Of a stretch of DNA of 64,000 bases, positions 1 to 64,000 are shown piece by piece. The notes under the pieces are model-generated. The model worked only from the letters and a program-made list of their open reading frames with translations. It searched no databases and had not been told where the DNA came from. The first letter of the stretch is position 1, and every line of letters begins with the position of its first letter. The DNA lies in the NCBI GenBank assembly GCA_013289795.1, contig JABCZH010000008.1, positions 186,001 through 250,000 on the forward strand, in the 5' to 3' direction. Both the position numbers and the translations under genes were made by a program. Source of the stretch: Acidobacteriota bacterium. Its GTDB lineage: Bacteria; Acidobacteriota; Terriglobia; Terriglobales; Acidobacteriaceae.

Positions 1-374
1 GTCGCCGCCGACACAACCTTAATGACGCCGTTGGTGAGCAGCGGCGGGCCAGTCAGGGGATTGCTGGTCAGGTCGCCATTCACGGAAAGCGTCAGGATGC
101 CATCTGGTGTGGTGGTACAGCTGCAGCATTCGGACATCTCTTCGTTGGTATCGAATACGTAGATGTCCGCGCACAGGTTTCCGCCCGAAAAGCCCGGGTT
201 GACGATGCGTACCGTCCCATCCGGATCTCCGGTGGTGTTGGCATTGGAGAAGTAGTCAACGTTGTACACATTCGGTGTGCCCGCTATGGCTGGATTTTGA
301 GCCGCCGCGATCCCAACGAACAAAGCCAACGATGCTACCAAAGCACAAGCTACGAGCAAGTTTGTTCGAGACAT
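1..374 (-). CDS. Secreted hypothetical protein, 3' end cut by window
   Basis: The reading frame starts at an ATG at 374 (complement) behind a strong GAGGAGG ribosome binding site and stays open to the window edge, so at least 124 codons are present and the C-terminus is missing. The first ~26 residues (MSRTNLLVACALVASLALFV, then GIAAAQ) form a clear Sec signal peptide with an AxA-Q cleavage site. The mature part contains NVDYFSNANTTGDPDG, VRIVNPGF and NLCADIYVFD, followed by an ECCSC cysteine group and a DLTSNPLTG stretch. I cannot name a family; it looks like a small exported protein. It lies downstream of two LuxR-type regulators on the same strand, which could control it. Confidence 0.75.
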   Translation of the reverse strand, partial: MSRTNLLVACALVASLALFVGIAAAQNPAIAGTPNVYNVDYFSNANTTGDPDGTVRIVNPGFSGGNLCADIYVFDTNEEMSECCSCTTTPDGILTLSVNGDLTSNPLTGPPLLTNGVIKVVSAA

Positions 375-549
375 TTTTCTTCCTCCTCAAATTGCGCTGC
401 CGGCTGGGGGAGGAAGCTCGGCTGTTGGCGCAGAGGCACTGTACTGGCAATCGCACGGTTTCCCAATCGCCCAGGTGTACTAATCCCTCTTCCGTACATC
501 CTGGACTAGCCTGCCGGACTACATCGATTGAATGTCTGTCTCGCGGAGA
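375..549. other. Intergenic region with CAATCGC direct repeat
   Basis: This 175-bp gap separates the second LuxR-type gene from the secreted-protein gene on the complement strand and should hold the latter's promoter. CAATCGC occurs at 448-454 and 464-470 (16-bp period), and once more at 1210-1216 by the start of the upstream LuxR-type gene. This could be a regulator site but may be chance. No RNA gene is visible. Confidence 0.25.
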
Positions 550-1224
550 TTACTGCTTCGAACTTGCAATTTTCCCGAGGATGCCGGATCGGGTCGAGAC
601 GCCCATCTTGACCATAACCAGCCGTAGAAAGGCTTTTACAGTGTTGGGACTGATCTTCATCCGGTCTGCGATCTCCTTGCTGGTCAGACCCTCAAACAGC
701 AACCGTACCGTTGCCTGCTCGCGCGGTGTCAAACCGAAACGCCGGCAGATCTCGGCCAGCTCCACACCGCCGATGGTGTTTCTCTCCAGCAGGAGCACCA
801 GCGCGGGATGGTTTCGCAGTCGGGCTTTGCCGTTGAGGTTCACAGGAATGGAACGGCAATGGTACGTTCTTCTTGCCGACTTGAACTGCCCAACAAAGTT
901 GAGAGCAGACGATGACTCGCGGTCCACAAGGCCTCCGCGGATTCGCTTTGTGATCCAGCCGTCCAATTGGGGAATCTTCTCCGGGGAAGCTGGAAATGTC
1001 AGTATCTGGATGGCCTCGATATTCGAGGCGACCAGACTGAGCGAACGATCGACCACCACCAGCCCTGGGCGTCGTTGAACGGAAAGAACCTCCGTCACCA
1101 GGTGCGCATCGTCTCGTGCAAGCTTGGCTGCTACCGTAGCGGGCCTCCTTGGGGAGAGGAGAATAAGTCCCACCCAAACTCGTCTACCCCTAAGGAGCAC
1201 GAGGTTTGCCAATCGCAGTGCCAC
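550..1224 (-). CDS. LuxR-type HTH regulator, copy A
   Basis: Likely DNA-binding transcription regulator. The C-terminal ~60 residues form a LuxR/GerE helix-turn-helix: LTPREQATVRLLFEGLTSKE followed by IADRMKISPNTVKAFL. The N-terminal ~150 residues match no receiver or PAS domain I can name, but they are shared with the neighbouring paralogue (VVVDRSLSLVASNIEAIQIL and FKSARRTYHCRS). The longest frame begins with a GTG at 1224 without an obvious ribosome binding site, so the true start may lie further in; the N-terminal ~30 residues do not align with the paralogue. It is the middle of three same-strand genes. Signal and targets cannot be read from sequence. Confidence 0.75.
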   Translation of the reverse strand: MALRLANLVLLRGRRVWVGLILLSPRRPATVAAKLARDDAHLVTEVLSVQRRPGLVVVDRSLSLVASNIEAIQILTFPASPEKIPQLDGWITKRIRGGLVDRESSSALNFVGQFKSARRTYHCRSIPVNLNGKARLRNHPALVLLLERNTIGGVELAEICRRFGLTPREQATVRLLFEGLTSKEIADRMKISPNTVKAFLRLVMVKMGVSTRSGILGKIASSKQ

Positions 1225-1346
1225 TGTAGTTTGTGTTAGATAGCGTTTCAGGGCATGAAAAAAAGAAGAAATTTTCGGGAGGCACTTGCGAGAATCTGCC
1301 TTACAGGAAATCCATCAGGCTCCGCCGCCCCATCACGCTTCAGCCC

Positions 1347-1967
1347 TCACCAACTACGTCGCTGGAATGGCAGTTGTGCGGAAACTTGCTTCGAACCTGC
1401 AATTTTTCCAACGATGCCGGATCGAGTCGAGACCCCCATCTTCACCATGACCAACCGTAGAAAGGCCTTCACCGTGTTGGGGCTGATCTTCATTCGGCCT
1501 GCTATTTCCTTGCTGGTCAGTCCCTCAAACAGCAACCTTACCGTCTCCTGCTCGCGCGGCGTCAATCCAAAACGCGCACCAATCTCGTCCAACTTCACCC
1601 CTCCAGTCGCGTTCCTCTCCAGCAGAAGCACGAGTGCCAGATGACTTGGCGCCTGGGCGTTGCCGTTGAGGTTGAGAGGAAAGGAACGGCAATGGTACGT
1701 TCTTCTCGCTGATTTGAACTCCTCAACGAAGGTGAACGCAGTCGGCGACCCACGATCCACCAGGCTCCCGCGGATGCGCTTGGTGAGCCAGCCCTCGAGG
1801 TTGGGAATCTTCTGTGCCGCAGCTGGAAATGTGAGTATCTGGATGGCTTCGATATTCGAGGCCACCAGATTCAAAGAGCGATCGACCACCACCAGGCCCA
1901 GCCCGCCCGGCATGGAATGATCAGTTCGTGTGAAGTCCGCATCATCGAGCGCGAGGTTGGACACCAT
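1347..1967 (-). CDS. LuxR-type HTH regulator, copy B (tandem paralogue)
   Basis: A 206-residue protein closely related to copy A along most of its length, with the same C-terminal LuxR HTH (LTPREQETVRLLFEGLTSKE, then IAGRMKISPNTVKAFL). It extends about 13 residues beyond copy A at the C-terminus (VSAQLPFQRRSW). The start chosen is ATG at 1967; a candidate promoter lies about 85-110 bp upstream. The shared N-terminal region (VVVDRSLNLVASNIEAIQIL) suggests a PAS-like sensory fold, but I cannot assign it. Tandem duplication with divergence suggests the two may bind related sites. Confidence is good for LuxR-type regulator and low for role. Confidence 0.78.
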   Translation of the reverse strand: MVSNLALDDADFTRTDHSMPGGLGLVVVDRSLNLVASNIEAIQILTFPAAAQKIPNLEGWLTKRIRGSLVDRGSPTAFTFVEEFKSARRTYHCRSFPLNLNGNAQAPSHLALVLLLERNATGGVKLDEIGARFGLTPREQETVRLLFEGLTSKEIAGRMKISPNTVKAFLRLVMVKMGVSTRSGIVGKIAGSKQVSAQLPFQRRSW

Positions 1968-2051
1968 CGTACCGGCCCTGTCTGGGGGAGACGAGCTTGT
2001 GCTTTTTCACTCGGGGGAGCAAAGGGGGATATTGACTTGAATGGACGAGAG

Positions 2052-2080
2052 ATTCTCACTTACCTCAGAATCCTTGTCAA
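2052..2080 (-). promoter_or_regulatory. Candidate sigma-70 promoter for LuxR copy B
   Basis: On the complement strand, TTGACA (2080-2075) is followed after 17 bp by GAGAAT (2057-2052), a consensus -35 with a partial -10. It would start a transcript about 80 nt upstream of the ATG at 1967. Seen by eye only. Confidence 0.35.
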
Positions 2081-2137
2081 GCCTTTTCAACGGCCAATCT
2101 GATGTTTTTGACGGCTAGCCCATTTGGATTAGCCATT

Positions 2138-2467
2138 CTAGGCTAGTCTGGGGCTTCGCCGGCGATCTTGGCCCGAGAAATGTCGTTTGCCCGGCCCCCG
2201 CGTATTCGATCCATCCGCTCGACTTGCCGGAATCGGCGCGGAAGCCACAGCCTGAATCACAAGCGGACCAGCTAGTTCCTCGACTGGCTTCACCTCCAAC
2301 TGAGCAGTTATTTCGCGATGAAAGCGTTGCACCACGGCTGAAACGAGCTTCTGGATCATTCCGCTCAGTCCCACGGCGAACGTTCCAACCCTCGATGGCT
2401 TGATCGGGGTTGTCGTATCCAGCGCCGCCCGGTACTTGGCAATCCAATCTTGCTCTTCGTCGATCAT
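2138..2467 (-). CDS. Hypothetical protein, 109 aa
   Basis: An open frame starting with ATG at 2467 (MIDEEQDWIAKYRAALD). The first ~75 residues have a protein-like composition, with an amphipathic stretch (MIQKLVSAVVQRFHREITAQ); the C-terminal third is Arg/Ser-rich and less convincing. A second frame on the same strand (2115-2447) overlaps it but looks less like protein, being rich in Trp, Cys and Gly. There is no recognisable domain and the ribosome binding site is weak. It may be real, or the remnant of a longer gene. Confidence 0.35.
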   Translation of the reverse strand: MIDEEQDWIAKYRAALDTTTPIKPSRVGTFAVGLSGMIQKLVSAVVQRFHREITAQLEVKPVEELAGPLVIQAVASAPIPASRADGSNTRGPGKRHFSGQDRRRSPRLA

Positions 2468-2587
2468 TCGAATCTGCTCACGCTCTTGACGGACCGCTTT
2501 CGAGATTCGAGAATATGCTTTATTTCCACTTTGTAAATGCGTCCGAATGGACTAGTCATTTGGTTTAGCGGGGACACTCCCAAGTTG

Positions 2588-2612
2588 GTGTGGGCGGACA
2601 CTCTTTCCCACC
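2588..2612. repeat. REP-like element, degenerate copy
   Basis: The motif GTGTGGGCGGACACTCTT followed by TCCCACC, repeated in better form at 2867-2892. In this copy the right arm of the palindrome is broken (TTCCC instead of TGTCC). Both copies are in the same orientation, about 280 bp apart, flanking a 44-codon ORF. Confidence 0.5.
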
Positions 2613-2698
2613 AAAAAGCGCAGATCACCACAAACTCACGTGGGCGTGCCCGGCCTTCGGGGTCAACCCAAACGTGCTACTGTAAAGACGAGGGAAAA

Positions 2699-2833
2699 AT
2701 GTCAAAACACGATACCGCCACCAAACGTCACCGCCGCCCGAAGTCGGGGAAACGCATCGACTACACCGCCCGCACCATGGCCGCTCTGAAAAAGCTCGGA
2801 GAAGCAGACAAGCCAAAAGCTAAGACCGCCTAA
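2699..2833 (+). CDS. Small basic protein, 44 aa
   Basis: ATG at 2699 is preceded by a purine-rich site (GACGAGGGA). The product is very basic and hydrophilic: MSKHDTATKRHRRPKSGKRI, then DYTARTMAALKKLGEADKPK. Its Lys/Arg-rich N-terminus and short helical C-terminal half would suit a nucleic-acid- or ribosome-associated small protein, but I recognise no family. It sits between two copies of a REP-like palindrome. An in-frame extension upstream to 2537 is possible but composition favours the internal ATG. Confidence 0.5.
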   Translation: MSKHDTATKRHRRPKSGKRIDYTARTMAALKKLGEADKPKAKTA

Positions 2834-2866
2834 CGATGGATTAGGACTGCTCCAATTACCGAAATC

Positions 2867-2892
2867 GTGTGGGGCGGACACTCTTGTCCACC
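2867..2892. repeat. REP-like palindrome
   Basis: GGCGGACA-CTCT-TGTCCACC forms an 8-bp stem with one C/A mismatch and a 4-nt loop, so it could act as a short hairpin in RNA or as a REP-like extragenic palindrome. It is a better-preserved copy of the element at 2588-2612. The remaining ~170 bp up to the ligase gene shows nothing else I can name. Confidence 0.5.
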
Positions 2893-3062
2893 GCTCTTGG
2901 TTTTCAATCGAAACCATACGAGAGGGCAGAGCTTCAACCTGTGCCGAAAGAAACTAGATATAAAGACCGGGCTTTCGCCCCTGAGGTCGCGCTGACGCCG
3001 TGTCGCCGGATGCTTCAGCGTCTCCCAGACTCGCGCAAACACCACACCCTCGGTGATTTACC

Positions 3063-4844
3063 CTACGCCTTCTCCACAAACCCTTCCTTCTCCGCCCTCA
3101 CATACATCTCCTCAATCTGCTTGCGATAGCGCTCCTCGACCGCGTGCCGCCGCAGCTTCATGCTGGTAGTAAGTGTCCCATTCTCTGCCGAGAACTCTTC
3201 CGCAATCACGATCACTCGCTTTAGCTGCTCGTAGCGCGCAAGGGTGCCATTCAATTCCGCGACCATACCTTCATACAGCGCGCATACTTTGGCGTTCGCA
3301 CACAGTTCCTCCCACGAATAATAGACAACTTGATTGCTTCGTGCCCAGTCTTCGAGCAGCGCAAAAGACGGCGCAATCAGCACTGCTGGGAATTTCCGCT
3401 TGTCTCCTACCACCAGAGCTTCGGCGATCAGCGGATTGTGCTTCAGTGAACTCTCCAGCGGCTGCGGCGCAACGAACTTTCCTCCAGAAGTCTTGATCAG
3501 GTCTTTTTTTCGATCAGTGACCGACAGGAATCCATCGGCATCGATCTGGCCAATATCGCCCGTCTTGAACCAGCCATCGTTGAGCGCTTCGGCGGTCTCT
3601 TTCGGCTTGTTCCAATATCCCTGAAACACCGACGGGCCGCGCACCAGAATCTCTCCGTCCGGGGCAACCTTCACCTCGACATTCGCCAGCGGCTTGCCCA
3701 CCGTGCCCAGCCGATGATGCTTCGGATTGTTCACCGCAATCACTGGAGAGGTCTCCGTCAGCCCGTAGCCTTCATGAATGCGAATGCCGATGTCGGCATA
3801 CCACTCTGCCAGTTCGCGCCCTAGCGGGGCTCCTCCCGAGATGAAGATATGCGCGCGGCCACCCATGCCACCACGCACCCTGGAGTAGACCAAGTGATCG
3901 GCCATCATCCACGAAAACGACCGAGGCGTTTTGCCGGCAAGGGTCTCGCCCCGATTGGCCTTGCCCACCGCCAGCGCCCAACGATAGATCGCCTCTTTGG
4001 GGAAGCCCGTGGCCTTTTGCTGTACTTGGGCGTAGATCTTTTCGTACATGCGCGGCACGCCCAGGAAAATCGTCGGGCGCACTTCCTTAAGCGCCGGCAG
4101 CAAGTGCTCCTGAAAAGAAACGTAGGCCAGCGTGGCTCCGTTATGGAGCATGGCGAAATCGACGTGGCGGGCGGTCACATGCGACAAGGGCAGAAACGAA
4201 ATGCTGATGTCGTCCTTGTTTACCCCAAAGTCTCTTAGCGAGAAAGCCACATTCGACGCCATGTTTCCGTGCGTCAGCATTGCTCCCTTGGGTGTGCCGG
4301 TCGTGCCCGAGGTATAGATAATTGTTGCCAGATCGCTGGGTGTCGCTGATCGCACGAGTGCGTCGAACTTGGCATCGCGATCGCGCGGGCCTTTGTCCAT
4401 GAGGGCCTGCATGGAAACGGCTTTCGTCGGCGGGTCGGCGTCCATCAAGGCAACGCGCTCGATGCCAGTCTGATCGCGAATGCTGTTGACCTTCACCAAT
4501 TGCTTCGCCGATGAAACAAAGATCGTCCGCGCTCCGGAATCGCGCAGAATGAAAGCAGTCTGTTCCGCCGTCAAAGTCGCGTAAACCGGGACAGTAACCG
4601 CTCCAATCAGCAGGCTGGCAAAGTCGGCGATCGTCCACTCCGGCCGATTCTCACTGAGAATGGCGACGCGGTCGCCCTTGGCAATGCCCCAATCCTGCAA
4701 CGCCTGCGCCAAGCCTACAACTTTTTGATATACATCCTGCGAGGAAATGGAGACCCATTGGATCTCGCGCCGGTGCATCATCACTACGCGGTCATTGCGC
4801 TCGACCACAGTAAAGAAAATGTCGTTGAGGGTCTGTAGGCTCAT
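3063..4844 (-). CDS. Long-chain acyl-CoA synthetase (AMP-forming)
   Basis: Activates a fatty acid with ATP to acyl-AMP and then acyl-CoA, feeding beta-oxidation or lipid synthesis. The ANL-superfamily motifs are all present: the phosphate loop YTSGTTGTPKG at about residues 177-187, the adenine motif GYGLTETSPV, the DGWFKTGDIG segment with the ribose-binding Asp, and TDRKKDLIKTSGGKF at the hinge before the C-terminal lid. At 593 residues it has the usual length of FAA1-like bacterial long-chain ligases. I chose the ATG at 4844 (MSLQTLNDIF); the frame is open 15 codons further upstream. Chain-length preference cannot be read. It is divergent from the peroxiredoxin gene. Confidence 0.92.
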   Translation of the reverse strand: MSLQTLNDIFFTVVERNDRVVMMHRREIQWVSISSQDVYQKVVGLAQALQDWGIAKGDRVAILSENRPEWTIADFASLLIGAVTVPVYATLTAEQTAFILRDSGARTIFVSSAKQLVKVNSIRDQTGIERVALMDADPPTKAVSMQALMDKGPRDRDAKFDALVRSATPSDLATIIYTSGTTGTPKGAMLTHGNMASNVAFSLRDFGVNKDDISISFLPLSHVTARHVDFAMLHNGATLAYVSFQEHLLPALKEVRPTIFLGVPRMYEKIYAQVQQKATGFPKEAIYRWALAVGKANRGETLAGKTPRSFSWMMADHLVYSRVRGGMGGRAHIFISGGAPLGRELAEWYADIGIRIHEGYGLTETSPVIAVNNPKHHRLGTVGKPLANVEVKVAPDGEILVRGPSVFQGYWNKPKETAEALNDGWFKTGDIGQIDADGFLSVTDRKKDLIKTSGGKFVAPQPLESSLKHNPLIAEALVVGDKRKFPAVLIAPSFALLEDWARSNQVVYYSWEELCANAKVCALYEGMVAELNGTLARYEQLKRVIVIAEEFSAENGTLTTSMKLRRHAVEERYRKQIEEMYVRAEKEGFVEKA

Positions 4845-4967
4845 GCGGGGTGAGGCGCTCTCTTGACAGCAATGTACTGGTTTCTCCAATAGTTACGCAA
4901 TGCTCGCGACCCTCTGGCGTCACCCCCTGCATTGCTGCGACAATAGCCCTCGAAGGAGCGTCTCCGA

Positions 4968-5537
4968 ATGAGAAAAGTTGGGATTGATGCCGAAGTTGTT
5001 CTCCTGCTTTTTCTGGCCCTGATGTCGCCGATTGTTCGCCCAGCGAACGCGGCAGATCAGCCAGCAGCACCCAAACTGAAGGTCGGCGATGTTGCGCCTG
5101 ACTTCAAACTGCAATATTTCACCGGCGAAGACCTGAAAGACGTCAAGCTCAGCGATTATCACGGCAAGAAAAACGTTGTGCTCGCGTTTTACATCTTCGC
5201 TTTCACCGGGGGTTGAACCGCTCAGATGAAGGCCTTCCAGAAAGATTTGAAAAAACTGGAAGCCGCCGACACCCAGGTCCTGGGTGTGAGCATGGATAGC
5301 CCCTTCGCCAACAAAGCTTTCGCCGATCAGATTGGTGTGACCTTCCCCTTGCTAAGTGATTGGGGCGGCGAAACCACCCACCAGTACGGCATCTACATTG
5401 ACAAATACAAAGCCGCTCGCCGCGTGAACTTCCTCATCGGCAAAGACGGAAAAATCCTGGAAGAGCAACTCGACAGCGCCGCCATCGATCCCACCAAGAT
5501 CGTCGACGCCTGCCAGCGCCCCAAACTGAAGAACTGA
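4968..5537 (+). CDS. Peroxiredoxin (AhpC/TSA family), candidate selenoprotein with in-frame UGA
   Basis: Two open segments (4968-5213 and 5217-5537) lie in one frame, separated only by TGA at 5214-5216. Together they give a 189-residue exported thioredoxin-fold peroxidase: signal peptide ending at [18 protein letters not shown], then [19 protein letters not shown], then VLGVSMDSP and [15 protein letters not shown]. The UGA (codon 83) falls exactly where family members have the peroxidatic Cys (FTxxCT motif), which argues for selenocysteine rather than a nonsense mutation. A 7-bp hairpin (5234-5240 with 5256-5262) lies about 17 nt after the UGA, in the range for a bacterial SECIS. A C-terminal DAC could supply a resolving Cys. 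The start ATG 4968 has an AAGGAG site. selA, selB and selC are not in this window. Confidence 0.8.
5234..5262 (+). promoter_or_regulatory. Candidate bacterial SECIS hairpin
   Basis: CTTCCAG (5234-5240) pairs perfectly with CTGGAAG (5256-5262) around a 15-nt A-rich loop; two more G-C pairs are possible outside a bulged C. It begins 17 nt after the UGA at 5214-5216. The loop contains a G at its fourth position. Folding has not been computed. Confidence 0.4.
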
Positions 5538-5574
5538 GTTTGACGCTGGTGGAATGCGGTTGCTATGATGAATA

Positions 5575-5639
<65 letters not shown>

Positions 5640-5651
<12 letters not shown>

Positions 5652-5679
5652 ACCTCATTCCCCCGCAACCAACCTGATT
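5640..5679 (+). repeat. 20-bp tandem duplication of the tRNA-fMet 3' end
   Basis: The 20-bp unit CCCCCGCAACCAACCTCATT at 5640-5659 is repeated at 5660-5679 with one change (C to G). The first copy contains the acceptor 3' strand and CCA end of the tRNA. This could be the trace of site-specific integration and excision at the tRNA 3' end, or simple replication slippage. Confidence 0.7.
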
Positions 5680-5711
5680 TTTTCCTCATCGCAGGTGCGC
5701 CCACTTTCCGG

Positions 5712-5740
5712 TTGACATGGATTCGCTCCGGGGAGAGGAT
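5712..5740 (+). promoter_or_regulatory. Candidate promoter for the FecR-domain gene
   Basis: TTGACA at 5712-5717 is followed after 17 bp by GAGGAT at 5735-5740: a consensus -35 with a weak -10. It lies about 115 bp upstream of the FecR-domain gene, whose start is at 5854. Confidence 0.3.
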
Positions 5741-5853
5741 TGTGGCTCACCGGTCCGTTTCCCGCAAGGTCAGTTGGGTTTCGCGGTTCCGATCCGAACT
5801 GAATGTTGTGAAACCGATCATTATTTCAAGACGGTCTTCATGGAGCCTTGTAC

Positions 5854-6651
5854 ATGATGAAGCGCATTCTCGCTATCGTTTTGTCTCTTACCATGATGTG
5901 GCTGCCGGCGATGGGAGCCGATCAATCCGCCGGGAAGATCAGCGCCCTGATTCCCTCGGCAACCCGTAACGCCCAGCCGGTTCAGAACAAGGATGCTCTG
6001 CAGTGGAATGACCTGTTACAGACGGCCCAGACCGGGCGCCTGCGGGCGAGCTTGACCGACGGTTCGATTCTGAGCCTGGGGTCGAACAGCCAGCTGCGCG
6101 TGGTCCAGCACGATGCCGCCTCCCAGCAAACTTCGCTGGAGATCGGCTACGGGAAAATGCGCAGCCGGGTGGTCAAGATCACGCAGCCCAACGGCAAGTT
6201 CGAAGTAAAGACCCCCAACGCGGTGATCGGTGTCATCGGCACTGACTTCTACGTGGCTTACGAAAACGATCTGACTACAGTGATCTGTTATGTGGGCCAA
6301 GTCACCGTGGCTGCGCAGGGTGCGGCCAAGGTGGTGAGGCAGTCCCAGAATGCAACCTCCAACCAGGGGCAAACCACTTTGTCACCAGGGCAGATGGTGG
6401 TGATCGGAATGAAGGTTCCGCCCGCGGGATTTGCTCCCGAGTCGGACGTCGTGCAGGCTTCGATGTTGGATACGAGGATTAACCCCACCGTATTCATCGC
6501 GCAGCCAAAGTTCTGGATACCGGTTGTGGTCGGAGCTGTGGGCGGCGGCATCGCTACCGGCATCGTATTGACTCATAACGGCGGGTCATCGACTGTGATC
6601 CCGCCGCCGGCGGTTTGCGCCGCCAGCTTTAACGTCAAATGCGCGAAATGA
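5854..6651 (+). CDS. FecR-domain exported protein
   Basis: A 265-residue protein with a signal peptide (MMKRILAIVLSLTMMWLPAM). A FecR-like region follows: ARASLTDGSILSLGSNSQLR-type strands (LRASLTDGSILSLGSNSQL), then MRSRVVKITQPNGKFEVKTP and AVIGVIGTDFYV. Near the C-terminus a hydrophobic glycine-rich segment (PVVVGAVGGGIATGIVL) may be a membrane anchor, and the end carries two Cys. FecR domains of this kind occur widely in exported proteins of Acidobacteriota and need not involve iron. There is no sigma factor or TonB receptor next to it, so iron-citrate signalling is unsupported. The start at ATG 5854 fits a TGGAG site; a TTG two codons earlier is possible. Confidence 0.8.
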   Translation: MMKRILAIVLSLTMMWLPAMGADQSAGKISALIPSATRNAQPVQNKDALQWNDLLQTAQTGRLRASLTDGSILSLGSNSQLRVVQHDAASQQTSLEIGYGKMRSRVVKITQPNGKFEVKTPNAVIGVIGTDFYVAYENDLTTVICYVGQVTVAAQGAAKVVRQSQNATSNQGQTTLSPGQMVVIGMKVPPAGFAPESDVVQASMLDTRINPTVFIAQPKFWIPVVVGAVGGGIATGIVLTHNGGSSTVIPPPAVCAASFNVKCAK

Positions 6652-6742
6652 TGCAGGCGTAGCGAGTTTCGGCGTGGGTTCCAAGGTTTCCTAGCGATCA
6701 CGAGTGTATGCCAATGCCGGTCAAAAGCTGAGGGCTATAGAA

Positions 6743-9700
6743 ATGACCTCTTTCGCTTCAAAGCCAATTTACATCGTCGGTTTCTGGGTGATCTTTTTGA
6801 GCACGTTGGAGCTGGCCCAGACTGCCCCGCCAGTTCCCTCGATTGCGCAACCGCCGCACGCCACTTCCGCGTCAACCGGCCGCCTCACCGGTGAGCTGCC
6901 CGCCCGCACCGGTCATCCGGAAGTGTTCGCCAGTTACGGCAGCTTCCCGCTCGCGTTCGAAGCAAATGAAGGACAGGTCAACTCTGACGTAAAATTCCTT
7001 GCCCACACTCGGAAGTATGTCCTTTTCCTGACTTCGAGCGAGGCCATCCTGCGCCCGCACGTCGGGGCGAAACGAGTTGGACCGGAGCCTTCATTTCTTC
7101 GCATGAAGCTGGCCGGCGCGAACGCAAAACTCTCTGTAAGCGGTGCGGACGAACTTCCCGGCAAGACCAACTATTTCATCGGAAAAGATCCGGCCAAGTG
7201 GCACACGAATGTCCCGACGTATTCCAAGGTGCATTATTCTTCGGTTTATCCGGGTGTGGACCTGTTGTACTACGGTCGTGAAGGCAGCTTGGAGTATGAC
7301 TTCGTAGTGTCGCCGGGCGCTGATCCAGGCGCGATCTGTCTCGGGTTCGAGGGTGCGGTTCCGGTGATCGATGAGCACGGCGATCTGGTTCTTAAGGTGG
7401 GGCAAGATGAACTCCGTCTGCGGAAGCCGGTGGTGTACCAGGAAATCGGCGAGCACTCCGGCAGCAGGCGCTACGTGGATGGACAATATCGTTTAACCGC
7501 AGATGGCCAAGCTACCTTTCAGCTCGGCCGCTATGAAAAACGCCGAAGTCTGGTGATAGACCCGATTTTGACTTACTCCACGTTTCTTGGCGGCAGTAAT
7601 TCGGATGGAGCCTACGGGATCTTTGTGGACGCGGCCGGCAACGCTTACGTCACCGGGGGTACAACCTCTGCCGACTTTCCGGTGACTGTTGGAGCTTTCC
7701 AGACAGCGTCTGGTGGCAATAACCCAAATTGCACGGAAGAGCCACTTTTTCAATGCGGCGATGTATTTGTGACCAAGGTGAACCCCACAGCTACTGCCAT
7801 CGTGTGGTCCACGTACATTGGCGGGGCCAGTTCGGAGGTCGGATTTGGTATCAGCGCGGATGCGTCAGGAGTGTACGTTGCCGGGCAAACTTCATCGGCG
7901 AATTTCCCCACCACTGTCGGAGCTTTTCAGACCGCGTTGCCTGGCGCGCGAGGTGGATTCGTCACGAAGCTGAATGCCACCGGTTCAGCCCTGATCTATT
8001 CCACCTACCTGGCTGGCTCGACAAACGATAAGGTGCACGGGCTGGCCGTCGATTCCGGCGGCAACGCCTACGTAACCGGTGCAACCCAGTCGGACGACTT
8101 CCCCACCACGCCCGGCGCTTTCCAACTCGGGCTCGCGGGAGTTTCAAACGCCTTCGTAACCAAACTAAACCCCACAGGGTCCGCGCCGCTGGTGTACTCG
8201 ACTTACCTGGGCGGAAATACTTCGGATGGCGCCAACAGCATCGTGATTGATAAGTCCGGGAATGCCTACGTGACCGGGGGCACAACTTCCACCACTTTCC
8301 CCACCAAGAATCCCATTCAGGCAGCCTTTGCCGGCGGCGGGACGACGTGCCCGGCGACGCACGTGTCCATCTGCGGAGATGCGTTTGTGACGGAAATGAA
8401 TGCAACCGGCACTGCGTTGGTCTTTTCCACATATCTGGGAGGTACGGGCGAGGACAGCGGCGTAGGCATCGCGCTTGATCCCGCAGGGAATGTGTATGTT
8501 TCTGGAGGAACGGACTCGGCCGATTTTCCTACTACAGCAGGGGTGGTCCAACCCGCATTCGGTGGAGGCTCCGCAGGCTGCGCAACCGCCGGCGAGGCTT
8601 GCGGGGATGCTTTCCTGACCAAGATCAATGCCGCGAAGACCGCCATCGTCTACTCAACGTACCTTGGCGGTAGCGGCGATGACGTCGCAGGATTTGGCTT
8701 GGCAATCGACGCTGCCGGCAACGTACATATGGCTGGGATAACGGGGCCTGCGGCATCAGGGGTGGACAACTTTCCCACGACGGCTAACGCGATTCAACCC
8801 GCTTTCGCTGGCGGGACCGGTATACCGAATTGCGCTCCTGGCTTTGTGTGCGGTGATGCGTTTGTTACCAAGTTCAGCCTCGATGCTTCGTCATTGGCCT
8901 ATTCGACTTATTTAGGAGGAACGTCCGATGACGGGGCCGGCAGCATTGTTCAGGACACTGCGGGCAACGACTACGTTGTCGGGGTGACGATCTCGTCTGA
9001 TTTCCCTGTGACTCCGGGCGTGTTTCAGCCGACGTGCGGGACTGCCCCGCTCTGTAATGACGGGTCAGGCTCAGACGCTTTCATTACTAAACTCGCCATC
9101 CCGTTCCCGGCCGCTTCGCTGGCTCCGCTGAATGTCAACTTTGGCAATCAGGTTGTAAACGTCAAGAGCCAGCCCATGCCGGTCACTCTCACGAATTCTG
9201 GAACTGGCAATCTCCTCATTACCAGCATCGTGGACGCGAACGGCTTCGCGCAAACCAATAATTGTCCCATCTCGCCTGCCGCGTTGGCGCCCACCCTGTC
9301 CTGTACCATCAACATCACTTTTACGCCGTTGGGCCTTGGAACTCAGAATGACACGCTCATCATTACCGACGACGGCGCCGGCAGCCCGCAAACTGTTCCA
9401 TTGACAGGTGTGGGGCAACCCCCTGGCCCGATCGCGAAGCTGGCACCTGTGAGCCTGAACTTCAACACCCCACAGTTGCTGGGGACGACGAGTGCAGCCC
9501 AGCCGGTCAAGCTGAGCAACACCGGAACCGCCGCTCTGACCATCACATCGATCGGTTTTACTGGGGTGAACGCCAGCGAGTTCGCGCAGACCAATAACTG
9601 CGGTTCCTCGCTCGCTGTTAACGCAAGCTGCACAATCAACGTTACTTTCGCTCCCACTGCTGCGGGCGCTGCTGCGGCGTCACTAACGGTTACCGACAAT

Positions 9701-10300
9701 TCGCCCGGGTCCCCACAGTCGGCGGCACTCACGGGAACGGTGCAGAGCTTCTCGCTGACGACCACCTGCACCAGCCTCACCGTCGTACCGGGACAGTCGG
9801 CGATCTATACGGTGGATCTGGCCCCCGTCAATGGATTCACGCAGTCGGTGGCGCTCAGTTGCGGCGGAGCGCCGGCACTGGCGAAGTGTACGGTGAATCC
9901 GAGTTCGATGACGCTGGACGGAGCAACCACGGTCCAGGCCAAGGTCACGGCCACCACTACACCGGCGACGTCGGGGTTCCTGAAATCGCCGTTTGAGCGG
10001 CCCGGCGGCAATCGAATGGCGGGGTTGGTTGGGGTTGCAGGCATGGTTGGGTTGGCAGCGTTGGTGATCCTGCCGGGCAAGAGCCGGGTTAAACATGCGC
10101 GGCGGTTGTGCGGATTGATCTTCTGCTTGTGTCTGCTGGCTGGCGTAGCGACCATGTCGTCATGCGGCGTGGGCGGTGGAAGTGCGGACCCACCGGGCAC
10201 GGCAGTTGGCACGTATCCGCTAACGGTGACCGGAACCTTTAAGTCCGCAACCGGAACGACATTCACGGAGAAAGTCGGCTTCAATTTGGTGGTGAAGTAG
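6743..10300 (+). CDS. Large secreted SBBP beta-propeller repeat protein
   Basis: About 1185 residues after choosing ATG 6743 (MTSFASKPIYIVGFW), which gives a signal peptide; the frame is open 13 codons upstream. An N-terminal domain typical of SBBP proteins (LAFEANEGQVNSDVKFLAHT, then YPGVDLLYYGREGSLEYDF) is followed by about eight SBBP repeats (YSTFLGG..DGAYGIFVDAAGNAYVTGGT and variants, about residues 280-770). Two choice-of-anchor-D/ASPM-Hydin-like Ig domains follow (NFGNQVVNVKSQPMPVTLTN; LTITSIGFTGVNASEF). The C-terminal ~180 residues contain two hydrophobic helices around residue 1100 and an odd mid-protein SSCGVGGGS stretch. That tail is nearly identical to the tail of the next gene. 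Probably a cell-surface or extracellular protein of unknown function. Confidence 0.85.
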   Translation: MTSFASKPIYIVGFWVIFLSTLELAQTAPPVPSIAQPPHATSASTGRLTGELPARTGHPEVFASYGSFPLAFEANEGQVNSDVKFLAHTRKYVLFLTSSEAILRPHVGAKRVGPEPSFLRMKLAGANAKLSVSGADELPGKTNYFIGKDPAKWHTNVPTYSKVHYSSVYPGVDLLYYGREGSLEYDFVVSPGADPGAICLGFEGAVPVIDEHGDLVLKVGQDELRLRKPVVYQEIGEHSGSRRYVDGQYRLTADGQATFQLGRYEKRRSLVIDPILTYSTFLGGSNSDGAYGIFVDAAGNAYVTGGTTSADFPVTVGAFQTASGGNNPNCTEEPLFQCGDVFVTKVNPTATAIVWSTYIGGASSEVGFGISADASGVYVAGQTSSANFPTTVGAFQTALPGARGGFVTKLNATGSALIYSTYLAGSTNDKVHGLAVDSGGNAYVTGATQSDDFPTTPGAFQLGLAGVSNAFVTKLNPTGSAPLVYSTYLGGNTSDGANSIVIDKSGNAYVTGGTTSTTFPTKNPIQAAFAGGGTTCPATHVSICGDAFVTEMNATGTALVFSTYLGGTGEDSGVGIALDPAGNVYVSGGTDSADFPTTAGVVQPAFGGGSAGCATAGEACGDAFLTKINAAKTAIVYSTYLGGSGDDVAGFGLAIDAAGNVHMAGITGPAASGVDNFPTTANAIQPAFAGGTGIPNCAPGFVCGDAFVTKFSLDASSLAYSTYLGGTSDDGAGSIVQDTAGNDYVVGVTISSDFPVTPGVFQPTCGTAPLCNDGSGSDAFITKLAIPFPAASLAPLNVNFGNQVVNVKSQPMPVTLTNSGTGNLLITSIVDANGFAQTNNCPISPAALAPTLSCTINITFTPLGLGTQNDTLIITDDGAGSPQTVPLTGVGQPPGPIAKLAPVSLNFNTPQLLGTTSAAQPVKLSNTGTAALTITSIGFTGVNASEFAQTNNCGSSLAVNASCTINVTFAPTAAGAAAASLTVTDNSPGSPQSAALTGTVQSFSLTTTCTSLTVVPGQSAIYTVDLAPVNGFTQSVALSCGGAPALAKCTVNPSSMTLDGATTVQAKVTATTTPATSGFLKSPFERPGGNRMAGLVGVAGMVGLAALVILPGKSRVKHARRLCGLIFCLCLLAGVATMSSCGVGGGSADPPGTAVGTYPLTVTGTFKSATGTTFTEKVGFNLVVK
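9761..10300 (+). repeat. 540-bp duplicated 3' gene module, copy 1
   Basis: This stretch aligns without gaps (offset 3078) to 12839-13378 in the next gene, with only scattered substitutions. It encodes the shared C-terminal tail: an Ig-like segment (GFTQSVALSCGGAPALAKCT), two hydrophobic helices and a final beta-rich segment. Similarity is much weaker just upstream, suggesting recent duplication or gene conversion of the 3' ends. Confidence 0.85.
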
Positions 10301-10342
10301 GCGATTTGAGTGTAAGTGCCGCCGATAGAGAGGAGGGACGCC

Positions 10343-13300
10343 GTGCGTAGCGTGGTCGCTCTCAGATGCATGCTTCTGATTGTCCTGTTGCCGTTAGGCA
10401 CTCACGCTCAAAACACCATCAACACCATCGTCGGCGGGGGAACGCCGCTGGGCAACGGTACCGCCTTGACCGCCTCACTCGGCTCACCCACGGGAGTGGT
10501 GGTAGATGCCAGCGGGAATACGTACGTAAGTTCGCTCAATGGCGAATATGTTTTCAAGATTGATGCGCGCAGCATCATCACCGTTCTTGCCGGGACGGGT
10601 TTTGCTGGTTTCAGCGGAGTTGGCGGCAAGGCGACAAGTGCGACCCTGGGTGGCCCCGCAGGCGTGGCGTTTGATAGCAACGGGAATCTTCTGGTTACCG
10701 ACGCTTTCAATCAGCATGTCTATGGAATAAATCTCACGACTGGAGTGCTGACGAATGTGGCCGGAAGTGCGACCCCGGCCAATCCTCTCGGCGGTTTTGG
10801 CGGAGATGGCGGGCCCGCGACCCAAGCGCTGCTGAATACGCCTTTGTCGGCTGCTGTATCCAACAACACGATCTACATCGTAGATGCCGGGAATAACCGC
10901 ATTCGCGCTGTAAACGGCGGAACGATTACGACGGTCGCTGGCAACGGGACTGCCTGTTCGCCCTCAACCGCACTTTGTGGAGACAACGGGCCGGCTACGA
11001 AGGCCAGCCTGAATTTTGGAAGCGAAACAGGAGCCGCGCAGATTGCAGTGGATGCTGCGGGTAACATCTACATACCAGACAGCGCCGACAACCGGGTCCG
11101 CAAAGTTGACACGACGACCGGCACGATTACAACCATCGCAGGCACCGGCAACCCCTGTCTAACCCCCGGTCCAGGCAACTGCGGGGATGGCGGCGCGGCG
11201 GTTGCCGCGACCCTGAACCTTCCCTCTGCGGTGTTCGTAAGTGGTAGCAACATCTTCATTGCGGACGAGTTCGATGAAGAAATCCGCCTGGTGAATGTCG
11301 ATGGCCAAATCTCGACGGTTGCCGGCGATGGAGGTTTCGGGTTTTCTGGAGATGGAGGAGTTGCAGTTTCGGCATCGCTCTCCGATCCCACCGGAGTTTT
11401 CGTCGATGGCGTTGGGGATATTTTCATCGCCGATCAAGGCAACAATCGCATTCGAGAAGTCACTCCGGCCAATCAGATCATCAACACCATTGTTGGCGGC
11501 GGCTCAGGGGGCGACAACGGTCCCCCTTTGAATTCCAATTTCTCATTCACGTACGACCTGGCAGTTGACGCCTCGAACAACCAGTTCATCATAGATTTCG
11601 GCACCAGCCGTATTCGGGAAGTCAGCGGGGGCTTGATTACGACGGTTGCTGGCAGCGGCGCCGCAGCCTACACGGGAGACAAAGGCCCTGCCACCAGTGC
11701 GAGCCTGGATTATCCGCGGGGCCTTGCCTTGGGTGCAGGAGGTAATATTTTCATCGCGGACTCGGCCACCTCAGTGGTTCGACTCGTTCAAGGGGGCGTG
11801 ATCACAACCTACGCGGGAATTGGGTTCTCAACCTGCGGCCTCTCCACTGCGCCGTGCGGGGACGGGGGCGCGGCTAATTTAGCCAATCTAAGTACACCAA
11901 ATGGCGTCGCGGTAGACAGCAACGGCAACCTCTTTATTGCCGATACAGGCGACAATCGAATTCGCCGGGTTGACGGTACGACTTTCGATATTTCTACGGT
12001 GGCGGGAACTGGGGTTGCTTGCGCAGTTCCTACCGCCTGCGGAGATGGCGGTCAAGCCACGCTGGCGACGTTGAATGGCCCGACTGGGATTGCTGTCGAC
12101 GCTGCCGACGACATCTTCATCGCAGATGCCGGCGATAACCTCATCCGCAGGGTCGATGGCAAGACGCAAGTCATCACTACCGTTGCCTTCAACGGTCAAG
12201 CAACTTTTTCGGGCGATGGCGGCCTGGCCACGCTGGCGAGCATGGGCGCTCCTAATAAGGTGGCTGTAGATCCGGCTGGCAATCTCTATATTGGAGGCGG
12301 TCTTGACAATTTGGTGCGAAGAGTAGATTTCGCTGCCCAAACGGTCGTAACCGTTGCCGGGAACGCCAAGCAGCCTCTGGCATCCGGGTTCAGTGGCGAT
12401 GGTGGGCCTGCCAGCAGCGCAACTTTATCGAACCGCGGCCTGGCGATCAACGCGACTGGCGGCCTTTACATTGCCGACAATAATCGCATTCGGTTCGTCC
12501 AGCTTAGTCCGGCTTCGGTGCTTGCTCCAGCGAACCTCGACTTCGGCAATCAGGCGGCGGGGGTCGCCGGTGCGCCCCTCCCGGTGACGCTCACCAACTC
12601 GGGAAGTGACGATCTTCTGATTTCCAGCATTGTTGATGCCAATGGTTTTTCACAAACTAATAACTGTCCCATTGCACCTGCTCCTCTGGCGCCGATGCAG
12701 ACTTGCACCATCAACATCACGTTTACGCCGGGGGCCGCGGGCGCCGCGAATGACACACTGATCATTACCGACAATGCCGCAGGCAGCCCGCACAGAGTGC
12801 CACTCGCGGGCGTGGGGCAGATGCCGTTTGCTTTGACCACCACCTGCACCAGCTTGAGCGTGGTGCCCGGACAATCGGCGATTTACACGGTGGATCTGGC
12901 TCCGGCCAAGGGATTCACGCAGTCGGTGGCGCTCAGTTGCGGCGGAGCGCCTGCATTGGCGAAGTGTACGGTGAATCCGAGTTCGACGACGCTGGACGGA
13001 GCAACCGCGGTCCAGGCCGAGGTCACGGCCACCACCACGCCGCCGACGTCGGGGTTCCTGAAATCGCCGTTTGAGCGGCCAGACGGCAATCGAATGGCGG
13101 GGTTGGTTGGGGTCGCAGGCATGGTTGGGTTGGCAGCGTTGGTGATCCTGCCGGGCAAGAGCCGGGTTAAACATGCGCGGCGGTTGTGCGGATTGATCTT
13201 CTGCTTGTGTCTGCTGGCTAGCGTAGCGACCATGTCGTCATGCGGCGTGGGCGGTGGAAGTGCGGACCCGCCGGGCACGGCAGCCGGCACCTACCCGCTC

Positions 13301-13378
13301 ACGGTGACGGGAACTTTTAAGTCGGCAACCGGAACGACATTCACGCAGAAAGTCAGCTTCAATCTGGTAGTCAAGTAA
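10343..13378 (+). CDS. Secreted NHL-repeat beta-propeller protein
   Basis: A GTG at 10343 behind GAGAGGAGGG gives a signal peptide (MRSVVALRCMLLIVLLPLGT..AQ). The body contains around ten NHL-type blades: GPAGVAFDSNGNLLVTDAFN, GIAVDAADDIFIADAGDNLI-type strings, each followed by ITTVAGNG and GDGG motifs. One ASPM/Hydin-like Ig domain follows (LDFGNQAAGVAGAPLPVTLT), then the same C-terminal tail as the preceding gene with two hydrophobic helices. About 1011 residues. It likely forms one or two six-bladed propellers at the cell surface; ligand unknown. It follows the SBBP gene by 42 bp on the same strand and is probably co-transcribed. Confidence 0.86.
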   Translation: MRSVVALRCMLLIVLLPLGTHAQNTINTIVGGGTPLGNGTALTASLGSPTGVVVDASGNTYVSSLNGEYVFKIDARSIITVLAGTGFAGFSGVGGKATSATLGGPAGVAFDSNGNLLVTDAFNQHVYGINLTTGVLTNVAGSATPANPLGGFGGDGGPATQALLNTPLSAAVSNNTIYIVDAGNNRIRAVNGGTITTVAGNGTACSPSTALCGDNGPATKASLNFGSETGAAQIAVDAAGNIYIPDSADNRVRKVDTTTGTITTIAGTGNPCLTPGPGNCGDGGAAVAATLNLPSAVFVSGSNIFIADEFDEEIRLVNVDGQISTVAGDGGFGFSGDGGVAVSASLSDPTGVFVDGVGDIFIADQGNNRIREVTPANQIINTIVGGGSGGDNGPPLNSNFSFTYDLAVDASNNQFIIDFGTSRIREVSGGLITTVAGSGAAAYTGDKGPATSASLDYPRGLALGAGGNIFIADSATSVVRLVQGGVITTYAGIGFSTCGLSTAPCGDGGAANLANLSTPNGVAVDSNGNLFIADTGDNRIRRVDGTTFDISTVAGTGVACAVPTACGDGGQATLATLNGPTGIAVDAADDIFIADAGDNLIRRVDGKTQVITTVAFNGQATFSGDGGLATLASMGAPNKVAVDPAGNLYIGGGLDNLVRRVDFAAQTVVTVAGNAKQPLASGFSGDGGPASSATLSNRGLAINATGGLYIADNNRIRFVQLSPASVLAPANLDFGNQAAGVAGAPLPVTLTNSGSDDLLISSIVDANGFSQTNNCPIAPAPLAPMQTCTINITFTPGAAGAANDTLIITDNAAGSPHRVPLAGVGQMPFALTTTCTSLSVVPGQSAIYTVDLAPAKGFTQSVALSCGGAPALAKCTVNPSSTTLDGATAVQAEVTATTTPPTSGFLKSPFERPDGNRMAGLVGVAGMVGLAALVILPGKSRVKHARRLCGLIFCLCLLASVATMSSCGVGGGSADPPGTAAGTYPLTVTGTFKSATGTTFTQKVSFNLVVK
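12839..13378 (+). repeat. 540-bp duplicated 3' gene module, copy 2
   Basis: Second copy of the module at 9761-10300, in frame, ending at the stop codon in both cases. Differences are point changes such as SMTLDG/STTLDG and TPATSG/TPPTSG. Confidence 0.85.
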
Positions 13379-13507
13379 ACGGCTTGCCGTGTTTGCCAGA
13401 CTACGATGAGATCTGATCAGGTCATCCTCCTTATGTTGCGGATGTCTTATTAGAGATTGTCACGCACTCTCACTGATGGCGGGGCCCGACAACCTCGAGA
13501 ATAACGA

Positions 13508-15862
13508 TTGCAGGACCTCAGCAAACCTCGGCGTAGCGTCATGCAGTTCGCGGGCCGACACGCGGATGCTGCGATTGCCGTACTGGTAACGGTTCTTGGA
13601 CTGGTAATTCTTGCCTTCACCGGAATCGGAGGCAACCAGCGTGCAGGCTTTCTGTTCTTGCAAAACACCGAGCTGAGAACCCTTGATCTCCGTTTCGCTC
13701 TGCGTGGATCCCGCCAACCCGATCCGCGAATTGTGATTGTAGGCATCGACGAGAAGACTGTACTCAACAGCGGGGCCTACCCTTTGCCTCGCAGTTCGTA
13801 TGCAGTCCTGGTGAACAAACTGGCGCAGGATGGCGCTCGGGTGATTGCCTTCGACGCCACGTTTCCAATTCCCGAGAACTATCCCGCCGGGGCAGCCTTG
13901 CAGAAGCTGGAGAAAGAGCTGGGACACAACGCTCCTCCGGCGGTGTTAAAGAAGATCAAGCAACTACAAGAGAGCGAAGATCCCGACACACAATTCGCGG
14001 CCGCCATGAAGGCGAGCGGCAACGTGGTTTTAGGGCACCTTTTTCTTGGCCATGACGCGGCGATGCAGGTCGATCCCAAGCTGGCGGAAGATTACCTCAA
14101 TGTCATTTGGGCCAAGGCCTTTCCGCAGGTATTGAAAGTGAAGTCACACGGAAAAGACTTCGACCTCGGCCAGGCCTGGATCGCGGGCGGAGGGTCGGTG
14201 GCGGAAGGTGCGGAAGCAAACCTGGTGAAGCTGGCCGAAGCTGCGGCTTCCTACGGGTTCTTCAACATTCGTCCCGATGCCGATGGTACCCTGCGCCGCG
14301 CAACTTTCATCATTCGGGTTCACGAGGACTTGTACTTTCCGTCGCTCGACCTCGAGGTTCTCCGTCAGAGCGAGAACACTCCCGATCAAGAAATTGCGGC
14401 GTTCATCTCAGAAGATGGGGTGGAACGCATTCGATATGGGACACACGACTTGCGGCCCTGGCATGACGCGACTGCCCTGATCAACTATGCCGGCCCCTAT
14501 CGTACCTACCCGCAAACCTCGATGTGGGACGTAAACAACGGGGCGACGCCGGCGGGAACCTTCCGGGACAAGATTGTGTTTGTCGGAGCAACCGCACTGG
14601 GGATTGGCGATATTCGCAACACTCCATTTCAGAAGCAGGACAGCGGCTACATGGGAGTGGAAGTGCACGCCAACATTCTCGACAATCTGTTGCACGGTGA
14701 CGATCCCTCTCGCACCTTCCTGGTCCGTGGATTTCGCGAGGAAGTAGTCGACATTGGGTTCATTCTTTTCTTCGGATTGGCGCTCGGAACCTGGTTCGGA
14801 CGCAGCCAGCCGCTCACTTCCACCATCTCTTTGCTATTGGTTCTGGTGGCATTTGCGTGGTTCAGCTATTTCACGTTTTCACATTGGGGACTGTGGACTG
14901 GGTTCGTGGTTCCTGCCGGAACCCTGGTGGTGAACTATGCCGCGATCATCAGTTATCGAGTGATTTTCGAGGAGCGCGAAAAGCGGAGGATTCGTAAGAC
15001 ATTCTCGCAATATCTTTCACCCGGAGTGATTGCGCTGATTGAAGCGCATCCCGAGAAATATATTCGTACGGGCGGCGAGGAGAAGGAGTTGACGGTGATG
15101 TTCAACGACATCCGCGGATTCACAACCATCTCCGAGCAATTGACCCCCGACGAATTGGCGCGCCTGCTGAACGAATATCTCAGCGCCATGACCGATGTGC
15201 TGTTCAAGAACCTGGGCACGCTCGACAAGTACATCGGCGACGCCATCATGGCATTCTGGGGCTCACCCTACCCGCAGAAGGACCACGCTTTCGGAGCTTG
15301 CACGTGCGCCATCCAAATGCTGACAGCTCTTGAAAAGCTGAACCGGAAGTGGGTGGCGGAGGGGCGCAAACCGATCGCCATCGGCGTCGGCTTGAATACC
15401 GGGCCGGTGAACGTGGGCAATATGGGATCGGACAAACGTCTGGCTTGGACGGTTATGGGAGACAACGTCAATCTAGCATCACGGTTGGAGGGCATGAGCA
15501 AGGAATATCGCTGTTCGGTGGTCATCAGCGAAAACACCTATCGCCAGGTCAGCAGCCAGTTTGCCTGCCGGGAACTCGACAAGATTCGGGTGAAAGGCAA
15601 GACCCACCCGGTCACCATCTATGAACTGCTCGCCCCGATGGAAGAGCGCTCGCGCTTCGAACCGCTGCTATCGAGGTTCAACGAAGCGCTTGCAGCCTAC
15701 CGGACTCACGATTGGCCGACCGCGTCGGGCAAGCTGGGCGAATTGCTGGCGGACTTTCCCGACGATGGTCCGACACAGATTCTGCTGCAGCGCTGCATTG
15801 AGTTCACGCAGGAAGCCCCGGAGCCGGACTGGGATGGCGTGTACGAGATGAAATCGAAATGA
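13508..15862 (+). CDS. CHASE2-domain class III adenylate/guanylate cyclase
   Basis: A 784-residue membrane receptor cyclase. After an N-terminal TM (IAVLVTVLGLVILAF) comes a CHASE2 extracytoplasmic sensor (LDLRFALRGSRQPDPRIVIV; the DKIVFVGATALGIGD motif), then three closely packed TM helices (about residues 415-500), then the catalytic domain: LTVMFNDIRGFTTISEQL and LDKYIGDAIMAFWGSP supply the two metal-binding Asp, and MGDNVNLASRLEGMS the transition-state Asn/Arg. It should make cAMP (or cGMP) in response to an external signal. The longest frame starts at TTG 13508; ATG 13541 is an alternative. It ends 5 bp from the convergent K+ channel gene. Confidence 0.9.
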   Translation: MQDLSKPRRSVMQFAGRHADAAIAVLVTVLGLVILAFTGIGGNQRAGFLFLQNTELRTLDLRFALRGSRQPDPRIVIVGIDEKTVLNSGAYPLPRSSYAVLVNKLAQDGARVIAFDATFPIPENYPAGAALQKLEKELGHNAPPAVLKKIKQLQESEDPDTQFAAAMKASGNVVLGHLFLGHDAAMQVDPKLAEDYLNVIWAKAFPQVLKVKSHGKDFDLGQAWIAGGGSVAEGAEANLVKLAEAAASYGFFNIRPDADGTLRRATFIIRVHEDLYFPSLDLEVLRQSENTPDQEIAAFISEDGVERIRYGTHDLRPWHDATALINYAGPYRTYPQTSMWDVNNGATPAGTFRDKIVFVGATALGIGDIRNTPFQKQDSGYMGVEVHANILDNLLHGDDPSRTFLVRGFREEVVDIGFILFFGLALGTWFGRSQPLTSTISLLLVLVAFAWFSYFTFSHWGLWTGFVVPAGTLVVNYAAIISYRVIFEEREKRRIRKTFSQYLSPGVIALIEAHPEKYIRTGGEEKELTVMFNDIRGFTTISEQLTPDELARLLNEYLSAMTDVLFKNLGTLDKYIGDAIMAFWGSPYPQKDHAFGACTCAIQMLTALEKLNRKWVAEGRKPIAIGVGLNTGPVNVGNMGSDKRLAWTVMGDNVNLASRLEGMSKEYRCSVVISENTYRQVSSQFACRELDKIRVKGKTHPVTIYELLAPMEERSRFEPLLSRFNEALAAYRTHDWPTASGKLGELLADFPDDGPTQILLQRCIEFTQEAPEPDWDGVYEMKSK

Positions 15863-15867
15863 AGGGT

Positions 15868-16923
15868 CTAGACGCCGCCGGCGACCACCGATCTGGCTTC
15901 GTGACGTGCCGAGCGTATATCTTTCATATCGCCCATCACGATAATTGCGGCGCCGCCCCGGATCACCAGAGCGTCGGGAGGGTTCACCCATAACTTGGGA
16001 GCTGCTGAGCCTCCCGCATTCTTTACCGCGAGCACCAGCAGGTTGTGCTTGGGATGAATCTTGATTTGACTCAGGGGTTGGCCCACCCAGGGCGAGGACG
16101 CGTCGATTTCAATCTCCTCCACGCGCAGCGTTTGCGACTGATCCTTCAACATGAGGTCGAGAAACCCCACGACTTGTGGCCGGATGACTTCGCTCGCCAT
16201 CCTGAGTCCTCCGATGTGACTGGGAGAAACGGTGGATTTCGCGCCAGCCCGAAGCATACGGTCGGCAAACTTCCGCTCGGCGGAGCGGGCCACGATCAGC
16301 AGATTGGTGTATTTCTGGTGTGCGACCACGGTGACCACCAGGTTGTCTTTGTCCTCGGGAAGGGCGGCAATCAGGCCCTTGGCGTGTTCGATGCCGGCTT
16401 TGGCGAGGATTTCCTCTTCGGTAGCGTCGCCGACGACGTAGAGCATGTCACGGAAGAGATCCGGGTGAGTCTCGCCCACTTTCTTGATCGACTCTTCGTG
16501 GAGATCGACCACTACGTAATGAGTGCCGGTACGATGCAATTCCTCCGCCGCATAGCGGCCAGTATCTCCAAGGCCACAGACGATGTAATGTCCCCTGAGT
16601 TCGCTGATTCGTTTCTGCATGGTGCGTCTCCAAAAGGGATTTGTGATTTCGATTTCTACCAGGAAAGCCGCGACCACGGAAAACACATAAACCGTTACTG
16701 CCACGCCGAACAGGACGACTGCCATGTTGAAGATGCGCAGAGCGGGGTTGTGAGCGGTGTCCACAATCTCGCCGTAACCGACCCCGGCCAGAGTGATGAC
16801 GGCCATGTAGAGTGCTTGTAGGAAAGTGACGGACGGGCCGCCGAGCAGGCGATACCCGGTGACGCTCACCGTGATCAGACACAGGAACAGAATTCCCGCG
16901 AAAATCAGGCGCCTGCGCAGCAT
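15868..16923 (-). CDS. Two-TM potassium channel with TrkA-N/RCK domains
   Basis: A 351-residue ion channel subunit resembling MthK/Kch. TM1 (FAGILFLCLITVSVTGY), pore loop with selectivity filter (TLAGVGYGE), TM2 (NMAVVLFGVAVTVYVFSVVA), then a RCK/TrkA-N nucleotide-binding fold (YIVCGLGDTGRYAAEEL, VVGDATEEEIL) and a C-terminal TrkA-C domain (LRVEEIEIDASSPWVGQPLS). The filter GYG predicts K+ selectivity; the glycine-rich loop predicts a nucleotide-type or other regulatory ligand. The start ATG at 16923 overlaps the stop of the upstream glycosidase gene as TAATG, so translation is probably coupled. A longer frame to 17085 exists but lies inside that gene. Confidence 0.9.
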   Translation of the reverse strand: MLRRRLIFAGILFLCLITVSVTGYRLLGGPSVTFLQALYMAVITLAGVGYGEIVDTAHNPALRIFNMAVVLFGVAVTVYVFSVVAAFLVEIEITNPFWRRTMQKRISELRGHYIVCGLGDTGRYAAEELHRTGTHYVVVDLHEESIKKVGETHPDLFRDMLYVVGDATEEEILAKAGIEHAKGLIAALPEDKDNLVVTVVAHQKYTNLLIVARSAERKFADRMLRAGAKSTVSPSHIGGLRMASEVIRPQVVGFLDLMLKDQSQTLRVEEIEIDASSPWVGQPLSQIKIHPKHNLLVLAVKNAGGSAAPKLWVNPPDALVIRGGAAIIVMGDMKDIRSARHEARSVVAGGV

Positions 16924-19625
16924 TAGCGACGCCACTCCTCGATCAAGTTGGCCACCATGCCGGACCAACCTGTCTGATGACTGGCGCCGAGGCCTTGTCC
17001 GGTGTCGCCATGAAAGTACTCGTTGAATAAGAGGTAATCCCGCCAGTGGGGATCTTCCTGAAACTTGTGGTAGGGGCCCAGACAAGGACGGTGGCCATGC
17101 TCATCCTTGCGGAACAAGCCGATCATGCGATCGGCGATTTCTGCCGCCATGGTGAGCGGCTTGATGGGCTGGCCGTTGCTGCCGGGCGTGATTACCGCGA
17201 AGTCGGGCCCCAGCGCGCGGCCGAATTTCAGCAGCGAACGAATTAACAGATAGGTGGTTGGAAACCACAACGGGCCCCGCCAGTTGGAGTTCCCGCCTTT
17301 GACGCGCGCGGCTGATTCGCCGGGCTCGTACCCGACACAGGCCCCTCCGAAACAGAAGGGATGCTGCTCGTGATACTTGGAAAGGCTGCGAATGCCGTAC
17401 GGGGAAAGGAATTCCTCGGGGTCCCATAGGTACTGCAAGACACGGGCAAACTGGCCGGCGTCCGCGATGGAAAGCACGTAACGTTGCCCCTCGACCGAGT
17501 AGCAGGCATTGCCAACCAGATCCGGGCGATTCCTGATGAACCACTCGACGTTCCCGAGAAATTCCGGATAAGGATCCAAGTCCTGCCGATCGATGACTTC
17601 CACGGCATAGAGCGGGATCAGGCCGACCATGGAGCGGAGACGGAATTTATTGAAGTCGCCATTGGGCAGCCGCAGCACGTCGTAAAAGAAACCGTCCTGC
17701 TCATCCCAAAGCTGATAGTGCTGGCCGCCCATCTTCTTCATGGCGGCGCCGACATAGATGAAATGCTCAAAGAACTTGGTCGCGAGCAGTTCGTAGGCTT
17801 TCTCCTCCTTGGCCAGTTCGAGAGCGGCGCGCATCAAGTAAAGGCAAAAGAATCCCATCCAGCCGGTGGCGTCCGCCTGCTCGAGGATGGCTCCTCCTGG
17901 GAATGCTTCACTGCGGTCGACCACGGTAATGTTGTCCAGCCCCATGAACCCGCCCTCAAAGACGTTGTTGCCGTCGCTGTCGACGCGGTTCACCCACCAG
18001 GCAAAGTTCATGAGCAATTTGTGGAGACATTTTTCCAGGAAAGCCCTGTCACCCTTGCCAGTGCGTATCTTTTCGTTTTGATAGACGCGCCAGACGGCCC
18101 ATGCGTGCACGGGTGGATTCAAGTCGGAAAACTCCCATTCGTAGGCGGGAATTTGTCCATTGGGATGCTGGAACTGCTCGAACAGCAGGGCCAAGAGATT
18201 CTCCTTGGCAAAGGCCGGGTCCACCAGGGAGAGCGTGGTGCATTGAAAGGCCAAGTCCCATGCGGCAAACCAGGGGAATTCCCATTTGTCGGGCATGGTC
18301 AGCACTCGCATCGAGTTCAGATGGCGCCAATGGACGTTACGAGTTTTCTTGTGGCCTTCCGGCGGAGGAATGCTATCGCCTTCGAACCAGCGATTCACAT
18401 CGAAGAGGTAAATCTGTTTCCCCCACAACATACCCGCGAAAGCGCGACGTTGAATCAGTTTCTCTTCCGCGGTGGCTTTGGGAGGATGGATGGCTTCGTA
18501 GAATTCGTCCGCTTCTTGCTTTTTCTCCGCTATCACCTTGTCCACGTCGCGGAGTGGATTGGCCATCTCCTTCTCAGTCAAGCGCAGATGGAAGGCAACC
18601 GAACTCCTTCCCGCCACGGTAGCGCGGTAATGTATGCAGGCTTTGGTGCCCAGGGGCCGCGGACTGACACACTGCTCCCCGTTGACGATATGGCGATGAA
18701 ATGCGTCTTTTACGTAGGGAGAACGGCTGAGGGCAGGTGGGTTGAGGTGGGAGGCATTGGTTTCGTTATTGGTAAACAGCAACTCGCCGCCAGGGGAGGC
18801 ATACAAGTAGCGCCGGCCGAGAGCGTACTCCAGCTGAATATTTGCCAGGGGCTTGGCCGTGGAATCGTCGGCTACGAGAGTAACGTGCTCCTTCCCGCCC
18901 GCACTCGTCCGAATTGTGGGTTCACCGCTGGGTGGGTTCGTCCAACTCCAGGTGTTGCGGAACCACAAATGCGGCAGGATGTGGATCTCAGCCGGGTCGG
19001 GACCACGGTTGAAGGCTTCCACTCGGATGCAGATGTCTTCCGGTGATTCTTTGGCGTACTCGATAAAGATATCGAAATATCGATCGTCATCGAAGATGCC
19101 GGTGTCGAGCAGTTCGAACTCGGGCCCTGCTCCCCGCCCGCGGTTTTCCTCGATCAACTGCCGGTACGGGTATTCCCGCTGCGGATATTTGTAAAGCATG
19201 CGCATGTAGCTGTGAGTGGGGGTGTTATCAAGGTGAAACCAGTATTCCTTCACATCCTCGGCGTGATTGCCTTCAGTGCCGGAGAGTCCGAACATGCGCT
19301 CTTTCAGAATGGGATCGCGGCCATTCCAAAAGGCCAGAGCGAAGACCAGCAGCTGATAGCGGTCACAGATACCTGCGATGCCGTCCTCGCCCCAGCGGTA
19401 GGCGCGGCTGCGCGCCTGATCGTGGGTTAGAAAATCCCAGGCGTTGCCATCGGCGCTATAGTCCTCGCGTACGCTTGCCCAGCTACGGTCACTGACGTAC
19501 GGTCCCCATCTTTGCCAGGGTGGCACGGAGCCAGCGTAGGGTTCGGCTAAGCGGGCATGTTCTCTGGTCTGGGCAGGGTTGCTGGTCTGAGTGGAATGGA
19601 CTGCCCGCTGCCTGTGATCGGCCAA
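16923..19625 (-). CDS. GH63/MGH1-like glycoside hydrolase
   Basis: A 900-residue cytosolic-looking protein (no signal peptide) of the (alpha/alpha)6-barrel glucosidase type related to GH63 and mannosylglycerate hydrolases. Supporting stretches include WDFLTHDQARSRAYRWGEDG near the N-terminus, RNVHWRHLNSMRVLTMPDKW, EFPWFAAWDLAFQCTTLSLV with the conserved W-D pair, GGFMGLDNITVVDRS, and SNWRGPLWFPTTYLLIRSLL near the C-terminus. The substrate is likely an alpha-glucosyl or alpha-mannosyl compound. Its tight coupling to a K+ channel and divergence from a GH13 enzyme hint at turnover of an osmolyte such as glucosylglycerate or trehalose, which is inference. ATG at 19625 is the longest start; a later one is possible. 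Confidence 0.82.
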   Translation of the reverse strand: MADHRQRAVHSTQTSNPAQTREHARLAEPYAGSVPPWQRWGPYVSDRSWASVREDYSADGNAWDFLTHDQARSRAYRWGEDGIAGICDRYQLLVFALAFWNGRDPILKERMFGLSGTEGNHAEDVKEYWFHLDNTPTHSYMRMLYKYPQREYPYRQLIEENRGRGAGPEFELLDTGIFDDDRYFDIFIEYAKESPEDICIRVEAFNRGPDPAEIHILPHLWFRNTWSWTNPPSGEPTIRTSAGGKEHVTLVADDSTAKPLANIQLEYALGRRYLYASPGGELLFTNNETNASHLNPPALSRSPYVKDAFHRHIVNGEQCVSPRPLGTKACIHYRATVAGRSSVAFHLRLTEKEMANPLRDVDKVIAEKKQEADEFYEAIHPPKATAEEKLIQRRAFAGMLWGKQIYLFDVNRWFEGDSIPPPEGHKKTRNVHWRHLNSMRVLTMPDKWEFPWFAAWDLAFQCTTLSLVDPAFAKENLLALLFEQFQHPNGQIPAYEWEFSDLNPPVHAWAVWRVYQNEKIRTGKGDRAFLEKCLHKLLMNFAWWVNRVDSDGNNVFEGGFMGLDNITVVDRSEAFPGGAILEQADATGWMGFFCLYLMRAALELAKEEKAYELLATKFFEHFIYVGAAMKKMGGQHYQLWDEQDGFFYDVLRLPNGDFNKFRLRSMVGLIPLYAVEVIDRQDLDPYPEFLGNVEWFIRNRPDLVGNACYSVEGQRYVLSIADAGQFARVLQYLWDPEEFLSPYGIRSLSKYHEQHPFCFGGACVGYEPGESAARVKGGNSNWRGPLWFPTTYLLIRSLLKFGRALGPDFAVITPGSNGQPIKPLTMAAEIADRMIGLFRKDEHGHRPCLGPYHKFQEDPHWRDYLLFNEYFHGDTGQGLGASHQTGWSGMVANLIEEWRR

Positions 19626-19825
19626 TTGTCCTCCAATGCGCCAGCAACTGACACAACTTGCCGGTCATACACCGTAAGGGCGAAATTGTATCTGAAGTTC
19701 CGGGCAGCAGTTCACCAACTTTTTCTAGCCTGTGCAATTTCGGGACAGCATCTCATTAAAAAGTAACGGATGCCCGCCGATACGAGTACACTCTCAAGCT
19801 GATTCGTCGGTTGGAGGAATGCCGA

Positions 19826-21340
19826 ATGACGCCGAACCGTGGTCGAGACCTCTTGGCTAAGTTCTCGTATCGCGCCAACCCGCATCTGTACGAGATCAAC
19901 TCCTGGGTGTGGCTGGAGGAACTCTCAGCCAAATACGACCACTACTTGAGGTTGCAGGAGGTGCCCGATGAGGAGTGGGACCGCCTGGCGAGCCTGGGAT
20001 TCGATTTTGTGTACCTGATGGGGGTGTGGAAGCGAAGTCTGACCGGACGGCAAATCTTTCGCACCGACCAGAGGAATTTCCCTAATTTCGACGGCGCATT
20101 GCCGGGTTGGAAAATGAGCGATGTGGTGGGTTCGCCATTCTCCATTCAGGACTACACGCCCGATCCTCGTATCGCCACCGCGCAGGGCCTGAGCCAAGTA
20201 CACAATCAGTTGCGAAGGCGAGGTATGGGGTTGATTCTCGACTTTGTGCCCAACCACACCGGCTTCGACCATAGTTGGATACTGCAGCATCCTGACCGCT
20301 ACATTCAGGGCAGGGAAGAGGATTTTCGAGCAGATCCCGCAGCCTTTTACTTGGTGGAGAGAGAGGGTGATGAGAGTTTGTTCGTGGCTCGCGGCCGAGA
20401 TCCTTATTTTCCTCCGTGGTCGGACGTCGCACAGCTTAATTATTTCAATCCCGATTGCCGCCAAGGCATGATCGGGATTTTGAAGAACATCGCCCAGTAT
20501 TGCGATGGTGTGCGCTGCGATATGGCGATGCTGGTCACGAACGAGATATTCGATCGCACTTGGGACCGTTTCCTTCACCCCTGGCCCATGCCGAGAGCCG
20601 AATTTTGGGAGGAGGCGACGGCGGCGCTGCCGGATTTTGTGTGGCTGGCGGAAGTTTACTGGGACATGGAATGGAGAATGCAGCAACTGGGGTTCCAGTT
20701 CACTTACGACAAGCGCCTGTATGATCGCCTGAAGGAGGACTCAACCGGGCAGACGCGTGCCCATCTCTGCGCCGACATCGGCTACCAACGCAAACTGGCG
20801 CGCTTTCTCGAGAACCACGATGAGCCGCGCTGCGCCGCGACTTTCTCGCGCGAGAGAATTGCTGCTGTAGTCACGCTCCTGGCGACGTTGCCAGGGCTGC
20901 GCTTTTACCATCACGGCCAACTGGAGGGGAAAAAGACTTTCGTGCCTATGCCCTTGGCGAAGGCGCGATCGGAGCCAGCGGATCCACAGATTCGGGGATT
21001 GTACGAGCAGTTGCTGCGCTTCGCCGACGCGGAAGTCTTTCACGACGGGGAATGGAGGCTTCTAGAAGTGCAGTCGGCCGGAGATGACACCTTTCAAGAC
21101 CTCATCGCTTATGGCTGGCGCCACGGGGCTGATAACCGGCTGGTCGTGGTGAACCTGGGAGATCGAACAGCCCAGGGGAGAGTTCGGGACGCAGCCGGCG
21201 GGGCGGCTCGGGATTGCTTGTTCTGCGACAGGTTGGATGGCAGCGAGTACCCGCGGGCGCGCGCGGAGCTGGAGAGCGAGGGCCTGTACGTGAGGCTGGC
21301 GCCGAATCAGGCGCATGCCTTCGAGGTTAAAGAAAGCTAG
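19826..21340 (+). CDS. Alpha-amylase family (GH13) enzyme
   Basis: A 504-residue (beta/alpha)8-barrel glycosidase or transglycosidase without signal peptide. The four GH13 regions are visible: DFVPNHTGF (I), CDGVRCDMAM with the nucleophile Asp232 (II), WLAEVYWDME with acid/base Glu276 (III), and ENHDEPR with Asp332 (IV). The C-terminal ~100 residues form the usual beta-sandwich domain C (RLVVVNLGDRTAQGRV). The start is ATG 19826 behind GGAGGA; a TTG five codons upstream is less likely. It is divergent from the GH63-like gene, sharing a 200-bp promoter region. Its stop overlaps the stop of the convergent cytochrome gene within CTAG. Substrate not determinable. Confidence 0.88.
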   Translation: MTPNRGRDLLAKFSYRANPHLYEINSWVWLEELSAKYDHYLRLQEVPDEEWDRLASLGFDFVYLMGVWKRSLTGRQIFRTDQRNFPNFDGALPGWKMSDVVGSPFSIQDYTPDPRIATAQGLSQVHNQLRRRGMGLILDFVPNHTGFDHSWILQHPDRYIQGREEDFRADPAAFYLVEREGDESLFVARGRDPYFPPWSDVAQLNYFNPDCRQGMIGILKNIAQYCDGVRCDMAMLVTNEIFDRTWDRFLHPWPMPRAEFWEEATAALPDFVWLAEVYWDMEWRMQQLGFQFTYDKRLYDRLKEDSTGQTRAHLCADIGYQRKLARFLENHDEPRCAATFSRERIAAVVTLLATLPGLRFYHHGQLEGKKTFVPMPLAKARSEPADPQIRGLYEQLLRFADAEVFHDGEWRLLEVQSAGDDTFQDLIAYGWRHGADNRLVVVNLGDRTAQGRVRDAAGGAARDCLFCDRLDGSEYPRARAELESEGLYVRLAPNQAHAFEVKES

Positions 21341-22689
21341 CGGCCCACGACGTCGCTGACTCTTTGCATTTGAGCGGCAAATCGAGGTGCTGCATAGGCC
21401 GACAGATCCTGCAGCTGCGCGAACAGGCCGTCGATTGCGGTACGTATCTCGGCGCCGTTGGCTGGCTTCGCATTCTGGTTGTAAGCGCGGAACAACGAGT
21501 CCAGAGTCATGGCAGCCTGTTCCGCCGACCGCTCGCCTTCGATGGAGATTGCAGCCCCGTCACGCGCGACCCGCCGCATCAAGCGTAGCGTCAAGGCTGA
21601 GTCGTAACCTTGAGCGTCAAGTTGCTTCACTAACTGATCGGCGAGGGCGGAGGTTCGCGTTGCAGACGCGGCGATTTGCTCGCGATTGCCGTTTAGCTGG
21701 TTCATCAGGGTCGCGAGCTGAGAAACTTCATCGTTCAATTGCTTGGCGGCGTTGGGGCTGATCTCCGCGGCCAGATCACGGAATACAACCACGCGAGATT
21801 CGTTCCAGGGTGTATTGCCGGGCCGGCGCCCTGTGTAACCACGCTCCTGACGCCAGCTATCCTCGGGCCGCGTCAGGCTATGGTGGCAGGCAGAACAGTC
21901 GATTTCGGCGTACTCGGGCCATACCGGGCCACTCGCCCGGCGAGCCAACCGGTTGAGAGATTCGCGCAGTTGCACCGCCTGCCCGACCCCCCATGCCTGC
22001 ACTTCCCGCCAGGGGTTGCCCTGCTCCGGCATCTTCCAGTGCGCGGGCATGACAGAGGTAAAGAGACCGAGCTCGAAGGTGAGATCGGGGTGTCCAGCGG
22101 CGATCATCTCGTGATCCACAAACTTGTCGGCCGTACCCAGATGGCAGGTCAGACACTTGGCGCTGCGCTTCTCCAGATTGCGCGTGTCGTACATGCCGAG
22201 CTGAACGGACTTCTCATGCGGCCAGTCTTTCGTGGTATGAGGCCCCAGCCAACCCGACGCCGGACCGTGACAGTTCTCGCAACTTACGCCGTCGGCAGGT
22301 TCGAAGGTTTGCGCCTGCTGCTCGGCGGACACGTAGAGCGAGTGGCAGGCGAGGCATTTGGGAGCTTTGCTGGGCGCTCCAATGTTCAGGATTCTGCCGA
22401 TGCGCTCGGAAACTGGCTTGCTCAGGACGGCGAAAGCCTTCGCGTGCTTGTCTTGCGCGATCCAGATGGTGTACTCGTTCTGGAAAATGCGGGTGGTGGT
22501 CTTGGGCTGCACGCTGCCATGGCAACTGCTGGCGGCGCATCCTCCGGGGCCGTTGTATTTGCCGGCGGCGACGGCTTTCTGGTCGTAAGGTGGAGGGGCC
22601 GTCATCGAACTTGACCCAGCATTCTGCGCTGCGCTCATGGCTACCAGCATGAGCAGCGGGATGACGACCGCCAGCGGTTGCGTTCGCAT
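21337..22689 (-). CDS. Periplasmic multiheme cytochrome c (cytochrome c554-like)
   Basis: A 450-residue exported cytochrome. Signal peptide (MRTQPLAVVIPLLMLVAMSA), then four CXXCH motifs (CLACH, CENCH, CLTCH, CSACH) and one wider CX4CH (CAASSCH) within the first ~270 residues, giving up to five c-type hemes. The order and context (GGCAASSCHGS, then ARDKHAKAF-like text, then DGVSCENCHGPASGW) match the cytochrome c554/perC-class family. The C-terminal ~150 residues are helical and heme-free. Good ribosome binding site (GAGGAGA) before ATG 22689. It faces the NADH-oxidising operon at 22956 across 266 bp and probably belongs to the same electron-transfer system. Confidence 0.85.
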   Translation of the reverse strand: MRTQPLAVVIPLLMLVAMSAAQNAGSSSMTAPPPYDQKAVAAGKYNGPGGCAASSCHGSVQPKTTTRIFQNEYTIWIAQDKHAKAFAVLSKPVSERIGRILNIGAPSKAPKCLACHSLYVSAEQQAQTFEPADGVSCENCHGPASGWLGPHTTKDWPHEKSVQLGMYDTRNLEKRSAKCLTCHLGTADKFVDHEMIAAGHPDLTFELGLFTSVMPAHWKMPEQGNPWREVQAWGVGQAVQLRESLNRLARRASGPVWPEYAEIDCSACHHSLTRPEDSWRQERGYTGRRPGNTPWNESRVVVFRDLAAEISPNAAKQLNDEVSQLATLMNQLNGNREQIAASATRTSALADQLVKQLDAQGYDSALTLRLMRRVARDGAAISIEGERSAEQAAMTLDSLFRAYNQNAKPANGAEIRTAIDGLFAQLQDLSAYAAPRFAAQMQRVSDVVGR

Positions 22690-22879
22690 TTGCTTTCTCT
22701 CCTCACGAGTTGGATTTTGCTCGCCTCGTGATCCCCTAGCCGACGCGCCGGGAGTGATTTTTGCCGGGGTGTTTGGTTATACGACGAGTCCGGAAAGAAA
22801 TCAATCGGGAGCGGCAACGATTCGGAGAAACCCGGCCGAGAGCAACCTGAGCCCCAACCCCTGCGCCCGTCTGGACATG

Positions 22880-22902
22880 GAATGCGTTTTGCTATAGCAT
22901 TC
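22880..22902. promoter_or_regulatory. Inverted repeat in divergent promoter region
   Basis: GAATGC (22880-22885) and GCATTC (22897-22902) form a perfect 6-bp inverted repeat with an 11-bp spacer, between the divergent cytochrome gene (start 22689) and the NuoE-NuoF fusion (start 22956). It could be an operator. The other ~200 bp of this gap contain nothing I recognise. Confidence 0.3.
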
Positions 22903-22955
22903 GCGCTCTCGCCCATTTTGAGCAGGGTTGAAGCTGCTGCGGAGTCTCTGGCGTC

Positions 22956-24614
22956 GTGTTTGAAGAACTGAGGGCCATACAACGAGATTTCGGCTACCTG
23001 CCCGCCGATCAACTCAAGGCGCTCGCGGGAAAGATACATGTCCCTGTCAGTCAAATCCATGCGGTAGCCAGCTTTTATCCCCACTTTCATCTCAGCCCTC
23101 CGCCGAAAGTCGACGTGCGCGTTTGTGCTGACATGAGTTGTCATCTTCGCGGAGGCGATCAGGTGCGGTCGGCTCTCGACTCCGCCTTCCAAGGTACTGA
23201 CGTGAAAGAAGTTTCCATCCGCGATGTTTCCTGTCTCGGCAGGTGCGATCAAGCACCCGCAATGATGGTGAATGACACCATCTACGCCCATGCGAATGGC
23301 CGGGACGCAGTCGCCATGGCACAAGATGTGCTCGCAGGCAAACCTCTCCCGGAAAATCACCACAGCCAGGAACGCATGACCGTGATGTCCGACCCGTATA
23401 AGGGATCGAGTGAGTATGCGGTGGTGCGCCGCCTGGTCGAAACCCGGGATTTTCTAGGAATTATTGCCGCCCTGAAAGCGGCTGGCTTGCGAGGCATGGG
23501 AGGCGCCGGTTTCCCTACTTCGAGCAAGTGGGAAATTGTCCGCAACGCGCCGGCGACGCCCAAGTACATTGTGTGCAATGCCGATGAGAGCGAACCCGGC
23601 ACTATCAAAGACCGCGGCATCATGGAGAACGTTCCGTATCTGGTGATTGAGGGCATGATCACCGCCGGCCTGGTCGCGGGAGCGCATAAAGGCATTCTCT
23701 ACATTCGCCACGAATACGAACATCCCAAGGAGGTTCTCCAGCAAGAGATTGGTCGCTGTTACAAGCAGGGTTTACTGGGGCGTCGAATCCTCGGAAGTGA
23801 TCTGGCTTTCGATTTGGAGATTTTCGTCAGCCCCGGTGGCTACATTTGCGGAGAGGAAAGCGCGCTGCTCGAAGCAATCGAGGGTAAGCGCGCGGAGCCC
23901 CGTAACAAGCCTCCGTTCCCGGTCATCAACGGATTGTGGAACCAGCCGACAGTCCTAAACAATGTTGAGACGTTCTGCCTGGCGACTGTGATTCTCGCTC
24001 GCGGCGCCGACTGGTTCAAAGGTCAGGGCAAGAACGGATCGGTAGGCGTGAAGTTTGTAGGCGTCAGCGGCGACGTGGTTCGCCCCGGCATTTTCGAAGT
24101 ACCGATGGGAACCACTTACGGTGAACTGATTAATGAAAATGCCGGCGGCATTCCGGGCGGCAAGCAGCTTCTCGCTTTTGCGCCCTCCGGCCCATCTTCG
24201 GGGTATCTGCCGGCTTCCATGACCAACTTGCCGCTCGACTGGAACGCGGTTGCGGCGGCGGGGTCCATGGTTGGATCAGGGGCCATCGTAGTGTGCGCCG
24301 AAGGCAGATGCATGTTGGATATGGCGCTCAACGCGACTCGCTTCTACCGCAATGAGTCGTGTGGCAAATGCGTGCCGTGCCGTGTGGGTTCGCAAAAGCT
24401 GGTCGAGATGCTCAAAGGCTGGACCGAAGGTCGAACTGCCAAAGAGGACATGCAAGTCATGGACGAGCTTTCGCTGGCCATGCGGCAGGCGTCAATTTGT
24501 GGATTGGGGCAGGTGGTGCCGGTTCCTATCGCGTCGGTGATGAAACATTTTCCAGGCGTGGTGGAAGATCACATTGTTCGCCGCAGCTGTCCGGGAGGCA
24601 TTTGCTTCAGTTAG
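22956..24614 (+). CDS. NuoE-NuoF fusion, NADH-binding flavoprotein subunit
   Basis: A 552-residue single polypeptide joining both diaphorase subunits. Residues 1-125 are NuoE-like with the [2Fe-2S] ligands Cys57, Cys62, Cys93 and Cys97 (CADMSC; SCLGRC). From about 150 it is NuoF-like: GLRGMGGAGFP (177-187) for NADH/FMN, CNADESEPGT, GGYICGEESALLEA, and SCGKCVPCRVG with the C-terminal Cys for [4Fe-4S]. Such fusions occur in HoxF and formate dehydrogenase diaphorases, but no hydrogenase or formate dehydrogenase gene lies next to it. It should oxidise NAD(P)H and pass electrons to the next gene product. GTG 22956 is the start; an in-frame stop lies nine codons upstream. The stop is 13 bp before the next ATG. 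Confidence 0.92.
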   Translation: MFEELRAIQRDFGYLPADQLKALAGKIHVPVSQIHAVASFYPHFHLSPPPKVDVRVCADMSCHLRGGDQVRSALDSAFQGTDVKEVSIRDVSCLGRCDQAPAMMVNDTIYAHANGRDAVAMAQDVLAGKPLPENHHSQERMTVMSDPYKGSSEYAVVRRLVETRDFLGIIAALKAAGLRGMGGAGFPTSSKWEIVRNAPATPKYIVCNADESEPGTIKDRGIMENVPYLVIEGMITAGLVAGAHKGILYIRHEYEHPKEVLQQEIGRCYKQGLLGRRILGSDLAFDLEIFVSPGGYICGEESALLEAIEGKRAEPRNKPPFPVINGLWNQPTVLNNVETFCLATVILARGADWFKGQGKNGSVGVKFVGVSGDVVRPGIFEVPMGTTYGELINENAGGIPGGKQLLAFAPSGPSSGYLPASMTNLPLDWNAVAAAGSMVGSGAIVVCAEGRCMLDMALNATRFYRNESCGKCVPCRVGSQKLVEMLKGWTEGRTAKEDMQVMDELSLAMRQASICGLGQVVPVPIASVMKHFPGVVEDHIVRRSCPGGICFS

Positions 24615-24627
24615 TGCTCAGAAGATC

Positions 24628-26790
24628 ATGAATCCCGCTGCAAAGCTCGTGGAGCTGACCATCGACGGCACGGCGGTCTCCGTGCCCCAGGGGACTACTA
24701 TTTTTGACGCTGCCCGCACCCACGGCATTCCCATCCCTACGCTTTGCCACCAGCAGAATGAGAATCCGGTGGGAGTGTGCCGGGTGTGCGTCGTGGATAT
24801 CGGCCAACGAGTTTACGCCGCTTCGTGTATTCGTCAGGCCGAGCAGGGGATGACGGTGAAGACGAACACCGCGCCGGTCGTGGGAGTCCGCCACACGCTG
24901 GTTGAGTTATTGATGTCCGACCATCCTTCTCCGTGCGCACGGCAGCAGCATTCCGGAGACTGCGAGTTGGAACGCCTGGCGGAGCAAGCTGGAATCCAGC
25001 AGCCGCGTTTCGCACGGCGCACGACGCCGCGCGGACATGACGATTCGTCCCTGGCAATCGCGGTTGATCACGAAGCCTGCATTCTGTGCGATCGCTGCAT
25101 ACGCGGTTGCGATGACATTCGGAACAACTGGGTGTTGGCGCGGCGGGGCAAGGGATATCAGGCGGGCATTGCCTTCGACAACAATTTACCGATGGGCGGC
25201 TCTTCATGTGTGTCGTGTGGTGAGTGCATGGTGTCCTGCCCCACCGGAGCGTTGACCAACCGGAGCGCGGTTGGTACCAAGCTCGAAGGCGGCGCTCTCG
25301 ATATCGGAGCACTGTTGGGGCTGCCGATCTTCAAGAATGTCTCCGGAACATTCCTGGAGTTAAACAGTCACGCCATTGTCGAGAGGAAGTTTCGCGCCGG
25401 AGAAATCATTTGCCGCGAAGGCGACTTCGGCGCCACCGCTTTCTACCTCGTGGACGGCAAGGTGGAGGTTTATCTTTCCAGCCCGATCGCTCATGTGAAG
25501 ACCGAGGGCAGCGCCAAGGGATTCTTGAGCAAGCTGCGAAGCATGCTGCAATCGCGCGAGCAGGATGAGCGTACCGAGGAAAGCAGCCGGGTCTCGATTC
25601 CGATTGATGCTCCGGTCGATCTCCCCTATGACCACCCGATTGCCGAATTGGGACCGGGAGACCTGTTCGGCGAAATGACGTGCATGAGTTATTACCCCCG
25701 TTCGGCGACGGTGCGCGCCAAGACGGACTGCACGATGCTCGAGATGCTGCGCAACGTTCTCGACATCATGCAGCGGAACAAGACGTTCCGCGAGCAACTG
25801 GACCGCACTTACCGGCAGCGGGCGCTGGATTCGCATCTGCGCAGCGTTCCTGTGCTGGCGTCGCTGACTCCGGATTTCATCGATCACTTGCGGAACCGCG
25901 TGGAACTCCTTCGCTTCACGCCCGGACAGGTGATTTGCACTCAGGGCGAGCCCGCCGACAGCTTTTATCTGGTGCGCCTTGGCTTTGTGAAAGTAGCCCA
26001 GAGCCGTCCCGGCGGGGAACTGGTTTTAGCCTATCTGGCCCGCGGTTCCTACTTTGCCGAGATGTCTCTGCTTACGGGTACGCCCCACATGGCCACGTGC
26101 AGCGCGCTTGATCATGTGGAGGTCGTCCGTGTCCCTGGAGAAGATTTCCAGGTCATGCTCGATCGCTTTCCGGAGATCCGTCGGAAGCTCGAAGAGGCGG
26201 CGGCCGAACACATGGAGCAGAACCGGCAACGAGTAACGAAAGTTGCCGACGTCACTGTGGACCAATTCCTCAACCAGGGCCTGATGGAGGCGCAGAGCCT
26301 GCTGATTCTCGACCTGGACCGCTGCACGCGCTGCGACCAATGCGTGCGGGCCTGCGCCGACGCTCACGACGGTGTGAGCCGGCTGATTCGTGACGGCCTG
26401 CGCTTCGATCGTTATCTGGTTGCGACTTCGTGCCGGCAGTGCCGTGACCCGCTGTGCATGGTGGGTTGCCCGGTCGGCTCCATTCGCCGGCGAAACACGC
26501 TCGAGGTGATTATCGAGGACTGGTGCATCGGCTGCGGCCAGTGCGCCAATAATTGTCCGTACGGAAATATCAATATGCACCCGTTCCCAGTGGAGTTGGA
26601 TGATCCCGCCTACCCTGGAAGGAGAATGGCGGGAGTGAAGGTCAAGGCTACATCGTGTGACCTTTGCCTGGATCATGCCGAACCCAGTTGCGTATACGCT
26701 TGTCCGCATGATGCCGCGCATCGCGTGAACCCGTTGGAGTTTTTCGGCGGCTTGCTAAAGCGACAGACCGTAGCCAAGTCGGGGAAATGA
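24628..26790 (+). CDS. Fe-S electron carrier fusion: NuoG-like N-terminus, two cyclic-nucleotide-binding domains, NrfC-like ferredoxin
   Basis: A 720-residue protein of unusual architecture. [2Fe-2S] Cys40/51/54/67; a NuoG-type cluster with only His99, Cys103 and Cys112 (the usual second Cys is absent); two [4Fe-4S] sets (151/154/157/161 and 194/197/200/204). Then two CNB domains: first at about 232-375 with DLFGEMTCMSYYPRSATV, keeping Glu349 and the phosphate-binding Arg358; second at about 405-505 with YFAEMSLLTGTPHMATC, where that Arg is His487. The C-terminal ~160 residues hold four more [4Fe-4S] Cys sets (566-576, 602-614, 633-643, 677-692) like HybA/NrfC. It should relay electrons from the NuoEF partner, possibly gated by cAMP. 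Start ATG 24628 chosen over an upstream in-frame start inside nuoF. Confidence 0.9.
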   Translation: MNPAAKLVELTIDGTAVSVPQGTTIFDAARTHGIPIPTLCHQQNENPVGVCRVCVVDIGQRVYAASCIRQAEQGMTVKTNTAPVVGVRHTLVELLMSDHPSPCARQQHSGDCELERLAEQAGIQQPRFARRTTPRGHDDSSLAIAVDHEACILCDRCIRGCDDIRNNWVLARRGKGYQAGIAFDNNLPMGGSSCVSCGECMVSCPTGALTNRSAVGTKLEGGALDIGALLGLPIFKNVSGTFLELNSHAIVERKFRAGEIICREGDFGATAFYLVDGKVEVYLSSPIAHVKTEGSAKGFLSKLRSMLQSREQDERTEESSRVSIPIDAPVDLPYDHPIAELGPGDLFGEMTCMSYYPRSATVRAKTDCTMLEMLRNVLDIMQRNKTFREQLDRTYRQRALDSHLRSVPVLASLTPDFIDHLRNRVELLRFTPGQVICTQGEPADSFYLVRLGFVKVAQSRPGGELVLAYLARGSYFAEMSLLTGTPHMATCSALDHVEVVRVPGEDFQVMLDRFPEIRRKLEEAAAEHMEQNRQRVTKVADVTVDQFLNQGLMEAQSLLILDLDRCTRCDQCVRACADAHDGVSRLIRDGLRFDRYLVATSCRQCRDPLCMVGCPVGSIRRRNTLEVIIEDWCIGCGQCANNCPYGNINMHPFPVELDDPAYPGRRMAGVKVKATSCDLCLDHAEPSCVYACPHDAAHRVNPLEFFGGLLKRQTVAKSGK

Positions 26791-26793
26791 AAT

Positions 26794-27714
26794 TTGCGGA
26801 TTGATGAGACACATCGAAAGTGGTTTATCGGCAGCCTGGTTGGACTGGCCGTGGCGGTTGTTGTGTACGTGCCTTACAGTCGCAGTTCGCCTCAGGGAGC
26901 CGGCGGCGGGACCACGATGGGCCTTATCTATGGCAGCGTTGCGTTCGCTTTCATGATATTTGCCGGTTTACTGGGCGCGCGCAAGAAAGTACCCATCTGG
27001 CGTTTAGGACGCGCGCAGGCGTGGATGCGAGGACATCTCTGGCTGGGCTTTGTCAGCTTTCCGTTGATTGTTTTGCATTCCGGGTTTCACTTTGGCGTGG
27101 GGCTTACGAAGGCGCTGATGTGGCTGTTCGCCGTGGTCTTTGTCAGCGGGATTGTGGGCGCGGTGCTACAGCACTTCATGCCACGGATCACCACGCAACG
27201 GATTCCACTGGAAACGATTTACGAGCAGATCGGGCGAGTTCGCTTGCAATTGATGGAAGAAGCAATTTCCCTGGTGGACGAGGCCTATGCCCTGCTGCAC
27301 GGCGACGTTTCTCAGGCCAATGAGCAACAGCGTGCCGCCTCGGCGAGCGCGGGGACCATGGGCGGGCTGACCGTTGCTTCCGGCATGCAAGTGGACGAGG
27401 AGGCCAGCGCCGAACTCAAGCAGTTCTTTCAAGGGGAAATCCAGCCATTTCTCGCGCAGAGCGGGTCGCACGGGCATGTCTTGGCCGATCGCAACCGCGC
27501 ACAGGCCATGTTTCGGCAACTGAGAACGCTGCTTCCTCCGAACCTGCACTCGACCGTCGATGATCTCGAGAATATCTGCGAGGAGAAGCGCGAAATCGAC
27601 CAGCAAGCCCGCTACCATCGCGTTCTGCACGGGTGGCTGCTGGTGCACATCCCTGCTTCCTACGCGTTGCTGATTCTGGGGGCGGTGCACGCCGTAATGG
27701 CGCTGCGATACTGA
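26794..27714 (+). CDS. Polytopic membrane protein, probable heme b or quinone-reactive subunit
   Basis: A 306-residue protein starting at TTG 26794, 3 bp after the preceding stop. Hydrophobic segments lie near residues 12-27, 43-60, 80-102 and 108-128, and at the C-terminus (LLVHIPASYALLILGAVHAV), separated by a ~140-residue soluble region. Conserved-looking His occur in membrane context (RGHLWLGFVSFPLIVLHSGF, then HFG, and RVLHGWLLVHIP and GAVHAV), as in cytochrome b-type di-heme proteins. I infer a membrane electron carrier linking the Fe-S protein to the decaheme cytochrome encoded next. No exact family recognised. Confidence 0.75.
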   Translation: MRIDETHRKWFIGSLVGLAVAVVVYVPYSRSSPQGAGGGTTMGLIYGSVAFAFMIFAGLLGARKKVPIWRLGRAQAWMRGHLWLGFVSFPLIVLHSGFHFGVGLTKALMWLFAVVFVSGIVGAVLQHFMPRITTQRIPLETIYEQIGRVRLQLMEEAISLVDEAYALLHGDVSQANEQQRAASASAGTMGGLTVASGMQVDEEASAELKQFFQGEIQPFLAQSGSHGHVLADRNRAQAMFRQLRTLLPPNLHSTVDDLENICEEKREIDQQARYHRVLHGWLLVHIPASYALLILGAVHAVMALRY

Positions 27715-27721
27715 GACGAAC

Positions 27722-29077
27722 ATGCTGCGACGCATCCGGACAACCAAGAAGCTGGCCAAGCGGATGGATTTGCAGTATTTCACACAGCCCCATCCCTTTC
27801 GCAGTTGGCGCCTGTGGCTGTCGGTCCTGGTCCCGGTCGTGGCAGTGGTTTGGTTTGCTGCGCTGCGCGCCCACGGACAGAAGGTTTACAGCAGTGGGCC
27901 GCTTTCGAAGTCTCACGCTGTCTTCGCCAAGCGTTGCGATGTTTGCCACGTAACCACGCTGGGGTTCTTCCGCGCGAAGGTCAGTGACAGCGCCTGTCTG
28001 AAATGTCACGATGCTCCAGCGCATCAGATCGACAGAGTGGCTTTCACGCCGGCCTGTGGCTCCTGCCACCTCGAGCATAAAGGCTCGCTGCGACTGGCGA
28101 GCACAGCCGATTCCAGTTGCACGCAATGCCACGCCGATTTGCACACTCGAACGGGAAGCCCGCAGTACGTTCGCGAGATAAGCGATTTCGACAACGAGCA
28201 TCCGGAGTTTGCAGTGTTGCGGCCGGGTGGCAAGGATCCTGGCCAGGTCAAGCTGAATCACTACGCGCACCTGCGTCCCAATCTTCCAGGCCCGGATGGC
28301 CCGGTGCAGATGGATTGCCAGGACTGCCATCGCCTGACGGGGATGGAGGGAAACTGGCCCTATGCGGCTCAGACGATGCCTCCGCTGAAGCCAGTCACGG
28401 CCGGTGCCAGTGCGGACATGAGGCCGTCCCGCTCCCGCGATTACATGTCGCCCATTCTTTACGCCACGCAGTGCGCCGGCTGTCACGTGAAGGATTTGCA
28501 ATTCGACAAACGCTTCGAGCAGTCGGCGCCGCATGACAAGCCGGAGGTCGTCCAGGCCTTTCTGCTGCAGAAATACAGCGAGTACTTCGCGTCTCATCCG
28601 GGAGCGTTGTCGGAACCGGTTGCACCGGAGCGGATTCTGCCGGGCAAGTTTAAGTTACCTCTGCCGGTGCCGCACAATCGCCAGGAATGGATGGATCAGC
28701 AAGTCATGCTGGCGGATCGTCTGCTGTTCGATAAGGGCTGCAAGCTGTGCCATGTGATGATCGAAACCAACGCGCCGCTGCCTACGGTGGCCCCCTCGTC
28801 GATTCCCGCGCGCTGGTTGCTGCATGCCGATTTCAGCCACAACTCCCATCGCTTGCTGACCTGCGTGGCCTGCCACAACCGGACTCCCGAAAGCCGTGAA
28901 ACCGCCGACATTCTGCTGCCCGGCGTCGCATCATGCCGGAGCTGCCATCAGGAGCGCGGGCCAAAGCAGGACGCCGCCAGTGGAAACTGTTCCGAGTGTC
29001 ACTCGTATCACGATTGGAAAAGGGAACAGCCCATCAAGGGGAAGTATTTGATCCCGCAGTTGCAGGCAGCGAGGTAG
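27722..29077 (+). CDS. Membrane-anchored decaheme cytochrome c
   Basis: A 451-residue protein with one N-terminal TM (LWLSVLVPVVAVVWFAAL) and ten CXXCH motifs: CDVCH, CLKCH, CGSCH, CTQCH, CQDCH, CAGCH, CKLCH, CVACH, CRSCH, CSECH. Hemes should sit on the periplasmic side. The TM is unlikely to be cleaved because basic residues precede it and no AxA site is evident. It is last in an operon with the NuoEF fusion, the CNB/Fe-S protein and the His-rich membrane protein, which suggests electrons from NAD(P)H leave the cytoplasmic membrane here. It ends 16 bp from the convergent TonB-like gene. Confidence 0.88.
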   Translation: MLRRIRTTKKLAKRMDLQYFTQPHPFRSWRLWLSVLVPVVAVVWFAALRAHGQKVYSSGPLSKSHAVFAKRCDVCHVTTLGFFRAKVSDSACLKCHDAPAHQIDRVAFTPACGSCHLEHKGSLRLASTADSSCTQCHADLHTRTGSPQYVREISDFDNEHPEFAVLRPGGKDPGQVKLNHYAHLRPNLPGPDGPVQMDCQDCHRLTGMEGNWPYAAQTMPPLKPVTAGASADMRPSRSRDYMSPILYATQCAGCHVKDLQFDKRFEQSAPHDKPEVVQAFLLQKYSEYFASHPGALSEPVAPERILPGKFKLPLPVPHNRQEWMDQQVMLADRLLFDKGCKLCHVMIETNAPLPTVAPSSIPARWLLHADFSHNSHRLLTCVACHNRTPESRETADILLPGVASCRSCHQERGPKQDAASGNCSECHSYHDWKREQPIKGKYLIPQLQAAR

Positions 29078-29093
29078 CTTTAGGAGGCGAGCC

Positions 29094-29831
29094 TTACAGT
29101 GCGCCGCTGCTGGTCACTGAGTTGACGTGATAGCGCGCCTCGGTGTTCGAGACATCAATGGTGAAGTTCACGGTGACGCGGGCGTAGGTCTCGACCGGCT
29201 TCCCGTTCATCAGGTAGGGTTTGAATTTCCATTGCTGCACGGCTTGTCGCGCAGCTGAAACCAGAATCGTGGGACCGCTGATCACCCGCATCTCCTCAAC
29301 TGAGCCATCGGCGGCGATCAGCGCCTGCAGCAGCACCGAGCCCTGTACTGCGGTGGCCTGAGTCAGCAAAGGATATGACGGCTCCGGCATGTGTGCGTGA
29401 GCTTGATCGGATGTGCGCGTCTGCTTCGCGGCCGTCGTCGTTGGACCCCAGGTAGAGGTAGGTCTGGCGGAAGCGGATGCCAAGTTGGGCCGGTCACGCT
29501 TCACGGAGTTGCTGGCACGAGCCTTGCTGTGAGCGACACCGGACACCGCTGCGGCGGAATGCTTGGTTTCGGCAGGAATCTTTGCTTCGGCGACGGGAAC
29601 AACGGGCGGTGGGCCTGCACTGCTCGGCGAGTAGACAGGTTGATCGCTATCCGCAGCAGCTGTCTCATCGTTATGATTGCCCAGGCCGGACCTGTAGTCT
29701 CTCACCAGCACCGCGGTAATGGCGGTCAGCAGGAGGATAACCGCAATCACTAATCTGCGGCGTTGCTTGTCCTCATACACTGCACCAACCCAGGTTGTGC
29801 CCGTTCCGCGCGTTGGTGTCGTTTGCAGCAT
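29094..29831 (-). CDS. TonB C-terminal-domain protein
   Basis: A 245-residue protein with TonB layout: cytoplasmic N-terminus, a single TM (RLVIAVILLLTAITAVLV, about residues 26-43), a Pro/Ala/Ser-rich periplasmic spacer, and a C-terminal TonB fold (PSYPLLTQATAVQGSVLLQA, then AADGSVEEMRVISGP and AVQQWKFKPYLMNGKPVETY). No ExbB/ExbD genes are adjacent. In Acidobacteriota many such proteins exist and may serve carbohydrate or siderophore receptors. ATG 29831 follows an AAGG site. Confidence 0.82.
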   Translation of the reverse strand: MLQTTPTRGTGTTWVGAVYEDKQRRRLVIAVILLLTAITAVLVRDYRSGLGNHNDETAAADSDQPVYSPSSAGPPPVVPVAEAKIPAETKHSAAAVSGVAHSKARASNSVKRDRPNLASASARPTSTWGPTTTAAKQTRTSDQAHAHMPEPSYPLLTQATAVQGSVLLQALIAADGSVEEMRVISGPTILVSAARQAVQQWKFKPYLMNGKPVETYARVTVNFTIDVSNTEARYHVNSVTSSGAL

Positions 29832-29937
29832 CTCTTACCTTGGTTGTTTTGTTGGCTACTAAGATGATGCCGTCCACGATTGCGCGCAATGGCACAACAG
29901 AGCGAGGCGGTGGCACGAGTGGGCCATGAGGGTGAAG

Positions 29938-31353
29938 CTAGCCCTCGCGCACCTTGTGGCCGGCCAGATTGCCCAGGCCTTCGTAGGCGGCGTATTTGTA
30001 GGTTTCGCTGAGGGTGGGATAGTTGAAGACCTGTTCGATAAATTCGTCAATCGTCAGGTTGTGGTCGAGAACGGTCATTCCGATGTGAATCAGCTCAGTA
30101 GCGCTTTCGCCGATAATGCTCACTCCTAGCAGTTTCTTGTCAGCACGGGCGAAGATGAGTTTCAGCATCCCGGCGGTGTCGCCGATGATGTGGCCACGGG
30201 CGTTGTTGGCATAGAGAGCCCGGCCGACACAGTAGTCGATCTTTTTCTCTTTGCAGGATTCTTCGGTCTCACCTGCGCTGGAGATTTCAGGAATGGTGTA
30301 AATCCCCATGGGCAGCATCGAAGCGACGCGCTGCTTGTATTTGAAGCCGAAGGCATGGCAGACGGCGACGCGTCCTTGTTCCATGGAGGTTGAAGCCAGC
30401 GCGGGGAATCCGATGACGTCGCCGGCGGCGTAGATGTGGGGCACGGCGGTCCTGTAGTGCTCGTCGACGGATATGTATCCGCGGTCGTTGATGGCCAGGC
30501 CCGCCTTTTCGAGAGACAGGCCTTCCACCGCAGCGCGGCGTCCGGCAGCGAACAGAGTGGCTTCGGTTTGCAGCGTCTTGCCGCTCTTCATCACTAACTG
30601 CACGCCTGCGGCATCGGTTTGCACCTTCACCGGCCGTTCGTTGAACCAGAACTGCATTCCAAGCGCGGCGAGCCGCACGTGGAGTCGCTCGGAGATCTCC
30701 GCGTCGAGGAAGGGAAGCAGGCGGTCACGGCCATCGACCAGCGTGACCTTCACGCCGAGCGCGACGAAGATTGACGCGTACTCGCAGCCAATTACGCCAC
30801 CGCCGATCACGGCGAGGCTTTGTGGGATGTGGTCCATCTGCAAGAAGGTATCGGAATCGAAAACCCGGACGTCGTCGAAAGCTATTTCTGCGGGACGATG
30901 CGGCTTGCTTCCGGTGGAGATCAGCATCACATCTCCGCGCAATCGGCGAATGCCATCCGGGCCGGAAACGGAGACAGTGTGAGCGTCTTCGAACGCAGCC
31001 CGGCCGCGGACGAGTTCGATGTGATGCAGCGCGAGATTCTTCAGGATGCGCTCACGCTCCCTTTCAACCACTTCGCGCTCGTGGTGCATGAAATCGCTGA
31101 TGGTGAGATTTTCTTTCAGCGAATAGTCGATGCCGTAAAGACCGCGTTGCTTGAGGCCGGAAAAGTAGAGTGCAGATTCACGCAACGTCTTGCTGGGGAC
31201 GGTGCCGGTATTAATGCAGCTTCCGCCCACAAACTCGGCGGACTCGATGACCGCAACGCGTTTGCCGAAATAGGCCGCTTGCGCGCCGGCTTTTTCGCCG
31301 GCAGGGCCGCAGCCGATCACGATGAGATCGAAATCTTCCGTAGAAGCCAACAA
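29938..31353 (-). CDS. sthA: Soluble pyridine nucleotide transhydrogenase (Si-specific)
   Basis: A 471-residue FAD-dependent flavoprotein that exchanges reducing equivalents between NADPH and NAD+. FAD-binding LIVIGCGPAGEKAGAQAA near the N-terminus; GGSCINTGTVPSKTLRE replaces the redox disulfide of dihydrolipoamide dehydrogenase, since the second Cys is Thr, which is the SthA signature. A second nucleotide-binding fold is VIGGGVIGCEYASIF, and IYAAGDVIGFPALAS is the second FAD contact. The C-terminal dimer domain is complete but lacks the His-Glu pair of disulfide reductases. The start is one of two adjacent TTG codons behind GGAGG. A perfect inverted repeat lies 33 bp upstream. Confidence 0.9.
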   Translation of the reverse strand: MLASTEDFDLIVIGCGPAGEKAGAQAAYFGKRVAVIESAEFVGGSCINTGTVPSKTLRESALYFSGLKQRGLYGIDYSLKENLTISDFMHHEREVVERERERILKNLALHHIELVRGRAAFEDAHTVSVSGPDGIRRLRGDVMLISTGSKPHRPAEIAFDDVRVFDSDTFLQMDHIPQSLAVIGGGVIGCEYASIFVALGVKVTLVDGRDRLLPFLDAEISERLHVRLAALGMQFWFNERPVKVQTDAAGVQLVMKSGKTLQTEATLFAAGRRAAVEGLSLEKAGLAINDRGYISVDEHYRTAVPHIYAAGDVIGFPALASTSMEQGRVAVCHAFGFKYKQRVASMLPMGIYTIPEISSAGETEESCKEKKIDYCVGRALYANNARGHIIGDTAGMLKLIFARADKKLLGVSIIGESATELIHIGMTVLDHNLTIDEFIEQVFNYPTLSETYKYAAYEGLGNLAGHKVREG

Positions 31354-31385
31354 ACCTCCGTCATGGTGTGGTCAATGAGCGTAAA

Positions 31386-31399
31386 GGCGATTTATCGCC
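31386..31399. promoter_or_regulatory. Inverted repeat upstream of sthA
   Basis: GGCGAT-TT-ATCGCC, a perfect 6-bp inverted repeat with a 2-bp centre, lies in the 129-bp divergent region between sthA and the membrane-protein gene. It could be an operator for either gene. No regulator is identified. Confidence 0.3.
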
Positions 31400-31482
31400 C
31401 CCAAATAGCCACTGGCCTTAAATCTGCACTTGGACCAGCGGTATGACTGGCCTAGTATAGGTGAATCGAGGCTGAGGCCTTT

Positions 31483-32034
31483 ATGGCGAACGGCTATTCT
31501 ATGAATCTTTGGCTACGTCTGACCCTCATTACGATGACTGTGGGGGGCGGCTTCACCGGATTCGCCGCCACGTGTCACGCCCTGCAGTCCAGCCTTCACT
31601 CGCACAGTCAAACACCCCTTAACCTGCTCACGATGGGCGTATTCCTAGTGCTCAACGCTGGTGTTACCGCCAGCGGCCTTCTCTTTGTGTACGATCCGCA
31701 TCGCACAAATCCGCTTCTTGCTGCACTCGCTATACAGATTCCGTGGTTTTCTTCATACCTCATTGCATACAGGTTTGCCACCGGCTTTGAACTTGTTTTG
31801 AGCGTTAACGGTCCTGCGAAAGGAGAGGATCTGGCATTTCACCTTGGATGGTCCTTCTTTCTGGGAACTAGTTGGTCGTTATCCTTATCGCAGGAACATC
31901 AGTTTGGACTGGGAGTGAACATTTGGGCACTTACAATGCTCGTTCTGTTGTGGCGGTCGGTTCGGATGCCTCTCCCTGTTTTGCAACCAGCAACTTCTAT
32001 GCCTCTCGAGACAAATTCAGCTTCACACCCCTGA
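31483..32034 (+). CDS. Hypothetical membrane protein, 183 aa
   Basis: ATG 31483 follows a GAGGC site. The product has four to five hydrophobic segments (LWLRLTLITMTVGGGFTGFA; LNLLTMGVFLVLNAGVTASG; PLLAALAIQIPWFSSYLIAY; FHLGWSFFLGTSWSL; VNIWALTMLVLLWRSV) and short polar loops. No family recognised. It is divergent from sthA and ends about 50 bp before the end of the convergent cytochrome gene. Confidence 0.65.
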   Translation: MANGYSMNLWLRLTLITMTVGGGFTGFAATCHALQSSLHSHSQTPLNLLTMGVFLVLNAGVTASGLLFVYDPHRTNPLLAALAIQIPWFSSYLIAYRFATGFELVLSVNGPAKGEDLAFHLGWSFFLGTSWSLSLSQEHQFGLGVNIWALTMLVLLWRSVRMPLPVLQPATSMPLETNSASHP

Positions 32035-32084
32035 TAGTCGCACCAACTGCCTCGCTGCCAAGGCGCGGGGCTTATTCTGAAATC

Positions 32085-35000
32085 CTACCAACGGGCTTTT
32101 CCTGGCGGATCATCGCTAACCGTGTACATCTGCCCGTTGCGAAGATACATGCGCTGCAACTCTTGCTGATTAAACGGACGCGCCCCGCGGCGGCCGAGCA
32201 CCGCTATCTGGTTGCCGCTCTCATCTACACCGCGATCGCGGTCGGTACCTTTTGAAATCGCCAGCGCCGGGCCTGCGGTATGGCGGCCGGCAATCAGTTT
32301 CGGCGTAGGGCGTGGGCTGAACCCGGCGAAGTTGGGATTATCGGTGGGAGAAAACAACTGAATGACACGCAGCCCGTTCTTGCCGTCGGCGATGTAGGCA
32401 AACAGTTCCGATGAGACCATGCCCAGCTTCACGTCGTTGACGTCGTTCATGACGCCATTCGCATTGAAGACTTGATCCAGCTTCGGCTGCTCGGGACGCT
32501 CGATGTCCACGATGGCCACGCCTTGCTTGCCGGCGGAAACGTAGGCGTAGGTGCGGGCCACATAAATGTTGCGGGCGTCTTCGATCTGAACTCTGGCTCC
32601 GTCAATCGGCAATGGGTGGTCGAGGTGCGTGATGTCGAAAACCTTCAATCCCTCACGATCGACGATGAAAGCATAGCGGAACTGTACGGCGATTCCGTGC
32701 GGATCATTCAGATATGGCGTGCCAACCTGCGCCACCAGTTCCGGCTTCAGCGGGTTGTTGAGGTTCACCACGGCCAGGCCAGCATCGCAAAGAATATAGG
32801 CGTAGGTGCCGACGATGGTGATTCGGCGCGCGCCCTTCAGCGTCCCGTTAGGATTGAAAGCCAACGCGCGCTTCAGGAAATTGTCGTTCGGATCGCCATT
32901 GAGCAGTGTGCCCACGCCCGGACTTCTGCTTTTCAAGTTCGGATCGCCGATCACGACCAGGCCTTCCTCTTTGTCCGCAACGTAAAGGAAGCCATACATC
33001 AGGTGGATCGACTGTTCTTCATTTTCCGGGCGGTGAGTGCGCAAGGGATCGACTGCCAAAGTTGTGGGTGTTGCCACCGCTGCCGCGTATTTGGTGGGAA
33101 CGTAGAAACGCTGACCAATTGGCGACACCGGCGCCGTGATCGTACGCTGAGAAATATCTTTGTCGTCGATGTTGGCGATGTCATAGACGCGAAGGCCTCG
33201 CTTCCCCATGGCAGCGTACAGGTATTCGCCGCGTGCTTGGACGTCCAACACTTCCGAGCCGGCATGTCCGTAGGCTTCCTTCAACTCGTTGTGATTGCTC
33301 AGGTGCCTCTTGTAATTGTCCGGATACGCCAGCCTTTGCAGATCGCTGCCAATGACCGCGGGAGGTTCATCATGTTCGGTGACCGCGACGGCTTCGTATC
33401 CCTTCGCGCCCGTGGCCACGTAGATGTAGCGGCCCATGAAATTCATATAGTTGGTGCCGAGAAGCAGCAACTGGGTCAGCCAGGCGTTGTTATCGCCGGC
33501 TTTCGAAACGTGGCAGTCGGTGCAGCCTTTGGTTTCTTTCGCGCGCACGGTATGAGGGACGAAGGTGCTGAACGCCTGTCCGCTGAACCCCTCAGCGGAA
33601 ACGGTTTGCTGCTGATAGTAGATCCAGTCGCGATTGTTGTTCTGCGAACTGACCAGCACCGCACAGGCCGAGCGCACCGGAGCGACGCGGTGCCCGGTGA
33701 CGGTGCCGTCGATCGCCAGGCTGAACACATCATCCCGCAGGACCTGGAAATCGTATGAAGTCCAATTGCGGGTGGTGAGGCCCTCGTTGTGCAGCATCGG
33801 CATCTTTTGATTCGCGACCATGGGCAGATGGCAGCCATAGCAGGTCGGCGCCCAGGAACTGTGGCAGGCATAACACGTCATCTCGCTGTTTGGGTGGGCG
33901 AGTTCGGACTGATCGCCTTTGGCATCACCCCAGGTGATGGCGTCTTTCTGGATGGTTTTCGCGAGTCGTGATTTCTCGCTGTAATGCGAATTGCCCGGAG
34001 TGATGGAATCGAGGACTTGCACCACTTCCCACCGCTGGTTTTGCTCGAGCATCGAACGCTGGAAGAGCTTGCCGCCATCCCAGTAAAAGCGGCGTTCACC
34101 CCAGGGAGTGCGAAGGCCGGCCAGGTCGGTGCCGCTGGCGGGCGCGGCGATTCCTGATGTGCGCAGAGTGGTGCGTTGTTGAATGGTGCCGTGGCAATCC
34201 ACGCAATCGACTTCGATTGCGTTTCGCGTCTCTCCGTAGAGTTTGCCATTGCCGTGATTGTCCTGGGTAAAGTGGCAGTCGATGCAGTGCATGCCTTTTT
34301 CCAGGTGGATGTCTTTCAGGTGAACGGCTTTCTTAAACTTGTCGGGATCGGTGAATGAAACTTGCCTGCCGTCGGAATCCAGCAAGTTGCCTTTTCGATC
34401 GTGCTCGAAGACCGCACGGAAAATCCAGCCGTGACTGTGGAAGTCGGCGAACTGGGTGTTGTTGAGTTGGCTGTTGAATTCCGGCGTTCCTGTCTTCTCC
34501 AGGAAATTTACATCTGCCCAGTTGCCACGGATGGCGGCGCGTTCCGGATCGCGTTGCTGGATCTGCTGCTGTTCCTTCGCGCTGGGATGGCGCTGCTCCT
34601 TGGGATACATCTTGTCGCCATCGACTTCGTTGTCCCACCAGGTGTAGCCAAAATAAGTCGCCACCATGTTGGTGCCGGGATGGATATGGCACACAATGCA
34701 CTGGCTCGAAGGGATGGAGCGGGTGAATGCGTGTTTGAGGGGATGTCCGGATTCGTTCTTGGGAATGGTTGGATCAACCGTCGCGGCCTGCCCCAGATTG
34801 CCCCCGACCGCGTAATGTCCCGAATGTTCCGGCGAGCGATCATTGGCGTAGATCACGTGGCAGGCGCTACATCCGCTGGCCCGGTAATCACCCGGTTGAT
34901 CATTCGTTCCTGGGAATGAGAGCAATGGGTCCAGCAGCCGCGTCTTTTGCAAGCCGAGAACGGTGGGATCTGTGCGCAGTAACGTTCCGAAGCCGCGCTC

Positions 35001-35858
35001 GCCGAGTTTCACATCTGGCTTCCCTGGTTCTTCTTCGAGGCTCGGAATTCCAACCTCGGGTTTCTTTTCGCCGCCACGCTCGAAGATTCGCAGAACGTTG
35101 CCGGGCTGAGAAACTTCCCAGCGCTGAATCGGTTCCAGATAAGGCAGCACACCCTTGACGCGGGTTTCCTCCGCAGTGGGTGGCGGGAAGGTTTGCAGCC
35201 GTTGGGGAGTACCGTCGGTGGCATAGCTCTCGCCGAAGTGGGGATTCTTCAGCGGGATGGCCCCATTGTTGTAGAGGGCAGCGCCCCAAAGCATGGCGCC
35301 GTGAGTCATCATGCTGGTGCGTACGCGCTGGACTTCGGCCGTGTGGCATCCCGAGCGGCCGCAGGTTTGCTCCGCCACTCGCAGATCTCCTGGATTCACA
35401 AACTTGATGTACTCCGCGTCCTCCTTCAACCAATTGGTGTAGGCGCGAACGGGATTAGCGGAGCTATCGGCATCGCGGGCGAAGCGAGGGCGCGGATGCG
35501 CCTGCCGGGTAATTTCCTGGTACTGCGGCGAGCCTTGCGCAACACCGGCGGGTAGCGCGGTCTCGGCATCTCCTCCATGACAGTCTGTGCAACCCAGGCG
35601 CACAGTTCCCCGGGTGTGCATGGTCGGACTGTCCATGGGGTTATGGCAGGTTACACAACCTGCCGATCTCTGCTGCGCTTCTTCTAGCGAGTCTCCAAGC
35701 CCGGGCGAGCTTTGTTCAACGCCTGTCTGTGGCAGGAATTCTGCGACATGCACTGGCGCAGCAGTCTTGCCGGGAAGGTCGAACAGAGCCAGGGCTGCAC
35801 AGACGAATGTTGCTGCTGCCAGCACTTGTCCTAATCGTTGCCAAGAAAAACGCTGCAT
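32085..35858 (-). CDS. Exported ten-heme cytochrome c with C-terminal LVIVD beta-propeller
   Basis: A 1257-residue protein. An N-terminal hydrophobic segment ([17 protein letters not shown]) is a signal peptide or anchor. Over about 65-770 it carries nine CXXCH (CVTCH, CTDCH, CSACH, CIVCH, CIDCH, CVDCH, CYACH, CYGCH, CTDCH) and one CX4CH (CGRSGCH). From about 840 on come roughly six LVIVD-type blades ([111 protein letters not shown]). Heme proteins with surface propellers are candidates for outer-surface electron transfer. It begins 9 bp after the barrel gene and is probably co-transcribed with it. It differs from OmcB/MtrC types in having the propeller. Confidence 0.87.
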
Positions 35859-35867
35859 AGCTTAAGC

Positions 35868-38075
35868 TCAGAACGTCAGCTTTATGGTTGTAAAGCCGGA
35901 GACTAACACTCGCTTGTTGTAGATGTCTTCAAATCCTGCGCCCGGTACTAGGTTCGATACTCCCGCCGTGATCACGATATTTTCAGTCAATGGCGGCCGA
36001 TATTGAAGGCCAATCCCCGTATCCGTGCCAATGCTGTGCCGAATGTGATTTTGGAACAGGAGGATTTGCAGGGGCTCGGTCCGGTCAAACTGAAGATAGT
36101 TCGCATTGACGAAAGCCTTCAGCTTGGGGGTCACATTGAAATCAGCGCCAACGTTGAATATGTAAACTCCGGGGTTAACGAAATTCGCCTGGCCTTCCTC
36201 TTTGTTGCTGCGCAGGCTGACCAGCAGGCTGCCGGGATTGGTGAGCGCGACTCCCGTGCTGGTCAGGCGAATGCCTTGCTGATCGAAAAAGCTGAAGGCG
36301 CCACCGGCAAACTGGGTTTCATCCACGATGGTGTCGAAGCCGTGCGCGGTTCCACTGCGCCCGCTCAGTCCGAGCGCGTTAGAGCGATCAGCGGAGTCGC
36401 CGGAGGCCCAGAAAAAAGACGTCCGGAAGCGTGCCCAATCCTTGTCGACCGACAATTCCAGCGCCGCCATTCTGCCGTTGATGTCGACGCGCCTCCCCGC
36501 GATGGGATTGAGAGTGTCATGACCCAGCGCCTGATAGAAAGCATGACTCACATTCAGCCGCTTGATATGACCGTTGCTGGCCCAGCCTAGATAGTAGGCG
36601 CGAATGCCGTGCTGAAGAATGCCATCGTTTACTACCAGCCCGACCGGCGCGGGCCGAACGAGGAATCCATTGTCGTCGAAGTGAATCGTGGGATCGTCGC
36701 GGTTGTAATGGAAACTGAATTCCGTGGTGTAACCTTTGAAAAACGAGTCCTGGATGTACACGTTCCCGATGTAAACCTGTTGATGGCGAGGCTCGAAGGT
36801 ATTCAGGCCGCTGTTGGTGTTCTTCTCCAGAAAATAGAAATACGCGAGGTTGTAGTTGATCCGGTTGGAACGCAGATTTCCGAAGACGCGGACTCCGGGC
36901 TGCTCCTCGGCGAAAATAAAGCCGCGAAAATCGCTGACGAATTGCTGGATCCCCGCGCGGATGGAGACAAAGTCGAAGTTTGGCCCCAGGTCATGGATCT
37001 TGGCCTCGACAAATCCTTCTTGCAGACCGATGTGGGTGTCGAAGCGGTTGGTGCCGTCGCGAACGTCAATGTTGACCAGCCCGCGCTCGCGCGTTTGCAG
37101 AAAATTCAGATTGAATTCCGGCGTAAAGCGAATGCGGAAATCAATCGGGCGAAAACTCGTGTCCCCTTCAAACAGATCGAAGGACAAACGAAAACTCTGC
37201 GAGGCGGAACCCTGTTCACCGCGGCCGAAGAAGTCGGCGCTGTCGGCTTGCTCGGCGGATACACCGCTGGGCACAGGCAGGCGGCGCACATCCAAACCGG
37301 TGATGCTCGTCCCGGTGAAGTTGAAGAACCAAGTCTGGCCGAAGATCGGTTGGTCTCCCTTGAGCCGGTTGCGATTGAACGGGTCGTACCAATGATGCTT
37401 GGTGTAGGGAAACTCGCCGCCTTTGCCGTAACGGTCCCACGCCGGCATGGGGACATCCCAGCGATCGGGTTCCTTGGCGAAGTTTGCCGAGTCTGGCGGC
37501 ACTTGCTCGGGAGCAATTCCCAGCGGCCCAGGCGATGAAGACGGTTGTGCGGTTCGCAGTCCAGGATAAGAGCCGGTCGGCGATGGCGGTTGCGCCGGGG
37601 GCGAGGGTACAGCGCCGGGAATCCCGGATGGCCCTTTTGTCGGGATGGTCCCGCCAGCTGTCGCAGCTAACTCGAGATTCTTGGTTTCCGGACCCTTAAT
37701 TCGGAGACCGGCGAGATCGACGAGCTGAAATCCATCTTTCTCAGCCTTGAGTTCGTAGCTTCCCGGCGCCAGATCCAATAATCGGAAGACGCCCTCTGCA
37801 TCTGTCAATGTTTCGCCAACCGCAACGGCTCCCTGCAGCAGGCTGATCTTGACTCCGGGGATGCCCAGCTTGGTTTGCGAGTCGCTTACCCTACCTTGCA
37901 GGGACGCGGCGTTGCGGGGAATGTGGCCGGGAATCCGCTGCGCCGAAGAGGTTGGAGGAACGCCGGACTTCTCCTGGCCCAGGCCCGCAACTGGCAATGC
38001 CAGAATGCACAAGAAGGCGGCGTAAGAAGGCCATGACCTCATGAACAGTGACGCTCGCGCCAGGTCCATCTTCAT
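35868..38075 (-). CDS. Outer-membrane beta-barrel with carboxypeptidase-regulatory-like domain
   Basis: A 735-residue exported protein. After the signal peptide (SYAAFLCILALPVAGLGQ) there is a CarboxypepD_reg/CnaB-like domain (LQGRVSDSQTKLGIPGVKIS; GSYELKAEKDGFQLVDLAGL), a Pro/Gly/Ser-rich linker (about 140-195), then a region rich in alternating aromatic/hydrophobic strands up to a terminal Phe (TTIKLTF), the usual mark of an outer-membrane barrel. Motifs such as FPYTKHHWYDPFNRNRLKGD suggest a specific but unnamed family. There is no TonB plug. Directly followed by the ten-heme LVIVD cytochrome, it may form a porin-cytochrome pair. Confidence 0.8.
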   Translation of the reverse strand: MKMDLARASLFMRSWPSYAAFLCILALPVAGLGQEKSGVPPTSSAQRIPGHIPRNAASLQGRVSDSQTKLGIPGVKISLLQGAVAVGETLTDAEGVFRLLDLAPGSYELKAEKDGFQLVDLAGLRIKGPETKNLELAATAGGTIPTKGPSGIPGAVPSPPAQPPSPTGSYPGLRTAQPSSSPGPLGIAPEQVPPDSANFAKEPDRWDVPMPAWDRYGKGGEFPYTKHHWYDPFNRNRLKGDQPIFGQTWFFNFTGTSITGLDVRRLPVPSGVSAEQADSADFFGRGEQGSASQSFRLSFDLFEGDTSFRPIDFRIRFTPEFNLNFLQTRERGLVNIDVRDGTNRFDTHIGLQEGFVEAKIHDLGPNFDFVSIRAGIQQFVSDFRGFIFAEEQPGVRVFGNLRSNRINYNLAYFYFLEKNTNSGLNTFEPRHQQVYIGNVYIQDSFFKGYTTEFSFHYNRDDPTIHFDDNGFLVRPAPVGLVVNDGILQHGIRAYYLGWASNGHIKRLNVSHAFYQALGHDTLNPIAGRRVDINGRMAALELSVDKDWARFRTSFFWASGDSADRSNALGLSGRSGTAHGFDTIVDETQFAGGAFSFFDQQGIRLTSTGVALTNPGSLLVSLRSNKEEGQANFVNPGVYIFNVGADFNVTPKLKAFVNANYLQFDRTEPLQILLFQNHIRHSIGTDTGIGLQYRPPLTENIVITAGVSNLVPGAGFEDIYNKRVLVSGFTTIKLTF

Positions 38076-38159
38076 CGCCAGAACTGATATCGCTTTCTTA
38101 TGACCACAACCGGATGGGGCTAAGTCCTATCACAACCATGGCGCGGCAGCAAGGGTTGC

Positions 38160-38187
38160 TTGACTTTGTCCCAAGGGGGCGGATAAT
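38160..38187 (+). promoter_or_regulatory. Candidate sigma-70 promoter of the pentose phosphate operon
   Basis: TTGACT (38160-38165), a 16-bp spacer and GATAAT (38182-38187) make a near-consensus promoter in the 303-bp gap before tkt. The leader would be about 185 nt long. The rest of the gap shows no further feature I can support. Confidence 0.5.
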
Positions 38188-38378
38188 GGGCGGCACGGAT
38201 AATCGTGAATCTGGCCGTTCTCTCTGATTCCTGGTCCATCCCTAACGGTTTGCGGCGCTGGATGGAAGTCGTGGTTTTGGGACGCGGCTGTAACGCGGCG
38301 CATTTGAAGAGCTGGCTCTAGTCATATCCGTTCAGCGAGGTTGGTCGGGCAATCAACACAAGAATCCGCGAGGTGCTT

Positions 38379-40463
38379 ATGGCTGCAAATCCGCAAGTGG
38401 TGCTAACCAACGCCCAGTTGGACGAGCTCTGTATCAACACCATTCGCACCCTTTGCATGGATGCGGTGCAAAAGGCCAACTCTGGCCATCCCGGCACGCC
38501 GATGGCGATGGCGCCGGTAGCGTACGCGCTGTGGCAGCGAGTTCTGCGTTTTGATCCCCAGGATCCCATCTGGCCCAACCGTGATCGCTTTGTGCTTTCG
38601 ATGGGCCATGCCTCGACGTTGCTGTATTCCATGCTGTGCCTCTGCCAGGTGAAGGCAGTCGACTCCGCTTACGAACGGCTCGGAGAACTGTCGGTGAAGC
38701 CGTCCGACCTGGAGCGGTTTCGTCAGTTGGATAGCAAATGTCCGGGACATCCCGAATACCGCTGGACTTCGGGAATTGAGACCACTACCGGGCCACTCGG
38801 ACAGGGCGTAGCAACCAGCGTGGGCATGGCTATGGCTGGCAAATGGCTCGCCGAGCATTTCAATCGGCCAGATTTTGAAATGTTCAACTACAACGTTTAC
38901 GCGCTTTGCGGAGACGGCTGCATGATGGAGGGAGTTTCGGGCGAAGCGGCCTCGTTGGCGGGGCATCTCCAGCTTTCCAATCTGTGCTGGATCTATGACA
39001 ACAACAAGATCACCATCGAAGGCAACACGTCCTGGGCGTTCAGCGATGACGTCGCGACCCGGTTTATCGGCTACGGCTGGAATGTGACCCGCGTCGGCGA
39101 TGCCAATGATCAGGAAGTGCTCGCACGGGCCTTCAAGACATTTCAAAAAACCACCGACCGGCCCACGCTCATCATTGTGGACAGCCATATCGCCTACGGA
39201 TCGCCCCACAAGCAGGACACCAGCGCCGCTCACGGAGAACCGCTAGGCGAGGAGGAAATCCGGCTGACCAAGCGGAATTATGGCTGGCCTGAGAACGCCA
39301 AGTTTTACATACCCGAGGGTGTGTATGAACACTTCCAGGCAGGTGTTGGCGAACGTGGACATGATCAGCGGCAGAGTTGGATGGCACAGTTAAAGGAATA
39401 CGAGAAGAAGTATCCCGAACTCGCTTTGCAGCTTGACCAGATGCAAACTCGCAAGCTGCCTGCCGGCTGGGATCAGAATCTCCCGGTTTTCCCGCCCGAC
39501 GAAAAGGGAGTGGCTGGCCGAGACGCCTCGGCGAAAGTGGAGAATGCGTTCGCAAAGAATATACCGTGGCTGATTGGTGGCGCGGCCGACCTTGCTCCCT
39601 CGACGAAAACCCGGCTCACCTTCGACGGAGCGGGAGACTTTCTGGCTGGCAGTTATGGGGGCCGCAATCTCCACTTCGGAATCCGTGAGCACGCGATGGC
39701 CTCGATTCTAAATGGACTTGCGCTGTCGAAAATTCGACCATTCGGTGCCGGCTTCCTGATCTTCAGCGACTACTCGCGACCTGCCATCCGGTTGGCCGCG
39801 TTAATGGAAATTCCGACAATCTACATTTTCACTCACGATTCCATCGGAGTCGGCGAAGATGGCCCGACCCACCAACCCGTGGAGCAGTTGGCTTCGCTGC
39901 GCGCAATTCCAGGGCTGATCACACTGCGGCCGGGCGATGCCAATGAAACGCTCGAAGCCTGGAAGTTTATTCTGCAATTGCGCCATGACCCCGCCGTGCT
40001 GATTGTGGCGCGCCAGGCCTTGCCGACGTTGGATCGCTCGAAGTACGCTCCGGCTTCGGGACTGGCGAAGGGCGCTTACGTGTTGGCAGATGCCTCAAGC
40101 GGCAAGCCTGAAGTGATCCTGATGGCGAGCGGCAGCGAGGTGTATCTGGCCGTAGCCGCGTTTGAAACGCTCAAAGCGGAAGGCATCAAGGCGCGAGTCG
40201 TGAGTATGCCGTCGTGGGAGGTTTTCGAGCATCAGAGCGAAGCGTATCGTGAGAGCGTGCTTCCTTCCGATGTGGAGGCCCGGGTTTCCGTGGAGCAAGC
40301 ATCCATCTTCGGGTGGGGGCAGTATGTCGGGCGGAAAGGACGCCGCATCGGGATGAAGACGTTCGGTGCCTCTGCGCCACTGAAGGAATTGCAGAAGAAA
40401 TACGGCTTCACGCCGGAAGCCATCGTCTCCGCCGCCAAAGAAACACTTAACGGAGCTAGATAG
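38379..40463 (+). CDS. tkt: Transketolase
   Basis: Thiamine-diphosphate enzyme moving two-carbon units between pentose, triose and hexose phosphates. The 694-residue length is usual. Diagnostic stretches: NSGHPGTPMAMAPVAYALW (N-terminal substrate/TPP region), TTGPLGQGVATSVGMAMA, the TPP motif CGDGCMMEGVSGEAASLAGH through IYDNNKITIEG, IREHAMASILNGLAL (pyrimidine domain with the catalytic Glu), and THDSIGVGEDGPTHQPVEQL. ATG 38379 is preferred over a GTG two codons earlier. First gene of an operon with tal-pgi, gnd and zwf; the next gene starts about 30 bp on. Confidence 0.96.
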   Translation: MAANPQVVLTNAQLDELCINTIRTLCMDAVQKANSGHPGTPMAMAPVAYALWQRVLRFDPQDPIWPNRDRFVLSMGHASTLLYSMLCLCQVKAVDSAYERLGELSVKPSDLERFRQLDSKCPGHPEYRWTSGIETTTGPLGQGVATSVGMAMAGKWLAEHFNRPDFEMFNYNVYALCGDGCMMEGVSGEAASLAGHLQLSNLCWIYDNNKITIEGNTSWAFSDDVATRFIGYGWNVTRVGDANDQEVLARAFKTFQKTTDRPTLIIVDSHIAYGSPHKQDTSAAHGEPLGEEEIRLTKRNYGWPENAKFYIPEGVYEHFQAGVGERGHDQRQSWMAQLKEYEKKYPELALQLDQMQTRKLPAGWDQNLPVFPPDEKGVAGRDASAKVENAFAKNIPWLIGGAADLAPSTKTRLTFDGAGDFLAGSYGGRNLHFGIREHAMASILNGLALSKIRPFGAGFLIFSDYSRPAIRLAALMEIPTIYIFTHDSIGVGEDGPTHQPVEQLASLRAIPGLITLRPGDANETLEAWKFILQLRHDPAVLIVARQALPTLDRSKYAPASGLAKGAYVLADASSGKPEVILMASGSEVYLAVAAFETLKAEGIKARVVSMPSWEVFEHQSEAYRESVLPSDVEARVSVEQASIFGWGQYVGRKGRRIGMKTFGASAPLKELQKKYGFTPEAIVSAAKETLNGAR

Positions 40464-40494
40464 CTCCCGCAGTATTCGTCGAATGGAGAAAAAT

Positions 40495-43386
40495 ATGGAA
40501 GCAGCCATCGCTTTTCGAACCGAAGCCAACGGGAATCCGCTGAAGAACCTGCTGCGGTACGGTCAGTCGGTATGGCTGGATTACATTCGCCGCAGCCTCA
40601 TCACCAGCGGAGAATTGCAACATTTCCTGGATGAAGACGGATTGCGGGGCGTGACCTCGAATCCCTCCATCTTCGAGAAAGCCATCACCGGCAGCTCGGA
40701 CTATGCAGATTTCCTGAAAGAGCTGGAGAAGAATCCGGACCTTGACGCCAAAGCGCGCTATGAGCAATTGGCCATCCGTGACATTCAGGACACGGCCGAC
40801 GTGCTGCGTCCCATCTACCAGCAGAGCAAGAAGCGCGATGGTTACGTGAGCCTGGAAGTGTCCCCGACGCTGGCTCGCGATACGCGTGGAACCCTCGACG
40901 AAGCCCGGCGGTTATGGAAGGCGGTGGGACGCGGAAACGTGATGATCAAGGTGCCTGCCACGCCCGAAGGCATTCCTGCGATCGAACAACTGATCAGCGA
41001 AGGCATCAACGTCAACGTCACACTGTTATTTGCGCAAGCAGCCTACGAACGCGTGGCGGAGGCTTACATTTCCGGGCTCGAGAAACTGGCTGCCCAAAAC
41101 AAAGATGTCGGCGGAGTCGCCAGTGTCGCGAGTTTCTTCATTAGCCGCATCGATTCCATGGTCGACGCTCTCTTGAACGCCAAACTGAAAACCTCCAACA
41201 AAGCGAGTGAACGAGCGCTGGCCAGAAGCACCCTGGGTAAAGTTGCCATCGCCAACGCGAAGCTCACCTATCAGCGCTATAAGGAAATTGTTTCGAGTGA
41301 GCGTTGGAAGAAGCTTGCCGCCAAGGGTGCACAGACGCAACGTTTGTTGTGGGCGAGCACCGGTACCAAGAACCCGAGTTATCGCGACGTACTGTACGTT
41401 GAGGAGTTGATCGGGGCGGACACGGTCAACACCATTCCCCCGCCGACTTTCTCAGCTTTTCGCGAACATGGCAAGGTGCGTTCGAGTCTGGAAGAGGACG
41501 TCGAGGCCGCCAACGATACCATGCAGACTCTCGGCGAGCTGGGCGTCTCCATGGAAGCGGTGACCGGGAAACTGCTGGATGAAGGCCTGGTGCTGTTTGC
41601 GGACGCTTTTGACAAGTTGCTGAAGGCCGTGGATCGTACCAACCGCCCATCGCTTGTTGCCAAGGTGAATCGGCTGACCTACGTTCTGTCCCCGAAACTG
41701 GCGGCGGCAGCTACCGCTTCGATTGACGAGTGGCGCACTGGGGGCAAGATGCGGCGTTTGTGGCAGCGGGACGCTACGCTTTGGAGTGGCACCGATGAAG
41801 CCAATTGGCTGGGTTGGCTCGGCATCACCGACGATCAGCTTGCGCACACCCAACACCTGGCGGACATCGCGAAGGAAGCGCGGAATGGGGGTTTTACTCA
41901 CGCACTTCTATTAGGGATGGGCGGGTCCAGCTTGTGTCCAGAAGTGATGCAGGTGACGTACGGGAGAAACCCGGCTCATCCCGAGTTTCACGTCCTCGAT
42001 TCCACCGACCCCGCACAAGTGAAGGCTTTCGAGAAGAAAGTGGATCTGGCGAAGACTTTGTTCATCGTCTCCAGCAAGTCAGGAAGCACCCTGGAGCCGA
42101 ATATCTTCAAAGAATATTTCATGGAATGCGTCCGCAAGGTGGTGGGCAATGAGCAGGCCGGTTCCCGCTTCATCGCCATCACCGACCCCGGTTCCAAGAT
42201 GCAACATGTAGCCGAGGGCGATAATTTCCGGCACGTCTTTTTCGGGTTGTCGAGCATCGGCGGCCGCTATTCGGCGCTCTCTGATTTTGGGCTGGTGCCG
42301 GCAGCCGTCATGGGCGTGGACACCCGGCGATTCCTCGATCGCACCGAAGAGATGGTGCACGCTTGTGCATCCTGTGTGCCGCTGGAGGAGAACCCCGGGC
42401 TGGTGTTAGGCACCATCCTGGGAGTGGCTGCGAAAGATGGGCGAGACAAAGTAACCATCATTACGTCGCCGGAGGTTCACGACCTCGGGGCCTGGCTAGA
42501 GCAGTTGCTGGCCGAGTCCACGGGGAAAGAGGGGCACGGTCTGATTCCGGTTGACCGTGAGGAACTCGGAGCGCCCGCGGTTTACGGCAACGACCGGGTA
42601 TTTGTGTATCTGAAGCTAGTGTCGGCCTCGGACGCGGCACAGGAAGCCAAGCTCCAGGCACTTGAGGCGGCGGGGCATCCCGTGGTTCGGATCGGGGTCG
42701 CTGATATCTACGATCTGGGCCAGGAATTCTTCCGCTGGGAAATTGCCACAGCAGTCGCCGGCTCCATCATCGGCATCAATGCCTTCAATCAGCCGGACGT
42801 GGAGGCCAGCAAGATTGCGACCCGCAACCTGACCGACGCGTACGAGAAAACTGGCAAGCTGCCGGCGGAGCAGCCCATCCTGGAAGACGGCGGGATCAAA
42901 CTGTTCACCGACGATGCCAACAGCGCGGCTCTGGCCAAAGCGGCGGGAGGGAATAAGTCGCTCGCCGCTTATCTGAAGGCCCATCTCAATCGGTTAGGTG
43001 CGGGCGATTATTTTGCATTGTTGGCGTATGTGCAAATGAACGACAAACACGAACAGCAGTTGCAGGGCATCCGGCACAAAGTTCGCGACAAGAAGTCCGT
43101 GGCTACTTGCCTTGGATTCGGCCCGAGGTTCTTGCACTCGACTGGTCAGGCGTATAAGGGCGGTCCGAACAGCGGCGTCGTGCTGCAGGTCACATGTGAC
43201 GACGCAGCCGACGTGGCCGTACCGGGGCGGAAATTCACCTTCGGAGTGGTGAAGGCGGCGCAGGCGCGGGGTGACTTCCAGGTGCTGGTGGAGCGCAAGC
43301 GACGTGCCCTGCGGGCCCACCTGGGGTCTGATGTGGCCGCTGGCCTCGAGAAATTGGCAGCAGCAATTGCGCAGGCATTAGCCTAA
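40495..43386 (+). CDS. tal-pgi: Bifunctional transaldolase / glucose-6-phosphate isomerase
   Basis: A fusion of about 963 residues. The first ~365 are transaldolase: SVWLDYIRRSLI, GVTSNPSIFEKAITGS, NVMIKVPATPEG with the Schiff-base Lys, GINVNVTLLFA and ASFFISRIDSMVD. From about 380 onward it is phosphoglucose isomerase: LLGMGGSSLCPEV, IVSSKSGSTLEPN (sugar-phosphate loop), and a C-terminal segment including YFALLAYVQMN and GPRFLHSTGQAYKGG. It joins the non-oxidative pentose phosphate branch to glycolysis. Such fusions are known in several phyla. The second in-frame ATG (40495) has GGAG at the right spacing; the first is at 40483. Confidence 0.95.
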   Translation: MEAAIAFRTEANGNPLKNLLRYGQSVWLDYIRRSLITSGELQHFLDEDGLRGVTSNPSIFEKAITGSSDYADFLKELEKNPDLDAKARYEQLAIRDIQDTADVLRPIYQQSKKRDGYVSLEVSPTLARDTRGTLDEARRLWKAVGRGNVMIKVPATPEGIPAIEQLISEGINVNVTLLFAQAAYERVAEAYISGLEKLAAQNKDVGGVASVASFFISRIDSMVDALLNAKLKTSNKASERALARSTLGKVAIANAKLTYQRYKEIVSSERWKKLAAKGAQTQRLLWASTGTKNPSYRDVLYVEELIGADTVNTIPPPTFSAFREHGKVRSSLEEDVEAANDTMQTLGELGVSMEAVTGKLLDEGLVLFADAFDKLLKAVDRTNRPSLVAKVNRLTYVLSPKLAAAATASIDEWRTGGKMRRLWQRDATLWSGTDEANWLGWLGITDDQLAHTQHLADIAKEARNGGFTHALLLGMGGSSLCPEVMQVTYGRNPAHPEFHVLDSTDPAQVKAFEKKVDLAKTLFIVSSKSGSTLEPNIFKEYFMECVRKVVGNEQAGSRFIAITDPGSKMQHVAEGDNFRHVFFGLSSIGGRYSALSDFGLVPAAVMGVDTRRFLDRTEEMVHACASCVPLEENPGLVLGTILGVAAKDGRDKVTIITSPEVHDLGAWLEQLLAESTGKEGHGLIPVDREELGAPAVYGNDRVFVYLKLVSASDAAQEAKLQALEAAGHPVVRIGVADIYDLGQEFFRWEIATAVAGSIIGINAFNQPDVEASKIATRNLTDAYEKTGKLPAEQPILEDGGIKLFTDDANSAALAKAAGGNKSLAAYLKAHLNRLGAGDYFALLAYVQMNDKHEQQLQGIRHKVRDKKSVATCLGFGPRFLHSTGQAYKGGPNSGVVLQVTCDDAADVAVPGRKFTFGVVKAAQARGDFQVLVERKRRALRAHLGSDVAAGLEKLAAAIAQALA

Positions 43387-43413
43387 TGATAATGATGAAG
43401 AGGAGCGAGAGAT

Positions 43414-44403
43414 ATGCAATTAGGAATGGTTGGCTTGGGCAAGATGGGCGCCAACATGACGCGGCGCCTGATGCGGGGAAAACATCAACTGGTAGTGTCA
43501 GACCTTAGTCCCGACAATGTAAAGCAATTGGCTGGCGAAGGAGCGATCGCTTCGTCGTCGCTGGACGACTTCGTCTCCAAGCTCAAAGCGCCAAGAGTCG
43601 CTTGGTTGATGGTGCCGGCCGGCGATCCAACCGAAAAGACGGTGGTTGCGTTGTCGGAAAAAATGAGCGCCGGTGACACCATCATCGACGGCGGCAATTC
43701 CTACTTCAAGGACGATGTCCGCCGCTCCAAAATGCTGGCCAAGAAAGGCATTCACTATGTGGATGTCGGCACCAGCGGCGGCGTTTGGGGCATCGACCGC
43801 GGCTATTGCATGATGATCGGAGGTCCAGAATCTGCGGTACGAGCGCTCGACCCGATTTTCAAGACGCTGGCTCCCGGTCGCGGAGAGGTTGCGCGCACTC
43901 CGGGCAGAGACAAAATGCCAGGAACTGCCGAGGACGGTTATCTGCATTGTGGCCCTTCCGGCGCCGGACACTTCGTCAAGATGGTGCACAACGGAATCGA
44001 ATACGGGCTCATGCAAGCCTATGCGGAAGGCCTCGACATCTTCCAAAACGCCAACAGCGCCGCACTTCCTGAGGAATACCGTTACAACCTCAACAACGCG
44101 GATATTACCGAACTGTGGCGTCGAGGCAGCGTAGTCGGTTCGTGGCTGCTGGATCTTACGGCGATGGCCCTGGCGGAGAACCGCGATCTATCCAATTACA
44201 CCGGTGTGGTGCAGGACTCGGGTGAGGGGCGGTGGACGATCATGGCTGCGATCGACGAGGCGGTTCCGACCGAGGTTCTGTCGGCCGCGCTTTACACTCG
44301 CTTCCGCTCGCGCCAGCAGCATACCTTCGCGGAAAAGGTATTGTCCGCAATGCGGCAGAAGTTCGGCGGACACGTGGAGCCCAAATCTGTGGCTGCGGAT
44401 TAG
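43414..44403 (+). CDS. gnd: 6-phosphogluconate dehydrogenase, decarboxylating (short form)
   Basis: Oxidises 6-phosphogluconate to ribulose-5-phosphate and CO2. At 329 residues it is the short type (like Bacillus YqeC/GndA-like and many NAD-preferring enzymes), not the ~470-residue form. Motifs: [14 protein letters not shown] (dinucleotide fold), [26 protein letters not shown], and [20 protein letters not shown] with the catalytic Lys. Excellent ribosome binding site (GAGGAGCGAGAG) before ATG 43414. Lies between tal-pgi and zwf. Cofactor preference is not certain from sequence. Confidence 0.95.
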
Positions 44404-44447
44404 TCTCGGACGGGTGCGTTGAAGTCGGTCGAAGGGGGGCGGCGGAA

Positions 44448-46019
44448 ATGAGCGTTTCGAGTCTGGCGGAAATGACGACTGAAAGTGTGGGGAGGCCGGG
44501 AGATCCCTGCGTGATGGTGATCTTCGGCGCAGGCGGGGACCTCACTCGACGCAAGCTGATGCCCGCGCTTTACAACCTAGCGGCTGCAAACCTGCTCTCG
44601 CGGGAGTTTGCGGTGATCGGGTTGGCACGCGAGGCCATGACCACCGACCAGTTCCGCGATAAATTTCGGCAAGACATCAAGGAATTCGGAACCTGCGCCT
44701 TGAACGATGACGTGACCGAGTGGTTCATCCGGCGGCTTTACTACATGGCTGGCGAGTTCGGCGACCCCAAAGCTTATGCTCAGCTTCGCGACCTGCTGGA
44801 CAAGGTGAACAAAGACCACGGCTGCCGGGAAAACTACTTTTACTATATGGCGACGGCGCCTACGTTTTTTGCTCCTATCGTGCAGCAGTTGGGCGCTGCC
44901 GGCCTGGTTCCCAACGACGGTGAGCAGTGGCGCCGCATCATCGTTGAAAAGCCTTTCGGCCGAGACTTGGATTCGGCGCGCAAGCTCAACCGCGACCTGT
45001 TGCAGGTGGTGCGGGAGAAGCAGATTTATCGCATCGATCACTATCTGGGGAAGGAAACTGTACAGAACATTCTGGCATTTCGCTTTGCCAACGGCATTTT
45101 TGAGCCGATCTGGAACCGGCGCTATATTGATCATGTGCAAATTACGGTGGCTGAGACCGTAGGTGTCGAGCAGCGTGGTGGATACTACGACCAGTCCGGC
45201 ACCTTGCGCGACATGGTGCCGAATCACATCCTGCAATTGATCTCTCTCACCGCCATGGAGCCTCCAATATCGTTCCAGGCGGATGCGGTACGAGACGAAC
45301 AATCGAAAATCCTTCACGCCATCCAGCCGCTTAGTTCGGAGGACGTGCTGACCCACGCGGTTCGGGGGCAGTATGGCGACGGGCACGACCCTGAGAAGCG
45401 TATGGCCGCGTATCGCTCGGAACCCAGTGTGAATCCGGACTCAGCCACCGAAACGTTCGTAGCAATGAAGCTTCACATCGATAACTGGCGCTGGGCGGGT
45501 GTTCCCTTCTACCTGCGAACGGGAAAGAGATTGCCGCAACGGCATACCGAGATTGCAATCCAGTTCCGGCGCGCTCCGTTTGTTTTGTTCCGTGACACGC
45601 CGGTGGAGAGTCTTTCACCAAACATTCTGGTGCTCCACATTCAGCCTGAGGAAGGCATTTCCCTCAGTTTTGGCGCAAAGTTCCCCGGCCCGATTATGCG
45701 CCTGGGAAATGTGGACATGAGCTTTGCCTATTCGGATTATTTCGGCAGCTCTCCCAGCACTGGTTACGAGAGGCTGCTGCACGATTGCATGATCGGGGAC
45801 GCTACGCTGTTCCAACGCGCGGACATGGTGGAAGCAGGTTGGAGTGTGGTGGCTCCGGTTCTTGACGTGTGGACGGCGCTGCGTCCACGAACTTTTCCCA
45901 ACTATCCCGCAGGCGCCTGGGGACCGAAAGAAGCCGATGAGTTGCTTGCCCGCGATGGCAGAAAGTGGAGGCTGAATGACAACCACACCGCGAAGCCTGC
46001 GGCAGCGGCGAAGTCCTGA
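44448..46019 (+). CDS. zwf: Glucose-6-phosphate 1-dehydrogenase
   Basis: First step of the oxidative pentose phosphate pathway. The ATG at 44448 follows AAGGGGGGCGG and gives 523 residues, the normal length; the frame stays open upstream into gnd but that part is not zwf-like. Motifs: [20 protein letters not shown] (nucleotide fold), [13 protein letters not shown], and [20 protein letters not shown], which carries the substrate-binding Lys and the catalytic His. Its place after tkt, tal-pgi and gnd makes this a nearly complete pentose phosphate operon; no 6-phosphogluconolactonase gene is seen. Confidence 0.96.
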
Positions 46020-46043
46020 GACTCCCATGAACCGGTTCGAACT

Positions 46044-47633
46044 ATGACGACCAGGACCAAGGCGCTCTCTATTTTAGGGTTCTACCTGGTGGTCTGTGTA
46101 ACCCTTCTTCTCGGCTTGTCCTGCGGTGGCGGGAGTGGGAGCGGGTCTTCAGCTTCGAACTCGTCTGATCCTCCAGCGGTAGTGATCCCGCTTGGCGTCT
46201 CCGATGTAACCAAGGTTGTGCAGAATGCTGTGACCTCCGTCGATGCTCCTATGGTGGTCGCGGTTGTGGATCGTGGTGGAAATATCCTTGCCGTGTTTGA
46301 AACGCCGGGAGCCCCAACTACGTCGATGGGAAATTTTGGCCAGGTGGTGCCAGCGGACGAACTGGCGGTCGGCCTGGCCCGCACGGCCGCCTTCTTCAGC
46401 AACGATCAGGCGCCACTCTCTTCCCGCACAGTGCGATTTATCAGCGGCATTCACTTTCCGCCGGGAGTTGCTGGCACCGCGAATGCCGATCTGTACGGAA
46501 TCGAAAACACCAACCGCGGCTGTACCCTTAGCGCCAATTTCATCAAGGGAAAGATGCTAAATCCATCGCGGTCGATCGATGGCACCAAACCCGGCCTGGG
46601 GATTATTACGGGCAAGGCGGACACGAACGATAGTGACCCGCTCGCGGTCAATCCCGGCGGCGTACCTCTGTTCAATGGCGGAGTAGTCGGCGGCGTTGGC
46701 GTGGTGAGCACATCGCCTGAGATCGCCGAATACGCTGCCTACTCAGGTTCGAAGAATTCCGGGTTCCTTCCCAGCATCTCTCAGCTTCCGCCGCCGGGAG
46801 TCGTGATCATCGGGGGCATCGCATTGCCTTTCGTAAATCAAACGACGCGACCGGCTGGCACGTCTGCAGGTACCTTGGCTGGCTCTTACAGCGTACCTCC
46901 GAAGGCGGGCGTGTTGCCGCCTGAAAAATTCCTGGTCGGCCCCAATGCTGGCACCATGCTTTCGCAGAGCGACGTCAACGAGATCATCATGAATGCCATA
47001 GCGACGGCGAACACAACGCGAGCAGTCATCCGCCTGCCACCCGACTCCAAGGCAAGGATGACGATTGCTGTCTCGGACCTCGACGGCACGCTTCTGGGCC
47101 TGTACCGCATGCCTGACGGAACCATATTCAGCACCGACGTGGCGGCCTCCAAGGCCCGTAACGTGATTTGGTTCAGTACTACCGGGGTGCGTGATTTGCC
47201 CGGCGTGCCCATCGGGACCGCCATCACCAATCGCCCGGTGAGTTTCGGAGCCCAGCCGCTGTTTCCGCCGGGAATCGATGGATCAGGTGACGGCCCGTTT
47301 TTTCAGTTGTATCTGCACGATACCGCAAATCCTTGCACCCAGGGATCGGAGCCGGGAGCGCCTAACACAAACAACATGAGCGGAATCGTCTTCTTCCCGG
47401 GAAGCCTGCCGCTTTATCGGAATGGCGTGCTGGTCGGTGGGTTGGGAGTCAGCGGAGATGGCGTCGATCAAGATGACTTCGTTACCGCCGGGGCCGTGAA
47501 CGCTGCTTGCGGAGCTGGCGGACCGTGTGGAGTTCCAGATTTTCAAGCGCCCGCCAAGATTCGGTCGGATCAAGTTGTGATTCGAAATGTGCGCCTGCCA
47601 TACCTGAAGTTCCCGCGGAACCCAACCAACTGA
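46044..47633 (+). CDS. Lipoprotein with two GlcG/HbpS-like domains
   Basis: A 529-residue protein with a lipoprotein signal (LLLGLSCGGG; lipid-bearing Cys27) followed by a Gly/Ser linker. Two GlcG/HbpS-type regions follow: VVQNAVTSVDAPMVVAVVDR with GNILAVF, and much later IIMNAIATANTTRAVIRLPP with MTIAVSDLDGTLLGLYRMPD. HbpS-like proteins bind heme or small ligands; here the domains are split by long Gly/Pro/Asn-rich inserts (LFNGGVVGGVGV, LYRNGVLVGGLGVSGDG). It is 24 bp downstream of zwf and may be read through from that operon. Function unknown; surface heme binding is only a suggestion. Confidence 0.75.
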   Translation: MTTRTKALSILGFYLVVCVTLLLGLSCGGGSGSGSSASNSSDPPAVVIPLGVSDVTKVVQNAVTSVDAPMVVAVVDRGGNILAVFETPGAPTTSMGNFGQVVPADELAVGLARTAAFFSNDQAPLSSRTVRFISGIHFPPGVAGTANADLYGIENTNRGCTLSANFIKGKMLNPSRSIDGTKPGLGIITGKADTNDSDPLAVNPGGVPLFNGGVVGGVGVVSTSPEIAEYAAYSGSKNSGFLPSISQLPPPGVVIIGGIALPFVNQTTRPAGTSAGTLAGSYSVPPKAGVLPPEKFLVGPNAGTMLSQSDVNEIIMNAIATANTTRAVIRLPPDSKARMTIAVSDLDGTLLGLYRMPDGTIFSTDVAASKARNVIWFSTTGVRDLPGVPIGTAITNRPVSFGAQPLFPPGIDGSGDGPFFQLYLHDTANPCTQGSEPGAPNTNNMSGIVFFPGSLPLYRNGVLVGGLGVSGDGVDQDDFVTAGAVNAACGAGGPCGVPDFQAPAKIRSDQVVIRNVRLPYLKFPRNPTN

Positions 47634-47642
47634 GAGACGACA

Positions 47643-49463
47643 TCAGGAACTTATAACAGTGCGCTCTCCCGGATCACGGACGCGCTGCACACGGTAAGCG
47701 ACGAAATCGCCCTCGTGCTTGGTGGGAATTGAAATCTGTTGCACCTCGACCGCGTTCCACAAATGCTGGTAGATTTCCGGGCTGATCAGCACTTGGCCCC
47801 CTTTGGCACCGTCGCAATAGCGGGCGGTACGGTTCACGGCCTCTCCGATGATGGTGAATTCCATCCGTTCCGGCGACCCGATGAAGCCGTGGAGGACTTG
47901 CCCGGTATGGATCCCAATCCCGATCTCGCAACTGACCTCTGATTTCGCCTTGCGCCGCTTGCTCACTTCCCGCGCCGCTTCCTGCATTTCCATTCCTGCC
48001 ACGACCGCTTTCCGGCAATGTTGAGGATCCGCTTCCGGACTGCCGAAAACCGCCAGAATGGCGTCGCCGACGAACTTATCGATTGTGCCATCATTGCGAA
48101 AGATGCACTCCGTCAGCGCAGCGAAATACTCGTTCAGCAAAGAAACCACATCGTCGGTGGGCATGCCGGCAGTCAATTGGGTAAAGCCCCGGATGTCCGC
48201 GCACAGCACCGAAACCACCGACTGCTCACCTCCCAGGCGCAACCGGCCCATCTGGGCACGCTGTAGCAATCGGGTCCGCACTTTGGGGGAGAAGTTGGTC
48301 AGCAGCCTTTCGAGAACGTCGGTGTTCTGCTTCAGCGTAAGCAGGAGTTGCTGGTTTGCGATCGCCAGCGCCAACTGATGGGCCAGCGAGGTCACCAGCA
48401 GCAAGTCGTCTTTCCCAAAACTTTGTGGGGCGCAAGTGCAATCGATACAAATTACGCCGATGGCCTGACCATTGACCACTAGGGGAACATACATTCCCGA
48501 CTCAACCTTCGATTCCTTTTGAGTTCGGGTCATTTCCTTTCCACGGTTCCAAATGAAACCCTTCTGGTCGGCAATGGCACGCTTCGCGGAGGTCATGCTG
48601 ATCATGGGAACCGTGCCCAGAGGACCGTGCGCCTTCAACAGGAGTTCGCTGCCGGTGGCGTCATTTACCAGGATTGCGCAACGTTCCCCGGTGCTCACCA
48701 GGCGCAGCAGTTGCTCTACGGCCTTTTGCAGCATAGGCTCCAGCAGTCCTTGAGTACCGAATTCCCAGGTGAGTTCGCTCAATACAGTCAACCGTCTGAT
48801 GGAGTCAAGGGCCTGTGGGGCCGCCGCTTGGTAAGACTGCATTGCAAACCGGGTATCGACGGCCTCGGTGACCTGAACTGCCTCGCGGAACTCCTGGGAC
48901 ACCACTGTGTCGAGGTCAGTCATTCGGGGATCAAGACTCATGGAGACCAGTTGGGTCAGCGACTCGATCGGCTGCAGTTCTCGCAGAATGGCCGAGAGGC
49001 CTACCTGCATGGCCGCGGTTGCCTCTTCGATTCCAGAATCATGAGCTTGAAGCAACGCTCGCAGCAGGGATGGCACGTCTAGTACGGGGAACCCTTGGGT
49101 GGCAGCTTGTTCAAATATGTGCCGGGAAGCGTCCGACCGGCTGAGGGCTTGGCCGTGAGGCAAAGCGCTCGAACTCTTCGGCGCGCGTGCCGCGGAAGTA
49201 CGCCGCACTGCCCGGCGAATCGAAGGAATATCAAGACCGCGCCGGCGGGCTAGTTCGTCCAGTTGGTCGGCTTCGGGCTTTACGCCCACTACCAGGTCGT
49301 CCTTCTTGTGCCCCTTTTCCGCGGCGGCGACCAACTTTCCGAGCGAGAAAATTCCAAAGAAAAGATGCCTGGGTTCAATAAGCGGGTCCTTCTCCTGGAA
49401 AGCCAGGTCGCCGGCGACCCGCCAAGCCAGCTTCACACCGGGAGATAGTGCCATCTCTGCCAT
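47643..49463 (-). CDS. Class III adenylate cyclase with Clp_N-like and GAF domains
   Basis: A 606-residue soluble protein with three parts. The N-terminus has two helical repeats resembling the Clp ATPase N-domain (LAWRVAGDLAFQEKDPLIEP then RHLFFGIFSLG; later ASRHIFEQAATQGFPVL). A GAF domain lies at about 225-375 (YVPLVVNGQAIGVICIDCTC). The C-terminus is the cyclase: VVSVLCADIRGFTQL and IDKFVGDAILAVFGSP give the metal Asp, and IIGEAVNRTARYCDGAK the Asn/Arg pair. It should make cAMP in response to a GAF ligand. The Clp_N link to a cyclase is unusual. The start may be ATG 49463 or the ATG three codons later. Confidence 0.88.
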   Translation of the reverse strand: MAEMALSPGVKLAWRVAGDLAFQEKDPLIEPRHLFFGIFSLGKLVAAAEKGHKKDDLVVGVKPEADQLDELARRRGLDIPSIRRAVRRTSAARAPKSSSALPHGQALSRSDASRHIFEQAATQGFPVLDVPSLLRALLQAHDSGIEEATAAMQVGLSAILRELQPIESLTQLVSMSLDPRMTDLDTVVSQEFREAVQVTEAVDTRFAMQSYQAAAPQALDSIRRLTVLSELTWEFGTQGLLEPMLQKAVEQLLRLVSTGERCAILVNDATGSELLLKAHGPLGTVPMISMTSAKRAIADQKGFIWNRGKEMTRTQKESKVESGMYVPLVVNGQAIGVICIDCTCAPQSFGKDDLLLVTSLAHQLALAIANQQLLLTLKQNTDVLERLLTNFSPKVRTRLLQRAQMGRLRLGGEQSVVSVLCADIRGFTQLTAGMPTDDVVSLLNEYFAALTECIFRNDGTIDKFVGDAILAVFGSPEADPQHCRKAVVAGMEMQEAAREVSKRRKAKSEVSCEIGIGIHTGQVLHGFIGSPERMEFTIIGEAVNRTARYCDGAKGGQVLISPEIYQHLWNAVEVQQISIPTKHEGDFVAYRVQRVRDPGERTVISS

Positions 49464-49724
49464 GCGTTAAGATCCGCAAAGTTTCAAAGGTGCAGTATAT
49501 CGGACGCTGCATCGCGGCACGATTGACCGTGAAGGGTCAACGCTCAGTCCCCGGTCAAGAATTGGATGGCGTGTTAACTCCTAAGATATCAACAATTCTG
49601 TCGAAAACAGCCCGGGACGGGTATACAATGGCTGCCGCTCTTGAAAAGAAGAAAGAAATTACGCGGGTAGGTCCTCCCGCAGTTCAATCCCCCGGCAACA
49701 CCACTTAAAACGCGAGGTGTCTCT
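49464..49724. other. Divergent intergenic region with TTGACC inverted repeat and a 26-codon mini-ORF
   Basis: TTGACC-GTGAAG-GGTCAA (49523-49540) is a perfect 6-bp inverted repeat between the divergent cyclase and HAF-repeat genes. Further on, an ATG at 49628 opens a 26-codon frame (MAAALEKKKEITRVGPPAVQ...) ending 17 bp before the next gene, preceded by a TATACA -10-like element. The mini-ORF is too short to call as a gene. Nothing else is recognisable. Confidence 0.3.
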
Positions 49725-50735
49725 ATGACCGACAGGTTTGGATCAGTTCGCAATCTCCCATGCAAAGTGTTCTCCTCTGTTCTCGCGATTGTAGCGTTAG
49801 CGGTGCTTTCGCCCGTCGTCGTCATATATGGAGAGGAGACGCCGTCTTCGCTCTCCTACACTTTCACTTCCTACGACTATCCCGGCGCCACGTTCACGGA
49901 AGCCAGCGGCATCAACACAGCGGGGGTCCTGGTAGGTGGCTATACGGATGCGAGCGGCGTGACCCATGGGTTCGCCCTTCTGCCCACCGGTAAGTTTAAG
50001 AACCTTGACTATCCCGGGGCCATTTCCACCGTTCTGACGCGCATCAACGATGCTAACCAGGTGGTAGGTATTTACGTGGACTCCAGCGGTGTTTCTCACG
50101 GCTTCCAGTTCGTTTCTCCGAACACCTTCACGCCCATTGATTTTCCCGGTGCGGCACAGACCCAGGCGTACGGGATCAACAAGAGCCAGCAGATTGTCGG
50201 AGCATGGTACGACTCCAACGGAAACACCGCTGGCTTCTCGCTACTTGGTGGAAACTTCACGGATCTGGTTTATCCAAAGTCCGTGAGCACGGTTGCGAGC
50301 GATGTAAACTCGACCGGCGAAATCTCCGGTAGCTGGGGCAATACCGGCCCCAATCAACTGGCGCACGGGTTCCTGCTGACCTCCGCCAATAATGGCCGTT
50401 ACACGGATGTCGAGTTCCCGGCTGCCGTAGCAACACTCATTTTCGGTATCAACGACTTGGCTGAAGTGGTTGGCTCTTACGTTGACGCCGCAAATGTTAC
50501 ACACGCGTGGGCTGGCTTGCCTGCCAAGAAGCAATACATGACTCTGGACTTTCCGGGCGCGGTTAGTTCCAGCCTGAGTGGTATCACGAACAGCGGCTTC
50601 TTTGCTGGGAGCTTCACCGACTCTAGAGGACACACTCACGCCTCTTGCGTTGCCCCCAAACCCCCGAGCACTCAGGTACCAGATCGGGTGGGAGGAAAGG
50701 CCGTACCGCCGCTTAAGACTCACTGTCCAGGATAG
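49725..50735 (+). CDS. HAF-repeat exported protein
   Basis: A 336-residue protein with an N-terminal hydrophobic signal (VFSSVLAIVALAVLSPVVVI) and six to seven HAF-type repeats, each of the form FxxIDYPGAxxTxAxGINxxGxIVGxYxDxxGxxHGF, for example TFTSYDYPGATFTEASGINT and HGFALLPTGKFKNLDYPGAI. HAF-repeat proteins are abundant in soil Acidobacteriota and presumably extracellular; no activity is established. The short C-terminal tail (RVGGKAVPPLKTHCPG) lacks an anchor. Ribosome binding site GAGGTG precedes ATG 49725. Convergent with the TPR cyclase gene. Confidence 0.82.
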   Translation: MTDRFGSVRNLPCKVFSSVLAIVALAVLSPVVVIYGEETPSSLSYTFTSYDYPGATFTEASGINTAGVLVGGYTDASGVTHGFALLPTGKFKNLDYPGAISTVLTRINDANQVVGIYVDSSGVSHGFQFVSPNTFTPIDFPGAAQTQAYGINKSQQIVGAWYDSNGNTAGFSLLGGNFTDLVYPKSVSTVASDVNSTGEISGSWGNTGPNQLAHGFLLTSANNGRYTDVEFPAAVATLIFGINDLAEVVGSYVDAANVTHAWAGLPAKKQYMTLDFPGAVSSSLSGITNSGFFAGSFTDSRGHTHASCVAPKPPSTQVPDRVGGKAVPPLKTHCPG

Positions 50736-50758
50736 GCGTGGGCCCAGGGGCGCGATCC

Positions 50759-53311
50759 TTATTTCAGTTTCGCGGATTCGGCTTGGGCGGCGCGAAAGAT
50801 GGGAACGTCGGAATCGGCGCCCTGCCAAAGATCCAGGAAATCGTGGTACGCCGACTTGGCCGCGGCAAAATCAGATTGTCCAGCATAGACCCGCCCTAGC
50901 ATGAGTTGGGCCAAGGCGCCGGTGGAAAAATTCCAGACGAGGCCGCGGTGGGCTCGTATCTTCTCGAATTCCGCCGCTGCTTGACTCCACTTCTGCTGTG
51001 CCAGATACGCCTGGCCACGCAAATAGACCGGATACATAGTTGCTCCCGAGGAGAATGGCGGTGGCGCCCCGCCCAACTCGTAGGCGGCTGTGACTTGCAG
51101 GAATCCGATGGCAAGTGGGGCGTTGTCTTCCCGGAGTGCGATGGCCGCGCGGATGCTCGGCAGCCAATAGTTGACCACCAAGGTGTTAGTGCGAAACTGT
51201 TTGTAGAGATCATTGACCATGCTCTGCGCCCGGGCGACGTCTCCGGCGCGGGCCAGCGCCAGAGCTACGGTGACGCGGACATCGCGGGTGGGGGCGAGGG
51301 CAAGGGCAGCGGCGGCCTCCTGTTTGGCTTGGGCTGCGTTTCCGAACTCAGCCTCCCGCAGGGCGGCGATCGCCTGCCAGGTAGCTGCGGTTTCCTTTGC
51401 GCCTTCACGTACGGCTGCCGCCACCGCCCTGCGAGAGAACTCTCGAGCCCGGCCCAGTCGACCGTGAAAGGCCTCAGTGTCCGCCTGGCTCGAAAGCAAT
51501 CCATCTTCGTTCCCGGTGCCGAGCGCAGCGGAAGCGTACTTCGACATGCCCGGCTCGTCGTTTTCCAGGAACGCCAGTTGATACCAGTTCGGCAACAACG
51601 ATTCATCCAGTTTCTTGGCGTGGGCCTGCTCAAGAACAGCTTTTGCTTCCGGCAAGCGATTCAGGTTGAGATAATCGGCCGATAGATTGGCATACACTGC
51701 GGCTGTGTCAGTTTCCAGTTGCATGGCCTCGAGATCATGGGCCAGAGCCGGTTCAAGCCTTCCCATGGCGGAGTCGATAACCCCGAGGTTAATGTATGGC
51801 GCCAGGTTGCGCGGATAGGTCTGTTTCCGCTGCTCGTTGACCTGGGCGGCCTTTTCGAGGTCGCCCGTAACCGACTGGTAATAGGTCGACTCGATCGAAA
51901 ACCTCTCACGTTCGGTCACCCGCTCACGTAGTTCGTAGGCCTTCTGGGCGCACTCGGCAGAGGAGTCTGCTTCTCCGAGGTCTGTATACATGAGGCTCAA
52001 ATCCGCATAAGCGAGGGCGAAGTGTGGGTCCAGTTCGACCGCACGCTTGAACAGAGGAAGTGCTGCCGCATCCTGCTTGGTGCGCCAGATTTTTATCGCG
52101 ATGCTGTAAGCCTGCAACGCTTCCAGGGATGAAGTGGTCGCTTGCTCCAGCGGAGTGTCATACTTTTGAATGGAAGCCAGCGACTCGCCCAGCTTATTGC
52201 GCAGACGTGTTCCCGCCTCATGCACCTTGGCTAACACATCCTCCCGGCGCTCGGCCTCCACTTGTTCCTTGCCCAAGGAATCGCCGTTCCGGCAATTCAT
52301 CGCCTTGAGTCCGATCACGTAATGACTGCCTAAGCTCGCGATCGAACCCAACAGCATCACCTTGCTGCCCTCCCGGCGGCAGACCTCCAGTGCAATTTCC
52401 GGGGTGACGCGGTCATCGACGGAGCGACCCATGTAGCGAAGTTGCTGGCTCACTCTGCCGTCGGAAAGGATGTTCAGGAACGGCGACTGCTCCAGTTCAA
52501 CCGAAAGTCCTTGCTTCAACGCGTCATTGAAGACCGGGTCTCCGGTGTTATTAAGGAAATCAGCCAGCACGATGGTGTCTTTTTCGGTCAGAGCGTGGGG
52601 GTGCATCCGCAGATATCCGGCCGTGATGGCAAGCCCCAGCGCTCCGGCGAAAACCAAAGACCACCACATTCGTTTGCGCTTTACTCGGGAACGAGCTAAT
52701 CGAGTCGCCTCCGCGGCGTCACGAAGCTTGTGGGGCAGCGCAGGATTGCCTGCCTGGTCGGTGTAGAGGTTATAGATGTGGATGCGGACGCCATGTTTGA
52801 CTTCCGCTTCTCCCAAGTCGTGCAGGGTGTTTTTCCAGATGTCCAGGTGATCGAGAACGTCCGCGACCGACTGCGACACCAGGATGTGTCCCCCATCGCC
52901 ACAATCCATGACTCGTTGCGCAAAATTGATCCCGCCGCCGGCCACATTCCGATTTGCGTTGATATCGGCAACCCGGTACACCGGCCCGGTATGGATCCCC
53001 ATCCTTAGTTCCAGCCCCGGTTCCGCGCGGATCGCTTGTGCCAACTCGACGGCGCAGCGGGCCGGGGCTTCTGGGTCGTTGAAGAAAACCAGCGCCATAC
53101 CGTCGCCCGTAGGTAGGGTGATCAGGCGATGTGCCTTCTGGGCTCGCGGGAATTCAGGCGTTTGCCGGACTAGTTCCTGCAAACGGCGCAGCACTCCCGC
53201 TTGCTGCTCCATGGGAAGGCGCGAATACGCAACGATGTCCAGGAACAGCACATGCGCCATCTCAGTCGCGAGATCCGGGCGAGCTGCGGCATGGGCTGGG
53301 TCTGAGGACAT
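50759..53311 (-). CDS. Class III cyclase with C-terminal TPR domain
   Basis: Starting at ATG 53311, 850 residues. The cyclase domain comes first: HVLFLDIVAYSRLPMEQQAG and PTGDGMALVFF supply the metal Asp, and GGGINFAQRVMDCGDGGHI the Asn/Arg motif. A single TM follows near residue 215 (WWSLVFAGALGLAITAGYL), then a periplasmic region beginning with a TolB-N-like strand set (DTIVLADFLNNTGDPVFNDA) and about ten TPR repeats to the C-terminus (FALAYADLSLMYTDLGEADS; NLAPYINLGVIDSAMGRLEP). This layout is common in Acidobacteriota. It likely binds partner proteins outside while making cyclic nucleotide inside. The frame is open 19 codons further upstream. Confidence 0.88.
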   Translation of the reverse strand: MSSDPAHAAARPDLATEMAHVLFLDIVAYSRLPMEQQAGVLRRLQELVRQTPEFPRAQKAHRLITLPTGDGMALVFFNDPEAPARCAVELAQAIRAEPGLELRMGIHTGPVYRVADINANRNVAGGGINFAQRVMDCGDGGHILVSQSVADVLDHLDIWKNTLHDLGEAEVKHGVRIHIYNLYTDQAGNPALPHKLRDAAEATRLARSRVKRKRMWWSLVFAGALGLAITAGYLRMHPHALTEKDTIVLADFLNNTGDPVFNDALKQGLSVELEQSPFLNILSDGRVSQQLRYMGRSVDDRVTPEIALEVCRREGSKVMLLGSIASLGSHYVIGLKAMNCRNGDSLGKEQVEAERREDVLAKVHEAGTRLRNKLGESLASIQKYDTPLEQATTSSLEALQAYSIAIKIWRTKQDAAALPLFKRAVELDPHFALAYADLSLMYTDLGEADSSAECAQKAYELRERVTERERFSIESTYYQSVTGDLEKAAQVNEQRKQTYPRNLAPYINLGVIDSAMGRLEPALAHDLEAMQLETDTAAVYANLSADYLNLNRLPEAKAVLEQAHAKKLDESLLPNWYQLAFLENDEPGMSKYASAALGTGNEDGLLSSQADTEAFHGRLGRAREFSRRAVAAAVREGAKETAATWQAIAALREAEFGNAAQAKQEAAAALALAPTRDVRVTVALALARAGDVARAQSMVNDLYKQFRTNTLVVNYWLPSIRAAIALREDNAPLAIGFLQVTAAYELGGAPPPFSSGATMYPVYLRGQAYLAQQKWSQAAAEFEKIRAHRGLVWNFSTGALAQLMLGRVYAGQSDFAAAKSAYHDFLDLWQGADSDVPIFRAAQAESAKLK

Positions 53312-53422
53312 GTCCGGCCAGGTCCGAAGTGTAAGCCGGGGTGGGAAAGCGGTCAACCGGCAATGCACGAGGCGCGTCGAGTAGCCTGGCCGAAACCTGT
53401 CATTGAATCTGCTAAGGCCGTT

Positions 53423-54232
53423 TTACTGCGGCGTCCATTGGGCGTGGGGCGTGAAGAGGCCGTGCACAAAGCAGATTTGGTAGGCGACGAAAAGTCCGAA
53501 GCCGACACTAATGAAACCAGAAGCCAATGCCAGGCGGCGGGAGAACTTCTCGCGACCCTGTCCCACCATCTTGAACGCAGAGGCCATGCTCATGGTGATC
53601 AGCATCATGCCGGCGATGGTGCCCACGCCAAACACCAGCAGGTAAGCAATCGCCCAATTGACGCTTCGGATGGTGGTCAAGACCAGCAAGGCCACAGCCG
53701 CTGAACCAGCGAGCCCGTGAACGATGCCCACCACAAGCGGACGAAGATATCGATACAGGCCGAGTGTGCCAAAGACGCGGTCGAGCCAAGTTAGCGGTGT
53801 GTGATCAAGCGAATGGGGATGGGTCTCCGCTTGATGGCTGTGAGAATGGCTATGGATGTAGTTCCCGTGGCTGTGGGGGTGCGAGTGGACGATTTCTTCT
53901 CCGTCATGATTGGGAGCGGAGGCTGCCGGCATGGAGCGCAGGAACCCGGCAACATTCATCAGGCCAAGGATGATCAGCATGACCGCGACGGACAACTCCA
54001 TGCTGAGCCCGAGCCGCACCGGAATCACGAGATTGAAAAGTATGATGCCAGCGCCCACTACAAAAATAGTGACGGTGTGGCCAACGCCCCAAAAGGCGCC
54101 GATCAGCGCCGCCCGCATGCTATTGCGTTGATTGCTGACGATGGTTGTCACCGCGATGACGTGGTCGGGGTCGGTGGCATGGCGCATCCCCAGAAAAAAT
54201 CCCAGGGCGAGAATAGAAAGAAAGCTGATCAT
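53423..54232 (-). CDS. Nickel/cobalt-type membrane transporter (HoxN/NicO-UreH superfamily)
   Basis: A 269-residue protein with about six TM helices. The first carries the metal-selectivity motif HX4DH (His18, Asp23, His24 in GMRHATDPDHVIA), as in NiCoT permeases. A His-rich cytosolic-like loop (about 120-145, HSHPHSHGNYIHSHSHSH) could bind metal. Later helices include VVGIVHGLAGSAAVALLVLT and GVGTIAGMMLITMSMASAF, also typical of UreH/RcnA-like proteins, so export cannot be excluded. Its ATG overlaps the preceding stop (ATGA). No urease, hydrogenase or cobalamin genes are nearby. Confidence 0.8.
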   Translation of the reverse strand: MISFLSILALGFFLGMRHATDPDHVIAVTTIVSNQRNSMRAALIGAFWGVGHTVTIFVVGAGIILFNLVIPVRLGLSMELSVAVMLIILGLMNVAGFLRSMPAASAPNHDGEEIVHSHPHSHGNYIHSHSHSHQAETHPHSLDHTPLTWLDRVFGTLGLYRYLRPLVVGIVHGLAGSAAVALLVLTTIRSVNWAIAYLLVFGVGTIAGMMLITMSMASAFKMVGQGREKFSRRLALASGFISVGFGLFVAYQICFVHGLFTPHAQWTPQ

Positions 54233-54885
54233 GCCTTATCCAAATTAAGCCTTTGCGCCTCGATCGTTTCACGCACCAGAGCGAAGGCAATGATGGTTTC
54301 GCCATGAGCGCCCGTAGTCTTCTCCAGTTCCTCGAGCAGGACAGCTTCGAGGTTATCCGGGTCGGGCTTCATTTCGCAGGCAGCAATTTCCGCTTCGGTT
54401 GCGCCGTCGAAACAGAGGTCGCAAACGCCCAGGTCGCCTTCCGACATGAGCGGCGGTCCGAAAGTGCGGCACATTACGGGACGAAATTCGTAGAGCTCGC
54501 AGGTGCCGGTCGCAGGGTCGAGCACAGGGCAGGGTTCGTCGTTGGCAAACTCATCCCATCGTTTGCAATCTTCATCGTCATCGGCTTCATCGAGCAGGCC
54601 AGTGGCGGGGTCGCCGGGGTATTCGGGGGAGAGCCGGGTGACCGTGTCGAGAGCGCGTTTGCGGATGCGGGCGGCGCGCTCGGGATCTTTCTTCCCGGTT
54701 TCTGCCAGTCCATTGCGCAGGCGGAGGGCATCAAGTTGATTAATGGCAAACACTCCGTGGCAACAATGCGAACAGCCGGGACGGCAGGCCAGCCACTTAC
54801 CGCTGCGGCGCACGGTGTCAGCCAGGGCAGCGTCCACGATCTGGATCAACTTCTGGTCTCCGATAGGTGGGGAGGAACAAGGCAT
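54229..54885 (-). CDS. YkgJ-type cysteine-cluster (Fe-S/zinc) protein
   Basis: A 218-residue soluble protein with the YkgJ/Fli-like cysteine pattern: CRPGCSHCCHGVFAI near residue 38, CKRWDEFANDEPCPVLDPAT with TGTCELYEFRPVMCRTFGPP in the middle, and CDLCFDGAT later. Proteins of this family bind an Fe-S cluster or zinc; the role is unclear, with proposed links to protein modification or flagellin methylation in some species. It overlaps the transporter gene by 4 bp (ATGA), so the two are probably translated together; a link to metal handling is a guess. Confidence 0.82.
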   Translation of the reverse strand: MPCSSPPIGDQKLIQIVDAALADTVRRSGKWLACRPGCSHCCHGVFAINQLDALRLRNGLAETGKKDPERAARIRKRALDTVTRLSPEYPGDPATGLLDEADDDEDCKRWDEFANDEPCPVLDPATGTCELYEFRPVMCRTFGPPLMSEGDLGVCDLCFDGATEAEIAACEMKPDPDNLEAVLLEELEKTTGAHGETIIAFALVRETIEAQRLNLDKA

Positions 54886-54961
54886 AGATAGAGGATAACC
54901 CGAGAGCGGCTGTTCTCCGCGTCAAAAGCCTCTGACGGCAAAGAACGCACGCCCTACATTA

Positions 54962-56425
54962 CTAGGCTTTGGCAAAATCGATGTATCCGTGCTGAACGTC
55001 GGTACGGGTCAGCTTCGCGCGCAACTTGTCGCCGACATCCAAGCCTTGCGCCCCGGACGCGAGTAAGCCTTCGATGTGGGGCTGCAGCACCCGAACAAAA
55101 GTCCCGCGCGGAGTGACGCCGGTAACGATGGCATCGAAGGTCTCGCCAATCCTGTGCGCCATGGCAACTGCAGCCAGGCGTTTCGACATCTCTCGCTCAA
55201 CTTTGCGGGCCGCATCTTCTTTCAGCGTGCAGTTACTGGCAATGGCTGTTAGTTCCGTGTCGGAATACGGAGCAGGTTGGCCTGAAAGCTGGGCCTTGAT
55301 CAGGCGCTGGGTCACGACGTCGGCGAAGCGCCGGTTGGGCGCGGTGGAGTGGGTATAGTCCTGGACCGCAAGGCCGAAGTGCCCTTGCACAGGATCACCC
55401 GGGCGCTCCAGAACATATTCGCCGGGGCCCATCAGTTTGATGACCGTGAGCGATACGTCGGCAAAACGGTCGGGATCGGCAGTTTTCCGCTGGATGAGAA
55501 ATTCGTTGAGGGCCTTCGAGTCCGGCTGGGCTGGAAGGTTCCCGCCGTGAGCAGCGGCGAGTTGCACAATTCGGTCCCAACGTTCGGGGACCTTCACGAT
55601 GCGGCGGAGAGATGACACGTTCTCGAGGGCACGCGCCACAACTCCGTTGGCGGCGATCATGAAGTCTTCAATTAGATCAGTGGCGCGGTTCTTGGCGTGG
55701 GTTTCCATATCCACAACTTGCTGGTTCAGGACGATGGGACGGATTTCGGTGGTCTCGAGGTTGAGTGCACCGTTGAGGGTGCGCTGGGTCTTGAGGGCCT
55801 GTGCGGCTTCGTCCTGGAGTTTGAGTTGGGCCTGCAAATCGGCGGAGGCAGCAACTTTCGCCGGTGCCGGGCCAGTGCCTTCGAGCCACGCCCCCACTCC
55901 GTTATAAGCAAGTTGCGCTTTGTTGCGGACGAGGGCGCGGTAGAGGTTACTAGAAGTGATGTTGCCATCTTTGCCGGCGACGAATTCGGTGACGATGGCG
56001 AGGTGGTCGACGTTTTCCAAAAGAGAAGTGGCGCCAGTCGAAAGTTCCTCCGGCAACATGGAGAAATTTCGCACCCCGGCGTAAACCGTAGTGGTTTCTT
56101 TTGCGGCATGCAGATCGATGGGGGAGCCTTTGGGCACAAAGGCATCCACCTCGGCGATTCCAATCAGGACTTTGATGTCGCCGTTCGGCAGGCGCTCGGC
56201 GAACTCGATCTGGTCGAGGTCGCGCGAGGTGTCATTGTCGATGGAGGACCAGAGCAGAGTGCGGAGATCGCGCACGGCAGTGTCGTTTATCTGCGGCGGG
56301 TGGGCTTTCAATTCCGCCAATTGCTGGGAGACAGCTGGAGGGAAATCCGGCTCGAAGCCCTGGGCCAGCATGATTTGTTTGGCCATTGCCTGAAGATCGA
56401 GATGAGAAGGTTCAAGATTATTCAT
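54962..56425 (-). CDS. RNB-domain exoribonuclease (RNase II/R family)
   Basis: A 3'-5' exoribonuclease of 487 residues from ATG 56425 (MNNLEPSHLDLQAMAKQIML); the frame is open 13 codons upstream. It has a full RNB catalytic domain (active-site segment SSIDNDTSRDLDQIEFAE, with Asp63, Asp69 and Asp71; the usual fourth Asp is Gln, as in DLDQ-type members), the conserved DYTHSTAPNRRFADVVTQRL segment, and a short C-terminal S1-like domain (FDAIVTGVTPRGTFVRVLQP). The N-terminal cold-shock domains of RNase R are absent, making it shorter than Escherichia coli RNase II (644 aa) or RNase R (813 aa). Confidence 0.9.
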   Translation of the reverse strand: MNNLEPSHLDLQAMAKQIMLAQGFEPDFPPAVSQQLAELKAHPPQINDTAVRDLRTLLWSSIDNDTSRDLDQIEFAERLPNGDIKVLIGIAEVDAFVPKGSPIDLHAAKETTTVYAGVRNFSMLPEELSTGATSLLENVDHLAIVTEFVAGKDGNITSSNLYRALVRNKAQLAYNGVGAWLEGTGPAPAKVAASADLQAQLKLQDEAAQALKTQRTLNGALNLETTEIRPIVLNQQVVDMETHAKNRATDLIEDFMIAANGVVARALENVSSLRRIVKVPERWDRIVQLAAAHGGNLPAQPDSKALNEFLIQRKTADPDRFADVSLTVIKLMGPGEYVLERPGDPVQGHFGLAVQDYTHSTAPNRRFADVVTQRLIKAQLSGQPAPYSDTELTAIASNCTLKEDAARKVEREMSKRLAAVAMAHRIGETFDAIVTGVTPRGTFVRVLQPHIEGLLASGAQGLDVGDKLRAKLTRTDVQHGYIDFAKA

Positions 56426-56586
56426 GAGTTTGTTTAGGACGTCCCCGCCCGAAAAGGCTAACACGTTGTTCCCTATTACCGCGGTGTTGAGCCGGCGGCA
56501 TCGCCATGCTGCGGTCGTGGTATTCTTAAGGAGGTAGCTGCGCTCCCGCCGTCAAGGGCAATTCCCCGCAGTCTCGTTGGAAAATC

Positions 56587-58215
56587 ATGATCTCAGTCAG
56601 CAATGTGTCGATGCGCTTCGGCGCGAAAATTCTGTTTGATGAAGTCTCCACCGGCTTTACGGAGGGGAAACGCTATGGTCTGACCGGACCGAATGGCGCC
56701 GGCAAATCTACGTTTATGGCGCTATTGAGCGGAGAGACCGAACCGCAGAAGGGCACGGTCGCGCGTCCCAAGAAGATTGGAGTGTTGAGCCAGGACCACT
56801 TTGCCTTCGACAAATTCCGCGTGCTCGATACCGTCATCATGGGCAACAAACGGCTGTGGACGGCGCTCGAGGAACGCGATCGTATCTATGCCAAGCCGGA
56901 GATGACCGATGCCGACGGGATGAAGCTCGGCGAGCTCGAAGGCATTGTCGGCGAGGAAGACGGCTACACCGCCGAGAGTGATGCGGCGGTGCTGCTGCAA
57001 GGGCTCGATATCCCTGACGACTTGCACGGGAAGAAGATGGGCGCGCTACAAGGCGGACAGAAGGTTCGCGTGCTCCTGGCCCAGGCTCTCTTCGGGCATC
57101 CACAGGCCCTGCTGCTCGACGAGCCCACAAACAACCTCGACTTGGATTCGATCCACTGGCTAAAGGGATTCTTGAATCAGTATGACGGCGTGCTGATTGT
57201 CATTTCGCACGACCGCCATTTCCTCAACAGCATTTGCACTCACATTGCCGACATCGATTACGAAACCATCATTACCTATACGGGCGCCTACGACGATATG
57301 GTGGTGGCGAAGACGCAGGTTCGCTCGCAGATCGAGGCCCAGAACTCACAGAAGAGCAAAAAGATCGCGCAGTTGAACGAGTTCATCGCGAGATTCTCGG
57401 CGGGTACGCGGTCGAGCCAGGTGCAATCGCGGCGTAAAGAAGTTGAGCGGCTGCAGGTAACGGAGCTGGCGAAGTCGAACATCCAGCGGCCATTCTTGAA
57501 ATTCGAGCAGAAGCGGCCCTCGGGGAAGCACATCCTGGAATTGGAAGGCGTAACCAAATCTTACGGCAAGACCCACGTGATTCGCGACTTTACGGCCAGC
57601 GTACTGCGGGGAGAGAAGATTGCTCTGATGGGGCGAAACGGTGCTGGCAAGACCACACTGGTAAACGCCCTGCTGGCGAACTCTCCGACCGTGCCCGAGG
57701 CCGAACTGCGCAAGACCAGCGGCTACGATGGGGCTTTCTTAAGCAAAGGAAAAGTCGTTTGGGGGCATGAGGCGGCGGTGGGATACTTCGCGCAGGATCA
57801 CCGGGCGTTGATCCAGCCGGGAATGACAGCGTTCGAATGGCTGCATCAATGGAATCCCGCGGCAGCCCACGAAGAGATTCGAGGCTTGCTGGGCCAGATG
57901 CTATTCCCGCGCGATGACGGTGATAAGAAAACGGAAGTGCTTTCCGGAGGCGAAGCGGCCAGGCTGCTTTTCTGCAAGCTCATGCTGCAAAAACCCAACG
58001 TACTGGTGTTTGACGAACCCACGAACCACCTGGACCTCGAATCCATCAATGCGCTGAACATCGCTCTTCAGCGGTATCAGGGGACGGTGCTGCTGGTCTC
58101 ACATGACGAGGACCTGGTCGACGAAGTGGCCACGCGGATTTGGCACTTCGAGGGAGACCACAAGATCACCGACTTCAAGGGCGCCTACGAAGAGTACCAG
58201 GCGGTTCTCGTCTGA
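56587..58215 (+). CDS. ybiT: ABC-F family ATPase, YbiT-like
   Basis: A 542-residue soluble protein with two ATP-binding cassettes and no membrane segments. Walker A: GPNGAGKS (about 36-43) and GRNGAGKTT; signatures LQGGQKVRVLLAQALF and LSGGEAARLLFCKLML; Walker B LLLDEPTNNLDLDSIHWL and VFDEPTNHLDLESI. The sequence follows E. coli YbiT closely (FDEFRVLDTVIMG-type text, LWTALEERDRIYAKPEM, FEQKRPSGKHILELEG). ABC-F proteins act on ribosomes to relieve stalling or set translation initiation by energy state. It is divergent from the ribonuclease; the ribosome binding site is weak, although AAGGAGG occurs about 50 bp upstream. Confidence 0.92.
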   Translation: MISVSNVSMRFGAKILFDEVSTGFTEGKRYGLTGPNGAGKSTFMALLSGETEPQKGTVARPKKIGVLSQDHFAFDKFRVLDTVIMGNKRLWTALEERDRIYAKPEMTDADGMKLGELEGIVGEEDGYTAESDAAVLLQGLDIPDDLHGKKMGALQGGQKVRVLLAQALFGHPQALLLDEPTNNLDLDSIHWLKGFLNQYDGVLIVISHDRHFLNSICTHIADIDYETIITYTGAYDDMVVAKTQVRSQIEAQNSQKSKKIAQLNEFIARFSAGTRSSQVQSRRKEVERLQVTELAKSNIQRPFLKFEQKRPSGKHILELEGVTKSYGKTHVIRDFTASVLRGEKIALMGRNGAGKTTLVNALLANSPTVPEAELRKTSGYDGAFLSKGKVVWGHEAAVGYFAQDHRALIQPGMTAFEWLHQWNPAAAHEEIRGLLGQMLFPRDDGDKKTEVLSGGEAARLLFCKLMLQKPNVLVFDEPTNHLDLESINALNIALQRYQGTVLLVSHDEDLVDEVATRIWHFEGDHKITDFKGAYEEYQAVLV

Positions 58216-58251
58216 CCGCCTGCCCGGCCCAGTGAGTAGGCTGTCGTCAAT

Positions 58252-59178
58252 CTAGAACGGGAAGCGGATCGACAGTATCGGTATGTGGTTAGTGGGATGG
58301 AATTTGCTCGCGGCGATCTCGAATCCTCCGCCCACGGTGAAACCGAGACGATCCTTCAGCTTAAACCTGCCGAGCACGAGGCCCGGCGTGAGATATACCA
58401 ATGTTTTGCCGGGGTGGCTGGTGGGGACTATAGTGCCATTCCCGCCGTAAAAGTGGTTGAAGTTGACTTCCAACTCCGGCCAAAACTTCTTGTAGATGCG
58501 ATATTGAAAAGTGTTGTTCCACGGTAAAGTGTGTCCGATGACATCCACGTTTCCGGTGGGCAGGCTTACGCCTAGCGTTCCCTGGACGTCGAAATTTCCG
58601 AAGCCCTTTCCGTAAGCGATGGTGGGAGTGATTACCGGACTCAACGCGCCTTCCTGGTTTTGCCCAGTGGGAACGGTCATCTGGTAAAAGGCCGTCAAAA
58701 TATAGTTCCCGTGCTCCTCATTTCCAGCGGCGATTCGATACTTCACCAGGAACTGCCAGTCACCAAATCCATCCTTGGGAGAGTCCGGGTTGTTCACGAT
58801 GTAGGGAGGCACGGCGAGAATGACCTCGAGATTCTTTGCCGGAATGATTTCCAGTCCCTTGCTCACACCATAGTTGTCCGTAGTGACGCCGCTGTTGTGA
58901 GTCTGCCATTGAATGTCGTAGCGAAACTCCTGCTCGAGCCGCGGAGTAGTCGTGGCCAGGGGGGTGATCCAGTGGGGCTGCTCGGCTTGTGTTTCCGAGA
59001 CCATCGCGAACCAATCGTGAAAGAAACCGCCTGGCTGATTGGTTGCGGTTGCGGGTGTCGACGATCCCCCCGTTTGTGCGTCGGGAGAAACGAGGGCTAC
59101 AAGGCCATCCTGGGCAAAGGTCAAGCTTGAAGAAAAAAAGAGAGCCACGCCTGCAAGGAATAAAGTCGTTCTGCGCAT
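58252..59178 (-). CDS. Outer-membrane beta-barrel protein (MetA/phenol-degradation-like)
   Basis: A 308-residue exported protein starting at ATG 59178 behind GGAGGCGAC. Signal peptide (MRRTTLFLAGVALFFSSSLT..AQ), then a strand-rich barrel: QEFRYDIQWQTHNSGVTTDN, LEIIPAKNLEVILAVPPYIV, FGDWQFLVKYRIAAG, ILTAFYQMTVPTGQNQ and TPGLVLGRFKLKDRLGFTVG, ending in Phe (SIRFPF). This resembles the putative transporter family PF13557 by pattern, not by search. It is divergent from a Mop-domain regulator whose likely binding site overlaps this promoter, so an oxyanion-related role is possible. Confidence 0.75.
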   Translation of the reverse strand: MRRTTLFLAGVALFFSSSLTFAQDGLVALVSPDAQTGGSSTPATATNQPGGFFHDWFAMVSETQAEQPHWITPLATTTPRLEQEFRYDIQWQTHNSGVTTDNYGVSKGLEIIPAKNLEVILAVPPYIVNNPDSPKDGFGDWQFLVKYRIAAGNEEHGNYILTAFYQMTVPTGQNQEGALSPVITPTIAYGKGFGNFDVQGTLGVSLPTGNVDVIGHTLPWNNTFQYRIYKKFWPELEVNFNHFYGGNGTIVPTSHPGKTLVYLTPGLVLGRFKLKDRLGFTVGGGFEIAASKFHPTNHIPILSIRFPF

Positions 59179-59205
59179 TGTCGCCTCCATAATTAAAGAA
59201 TCGAA

Positions 59206-59235
59206 AGTGTACACAAGGAACGGTTTAGCTGTCAA
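59206..59235 (-). promoter_or_regulatory. Candidate promoter of the outer-membrane barrel gene
   Basis: On the complement strand TTGACA (59235-59230), an 18-bp spacer and TACACT (59211-59206), about 28 bp before the ATG at 59178. A consensus -35 and fair -10. Confidence 0.5.
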
Positions 59236-59237
59236 AA

Positions 59238-59260
59238 TATATGCGGTTAAATACTATATG
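59238..59260. promoter_or_regulatory. TATATG direct repeat, candidate operator for the Mop-domain regulator
   Basis: TATATG at 59238-59243 and 59255-59260 (17-bp period), immediately upstream of the barrel gene's -35 box and about 80 bp before the regulator gene. The AT-rich TATAT core recalls ModE-type sites, but the arrangement is direct, not inverted. Confidence 0.4.
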
Positions 59261-59337
59261 ATGTGAACTTGGGAGCCATGCGGGCGTGAGGGAAGCGGGT
59301 TGACCGTATCCTTCGTTGACTGTACGATTTCGGTCTA

Positions 59338-59778
59338 ATGAAAAGGAATGGCAAGTCCGGTGCGAAGACCGGGGAGTTGTTGAAGCTCCGTGACGCGGCC
59401 TTGCAGCTGGGGATCAGCTTTCCTACCATCAAGCAGTGGATTTACAAGAATAAAATCCGCAGCATACCGACCGCGGGAGGGCATCATCGCATTCCACAGA
59501 GTGAACTTGACCGTCTGCTCTTCAGAACGCGAGGCCGGAGCGAGAAGGAACGCGATCAAGTGGTCCGCCGCGTCAGCGGGCGGAATCAGTTGGTGGGACG
59601 GATCGATGCGGTTCGCATCAGCGGATTGATGGCGGAAATAAAGATTTCGATTGGCGGTCAGCAAATAACCTCGATTATCACGGCAAGCTCCGCCCGCGAG
59701 ATGCGGTTAAAGCCGGGGCAGACGGCCGCGGCCCTCATCAAAGCCACAGAAGTGATGATCCTGCGAGTTGGATCATGA
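59338..59778 (+). CDS. HTH regulator with molybdate/pterin-binding Mop domain
   Basis: A 146-residue protein. The N-terminal ~65 residues are an excisionase/MerR-type winged helix (LLKLRDAALQLGISFPTIKQ, then WIYKNKIRSIPTAGGHHRIP). The C-terminal ~70 residues form one Mop/TOBE domain (NQLVGRIDAVRISGLMAEIK, SIGGQQITSIITASSAREMR, LKPGQTAAALIKATEVMI), which binds molybdate or tungstate in other proteins. This is a short ModE-like sensor. It likely controls the divergent outer-membrane gene and possibly unseen molybdate genes. No modABC is present in the window. ATG 59338 with a weak site; a second ATG lies three codons on. Confidence 0.85.
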   Translation: MKRNGKSGAKTGELLKLRDAALQLGISFPTIKQWIYKNKIRSIPTAGGHHRIPQSELDRLLFRTRGRSEKERDQVVRRVSGRNQLVGRIDAVRISGLMAEIKISIGGQQITSIITASSAREMRLKPGQTAAALIKATEVMILRVGS

Positions 59779-59863
59779 GGTTGGGACCCCGAAGTGCTTG
59801 AAAACCAACCTTTAATCGGCATATTACATCCATTTTGTAGGACGTGTGGTGGCTTTTGTAACC

Positions 59864-59891
59864 TTGCGTCCGCCTCCCTGGCCTGTATAAT
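59864..59891 (+). promoter_or_regulatory. Candidate promoter with consensus TATAAT
   Basis: TATAAT at 59886-59891 with TTGCGT at 59864-59869 (16-bp spacer). The transcript would start about 15-20 nt before the ATG at 59913. Confidence 0.45.
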
Positions 59892-59912
59892 CGCGGAGTT
59901 GGTTCTTGGACG

Positions 59913-60248
59913 ATGAAGAAAACGGGAAAAACTGACATCTTGTGCGGCCCGGGGCTTTCGTTGCGCGGGGCGCTCATCACTATTGTCATGCTTTCCCTGG
60001 TCGTCAGTCTGGCGACTCGCACCTTCCACCAGACGATTCCGCAAGGCGTTACTGCGCACGCCAACACCGCGCAGGCCATGCGGCAGCATATGGTTCGGGA
60101 TGCCGCGCGGTGGGTACCGCCGGTCTTCGTTTACACCGCCCAGCAGGCGCCTGTGTTCTACCCTCATGTCGCGCCTGCGGGACCACCGATCCCGACTCTC
60201 CTTCTGAGCGAAGAGAGTCTCTACAATCGGCCTCCTCCTTCCTGCTAA
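59913..60248 (+). CDS. Hypothetical exported or membrane-anchored protein, 111 aa
   Basis: A short protein with one hydrophobic segment (GALITIVMLSLVVSLATRTF, about residues 19-38) and a Pro/Ala-rich tail (RWVPPVFVYTAQQAPVFYPH; SLYNRPPPSC). No family recognised. A consensus-like promoter stands directly upstream, which supports it being real. Confidence 0.55.
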   Translation: MKKTGKTDILCGPGLSLRGALITIVMLSLVVSLATRTFHQTIPQGVTAHANTAQAMRQHMVRDAARWVPPVFVYTAQQAPVFYPHVAPAGPPIPTLLLSEESLYNRPPPSC

Positions 60249-60435
60249 TCTTCCCCCGAATCCCTAGTTAGGTTGTTGTTCTGGAACTCGACCTTGGTTA
60301 TTGACTGAGGAGATGCGGTTCGCGGGCACTGGCCCGGAGCGCGCTTGAGTTCGAACCGGCCAACATTTCCGGAAAAGCAGCACCGCCTTTAGCGCTGCTT
60401 CTCATAGGATTTCCGGCCGCTCTCGGGAGAATGCC
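60249..60435. other. Intergenic region with hairpin
   Basis: AAGCAGC (60375-60381) and GCTGCTT (60394-60400) can pair as a 7-bp stem with a 12-nt loop. No T-run follows, so it is not a typical intrinsic terminator; it lies 36 bp before the next start codon and could affect its mRNA leader. Nothing else recognised. Confidence 0.35.
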
Positions 60436-60915
60436 GTGAGAAAAGCATCATTGCTGTCAGGCGTCGTGGGTGTAGTTCTGCTGATCTCTTTGCACGCGCG
60501 TGCAAAGCCGGCAGCCGAAGACGGATACCAGATCGCCACCATCGTCAGCGTGAAGAAGCACCTTTCCGGTTCGAATTATGCTGGCGACAACCCGAGTGAT
60601 GCGCCCCTGCAAGCGCGCGATTATTCGTACGACATCGGAATCCGTTTGAACTGCAACATATACCTCGGTCGTTATGAATCCGCGATAAAATACCTGCCGT
60701 TCGCATTTGCTCCCAATCACGAGGTGGACGTGCGCCTGCACAAACACATCATGTACGTCAGCCTGCCTTTCAATGATGAAGAAATCATGATGGGGATCGT
60801 CGCCCACCGGCGGGTGAAAGACGAAGTGTGCACGGAAGGTATGCCAGGGCCGTTGGCCGGCCAAATATCCGATCATCAGCCAACCCAAAGCAAGTTCAAA
60901 GGAGGACTTGTATGA
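60436..60915 (+). CDS. Hypothetical exported protein, 159 aa
   Basis: GTG 60436 follows GGGAGA and gives a signal peptide (LLSGVVGVVLLISLHARA-KPA). The mature part (YQIATIVSVKKHLSGSNYAG; DYSYDIGIRLNCNIYLGRYE; SAIKYLPFAFAPNHEVDVRL) looks like a compact beta-rich domain with two Cys. I do not recognise a family. Its stop overlaps the next start (ATGA), implying translational coupling with another small secreted protein. Confidence 0.65.
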   Translation: MRKASLLSGVVGVVLLISLHARAKPAAEDGYQIATIVSVKKHLSGSNYAGDNPSDAPLQARDYSYDIGIRLNCNIYLGRYESAIKYLPFAFAPNHEVDVRLHKHIMYVSLPFNDEEIMMGIVAHRRVKDEVCTEGMPGPLAGQISDHQPTQSKFKGGLV

Positions 60916-61337
60916 ATCGCACCGAGAATCTGATTGCCTTCACGGTATTTCTGCTCATGGCTGCGGCAGCGATAGCGCAACAATCGCCTGCCATGCCGGC
61001 ATCCGGTGGCGATAACGCGGCACCTGCCCGCCACGTTTCCACGGTTCGCGGGTGCCTCGACGGTGACCGTGGAAATTACATCCTGATCGAAGAGAACAGC
61101 TCGGTGTATGTGCTGAAAGGTGTAGGTAACAAACTCGACAGTTATCTCCACCACGAGGTCGAAGTGAAGGGAAAGATGCTGCCGGGAACGATGAAGACCG
61201 GCGTAAGGGCAGAGAAGGCTGGCAGTAATCCCAGTGACACGGTTCATGGCATTGATGGTGTGCCTCTACAGGTGGCAAACGTGCAGACAGACATTCGTGT
61301 GATCTCCAAGCACTGCAAAGCTGCAGACCAGGAATGA
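60912..61337 (+). CDS. Hypothetical exported protein, 141 aa (OB-fold-like)
   Basis: ATG 60912 follows GGAGGACTTGT. Signal peptide (NLIAFTVFLLMAAAAIA-QQ), then VRGCLDGDRGNYILIEENSS, VYVLKGVGNKLDSYLHHEVE and VKGKMLPGTMKTG, a pattern seen in small secreted OB-fold-like acidobacterial proteins, and a C-terminal ISKHC. It overlaps the preceding gene by 4 bp and precedes the efflux genes by 73 bp. Role unknown. Confidence 0.7.
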   Translation: MNRTENLIAFTVFLLMAAAAIAQQSPAMPASGGDNAAPARHVSTVRGCLDGDRGNYILIEENSSVYVLKGVGNKLDSYLHHEVEVKGKMLPGTMKTGVRAEKAGSNPSDTVHGIDGVPLQVANVQTDIRVISKHCKAADQE

Positions 61338-61410
61338 CCCGGTTGCTAAGGGTTTACCGGTCCGAAAGCGCCTGGCCACCAAGGCTGAGATTCGACTGAT
61401 GAGGGTAACT

Positions 61411-62658
61411 ATGCCTAAACGGTATGTCCTGACTGTGGTTGGAATCGTGGCGCTGGTCGCGCTCATTGCTGCCATCGAGTATCGCGTCAGAGATCGCGAT
61501 GCTGATCCCAAAGCCGCTGAAATTCCAACCGCAACCGTGGTGCTCGCGAAACGCGGTGTGCTTTCGAACACGCTCACTTTGGCCGGGCAATTCCAGCCCT
61601 ATCAGGAAATTGAAGTCCACGCCAAGGTTTCCGGATATGTGCAACATATCTATGTGGACATCGGGGACCGCGTGCGTGCCGGCCAGACACTGGCGGTGCT
61701 TGAGATTCCAGAACTCGACGCCCAGCTCAAAGGCACCCAGGCCGAGCTTCTTCACAGTAAGGACGAAGTGGTTCGTGCGGAAAATGAAGTCATTCGGGCC
61801 GAGTCCGATCATGCCGCTCTGCATGCAGCCTACAACCGCCTGCAACAAGCCTCCACTGCCCGTCCCGGATTGATTGCCGAGCAGGAACTCGACGACGCGC
61901 GCTCCAAGGATCTCGCAGCCGAAGCCCAAATCGACGCCGCGAAAGCCGCACTCGCGGCAGCTAAGCAGCAAACCGCGGTATCGGATGCCGACCGCATGCG
62001 GGTAGGCGCTCTGGCCGCGTATGCCACGGTCACCGCCCCGCTGAGCGGCGTCATCACCTGGCGCTATGCCGACACGGGTGCGCTCATCCAGGCGGGAACT
62101 TCCTCAAATACCCAGTCCATGCCGTTGGTCAAGTTGGCCCAGAGCGATGTCTTGCGTCTGCGTTTGCCGGTGCCTGAGTCGGCGGTTCCATCCATCCATG
62201 CGGGGTCCGGGGTACAGGTTCAAGTCAAGGCCATCGGGCGGACTTTCTTCGGGAAGGTTGTACGGTTCACGCGGTCGGTCAGCCTCGATACCCGCACCAT
62301 GGAGACTGAAATCGACGTCGGAAATGCAGATCTGTCTCTAACCCCCGGTATGTATGCCGACACCACGCTTGAGCTGGACCGAAAAGAGAATGCGCTGTCG
62401 GTTCCCGTACAGGCGGTGGTACAGGGCGGGAACGAGCATTACGTTTTGGTCGTGGACGGACAGGACCGTGTGCAAAAACGAACGGTGCAGTTGGGAGAAC
62501 AAACATCCACTCGCGCTGAGATTCTGCGCGGCCTCTCGGAAAAGGAACAGGTGATCGTCGGAGGCCAATCGAACTACCAGATCGCCGAGGTGGTAAAGCC
62601 CGTTCTGGAGCGCGAACAAGCCAATGCCAGCGAAGAGCAGACGGGAGAGCAAAAGTAA
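61411..62658 (+). CDS. RND efflux periplasmic adaptor (membrane fusion protein)
   Basis: About 415 residues from ATG 61411, which has GAGGG at the right distance; an upstream ATG at 61399 is possible. An N-terminal membrane anchor (LTVVGIVALVALIAAIEY), lipoyl/barrel-sandwich halves (EIEVHAKVSGYVQHIYVDIG; TVTAPLSGVITWRYADTGAL) around an alpha-helical hairpin of about 100 residues rich in Ala/Glu/Lys, then beta-barrel and membrane-proximal domains (NALSVPVQAVVQGGNEHYVL). It links the inner-membrane pump to an outer-membrane channel. Its stop overlaps the pump start as TAATG. Confidence 0.92.
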   Translation: MPKRYVLTVVGIVALVALIAAIEYRVRDRDADPKAAEIPTATVVLAKRGVLSNTLTLAGQFQPYQEIEVHAKVSGYVQHIYVDIGDRVRAGQTLAVLEIPELDAQLKGTQAELLHSKDEVVRAENEVIRAESDHAALHAAYNRLQQASTARPGLIAEQELDDARSKDLAAEAQIDAAKAALAAAKQQTAVSDADRMRVGALAAYATVTAPLSGVITWRYADTGALIQAGTSSNTQSMPLVKLAQSDVLRLRLPVPESAVPSIHAGSGVQVQVKAIGRTFFGKVVRFTRSVSLDTRTMETEIDVGNADLSLTPGMYADTTLELDRKENALSVPVQAVVQGGNEHYVLVVDGQDRVQKRTVQLGEQTSTRAEILRGLSEKEQVIVGGQSNYQIAEVVKPVLEREQANASEEQTGEQK

Positions 62659-64000
62659 TGCCCAGATTTGCTCTCAAGTATCCCTTCTTCATCATTATGG
62701 TTTGCCTGGTGGTTGCGGTGGTGGGCGTAACCACCGTGGCGCGGATGCCAGTCGATCTGTTCCCGCAGATCAAGATTCCAGTGGTGGTGGTGGCGACCTT
62801 CTATGCAGGAATGCCGCCAGAGCAAATCGAAGCCGATATTACCGACACCTTCGAGCGGTTCTTCACCCTGGGAAGCAATATCGATCACATAGAGTCGCGC
62901 TCTTTGACAGGTGTCAGCCTCATCAAGATTTACTTCAAGCCGGGGACCGACGCCAACGCTGCCCTGAGCAACATTGCGAATCTAGCCATGGCGGACCTGC
63001 GCCGTCTGCCGCAGGGAACCTTACCTCCGGTGGTGCTGAAGTTCGATGCGTCAAGTCTTCCGGTCTGTCTGGTAACGCTCAAGGGGCAAGGGCTGGACGA
63101 AACGCGCCTCAAGGACCTGGCGCAATTTCAGGTCCGGAATCAGATCGCGAATGTTCCCGGCGCCTCGGTGCCCCAGCCCTTCGGCGGCCGTTATCGCCAA
63201 ATCATGGTGTACGTCGATCCCGTCAAGCTGGAGGCACACCAGCTCAGCTTGATGGACGTGGTCCACGCAGTGAACGAATCGAACCTGATTCTTCCCGCCG
63301 GCGACGTACGCATCGGGCCCAAGGATTTTAATATCTACGCCAACGCGCAATTGCCTAACACCGAGGAAATCAACCGCATCCCGCTGAAGACCGTGGGCAA
63401 CGCGTCTGTGATGGTCGCCGACGTAGGGGAGGCCAGGGACTCGGGTACCATTCAAACCAATATCGTCCGCATCGACGGACAACAATCCGTCTACATTCCC
63501 ATCCTCAAACAAGGCGGCGACAGCAACACCATCACCATTGTGAACGGAATCAAGGCCGCCATCGCGGACCTGGTGGACATTCCGAAATCGCTCAAGACGG
63601 CGGTGGTGTTTGATCAGTCCATCTTCGTCAAGAGTGCCATCAAGAATGTGCTGAAGGAAGGCGGAATCGGGCTGCTGCTGACCGCCATCATGATTCTTGT
63701 CTTTCTCGGAAGTCCGCGAGCAACGTTCGCTGTCCTGCTTTCGATTCCACTTTCCGCGCTGGTGTGTTTCCTGATCATGAATGCCATGGGCGGATCGATC
63801 AATGTGATGCTGTTGAGCGGCCTGGCGCTGGCCTTTTCGCGACTTATTGACGATTCCGTCGTGGTGCTCGAAAACATCTTCCGCTACATGGAAATTGGTG
63901 AAACTCCGCGAGTGGCGGCCGAAAAGGGAGGGATGGAAGTCTCGCTGGCCGTGCTGGCTGCAACCTCTACCACCTCCATCGTGTTTTTCCCCGTGACTTT
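62658..64000 (+). CDS. RND efflux pump inner-membrane transporter, 3' end cut by window
   Basis: Start ATG 62658 within TAATG; 447 codons are visible out of about 1030-1070 expected. TM1 (FFIIMVCLVVAVVGVTTVAR), the porter domain (PVDLFPQIKIPVVVVATFYA; GMPPEQIEADITDTFERFFT; ANVPGASVPQPFGGRYRQIM) and TM2-TM4 (GGIGLLLTAIMILVFLGSPR; FAVLLSIPLSALVCFLIMNA) are present. In the TM4 region (LALAFSRLIDDSVVVLENIF) the Asp-Asp proton-relay pair is conserved. It belongs to the AcrB/MdtB-like HAE family rather than the metal-exporting type, as far as the visible part shows. Confidence 0.92.
   Translation, partial: MPRFALKYPFFIIMVCLVVAVVGVTTVARMPVDLFPQIKIPVVVVATFYAGMPPEQIEADITDTFERFFTLGSNIDHIESRSLTGVSLIKIYFKPGTDANAALSNIANLAMADLRRLPQGTLPPVVLKFDASSLPVCLVTLKGQGLDETRLKDLAQFQVRNQIANVPGASVPQPFGGRYRQIMVYVDPVKLEAHQLSLMDVVHAVNESNLILPAGDVRIGPKDFNIYANAQLPNTEEINRIPLKTVGNASVMVADVGEARDSGTIQTNIVRIDGQQSVYIPILKQGGDSNTITIVNGIKAAIADLVDIPKSLKTAVVFDQSIFVKSAIKNVLKEGGIGLLLTAIMILVFLGSPRATFAVLLSIPLSALVCFLIMNAMGGSINVMLLSGLALAFSRLIDDSVVVLENIFRYMEIGETPRVAAEKGGMEVSLAVLAATSTTSIVFFPVT

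Follow-up and report, generated by a model that had tools for sequence, protein, structure and literature searches.

A predicted NADH-fed electron conduit of the porin-cytochrome type in Acidobacteriota, with cyclic-nucleotide-binding domains in its Fe-S relay

We report on a gene cluster in a 64,000-nucleotide stretch of an Acidobacteriota genome (GCA_013289795.1, contig JABCZH010000008.1, positions 186,001 to 250,000; hereafter the window) that we read, with the evidence leaning moderately in favour, as a PCC4-like porin-cytochrome conduit across the cell envelope, fed by NADH, acting as an outward redox valve and switched by a cyclic nucleotide (Table 1). Starting from the observed gene content, synteny, cofactor ligands, intact cAMP cassette and cyclase linkage, we infer complex formation, direction, gating and the outer-membrane role of E and F. 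A more specific version, which we hold at somewhat short of even, is that cAMP from a dedicated envelope-sensing cyclase may bind inside the Fe-S relay and allosterically open or shut the export of NADH electrons through both membranes, with the input (NADH module, flavoprotein or none) swapped by evolution as a unit.

Table 1. Features of the locus, in positions of the window.
Feature	Position	Strand	Description
U	21337..22689	-	exported c554-family cytochrome, 4 CXXCH + 1 CX4CH = 5 haems; PF13435
A	22956..24614	+	NuoE-NuoF fusion, NAD(H)-binding flavoprotein ([2Fe-2S], FMN, [4Fe-4S]); PF01257, PF01512, PF10531, PF10589
B	24628..26790 (from its ATG)	+	HoxU/NuoG-like Fe-S domain + CNB1 + CNB2 + four [4Fe-4S]; 720 aa
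CNB1 of B	25381..25761	+	PF00027; phosphate-binding cassette ~25666-25710 (E349, R358, S359)
CNB2 of B	25912..26166	+	PF00027; cassette Arg is His here, Arg in most close relatives
C	26794..27714 (TTG start)	+	five-helix dihaem b-type membrane protein of PCC3/PCC4 inner-membrane type (predicted)
D	27722..29077	+	periplasmic decaheme cytochrome, membrane-anchored; 10 CXXCH
SthA-type soluble NAD(P) transhydrogenase	29938..31353	-	NF003585, 583.6 bits, cut-off 465
E	32085..35858	-	1257-aa decaheme cytochrome, 9 CXXCH + 1 CX4CH, LVIVD repeats; PF08309 1e-19
F	35868..38075	-	predicted outer-membrane beta-barrel, N-terminal CarboxypepD_reg domain; PF13620
CYC	13508..15862	+	CHASE2 sensor + class III adenylate cyclase, 784 aa

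The first-pass annotation had proposed a four-gene complex, A to D, and its four open reading frames are all present where it placed them, packed with gaps of 13, 3 and 7 bp (A/B, B/C and C/D, respectively). Relatives were collected by a genome scan, in which the best 80 of 89 confirmed places gave 78 distinct loci that were fetched; at least two of these were fetched twice (L119/L076 and L120/L074), so that the locus counts are slightly inflated. The alignments comprised 31 of 69 full-length B, 48 of 75 C and 18 F proteins. Of the fetched loci, 65 contain all four genes, and in 63 of these A-B-C-D lie in that order on one strand; the conserved synteny looked for in that annotation is thus present, far beyond chance. 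The unit is however larger than four genes, since U, E and F are conserved with A-B-C-D and belong to the same unit. Among the best 80 of the 89 places, U was found in 36 of the 38 loci of at least 20 kb and lies on the strand opposite to A in 60/62 loci. Of 27 genomes, almost all of them picked because no E appeared in the fetched locus, 23 encode E; it occurs in 16/23 B-positive genomes vs 26/373 B-negative ones (Fisher p = 2e-12, uncorrected for kinship). Where a locus leaves room for it, F directly adjoins E, in the same orientation, in 29 of 30 cases. In a distant lineage (locus L137) the genes form one string, B'-C-D-X-F-E-U, with a CHASE2-cyclase gene further on. E-F can stand without an A-B-C-D-type inner part, since among nine regions around E, taken from genomes scored as B-negative, five showed no B-like gene.

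In the proposed pathway A would take electrons from NADH, B would relay them along its Fe-S clusters, the two b haems of C would carry them across the inner membrane and the ten bis-His haems of D would serve as a periplasmic wire, from which U and the E-F pair would lead them on to the outer membrane, and probably across it, with the final acceptor lying outside the cell or in the periplasm. The CHASE2-cyclase encoded nearby (CYC) would supply a cyclic nucleotide, probably cAMP, which on binding CNB1 of B would open or close the Fe-S route linking the NADH module to C. That the gene order follows a physical path from cytoplasmic NAD(P)H to periplasmic haems had been recognised before and agrees with our data, in which a cytoplasmic NAD(H) module is followed by an Fe-S wire, a membrane b-type cytochrome and a periplasmic decaheme; the regulatory half of the locus, i.e. 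the CNB domains and the linked cyclase, had not been seen.

The N-terminus of B is HoxU/NuoG-like, with [2Fe-2S] and [4Fe-4S] clusters, and its C-terminal part is a ferredoxin with four clusters. Judged by the ligands, B has one [2Fe-2S] and six complete [4Fe-4S] sites, and the Fe-S cysteines are invariant in 31/31 aligned B proteins; one further [4Fe-4S] site is without the expected cysteine in all 31, which could lengthen the electron hop there. The description of B as a multi-cluster Fe-S protein was therefore right as far as the clusters go, but two mid-protein CNB domains had been overlooked (PF00027, 1.8e-39; 134.1 bits, cut-off 27.5). CNB1 has what looks like an intact cAMP-type cassette and is a predicted nucleotide site: the cassette Glu, Arg and Ser are invariant in all 31 aligned proteins, the cassette pattern is kept in 81/85 close relatives (pattern search), and both cassette Arg are kept in the flavoprotein-type B' of Sphingobium, L133, L134 and L137. 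Both are replaced in all 13 diverged B proteins, which still hold CNB domains in 8/8 tested, and a cNMP cassette universal to B was accordingly ruled out.

CYC matches PF05226 (3.2e-57; 194.5 bits, cut-off 26.3) and PF00211 (1.4e-27; 97 bits, cut-off 21.9). We take its catalytic residues to be present, judging by eye against the motifs of such enzymes, and from these motifs it is presumably specific for adenylate over guanylate. Class III cyclases are present in 253 of 396 genomes of the phylum and mere presence therefore says little; it was dropped as evidence and linkage alone was used. A class III cyclase domain lies approximately 6.5-11 kb from B in 6/8 genomes with the complete NADH-fed form, and in five of those six no other was found genome-wide; in the other two (G029 and G400) no cyclase was found near B. 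The five A-less genomes, with cassettes intact, have none near B, and in one of them (G188) the only cyclase lies approximately 2.5 kb from F, on a contig shared with U, E and F. None was found within 10 kb of B in the 13 diverged-B genomes. Genome G291 has two B copies, one with lost cassettes (L112) and no cyclase on its contig, the other with intact cassettes (L137) and a cyclase in its gene string. Cyclases of several architectures flank 21 of the 78 loci fetched from the best 80 of 89 places, with none seen in the remaining 57, many of which are short.

From the cassette and the linkage, the conduit is probably gated by a cyclic nucleotide, likely cAMP. It is rather unlikely that the CNB domains of the conduit are structural spacers or other sensors and that there is no second-messenger gating: the diverged B proteins, which retain the domains after replacement of both Arg, the loss of the CNB2 Arg in the window genome itself and the A-less genomes without a cyclase near B fit such a role, whereas the CNB1 pattern in close relatives, the retention of both Arg in the flavoprotein-type B' and the variety of cyclases flanking the loci argue for a nucleotide switch. 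Ten other sites in the window genome match the CNB family and could be the targets of the cyclase, which counts against gating of B.

C had been noted as a His-rich membrane protein, and its helices are seen in the predicted model (mean pLDDT 84). Residues W77, H81, H95, S118, G119, G122, W281, H285 and H299 are invariant in 48/48 aligned C proteins. PCC4 is a predicted porin-cytochrome conduit with Planctomycetes among its carriers, and the main text of He et al. (2017; PMC5566968) describes the PCC3/PCC4 inner-membrane protein as having five TM helices with SGXXG on TM4 and WX3HX13H on TM3 and TM5. Compared through these published motif descriptions, C has every printed hallmark and is, by sequence, a candidate inner-membrane protein of this conduit type; by pattern, two WX3HX13H motifs occur in 95/99, the other pattern count for the PCC4 motifs being 97/99. 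Foldseek with the C model gave no match at E 0.001 or better, and no sequence relative was found in the PDB at the limits used; in a second fold comparison sensor helical bundles filled the top rows, with cytochrome b561 (Z 7.0) and STEAP1 (Z 7.4) among many tied helical rows.

The likeness to PCC4 as described there extends to ten- and five-haem cytochromes, and may extend to a porin and to an Fe-S gene just upstream of the five-helix SGXXG/WX3HX13H protein (pfam13247, Subgroup II; PMC5566968). B lies directly upstream of C and scores 22.4 bits with PF13247 (cut-off 26.2) in the window and above the cut-off in the Sphingobium relative. PCC4 also has a tetrahaem cytochrome; no further tetrahaem cytochrome was found here, haem motifs occurring only in U, D and E among the called genes of the window. 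D, annotated before as a membrane-anchored decaheme, shows, on inspection by eye, a single hydrophobic stretch at its N-terminus and carries ten CXXCH; ten motif His and ten further His are conserved at ≥94% in 87 sequences, and 84 of the 90 sequences counted have ten haem motifs. Its only match among PDB sequences is a weak one to cytochrome c3. A search of the window genome for cytochrome c7 domains gave two places. U has five haem motifs (CX2-4CH) in 76/86 sequences, some of the others being cut or cross-matches. Unlike PCC4, the locus has an NADH module (NuoEF + HoxU) at the head of the chain, a pair of CNB domains, a linked cyclase gene and the very large LVIVD decaheme E; the main text of PMC5566968, to which the comparison applies (drawings of redox-gene domains are in its supplement), has no match for cyclic, LVIVD, FHA or thioredoxin.

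The locus would be a redox outlet (valve) and not an energy-conserving chain, because electrons moving outward through C consume membrane potential. We regard it as improbable that the same conduit runs in reverse, with Fe(II), Mn(II) or reduced humics feeding E-F-U-D-C and B-A reducing NAD+; NADH modules running reversibly are known, but such donors would have to reduce NAD+ energetically uphill, and electrons entering through C would move against the membrane potential. The neighbouring transhydrogenase, a possible metabolic partner of the locus, also fits NADH supply better. In favour of inward flow, the PCC4 scheme in He et al. (2017; PMC5566968) leads electrons from a donor outside the cell into the quinone pool. 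An SthA-type transhydrogenase adjoins U in 5/78 other loci (among the best 80 of 89 places).

F is predicted to be an outer-membrane beta-barrel, and E and F together would form the outer part of the outward conduit. The F model has approximately 17 long strands at low confidence (mean pLDDT 54), and the C-terminal Phe735 is invariant in the 18 aligned F proteins. No sequence relative of E or F was found in the PDB at the limits used. In one distant family (L129, L131) F itself carries four haem motifs, and F of L129 has a class III cytochrome domain. The E-F pair (E gene 3.8 kb), together with the flavoprotein-type B', resembles by published description the Group-1 porin-cytochrome complexes of Sterkfontein MAGs (PMC13264449, 2026), where a 4-5 kb decaheme gene lies beside a porin of approximately 20 strands and a ferredoxin-NADP reductase gene is nearby in 7/11; its main text has no match for cyclic, NuoF, LVIVD or adenylate cyclase. 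Together with the hallmarks of C, this is at odds with the earlier impression that nothing of this composition has been described. There is a small chance that the system is instead an inner-membrane/periplasmic respiratory branch only, in which D passes electrons to U or E as periplasmic reductase and F is an unrelated barrel: E is better conserved towards its Sphingobium plasmid counterpart (45% identity) than C and D are (25-26%), as an enzyme might be, and its 15 non-motif His conserved at ≥91% exceed the needs of wire haems. The adjacency of F and E, the haem motifs and cytochrome domain in F of the distant family, and the published pairing of a large decaheme with a porin (PMC13264449) speak for the trans-envelope conduit.

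On the input side, the assignment of A as a NuoE-NuoF fusion is borne out by PF01257 (5.5e-29), PF01512 (2.9e-39) and PF10589 (1.3e-25). A is present in 76/76 loci with the full B N-terminus and 0/8 without (a count that omits six loci with B less than 600 bases from a contig end and 14 diverged-B loci, Sphingobium included); the NADH module and the HoxU part of B thus travel together. The domain order, NuoE-NuoF plus a NuoG/HoxU-like N-terminus, is shared with the complex I N-module, HoxEFU and the NADH-dependent [FeFe] hydrogenase HydABC, but the output here is a CNB-ferredoxin and a b-cytochrome, theirs a quinone or hydrogenase. Both A and B fall below the cut-offs of all listed NuoE/F/G, HoxU and HydA models (for B, the best 25 of 72 families): NuoF 426/558.65, NuoE 84.8/141 and NuoG 109.1/470.05 bits for the complex I equivalogs, and 210.3/765 ([FeFe] hydrogenase A6) and 166.4/333 bits (HoxU), where the best-matching stretch covers no more than about the first 210 residues. 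That A/B are a remnant or a second version of the NADH module of complex I, a hydrogenase or a formate dehydrogenase is very improbable, in spite of these families being the best matches, given the sub-threshold scores, two more NuoF-type genes elsewhere in the genome (one beside a NuoG-length reading frame) and the neighbouring genes, none annotated as a hydrogenase or formate dehydrogenase subunit that would explain the diaphorase, as had been noted before.

The input module of the conduit, NADH-fed in the window genome, appears to be swappable, as suggested by the Sphingobium plasmid NZ_CP020539.1. This has a B' with two CNB domains and an Fe-S tail, C', a decaheme D', E' and F', but B' has a flavin/NAD(P) reductase-type input domain, D' an FHA domain, and an EAL-domain protein is encoded; neither NuoEF nor a cyclase is annotated within the 21 kb read. 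In the literature searched, with preprints, most subscription papers and supplements outside its scope, we found no description of the NuoEF-CNB form and no match for LVIVD or an FHA domain combined with a multiheme cytochrome.

To our knowledge, the links between cAMP and electron transfer are transcriptional (CRP). If our reading is true, a ligand socket inside the wire would give fast and direct control of electron export, and gating would explain how the cell affords an uncoupled NADH outlet. The locus would represent a testable route for off-cell disposal of reducing power in soil and peat Acidobacteriota, some Planctomycetota and sphingomonad plasmids, with Granulicella aggregans as a cultured carrier in which the conduit can be tested, and the swapping of input modules suggests engineering uses.

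The four open reading frames A to D, which the first-pass annotation had described as spaced by 13, 3 and 7 bp, were borne out by our ORF check (see table). In a Pfam search A shows the domains of NuoE and NuoF, the SLBB and 4Fe-4S parts among them, B has a NuoG/HoxU-like N-terminus and a C-terminal ferredoxin part, D gave cytochrome c7/c3 matches and carries ten CXXCH motifs, and the sole match for C was a weak one to DUF4405. Moreover, B has cyclic-nucleotide-binding (CNB) domains (PF00027, 1.8e-39), which that annotation had overlooked. Because A and B score below the cut-offs of the NuoE, NuoF, NuoG, HoxU and HydA equivalogs among those listed, they represent a diaphorase family of their own; two further NuoF genes are present elsewhere in the source genome.

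Features of the putative conduit and its surroundings (positions within the window)
Feature	Position	Strand	Description
CYC	13508-15862	+	CHASE2-cyclase
U	21337-22689	-	divergent five-haem cytochrome
A	22956-24614		NuoE-NuoF fusion
B	24628-26790		HoxU/NuoG-like Fe-S part, CNB1, CNB2, ferredoxin part
C	26794-27714		five-helix b-type membrane protein
D	27722-29077		membrane-anchored decaheme cytochrome
SthA-type	29938-31353	-	Si-specific NAD(P) transhydrogenase, near D
E	32085-35858	-	1257 aa; ten haem motifs, LVIVD repeats
F	35868-38075	-	735 aa; barrel-like protein
Cyclase-domain protein	47646-49463	-	GAF-cyclase
Cyclase-domain protein	50762-53368	-	partial cyclase with TPR

Using B we scanned 84,980 species genomes, and the best 80 of 89 places gave 78 loci. 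Almost all carriers are titled Acidobacteriota MAGs; the others include four Planctomycetota and a single cultured strain, Granulicella aggregans. A, B, C and D are all present in 65 of the 78 loci and are ordered on the same strand in 63 of the 65; L081 and L083, both from Planctomycetota, deviate in that A-B remain adjacent and C-D lie on the opposite strand. U was found in 36 of 38 loci of at least 20 kb, on the strand opposite to A in 60 of the 62 loci holding both. At the limit used, the CNB-ferredoxin core of B is present in 23 of 396 Acidobacteriota genomes, ten close (at least 59% identical) and 13 diverged (35-41%). Acidobacterial-looking copies (B 61-68% identical) also occur in L067 and L091, on contigs that bear the labels Rhodanobacteraceae and Betaproteobacteria, through mis-binning or transfer. 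Two Planctomycetota loci (L070, L073) have A-B with no C, D or U and no multihaem gene at all in the fetched 22 kb, and the same contigs carry E-F at a separate place (L125, L126).

E-F lie 3 kb beyond D and are convergent with it, the convergent order also being seen in 34/78 loci, with stop ends at most 75 bp apart in 23 of the 34. E is present in 24 of 38 loci of at least 20 kb and is encoded in 23 of 27 further genomes, nearly all picked for a fetched locus lacking E; of 30 loci with enough room, 29 have F immediately next to E and in the same orientation. Among the 396 Acidobacteriota genomes E occurs in 42, including 16 of the 23 with B (Fisher p = 2e-12, kinship not corrected). In nine E neighbourhoods taken from genomes that fall below the B limit, a diverged B stands beside E in four (L129, L131, L133, L134) and no B-like gene was seen in five. 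In distant Acidobacteriota (L133, L134, L137) the genes form one string, B'-C-D-X-F-E (primes denote distant homologues), with U in two of the three and with both WX3HX13H motifs and SGXXG in C; X was tested in L133 and L137 and is HbpS-like in both. HbpS-like (PF03928) proteins of 570-800 aa are linked to F-E in L133, L137, L125 and L130. F is a predicted barrel and the outer location of E is putative; in one family (L129, L131) F itself has four haem motifs, with a class III cytochrome domain in L129, which would suit an outer-membrane electron path.

Cysteines for one [2Fe-2S], two N-terminal and four C-terminal [4Fe-4S] clusters are invariant in 31 aligned B proteins, and at an N5-like site (residues 99-112, window ~24922-24963) the His and two Cys are kept and the middle Cys is absent in 31/31; in relatives this site has three cysteines. 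In 87 D sequences the ten motif His and ten more are at least 94% conserved. These suffice for ten bis-His haems, as in a wire that has no haem free for catalysis. In C, H81, H95, H285, H299, W77, W281 and SGXXG are kept in 48/48, and a pattern search found both WX3HX13H motifs in 95 of 99 proteins (each of the other four has a single motif, two of them being short pieces). PMC5566968 prints the same hallmarks for the inner-membrane protein of the predicted porin-cytochrome conduits PCC3/PCC4, proposed to bind two b haems; on this printed description C resembles it. According to the same paper PCC4 comprises this protein, 4-, 5- and 10-haem cytochromes and a porin, with an Fe-S gene preceding that of the inner-membrane protein in one subgroup, and a 2026 study from Sterkfontein (PMC13264449) describes large decahemes adjoining porins, with a ferredoxin-NADP reductase nearby in 7/11. 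The general kind of system is already covered by these two papers; a NuoEF-HoxU input, CNB domains or a cyclase link of such a conduit were not found in the literature searched.

The input seems to be swappable. Across Acidobacteriota and Planctomycetota, all 76 loci with the full B N-terminus have A and none of the 8 without it does; the NADH input, split over two genes, is therefore gained or lost as a single piece. B' also occurs on Sphingobium plasmids, where a flavin/NAD(P) reductase-type domain stands in for the HoxU part of B and an FHA domain is found in D'; NZ_CP020539.1, the one read, also carries C', D', E' and F', and E is on 13 plasmids (12 Sphingobium, one Sphingopyxis). The D-type cytochromes of L094, L137 and L131 bear an N-terminal FHA domain, which may add a second point of regulation to the wire. 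Seven of the 13 diverged forms (L108, L109, L112, L114, L115, L117, L118) have an octahaem cytochrome ahead of a B that has lost its cNMP cassettes; this cytochrome is of c554 type in both cases tested and may be a further, periplasmic input.

Of 85 close relatives, 81 show the CNB1 pattern FGEMTC-PRSAT (the misses being two cut ORFs, one Thr to Ala change and one not found), and the Glu and Arg of CNB1 are kept in 9/9 close relatives lacking A. The Arg of both cassettes is kept in flavoprotein-type B' (Sphingobium, L133, L134, L137) and replaced in 13/13 diverged B, in CNB1 by Gln (10), Val (2) or Ile (1). Class III cyclases occur in the fetched flanks of 21/78 loci; all 11 tested by Pfam have PF00211, the others being identified by phmmer or BLAST. 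The CHASE2-cyclase is encoded downstream of D in some loci and beyond F or upstream of U in others, and other architectures are FHA-GAF-cyclase and, in Planctomycetota, one with a different N-terminus. The catalytic residues of CYC appear, by eye, to be kept; the two additional cyclase-domain proteins lie 9-15 kb beyond F. In six of eight full-form whole genomes (G000, G005, G013, G028, G054, G411) a cyclase domain is ~6.5-11 kb from B, in five of the six the only one found genome-wide; one randomly placed gene would be as near with a chance of ~0.2-0.6%, several of these genomes being related. No cyclase is near B in the full-form genomes G029 and G400, in any of five close genomes lacking A, or within 10 kb in 13 diverged genomes. 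G188, which lacks A, has its only cyclase on the same contig as U, E and F, at a distance of ~2.5 kb from F. G291 holds both kinds of B: L112, with the cassettes lost, is on a contig without a cyclase, and L137, with intact cassettes, is followed ~15 kb along the same string of same-strand genes by a CHASE2-cyclase. Cyclic-nucleotide gating of the conduit, the least certain of our claims, may be read from these sequence patterns.

Electrons would pass from NADH to FMN in A, the Fe-S clusters of B, the b haems of C and the decaheme D, and on to U and E-F. The SthA-type transhydrogenase directly adjoins U in five other loci (L023, L025, L030, L035, L061), which fits NADPH-to-NADH supply. Flow from cytoplasm to periplasm would be downhill from NADH and favoured by the membrane potential; such outward flow, we reason, would conserve no energy, and a gate would therefore be useful.
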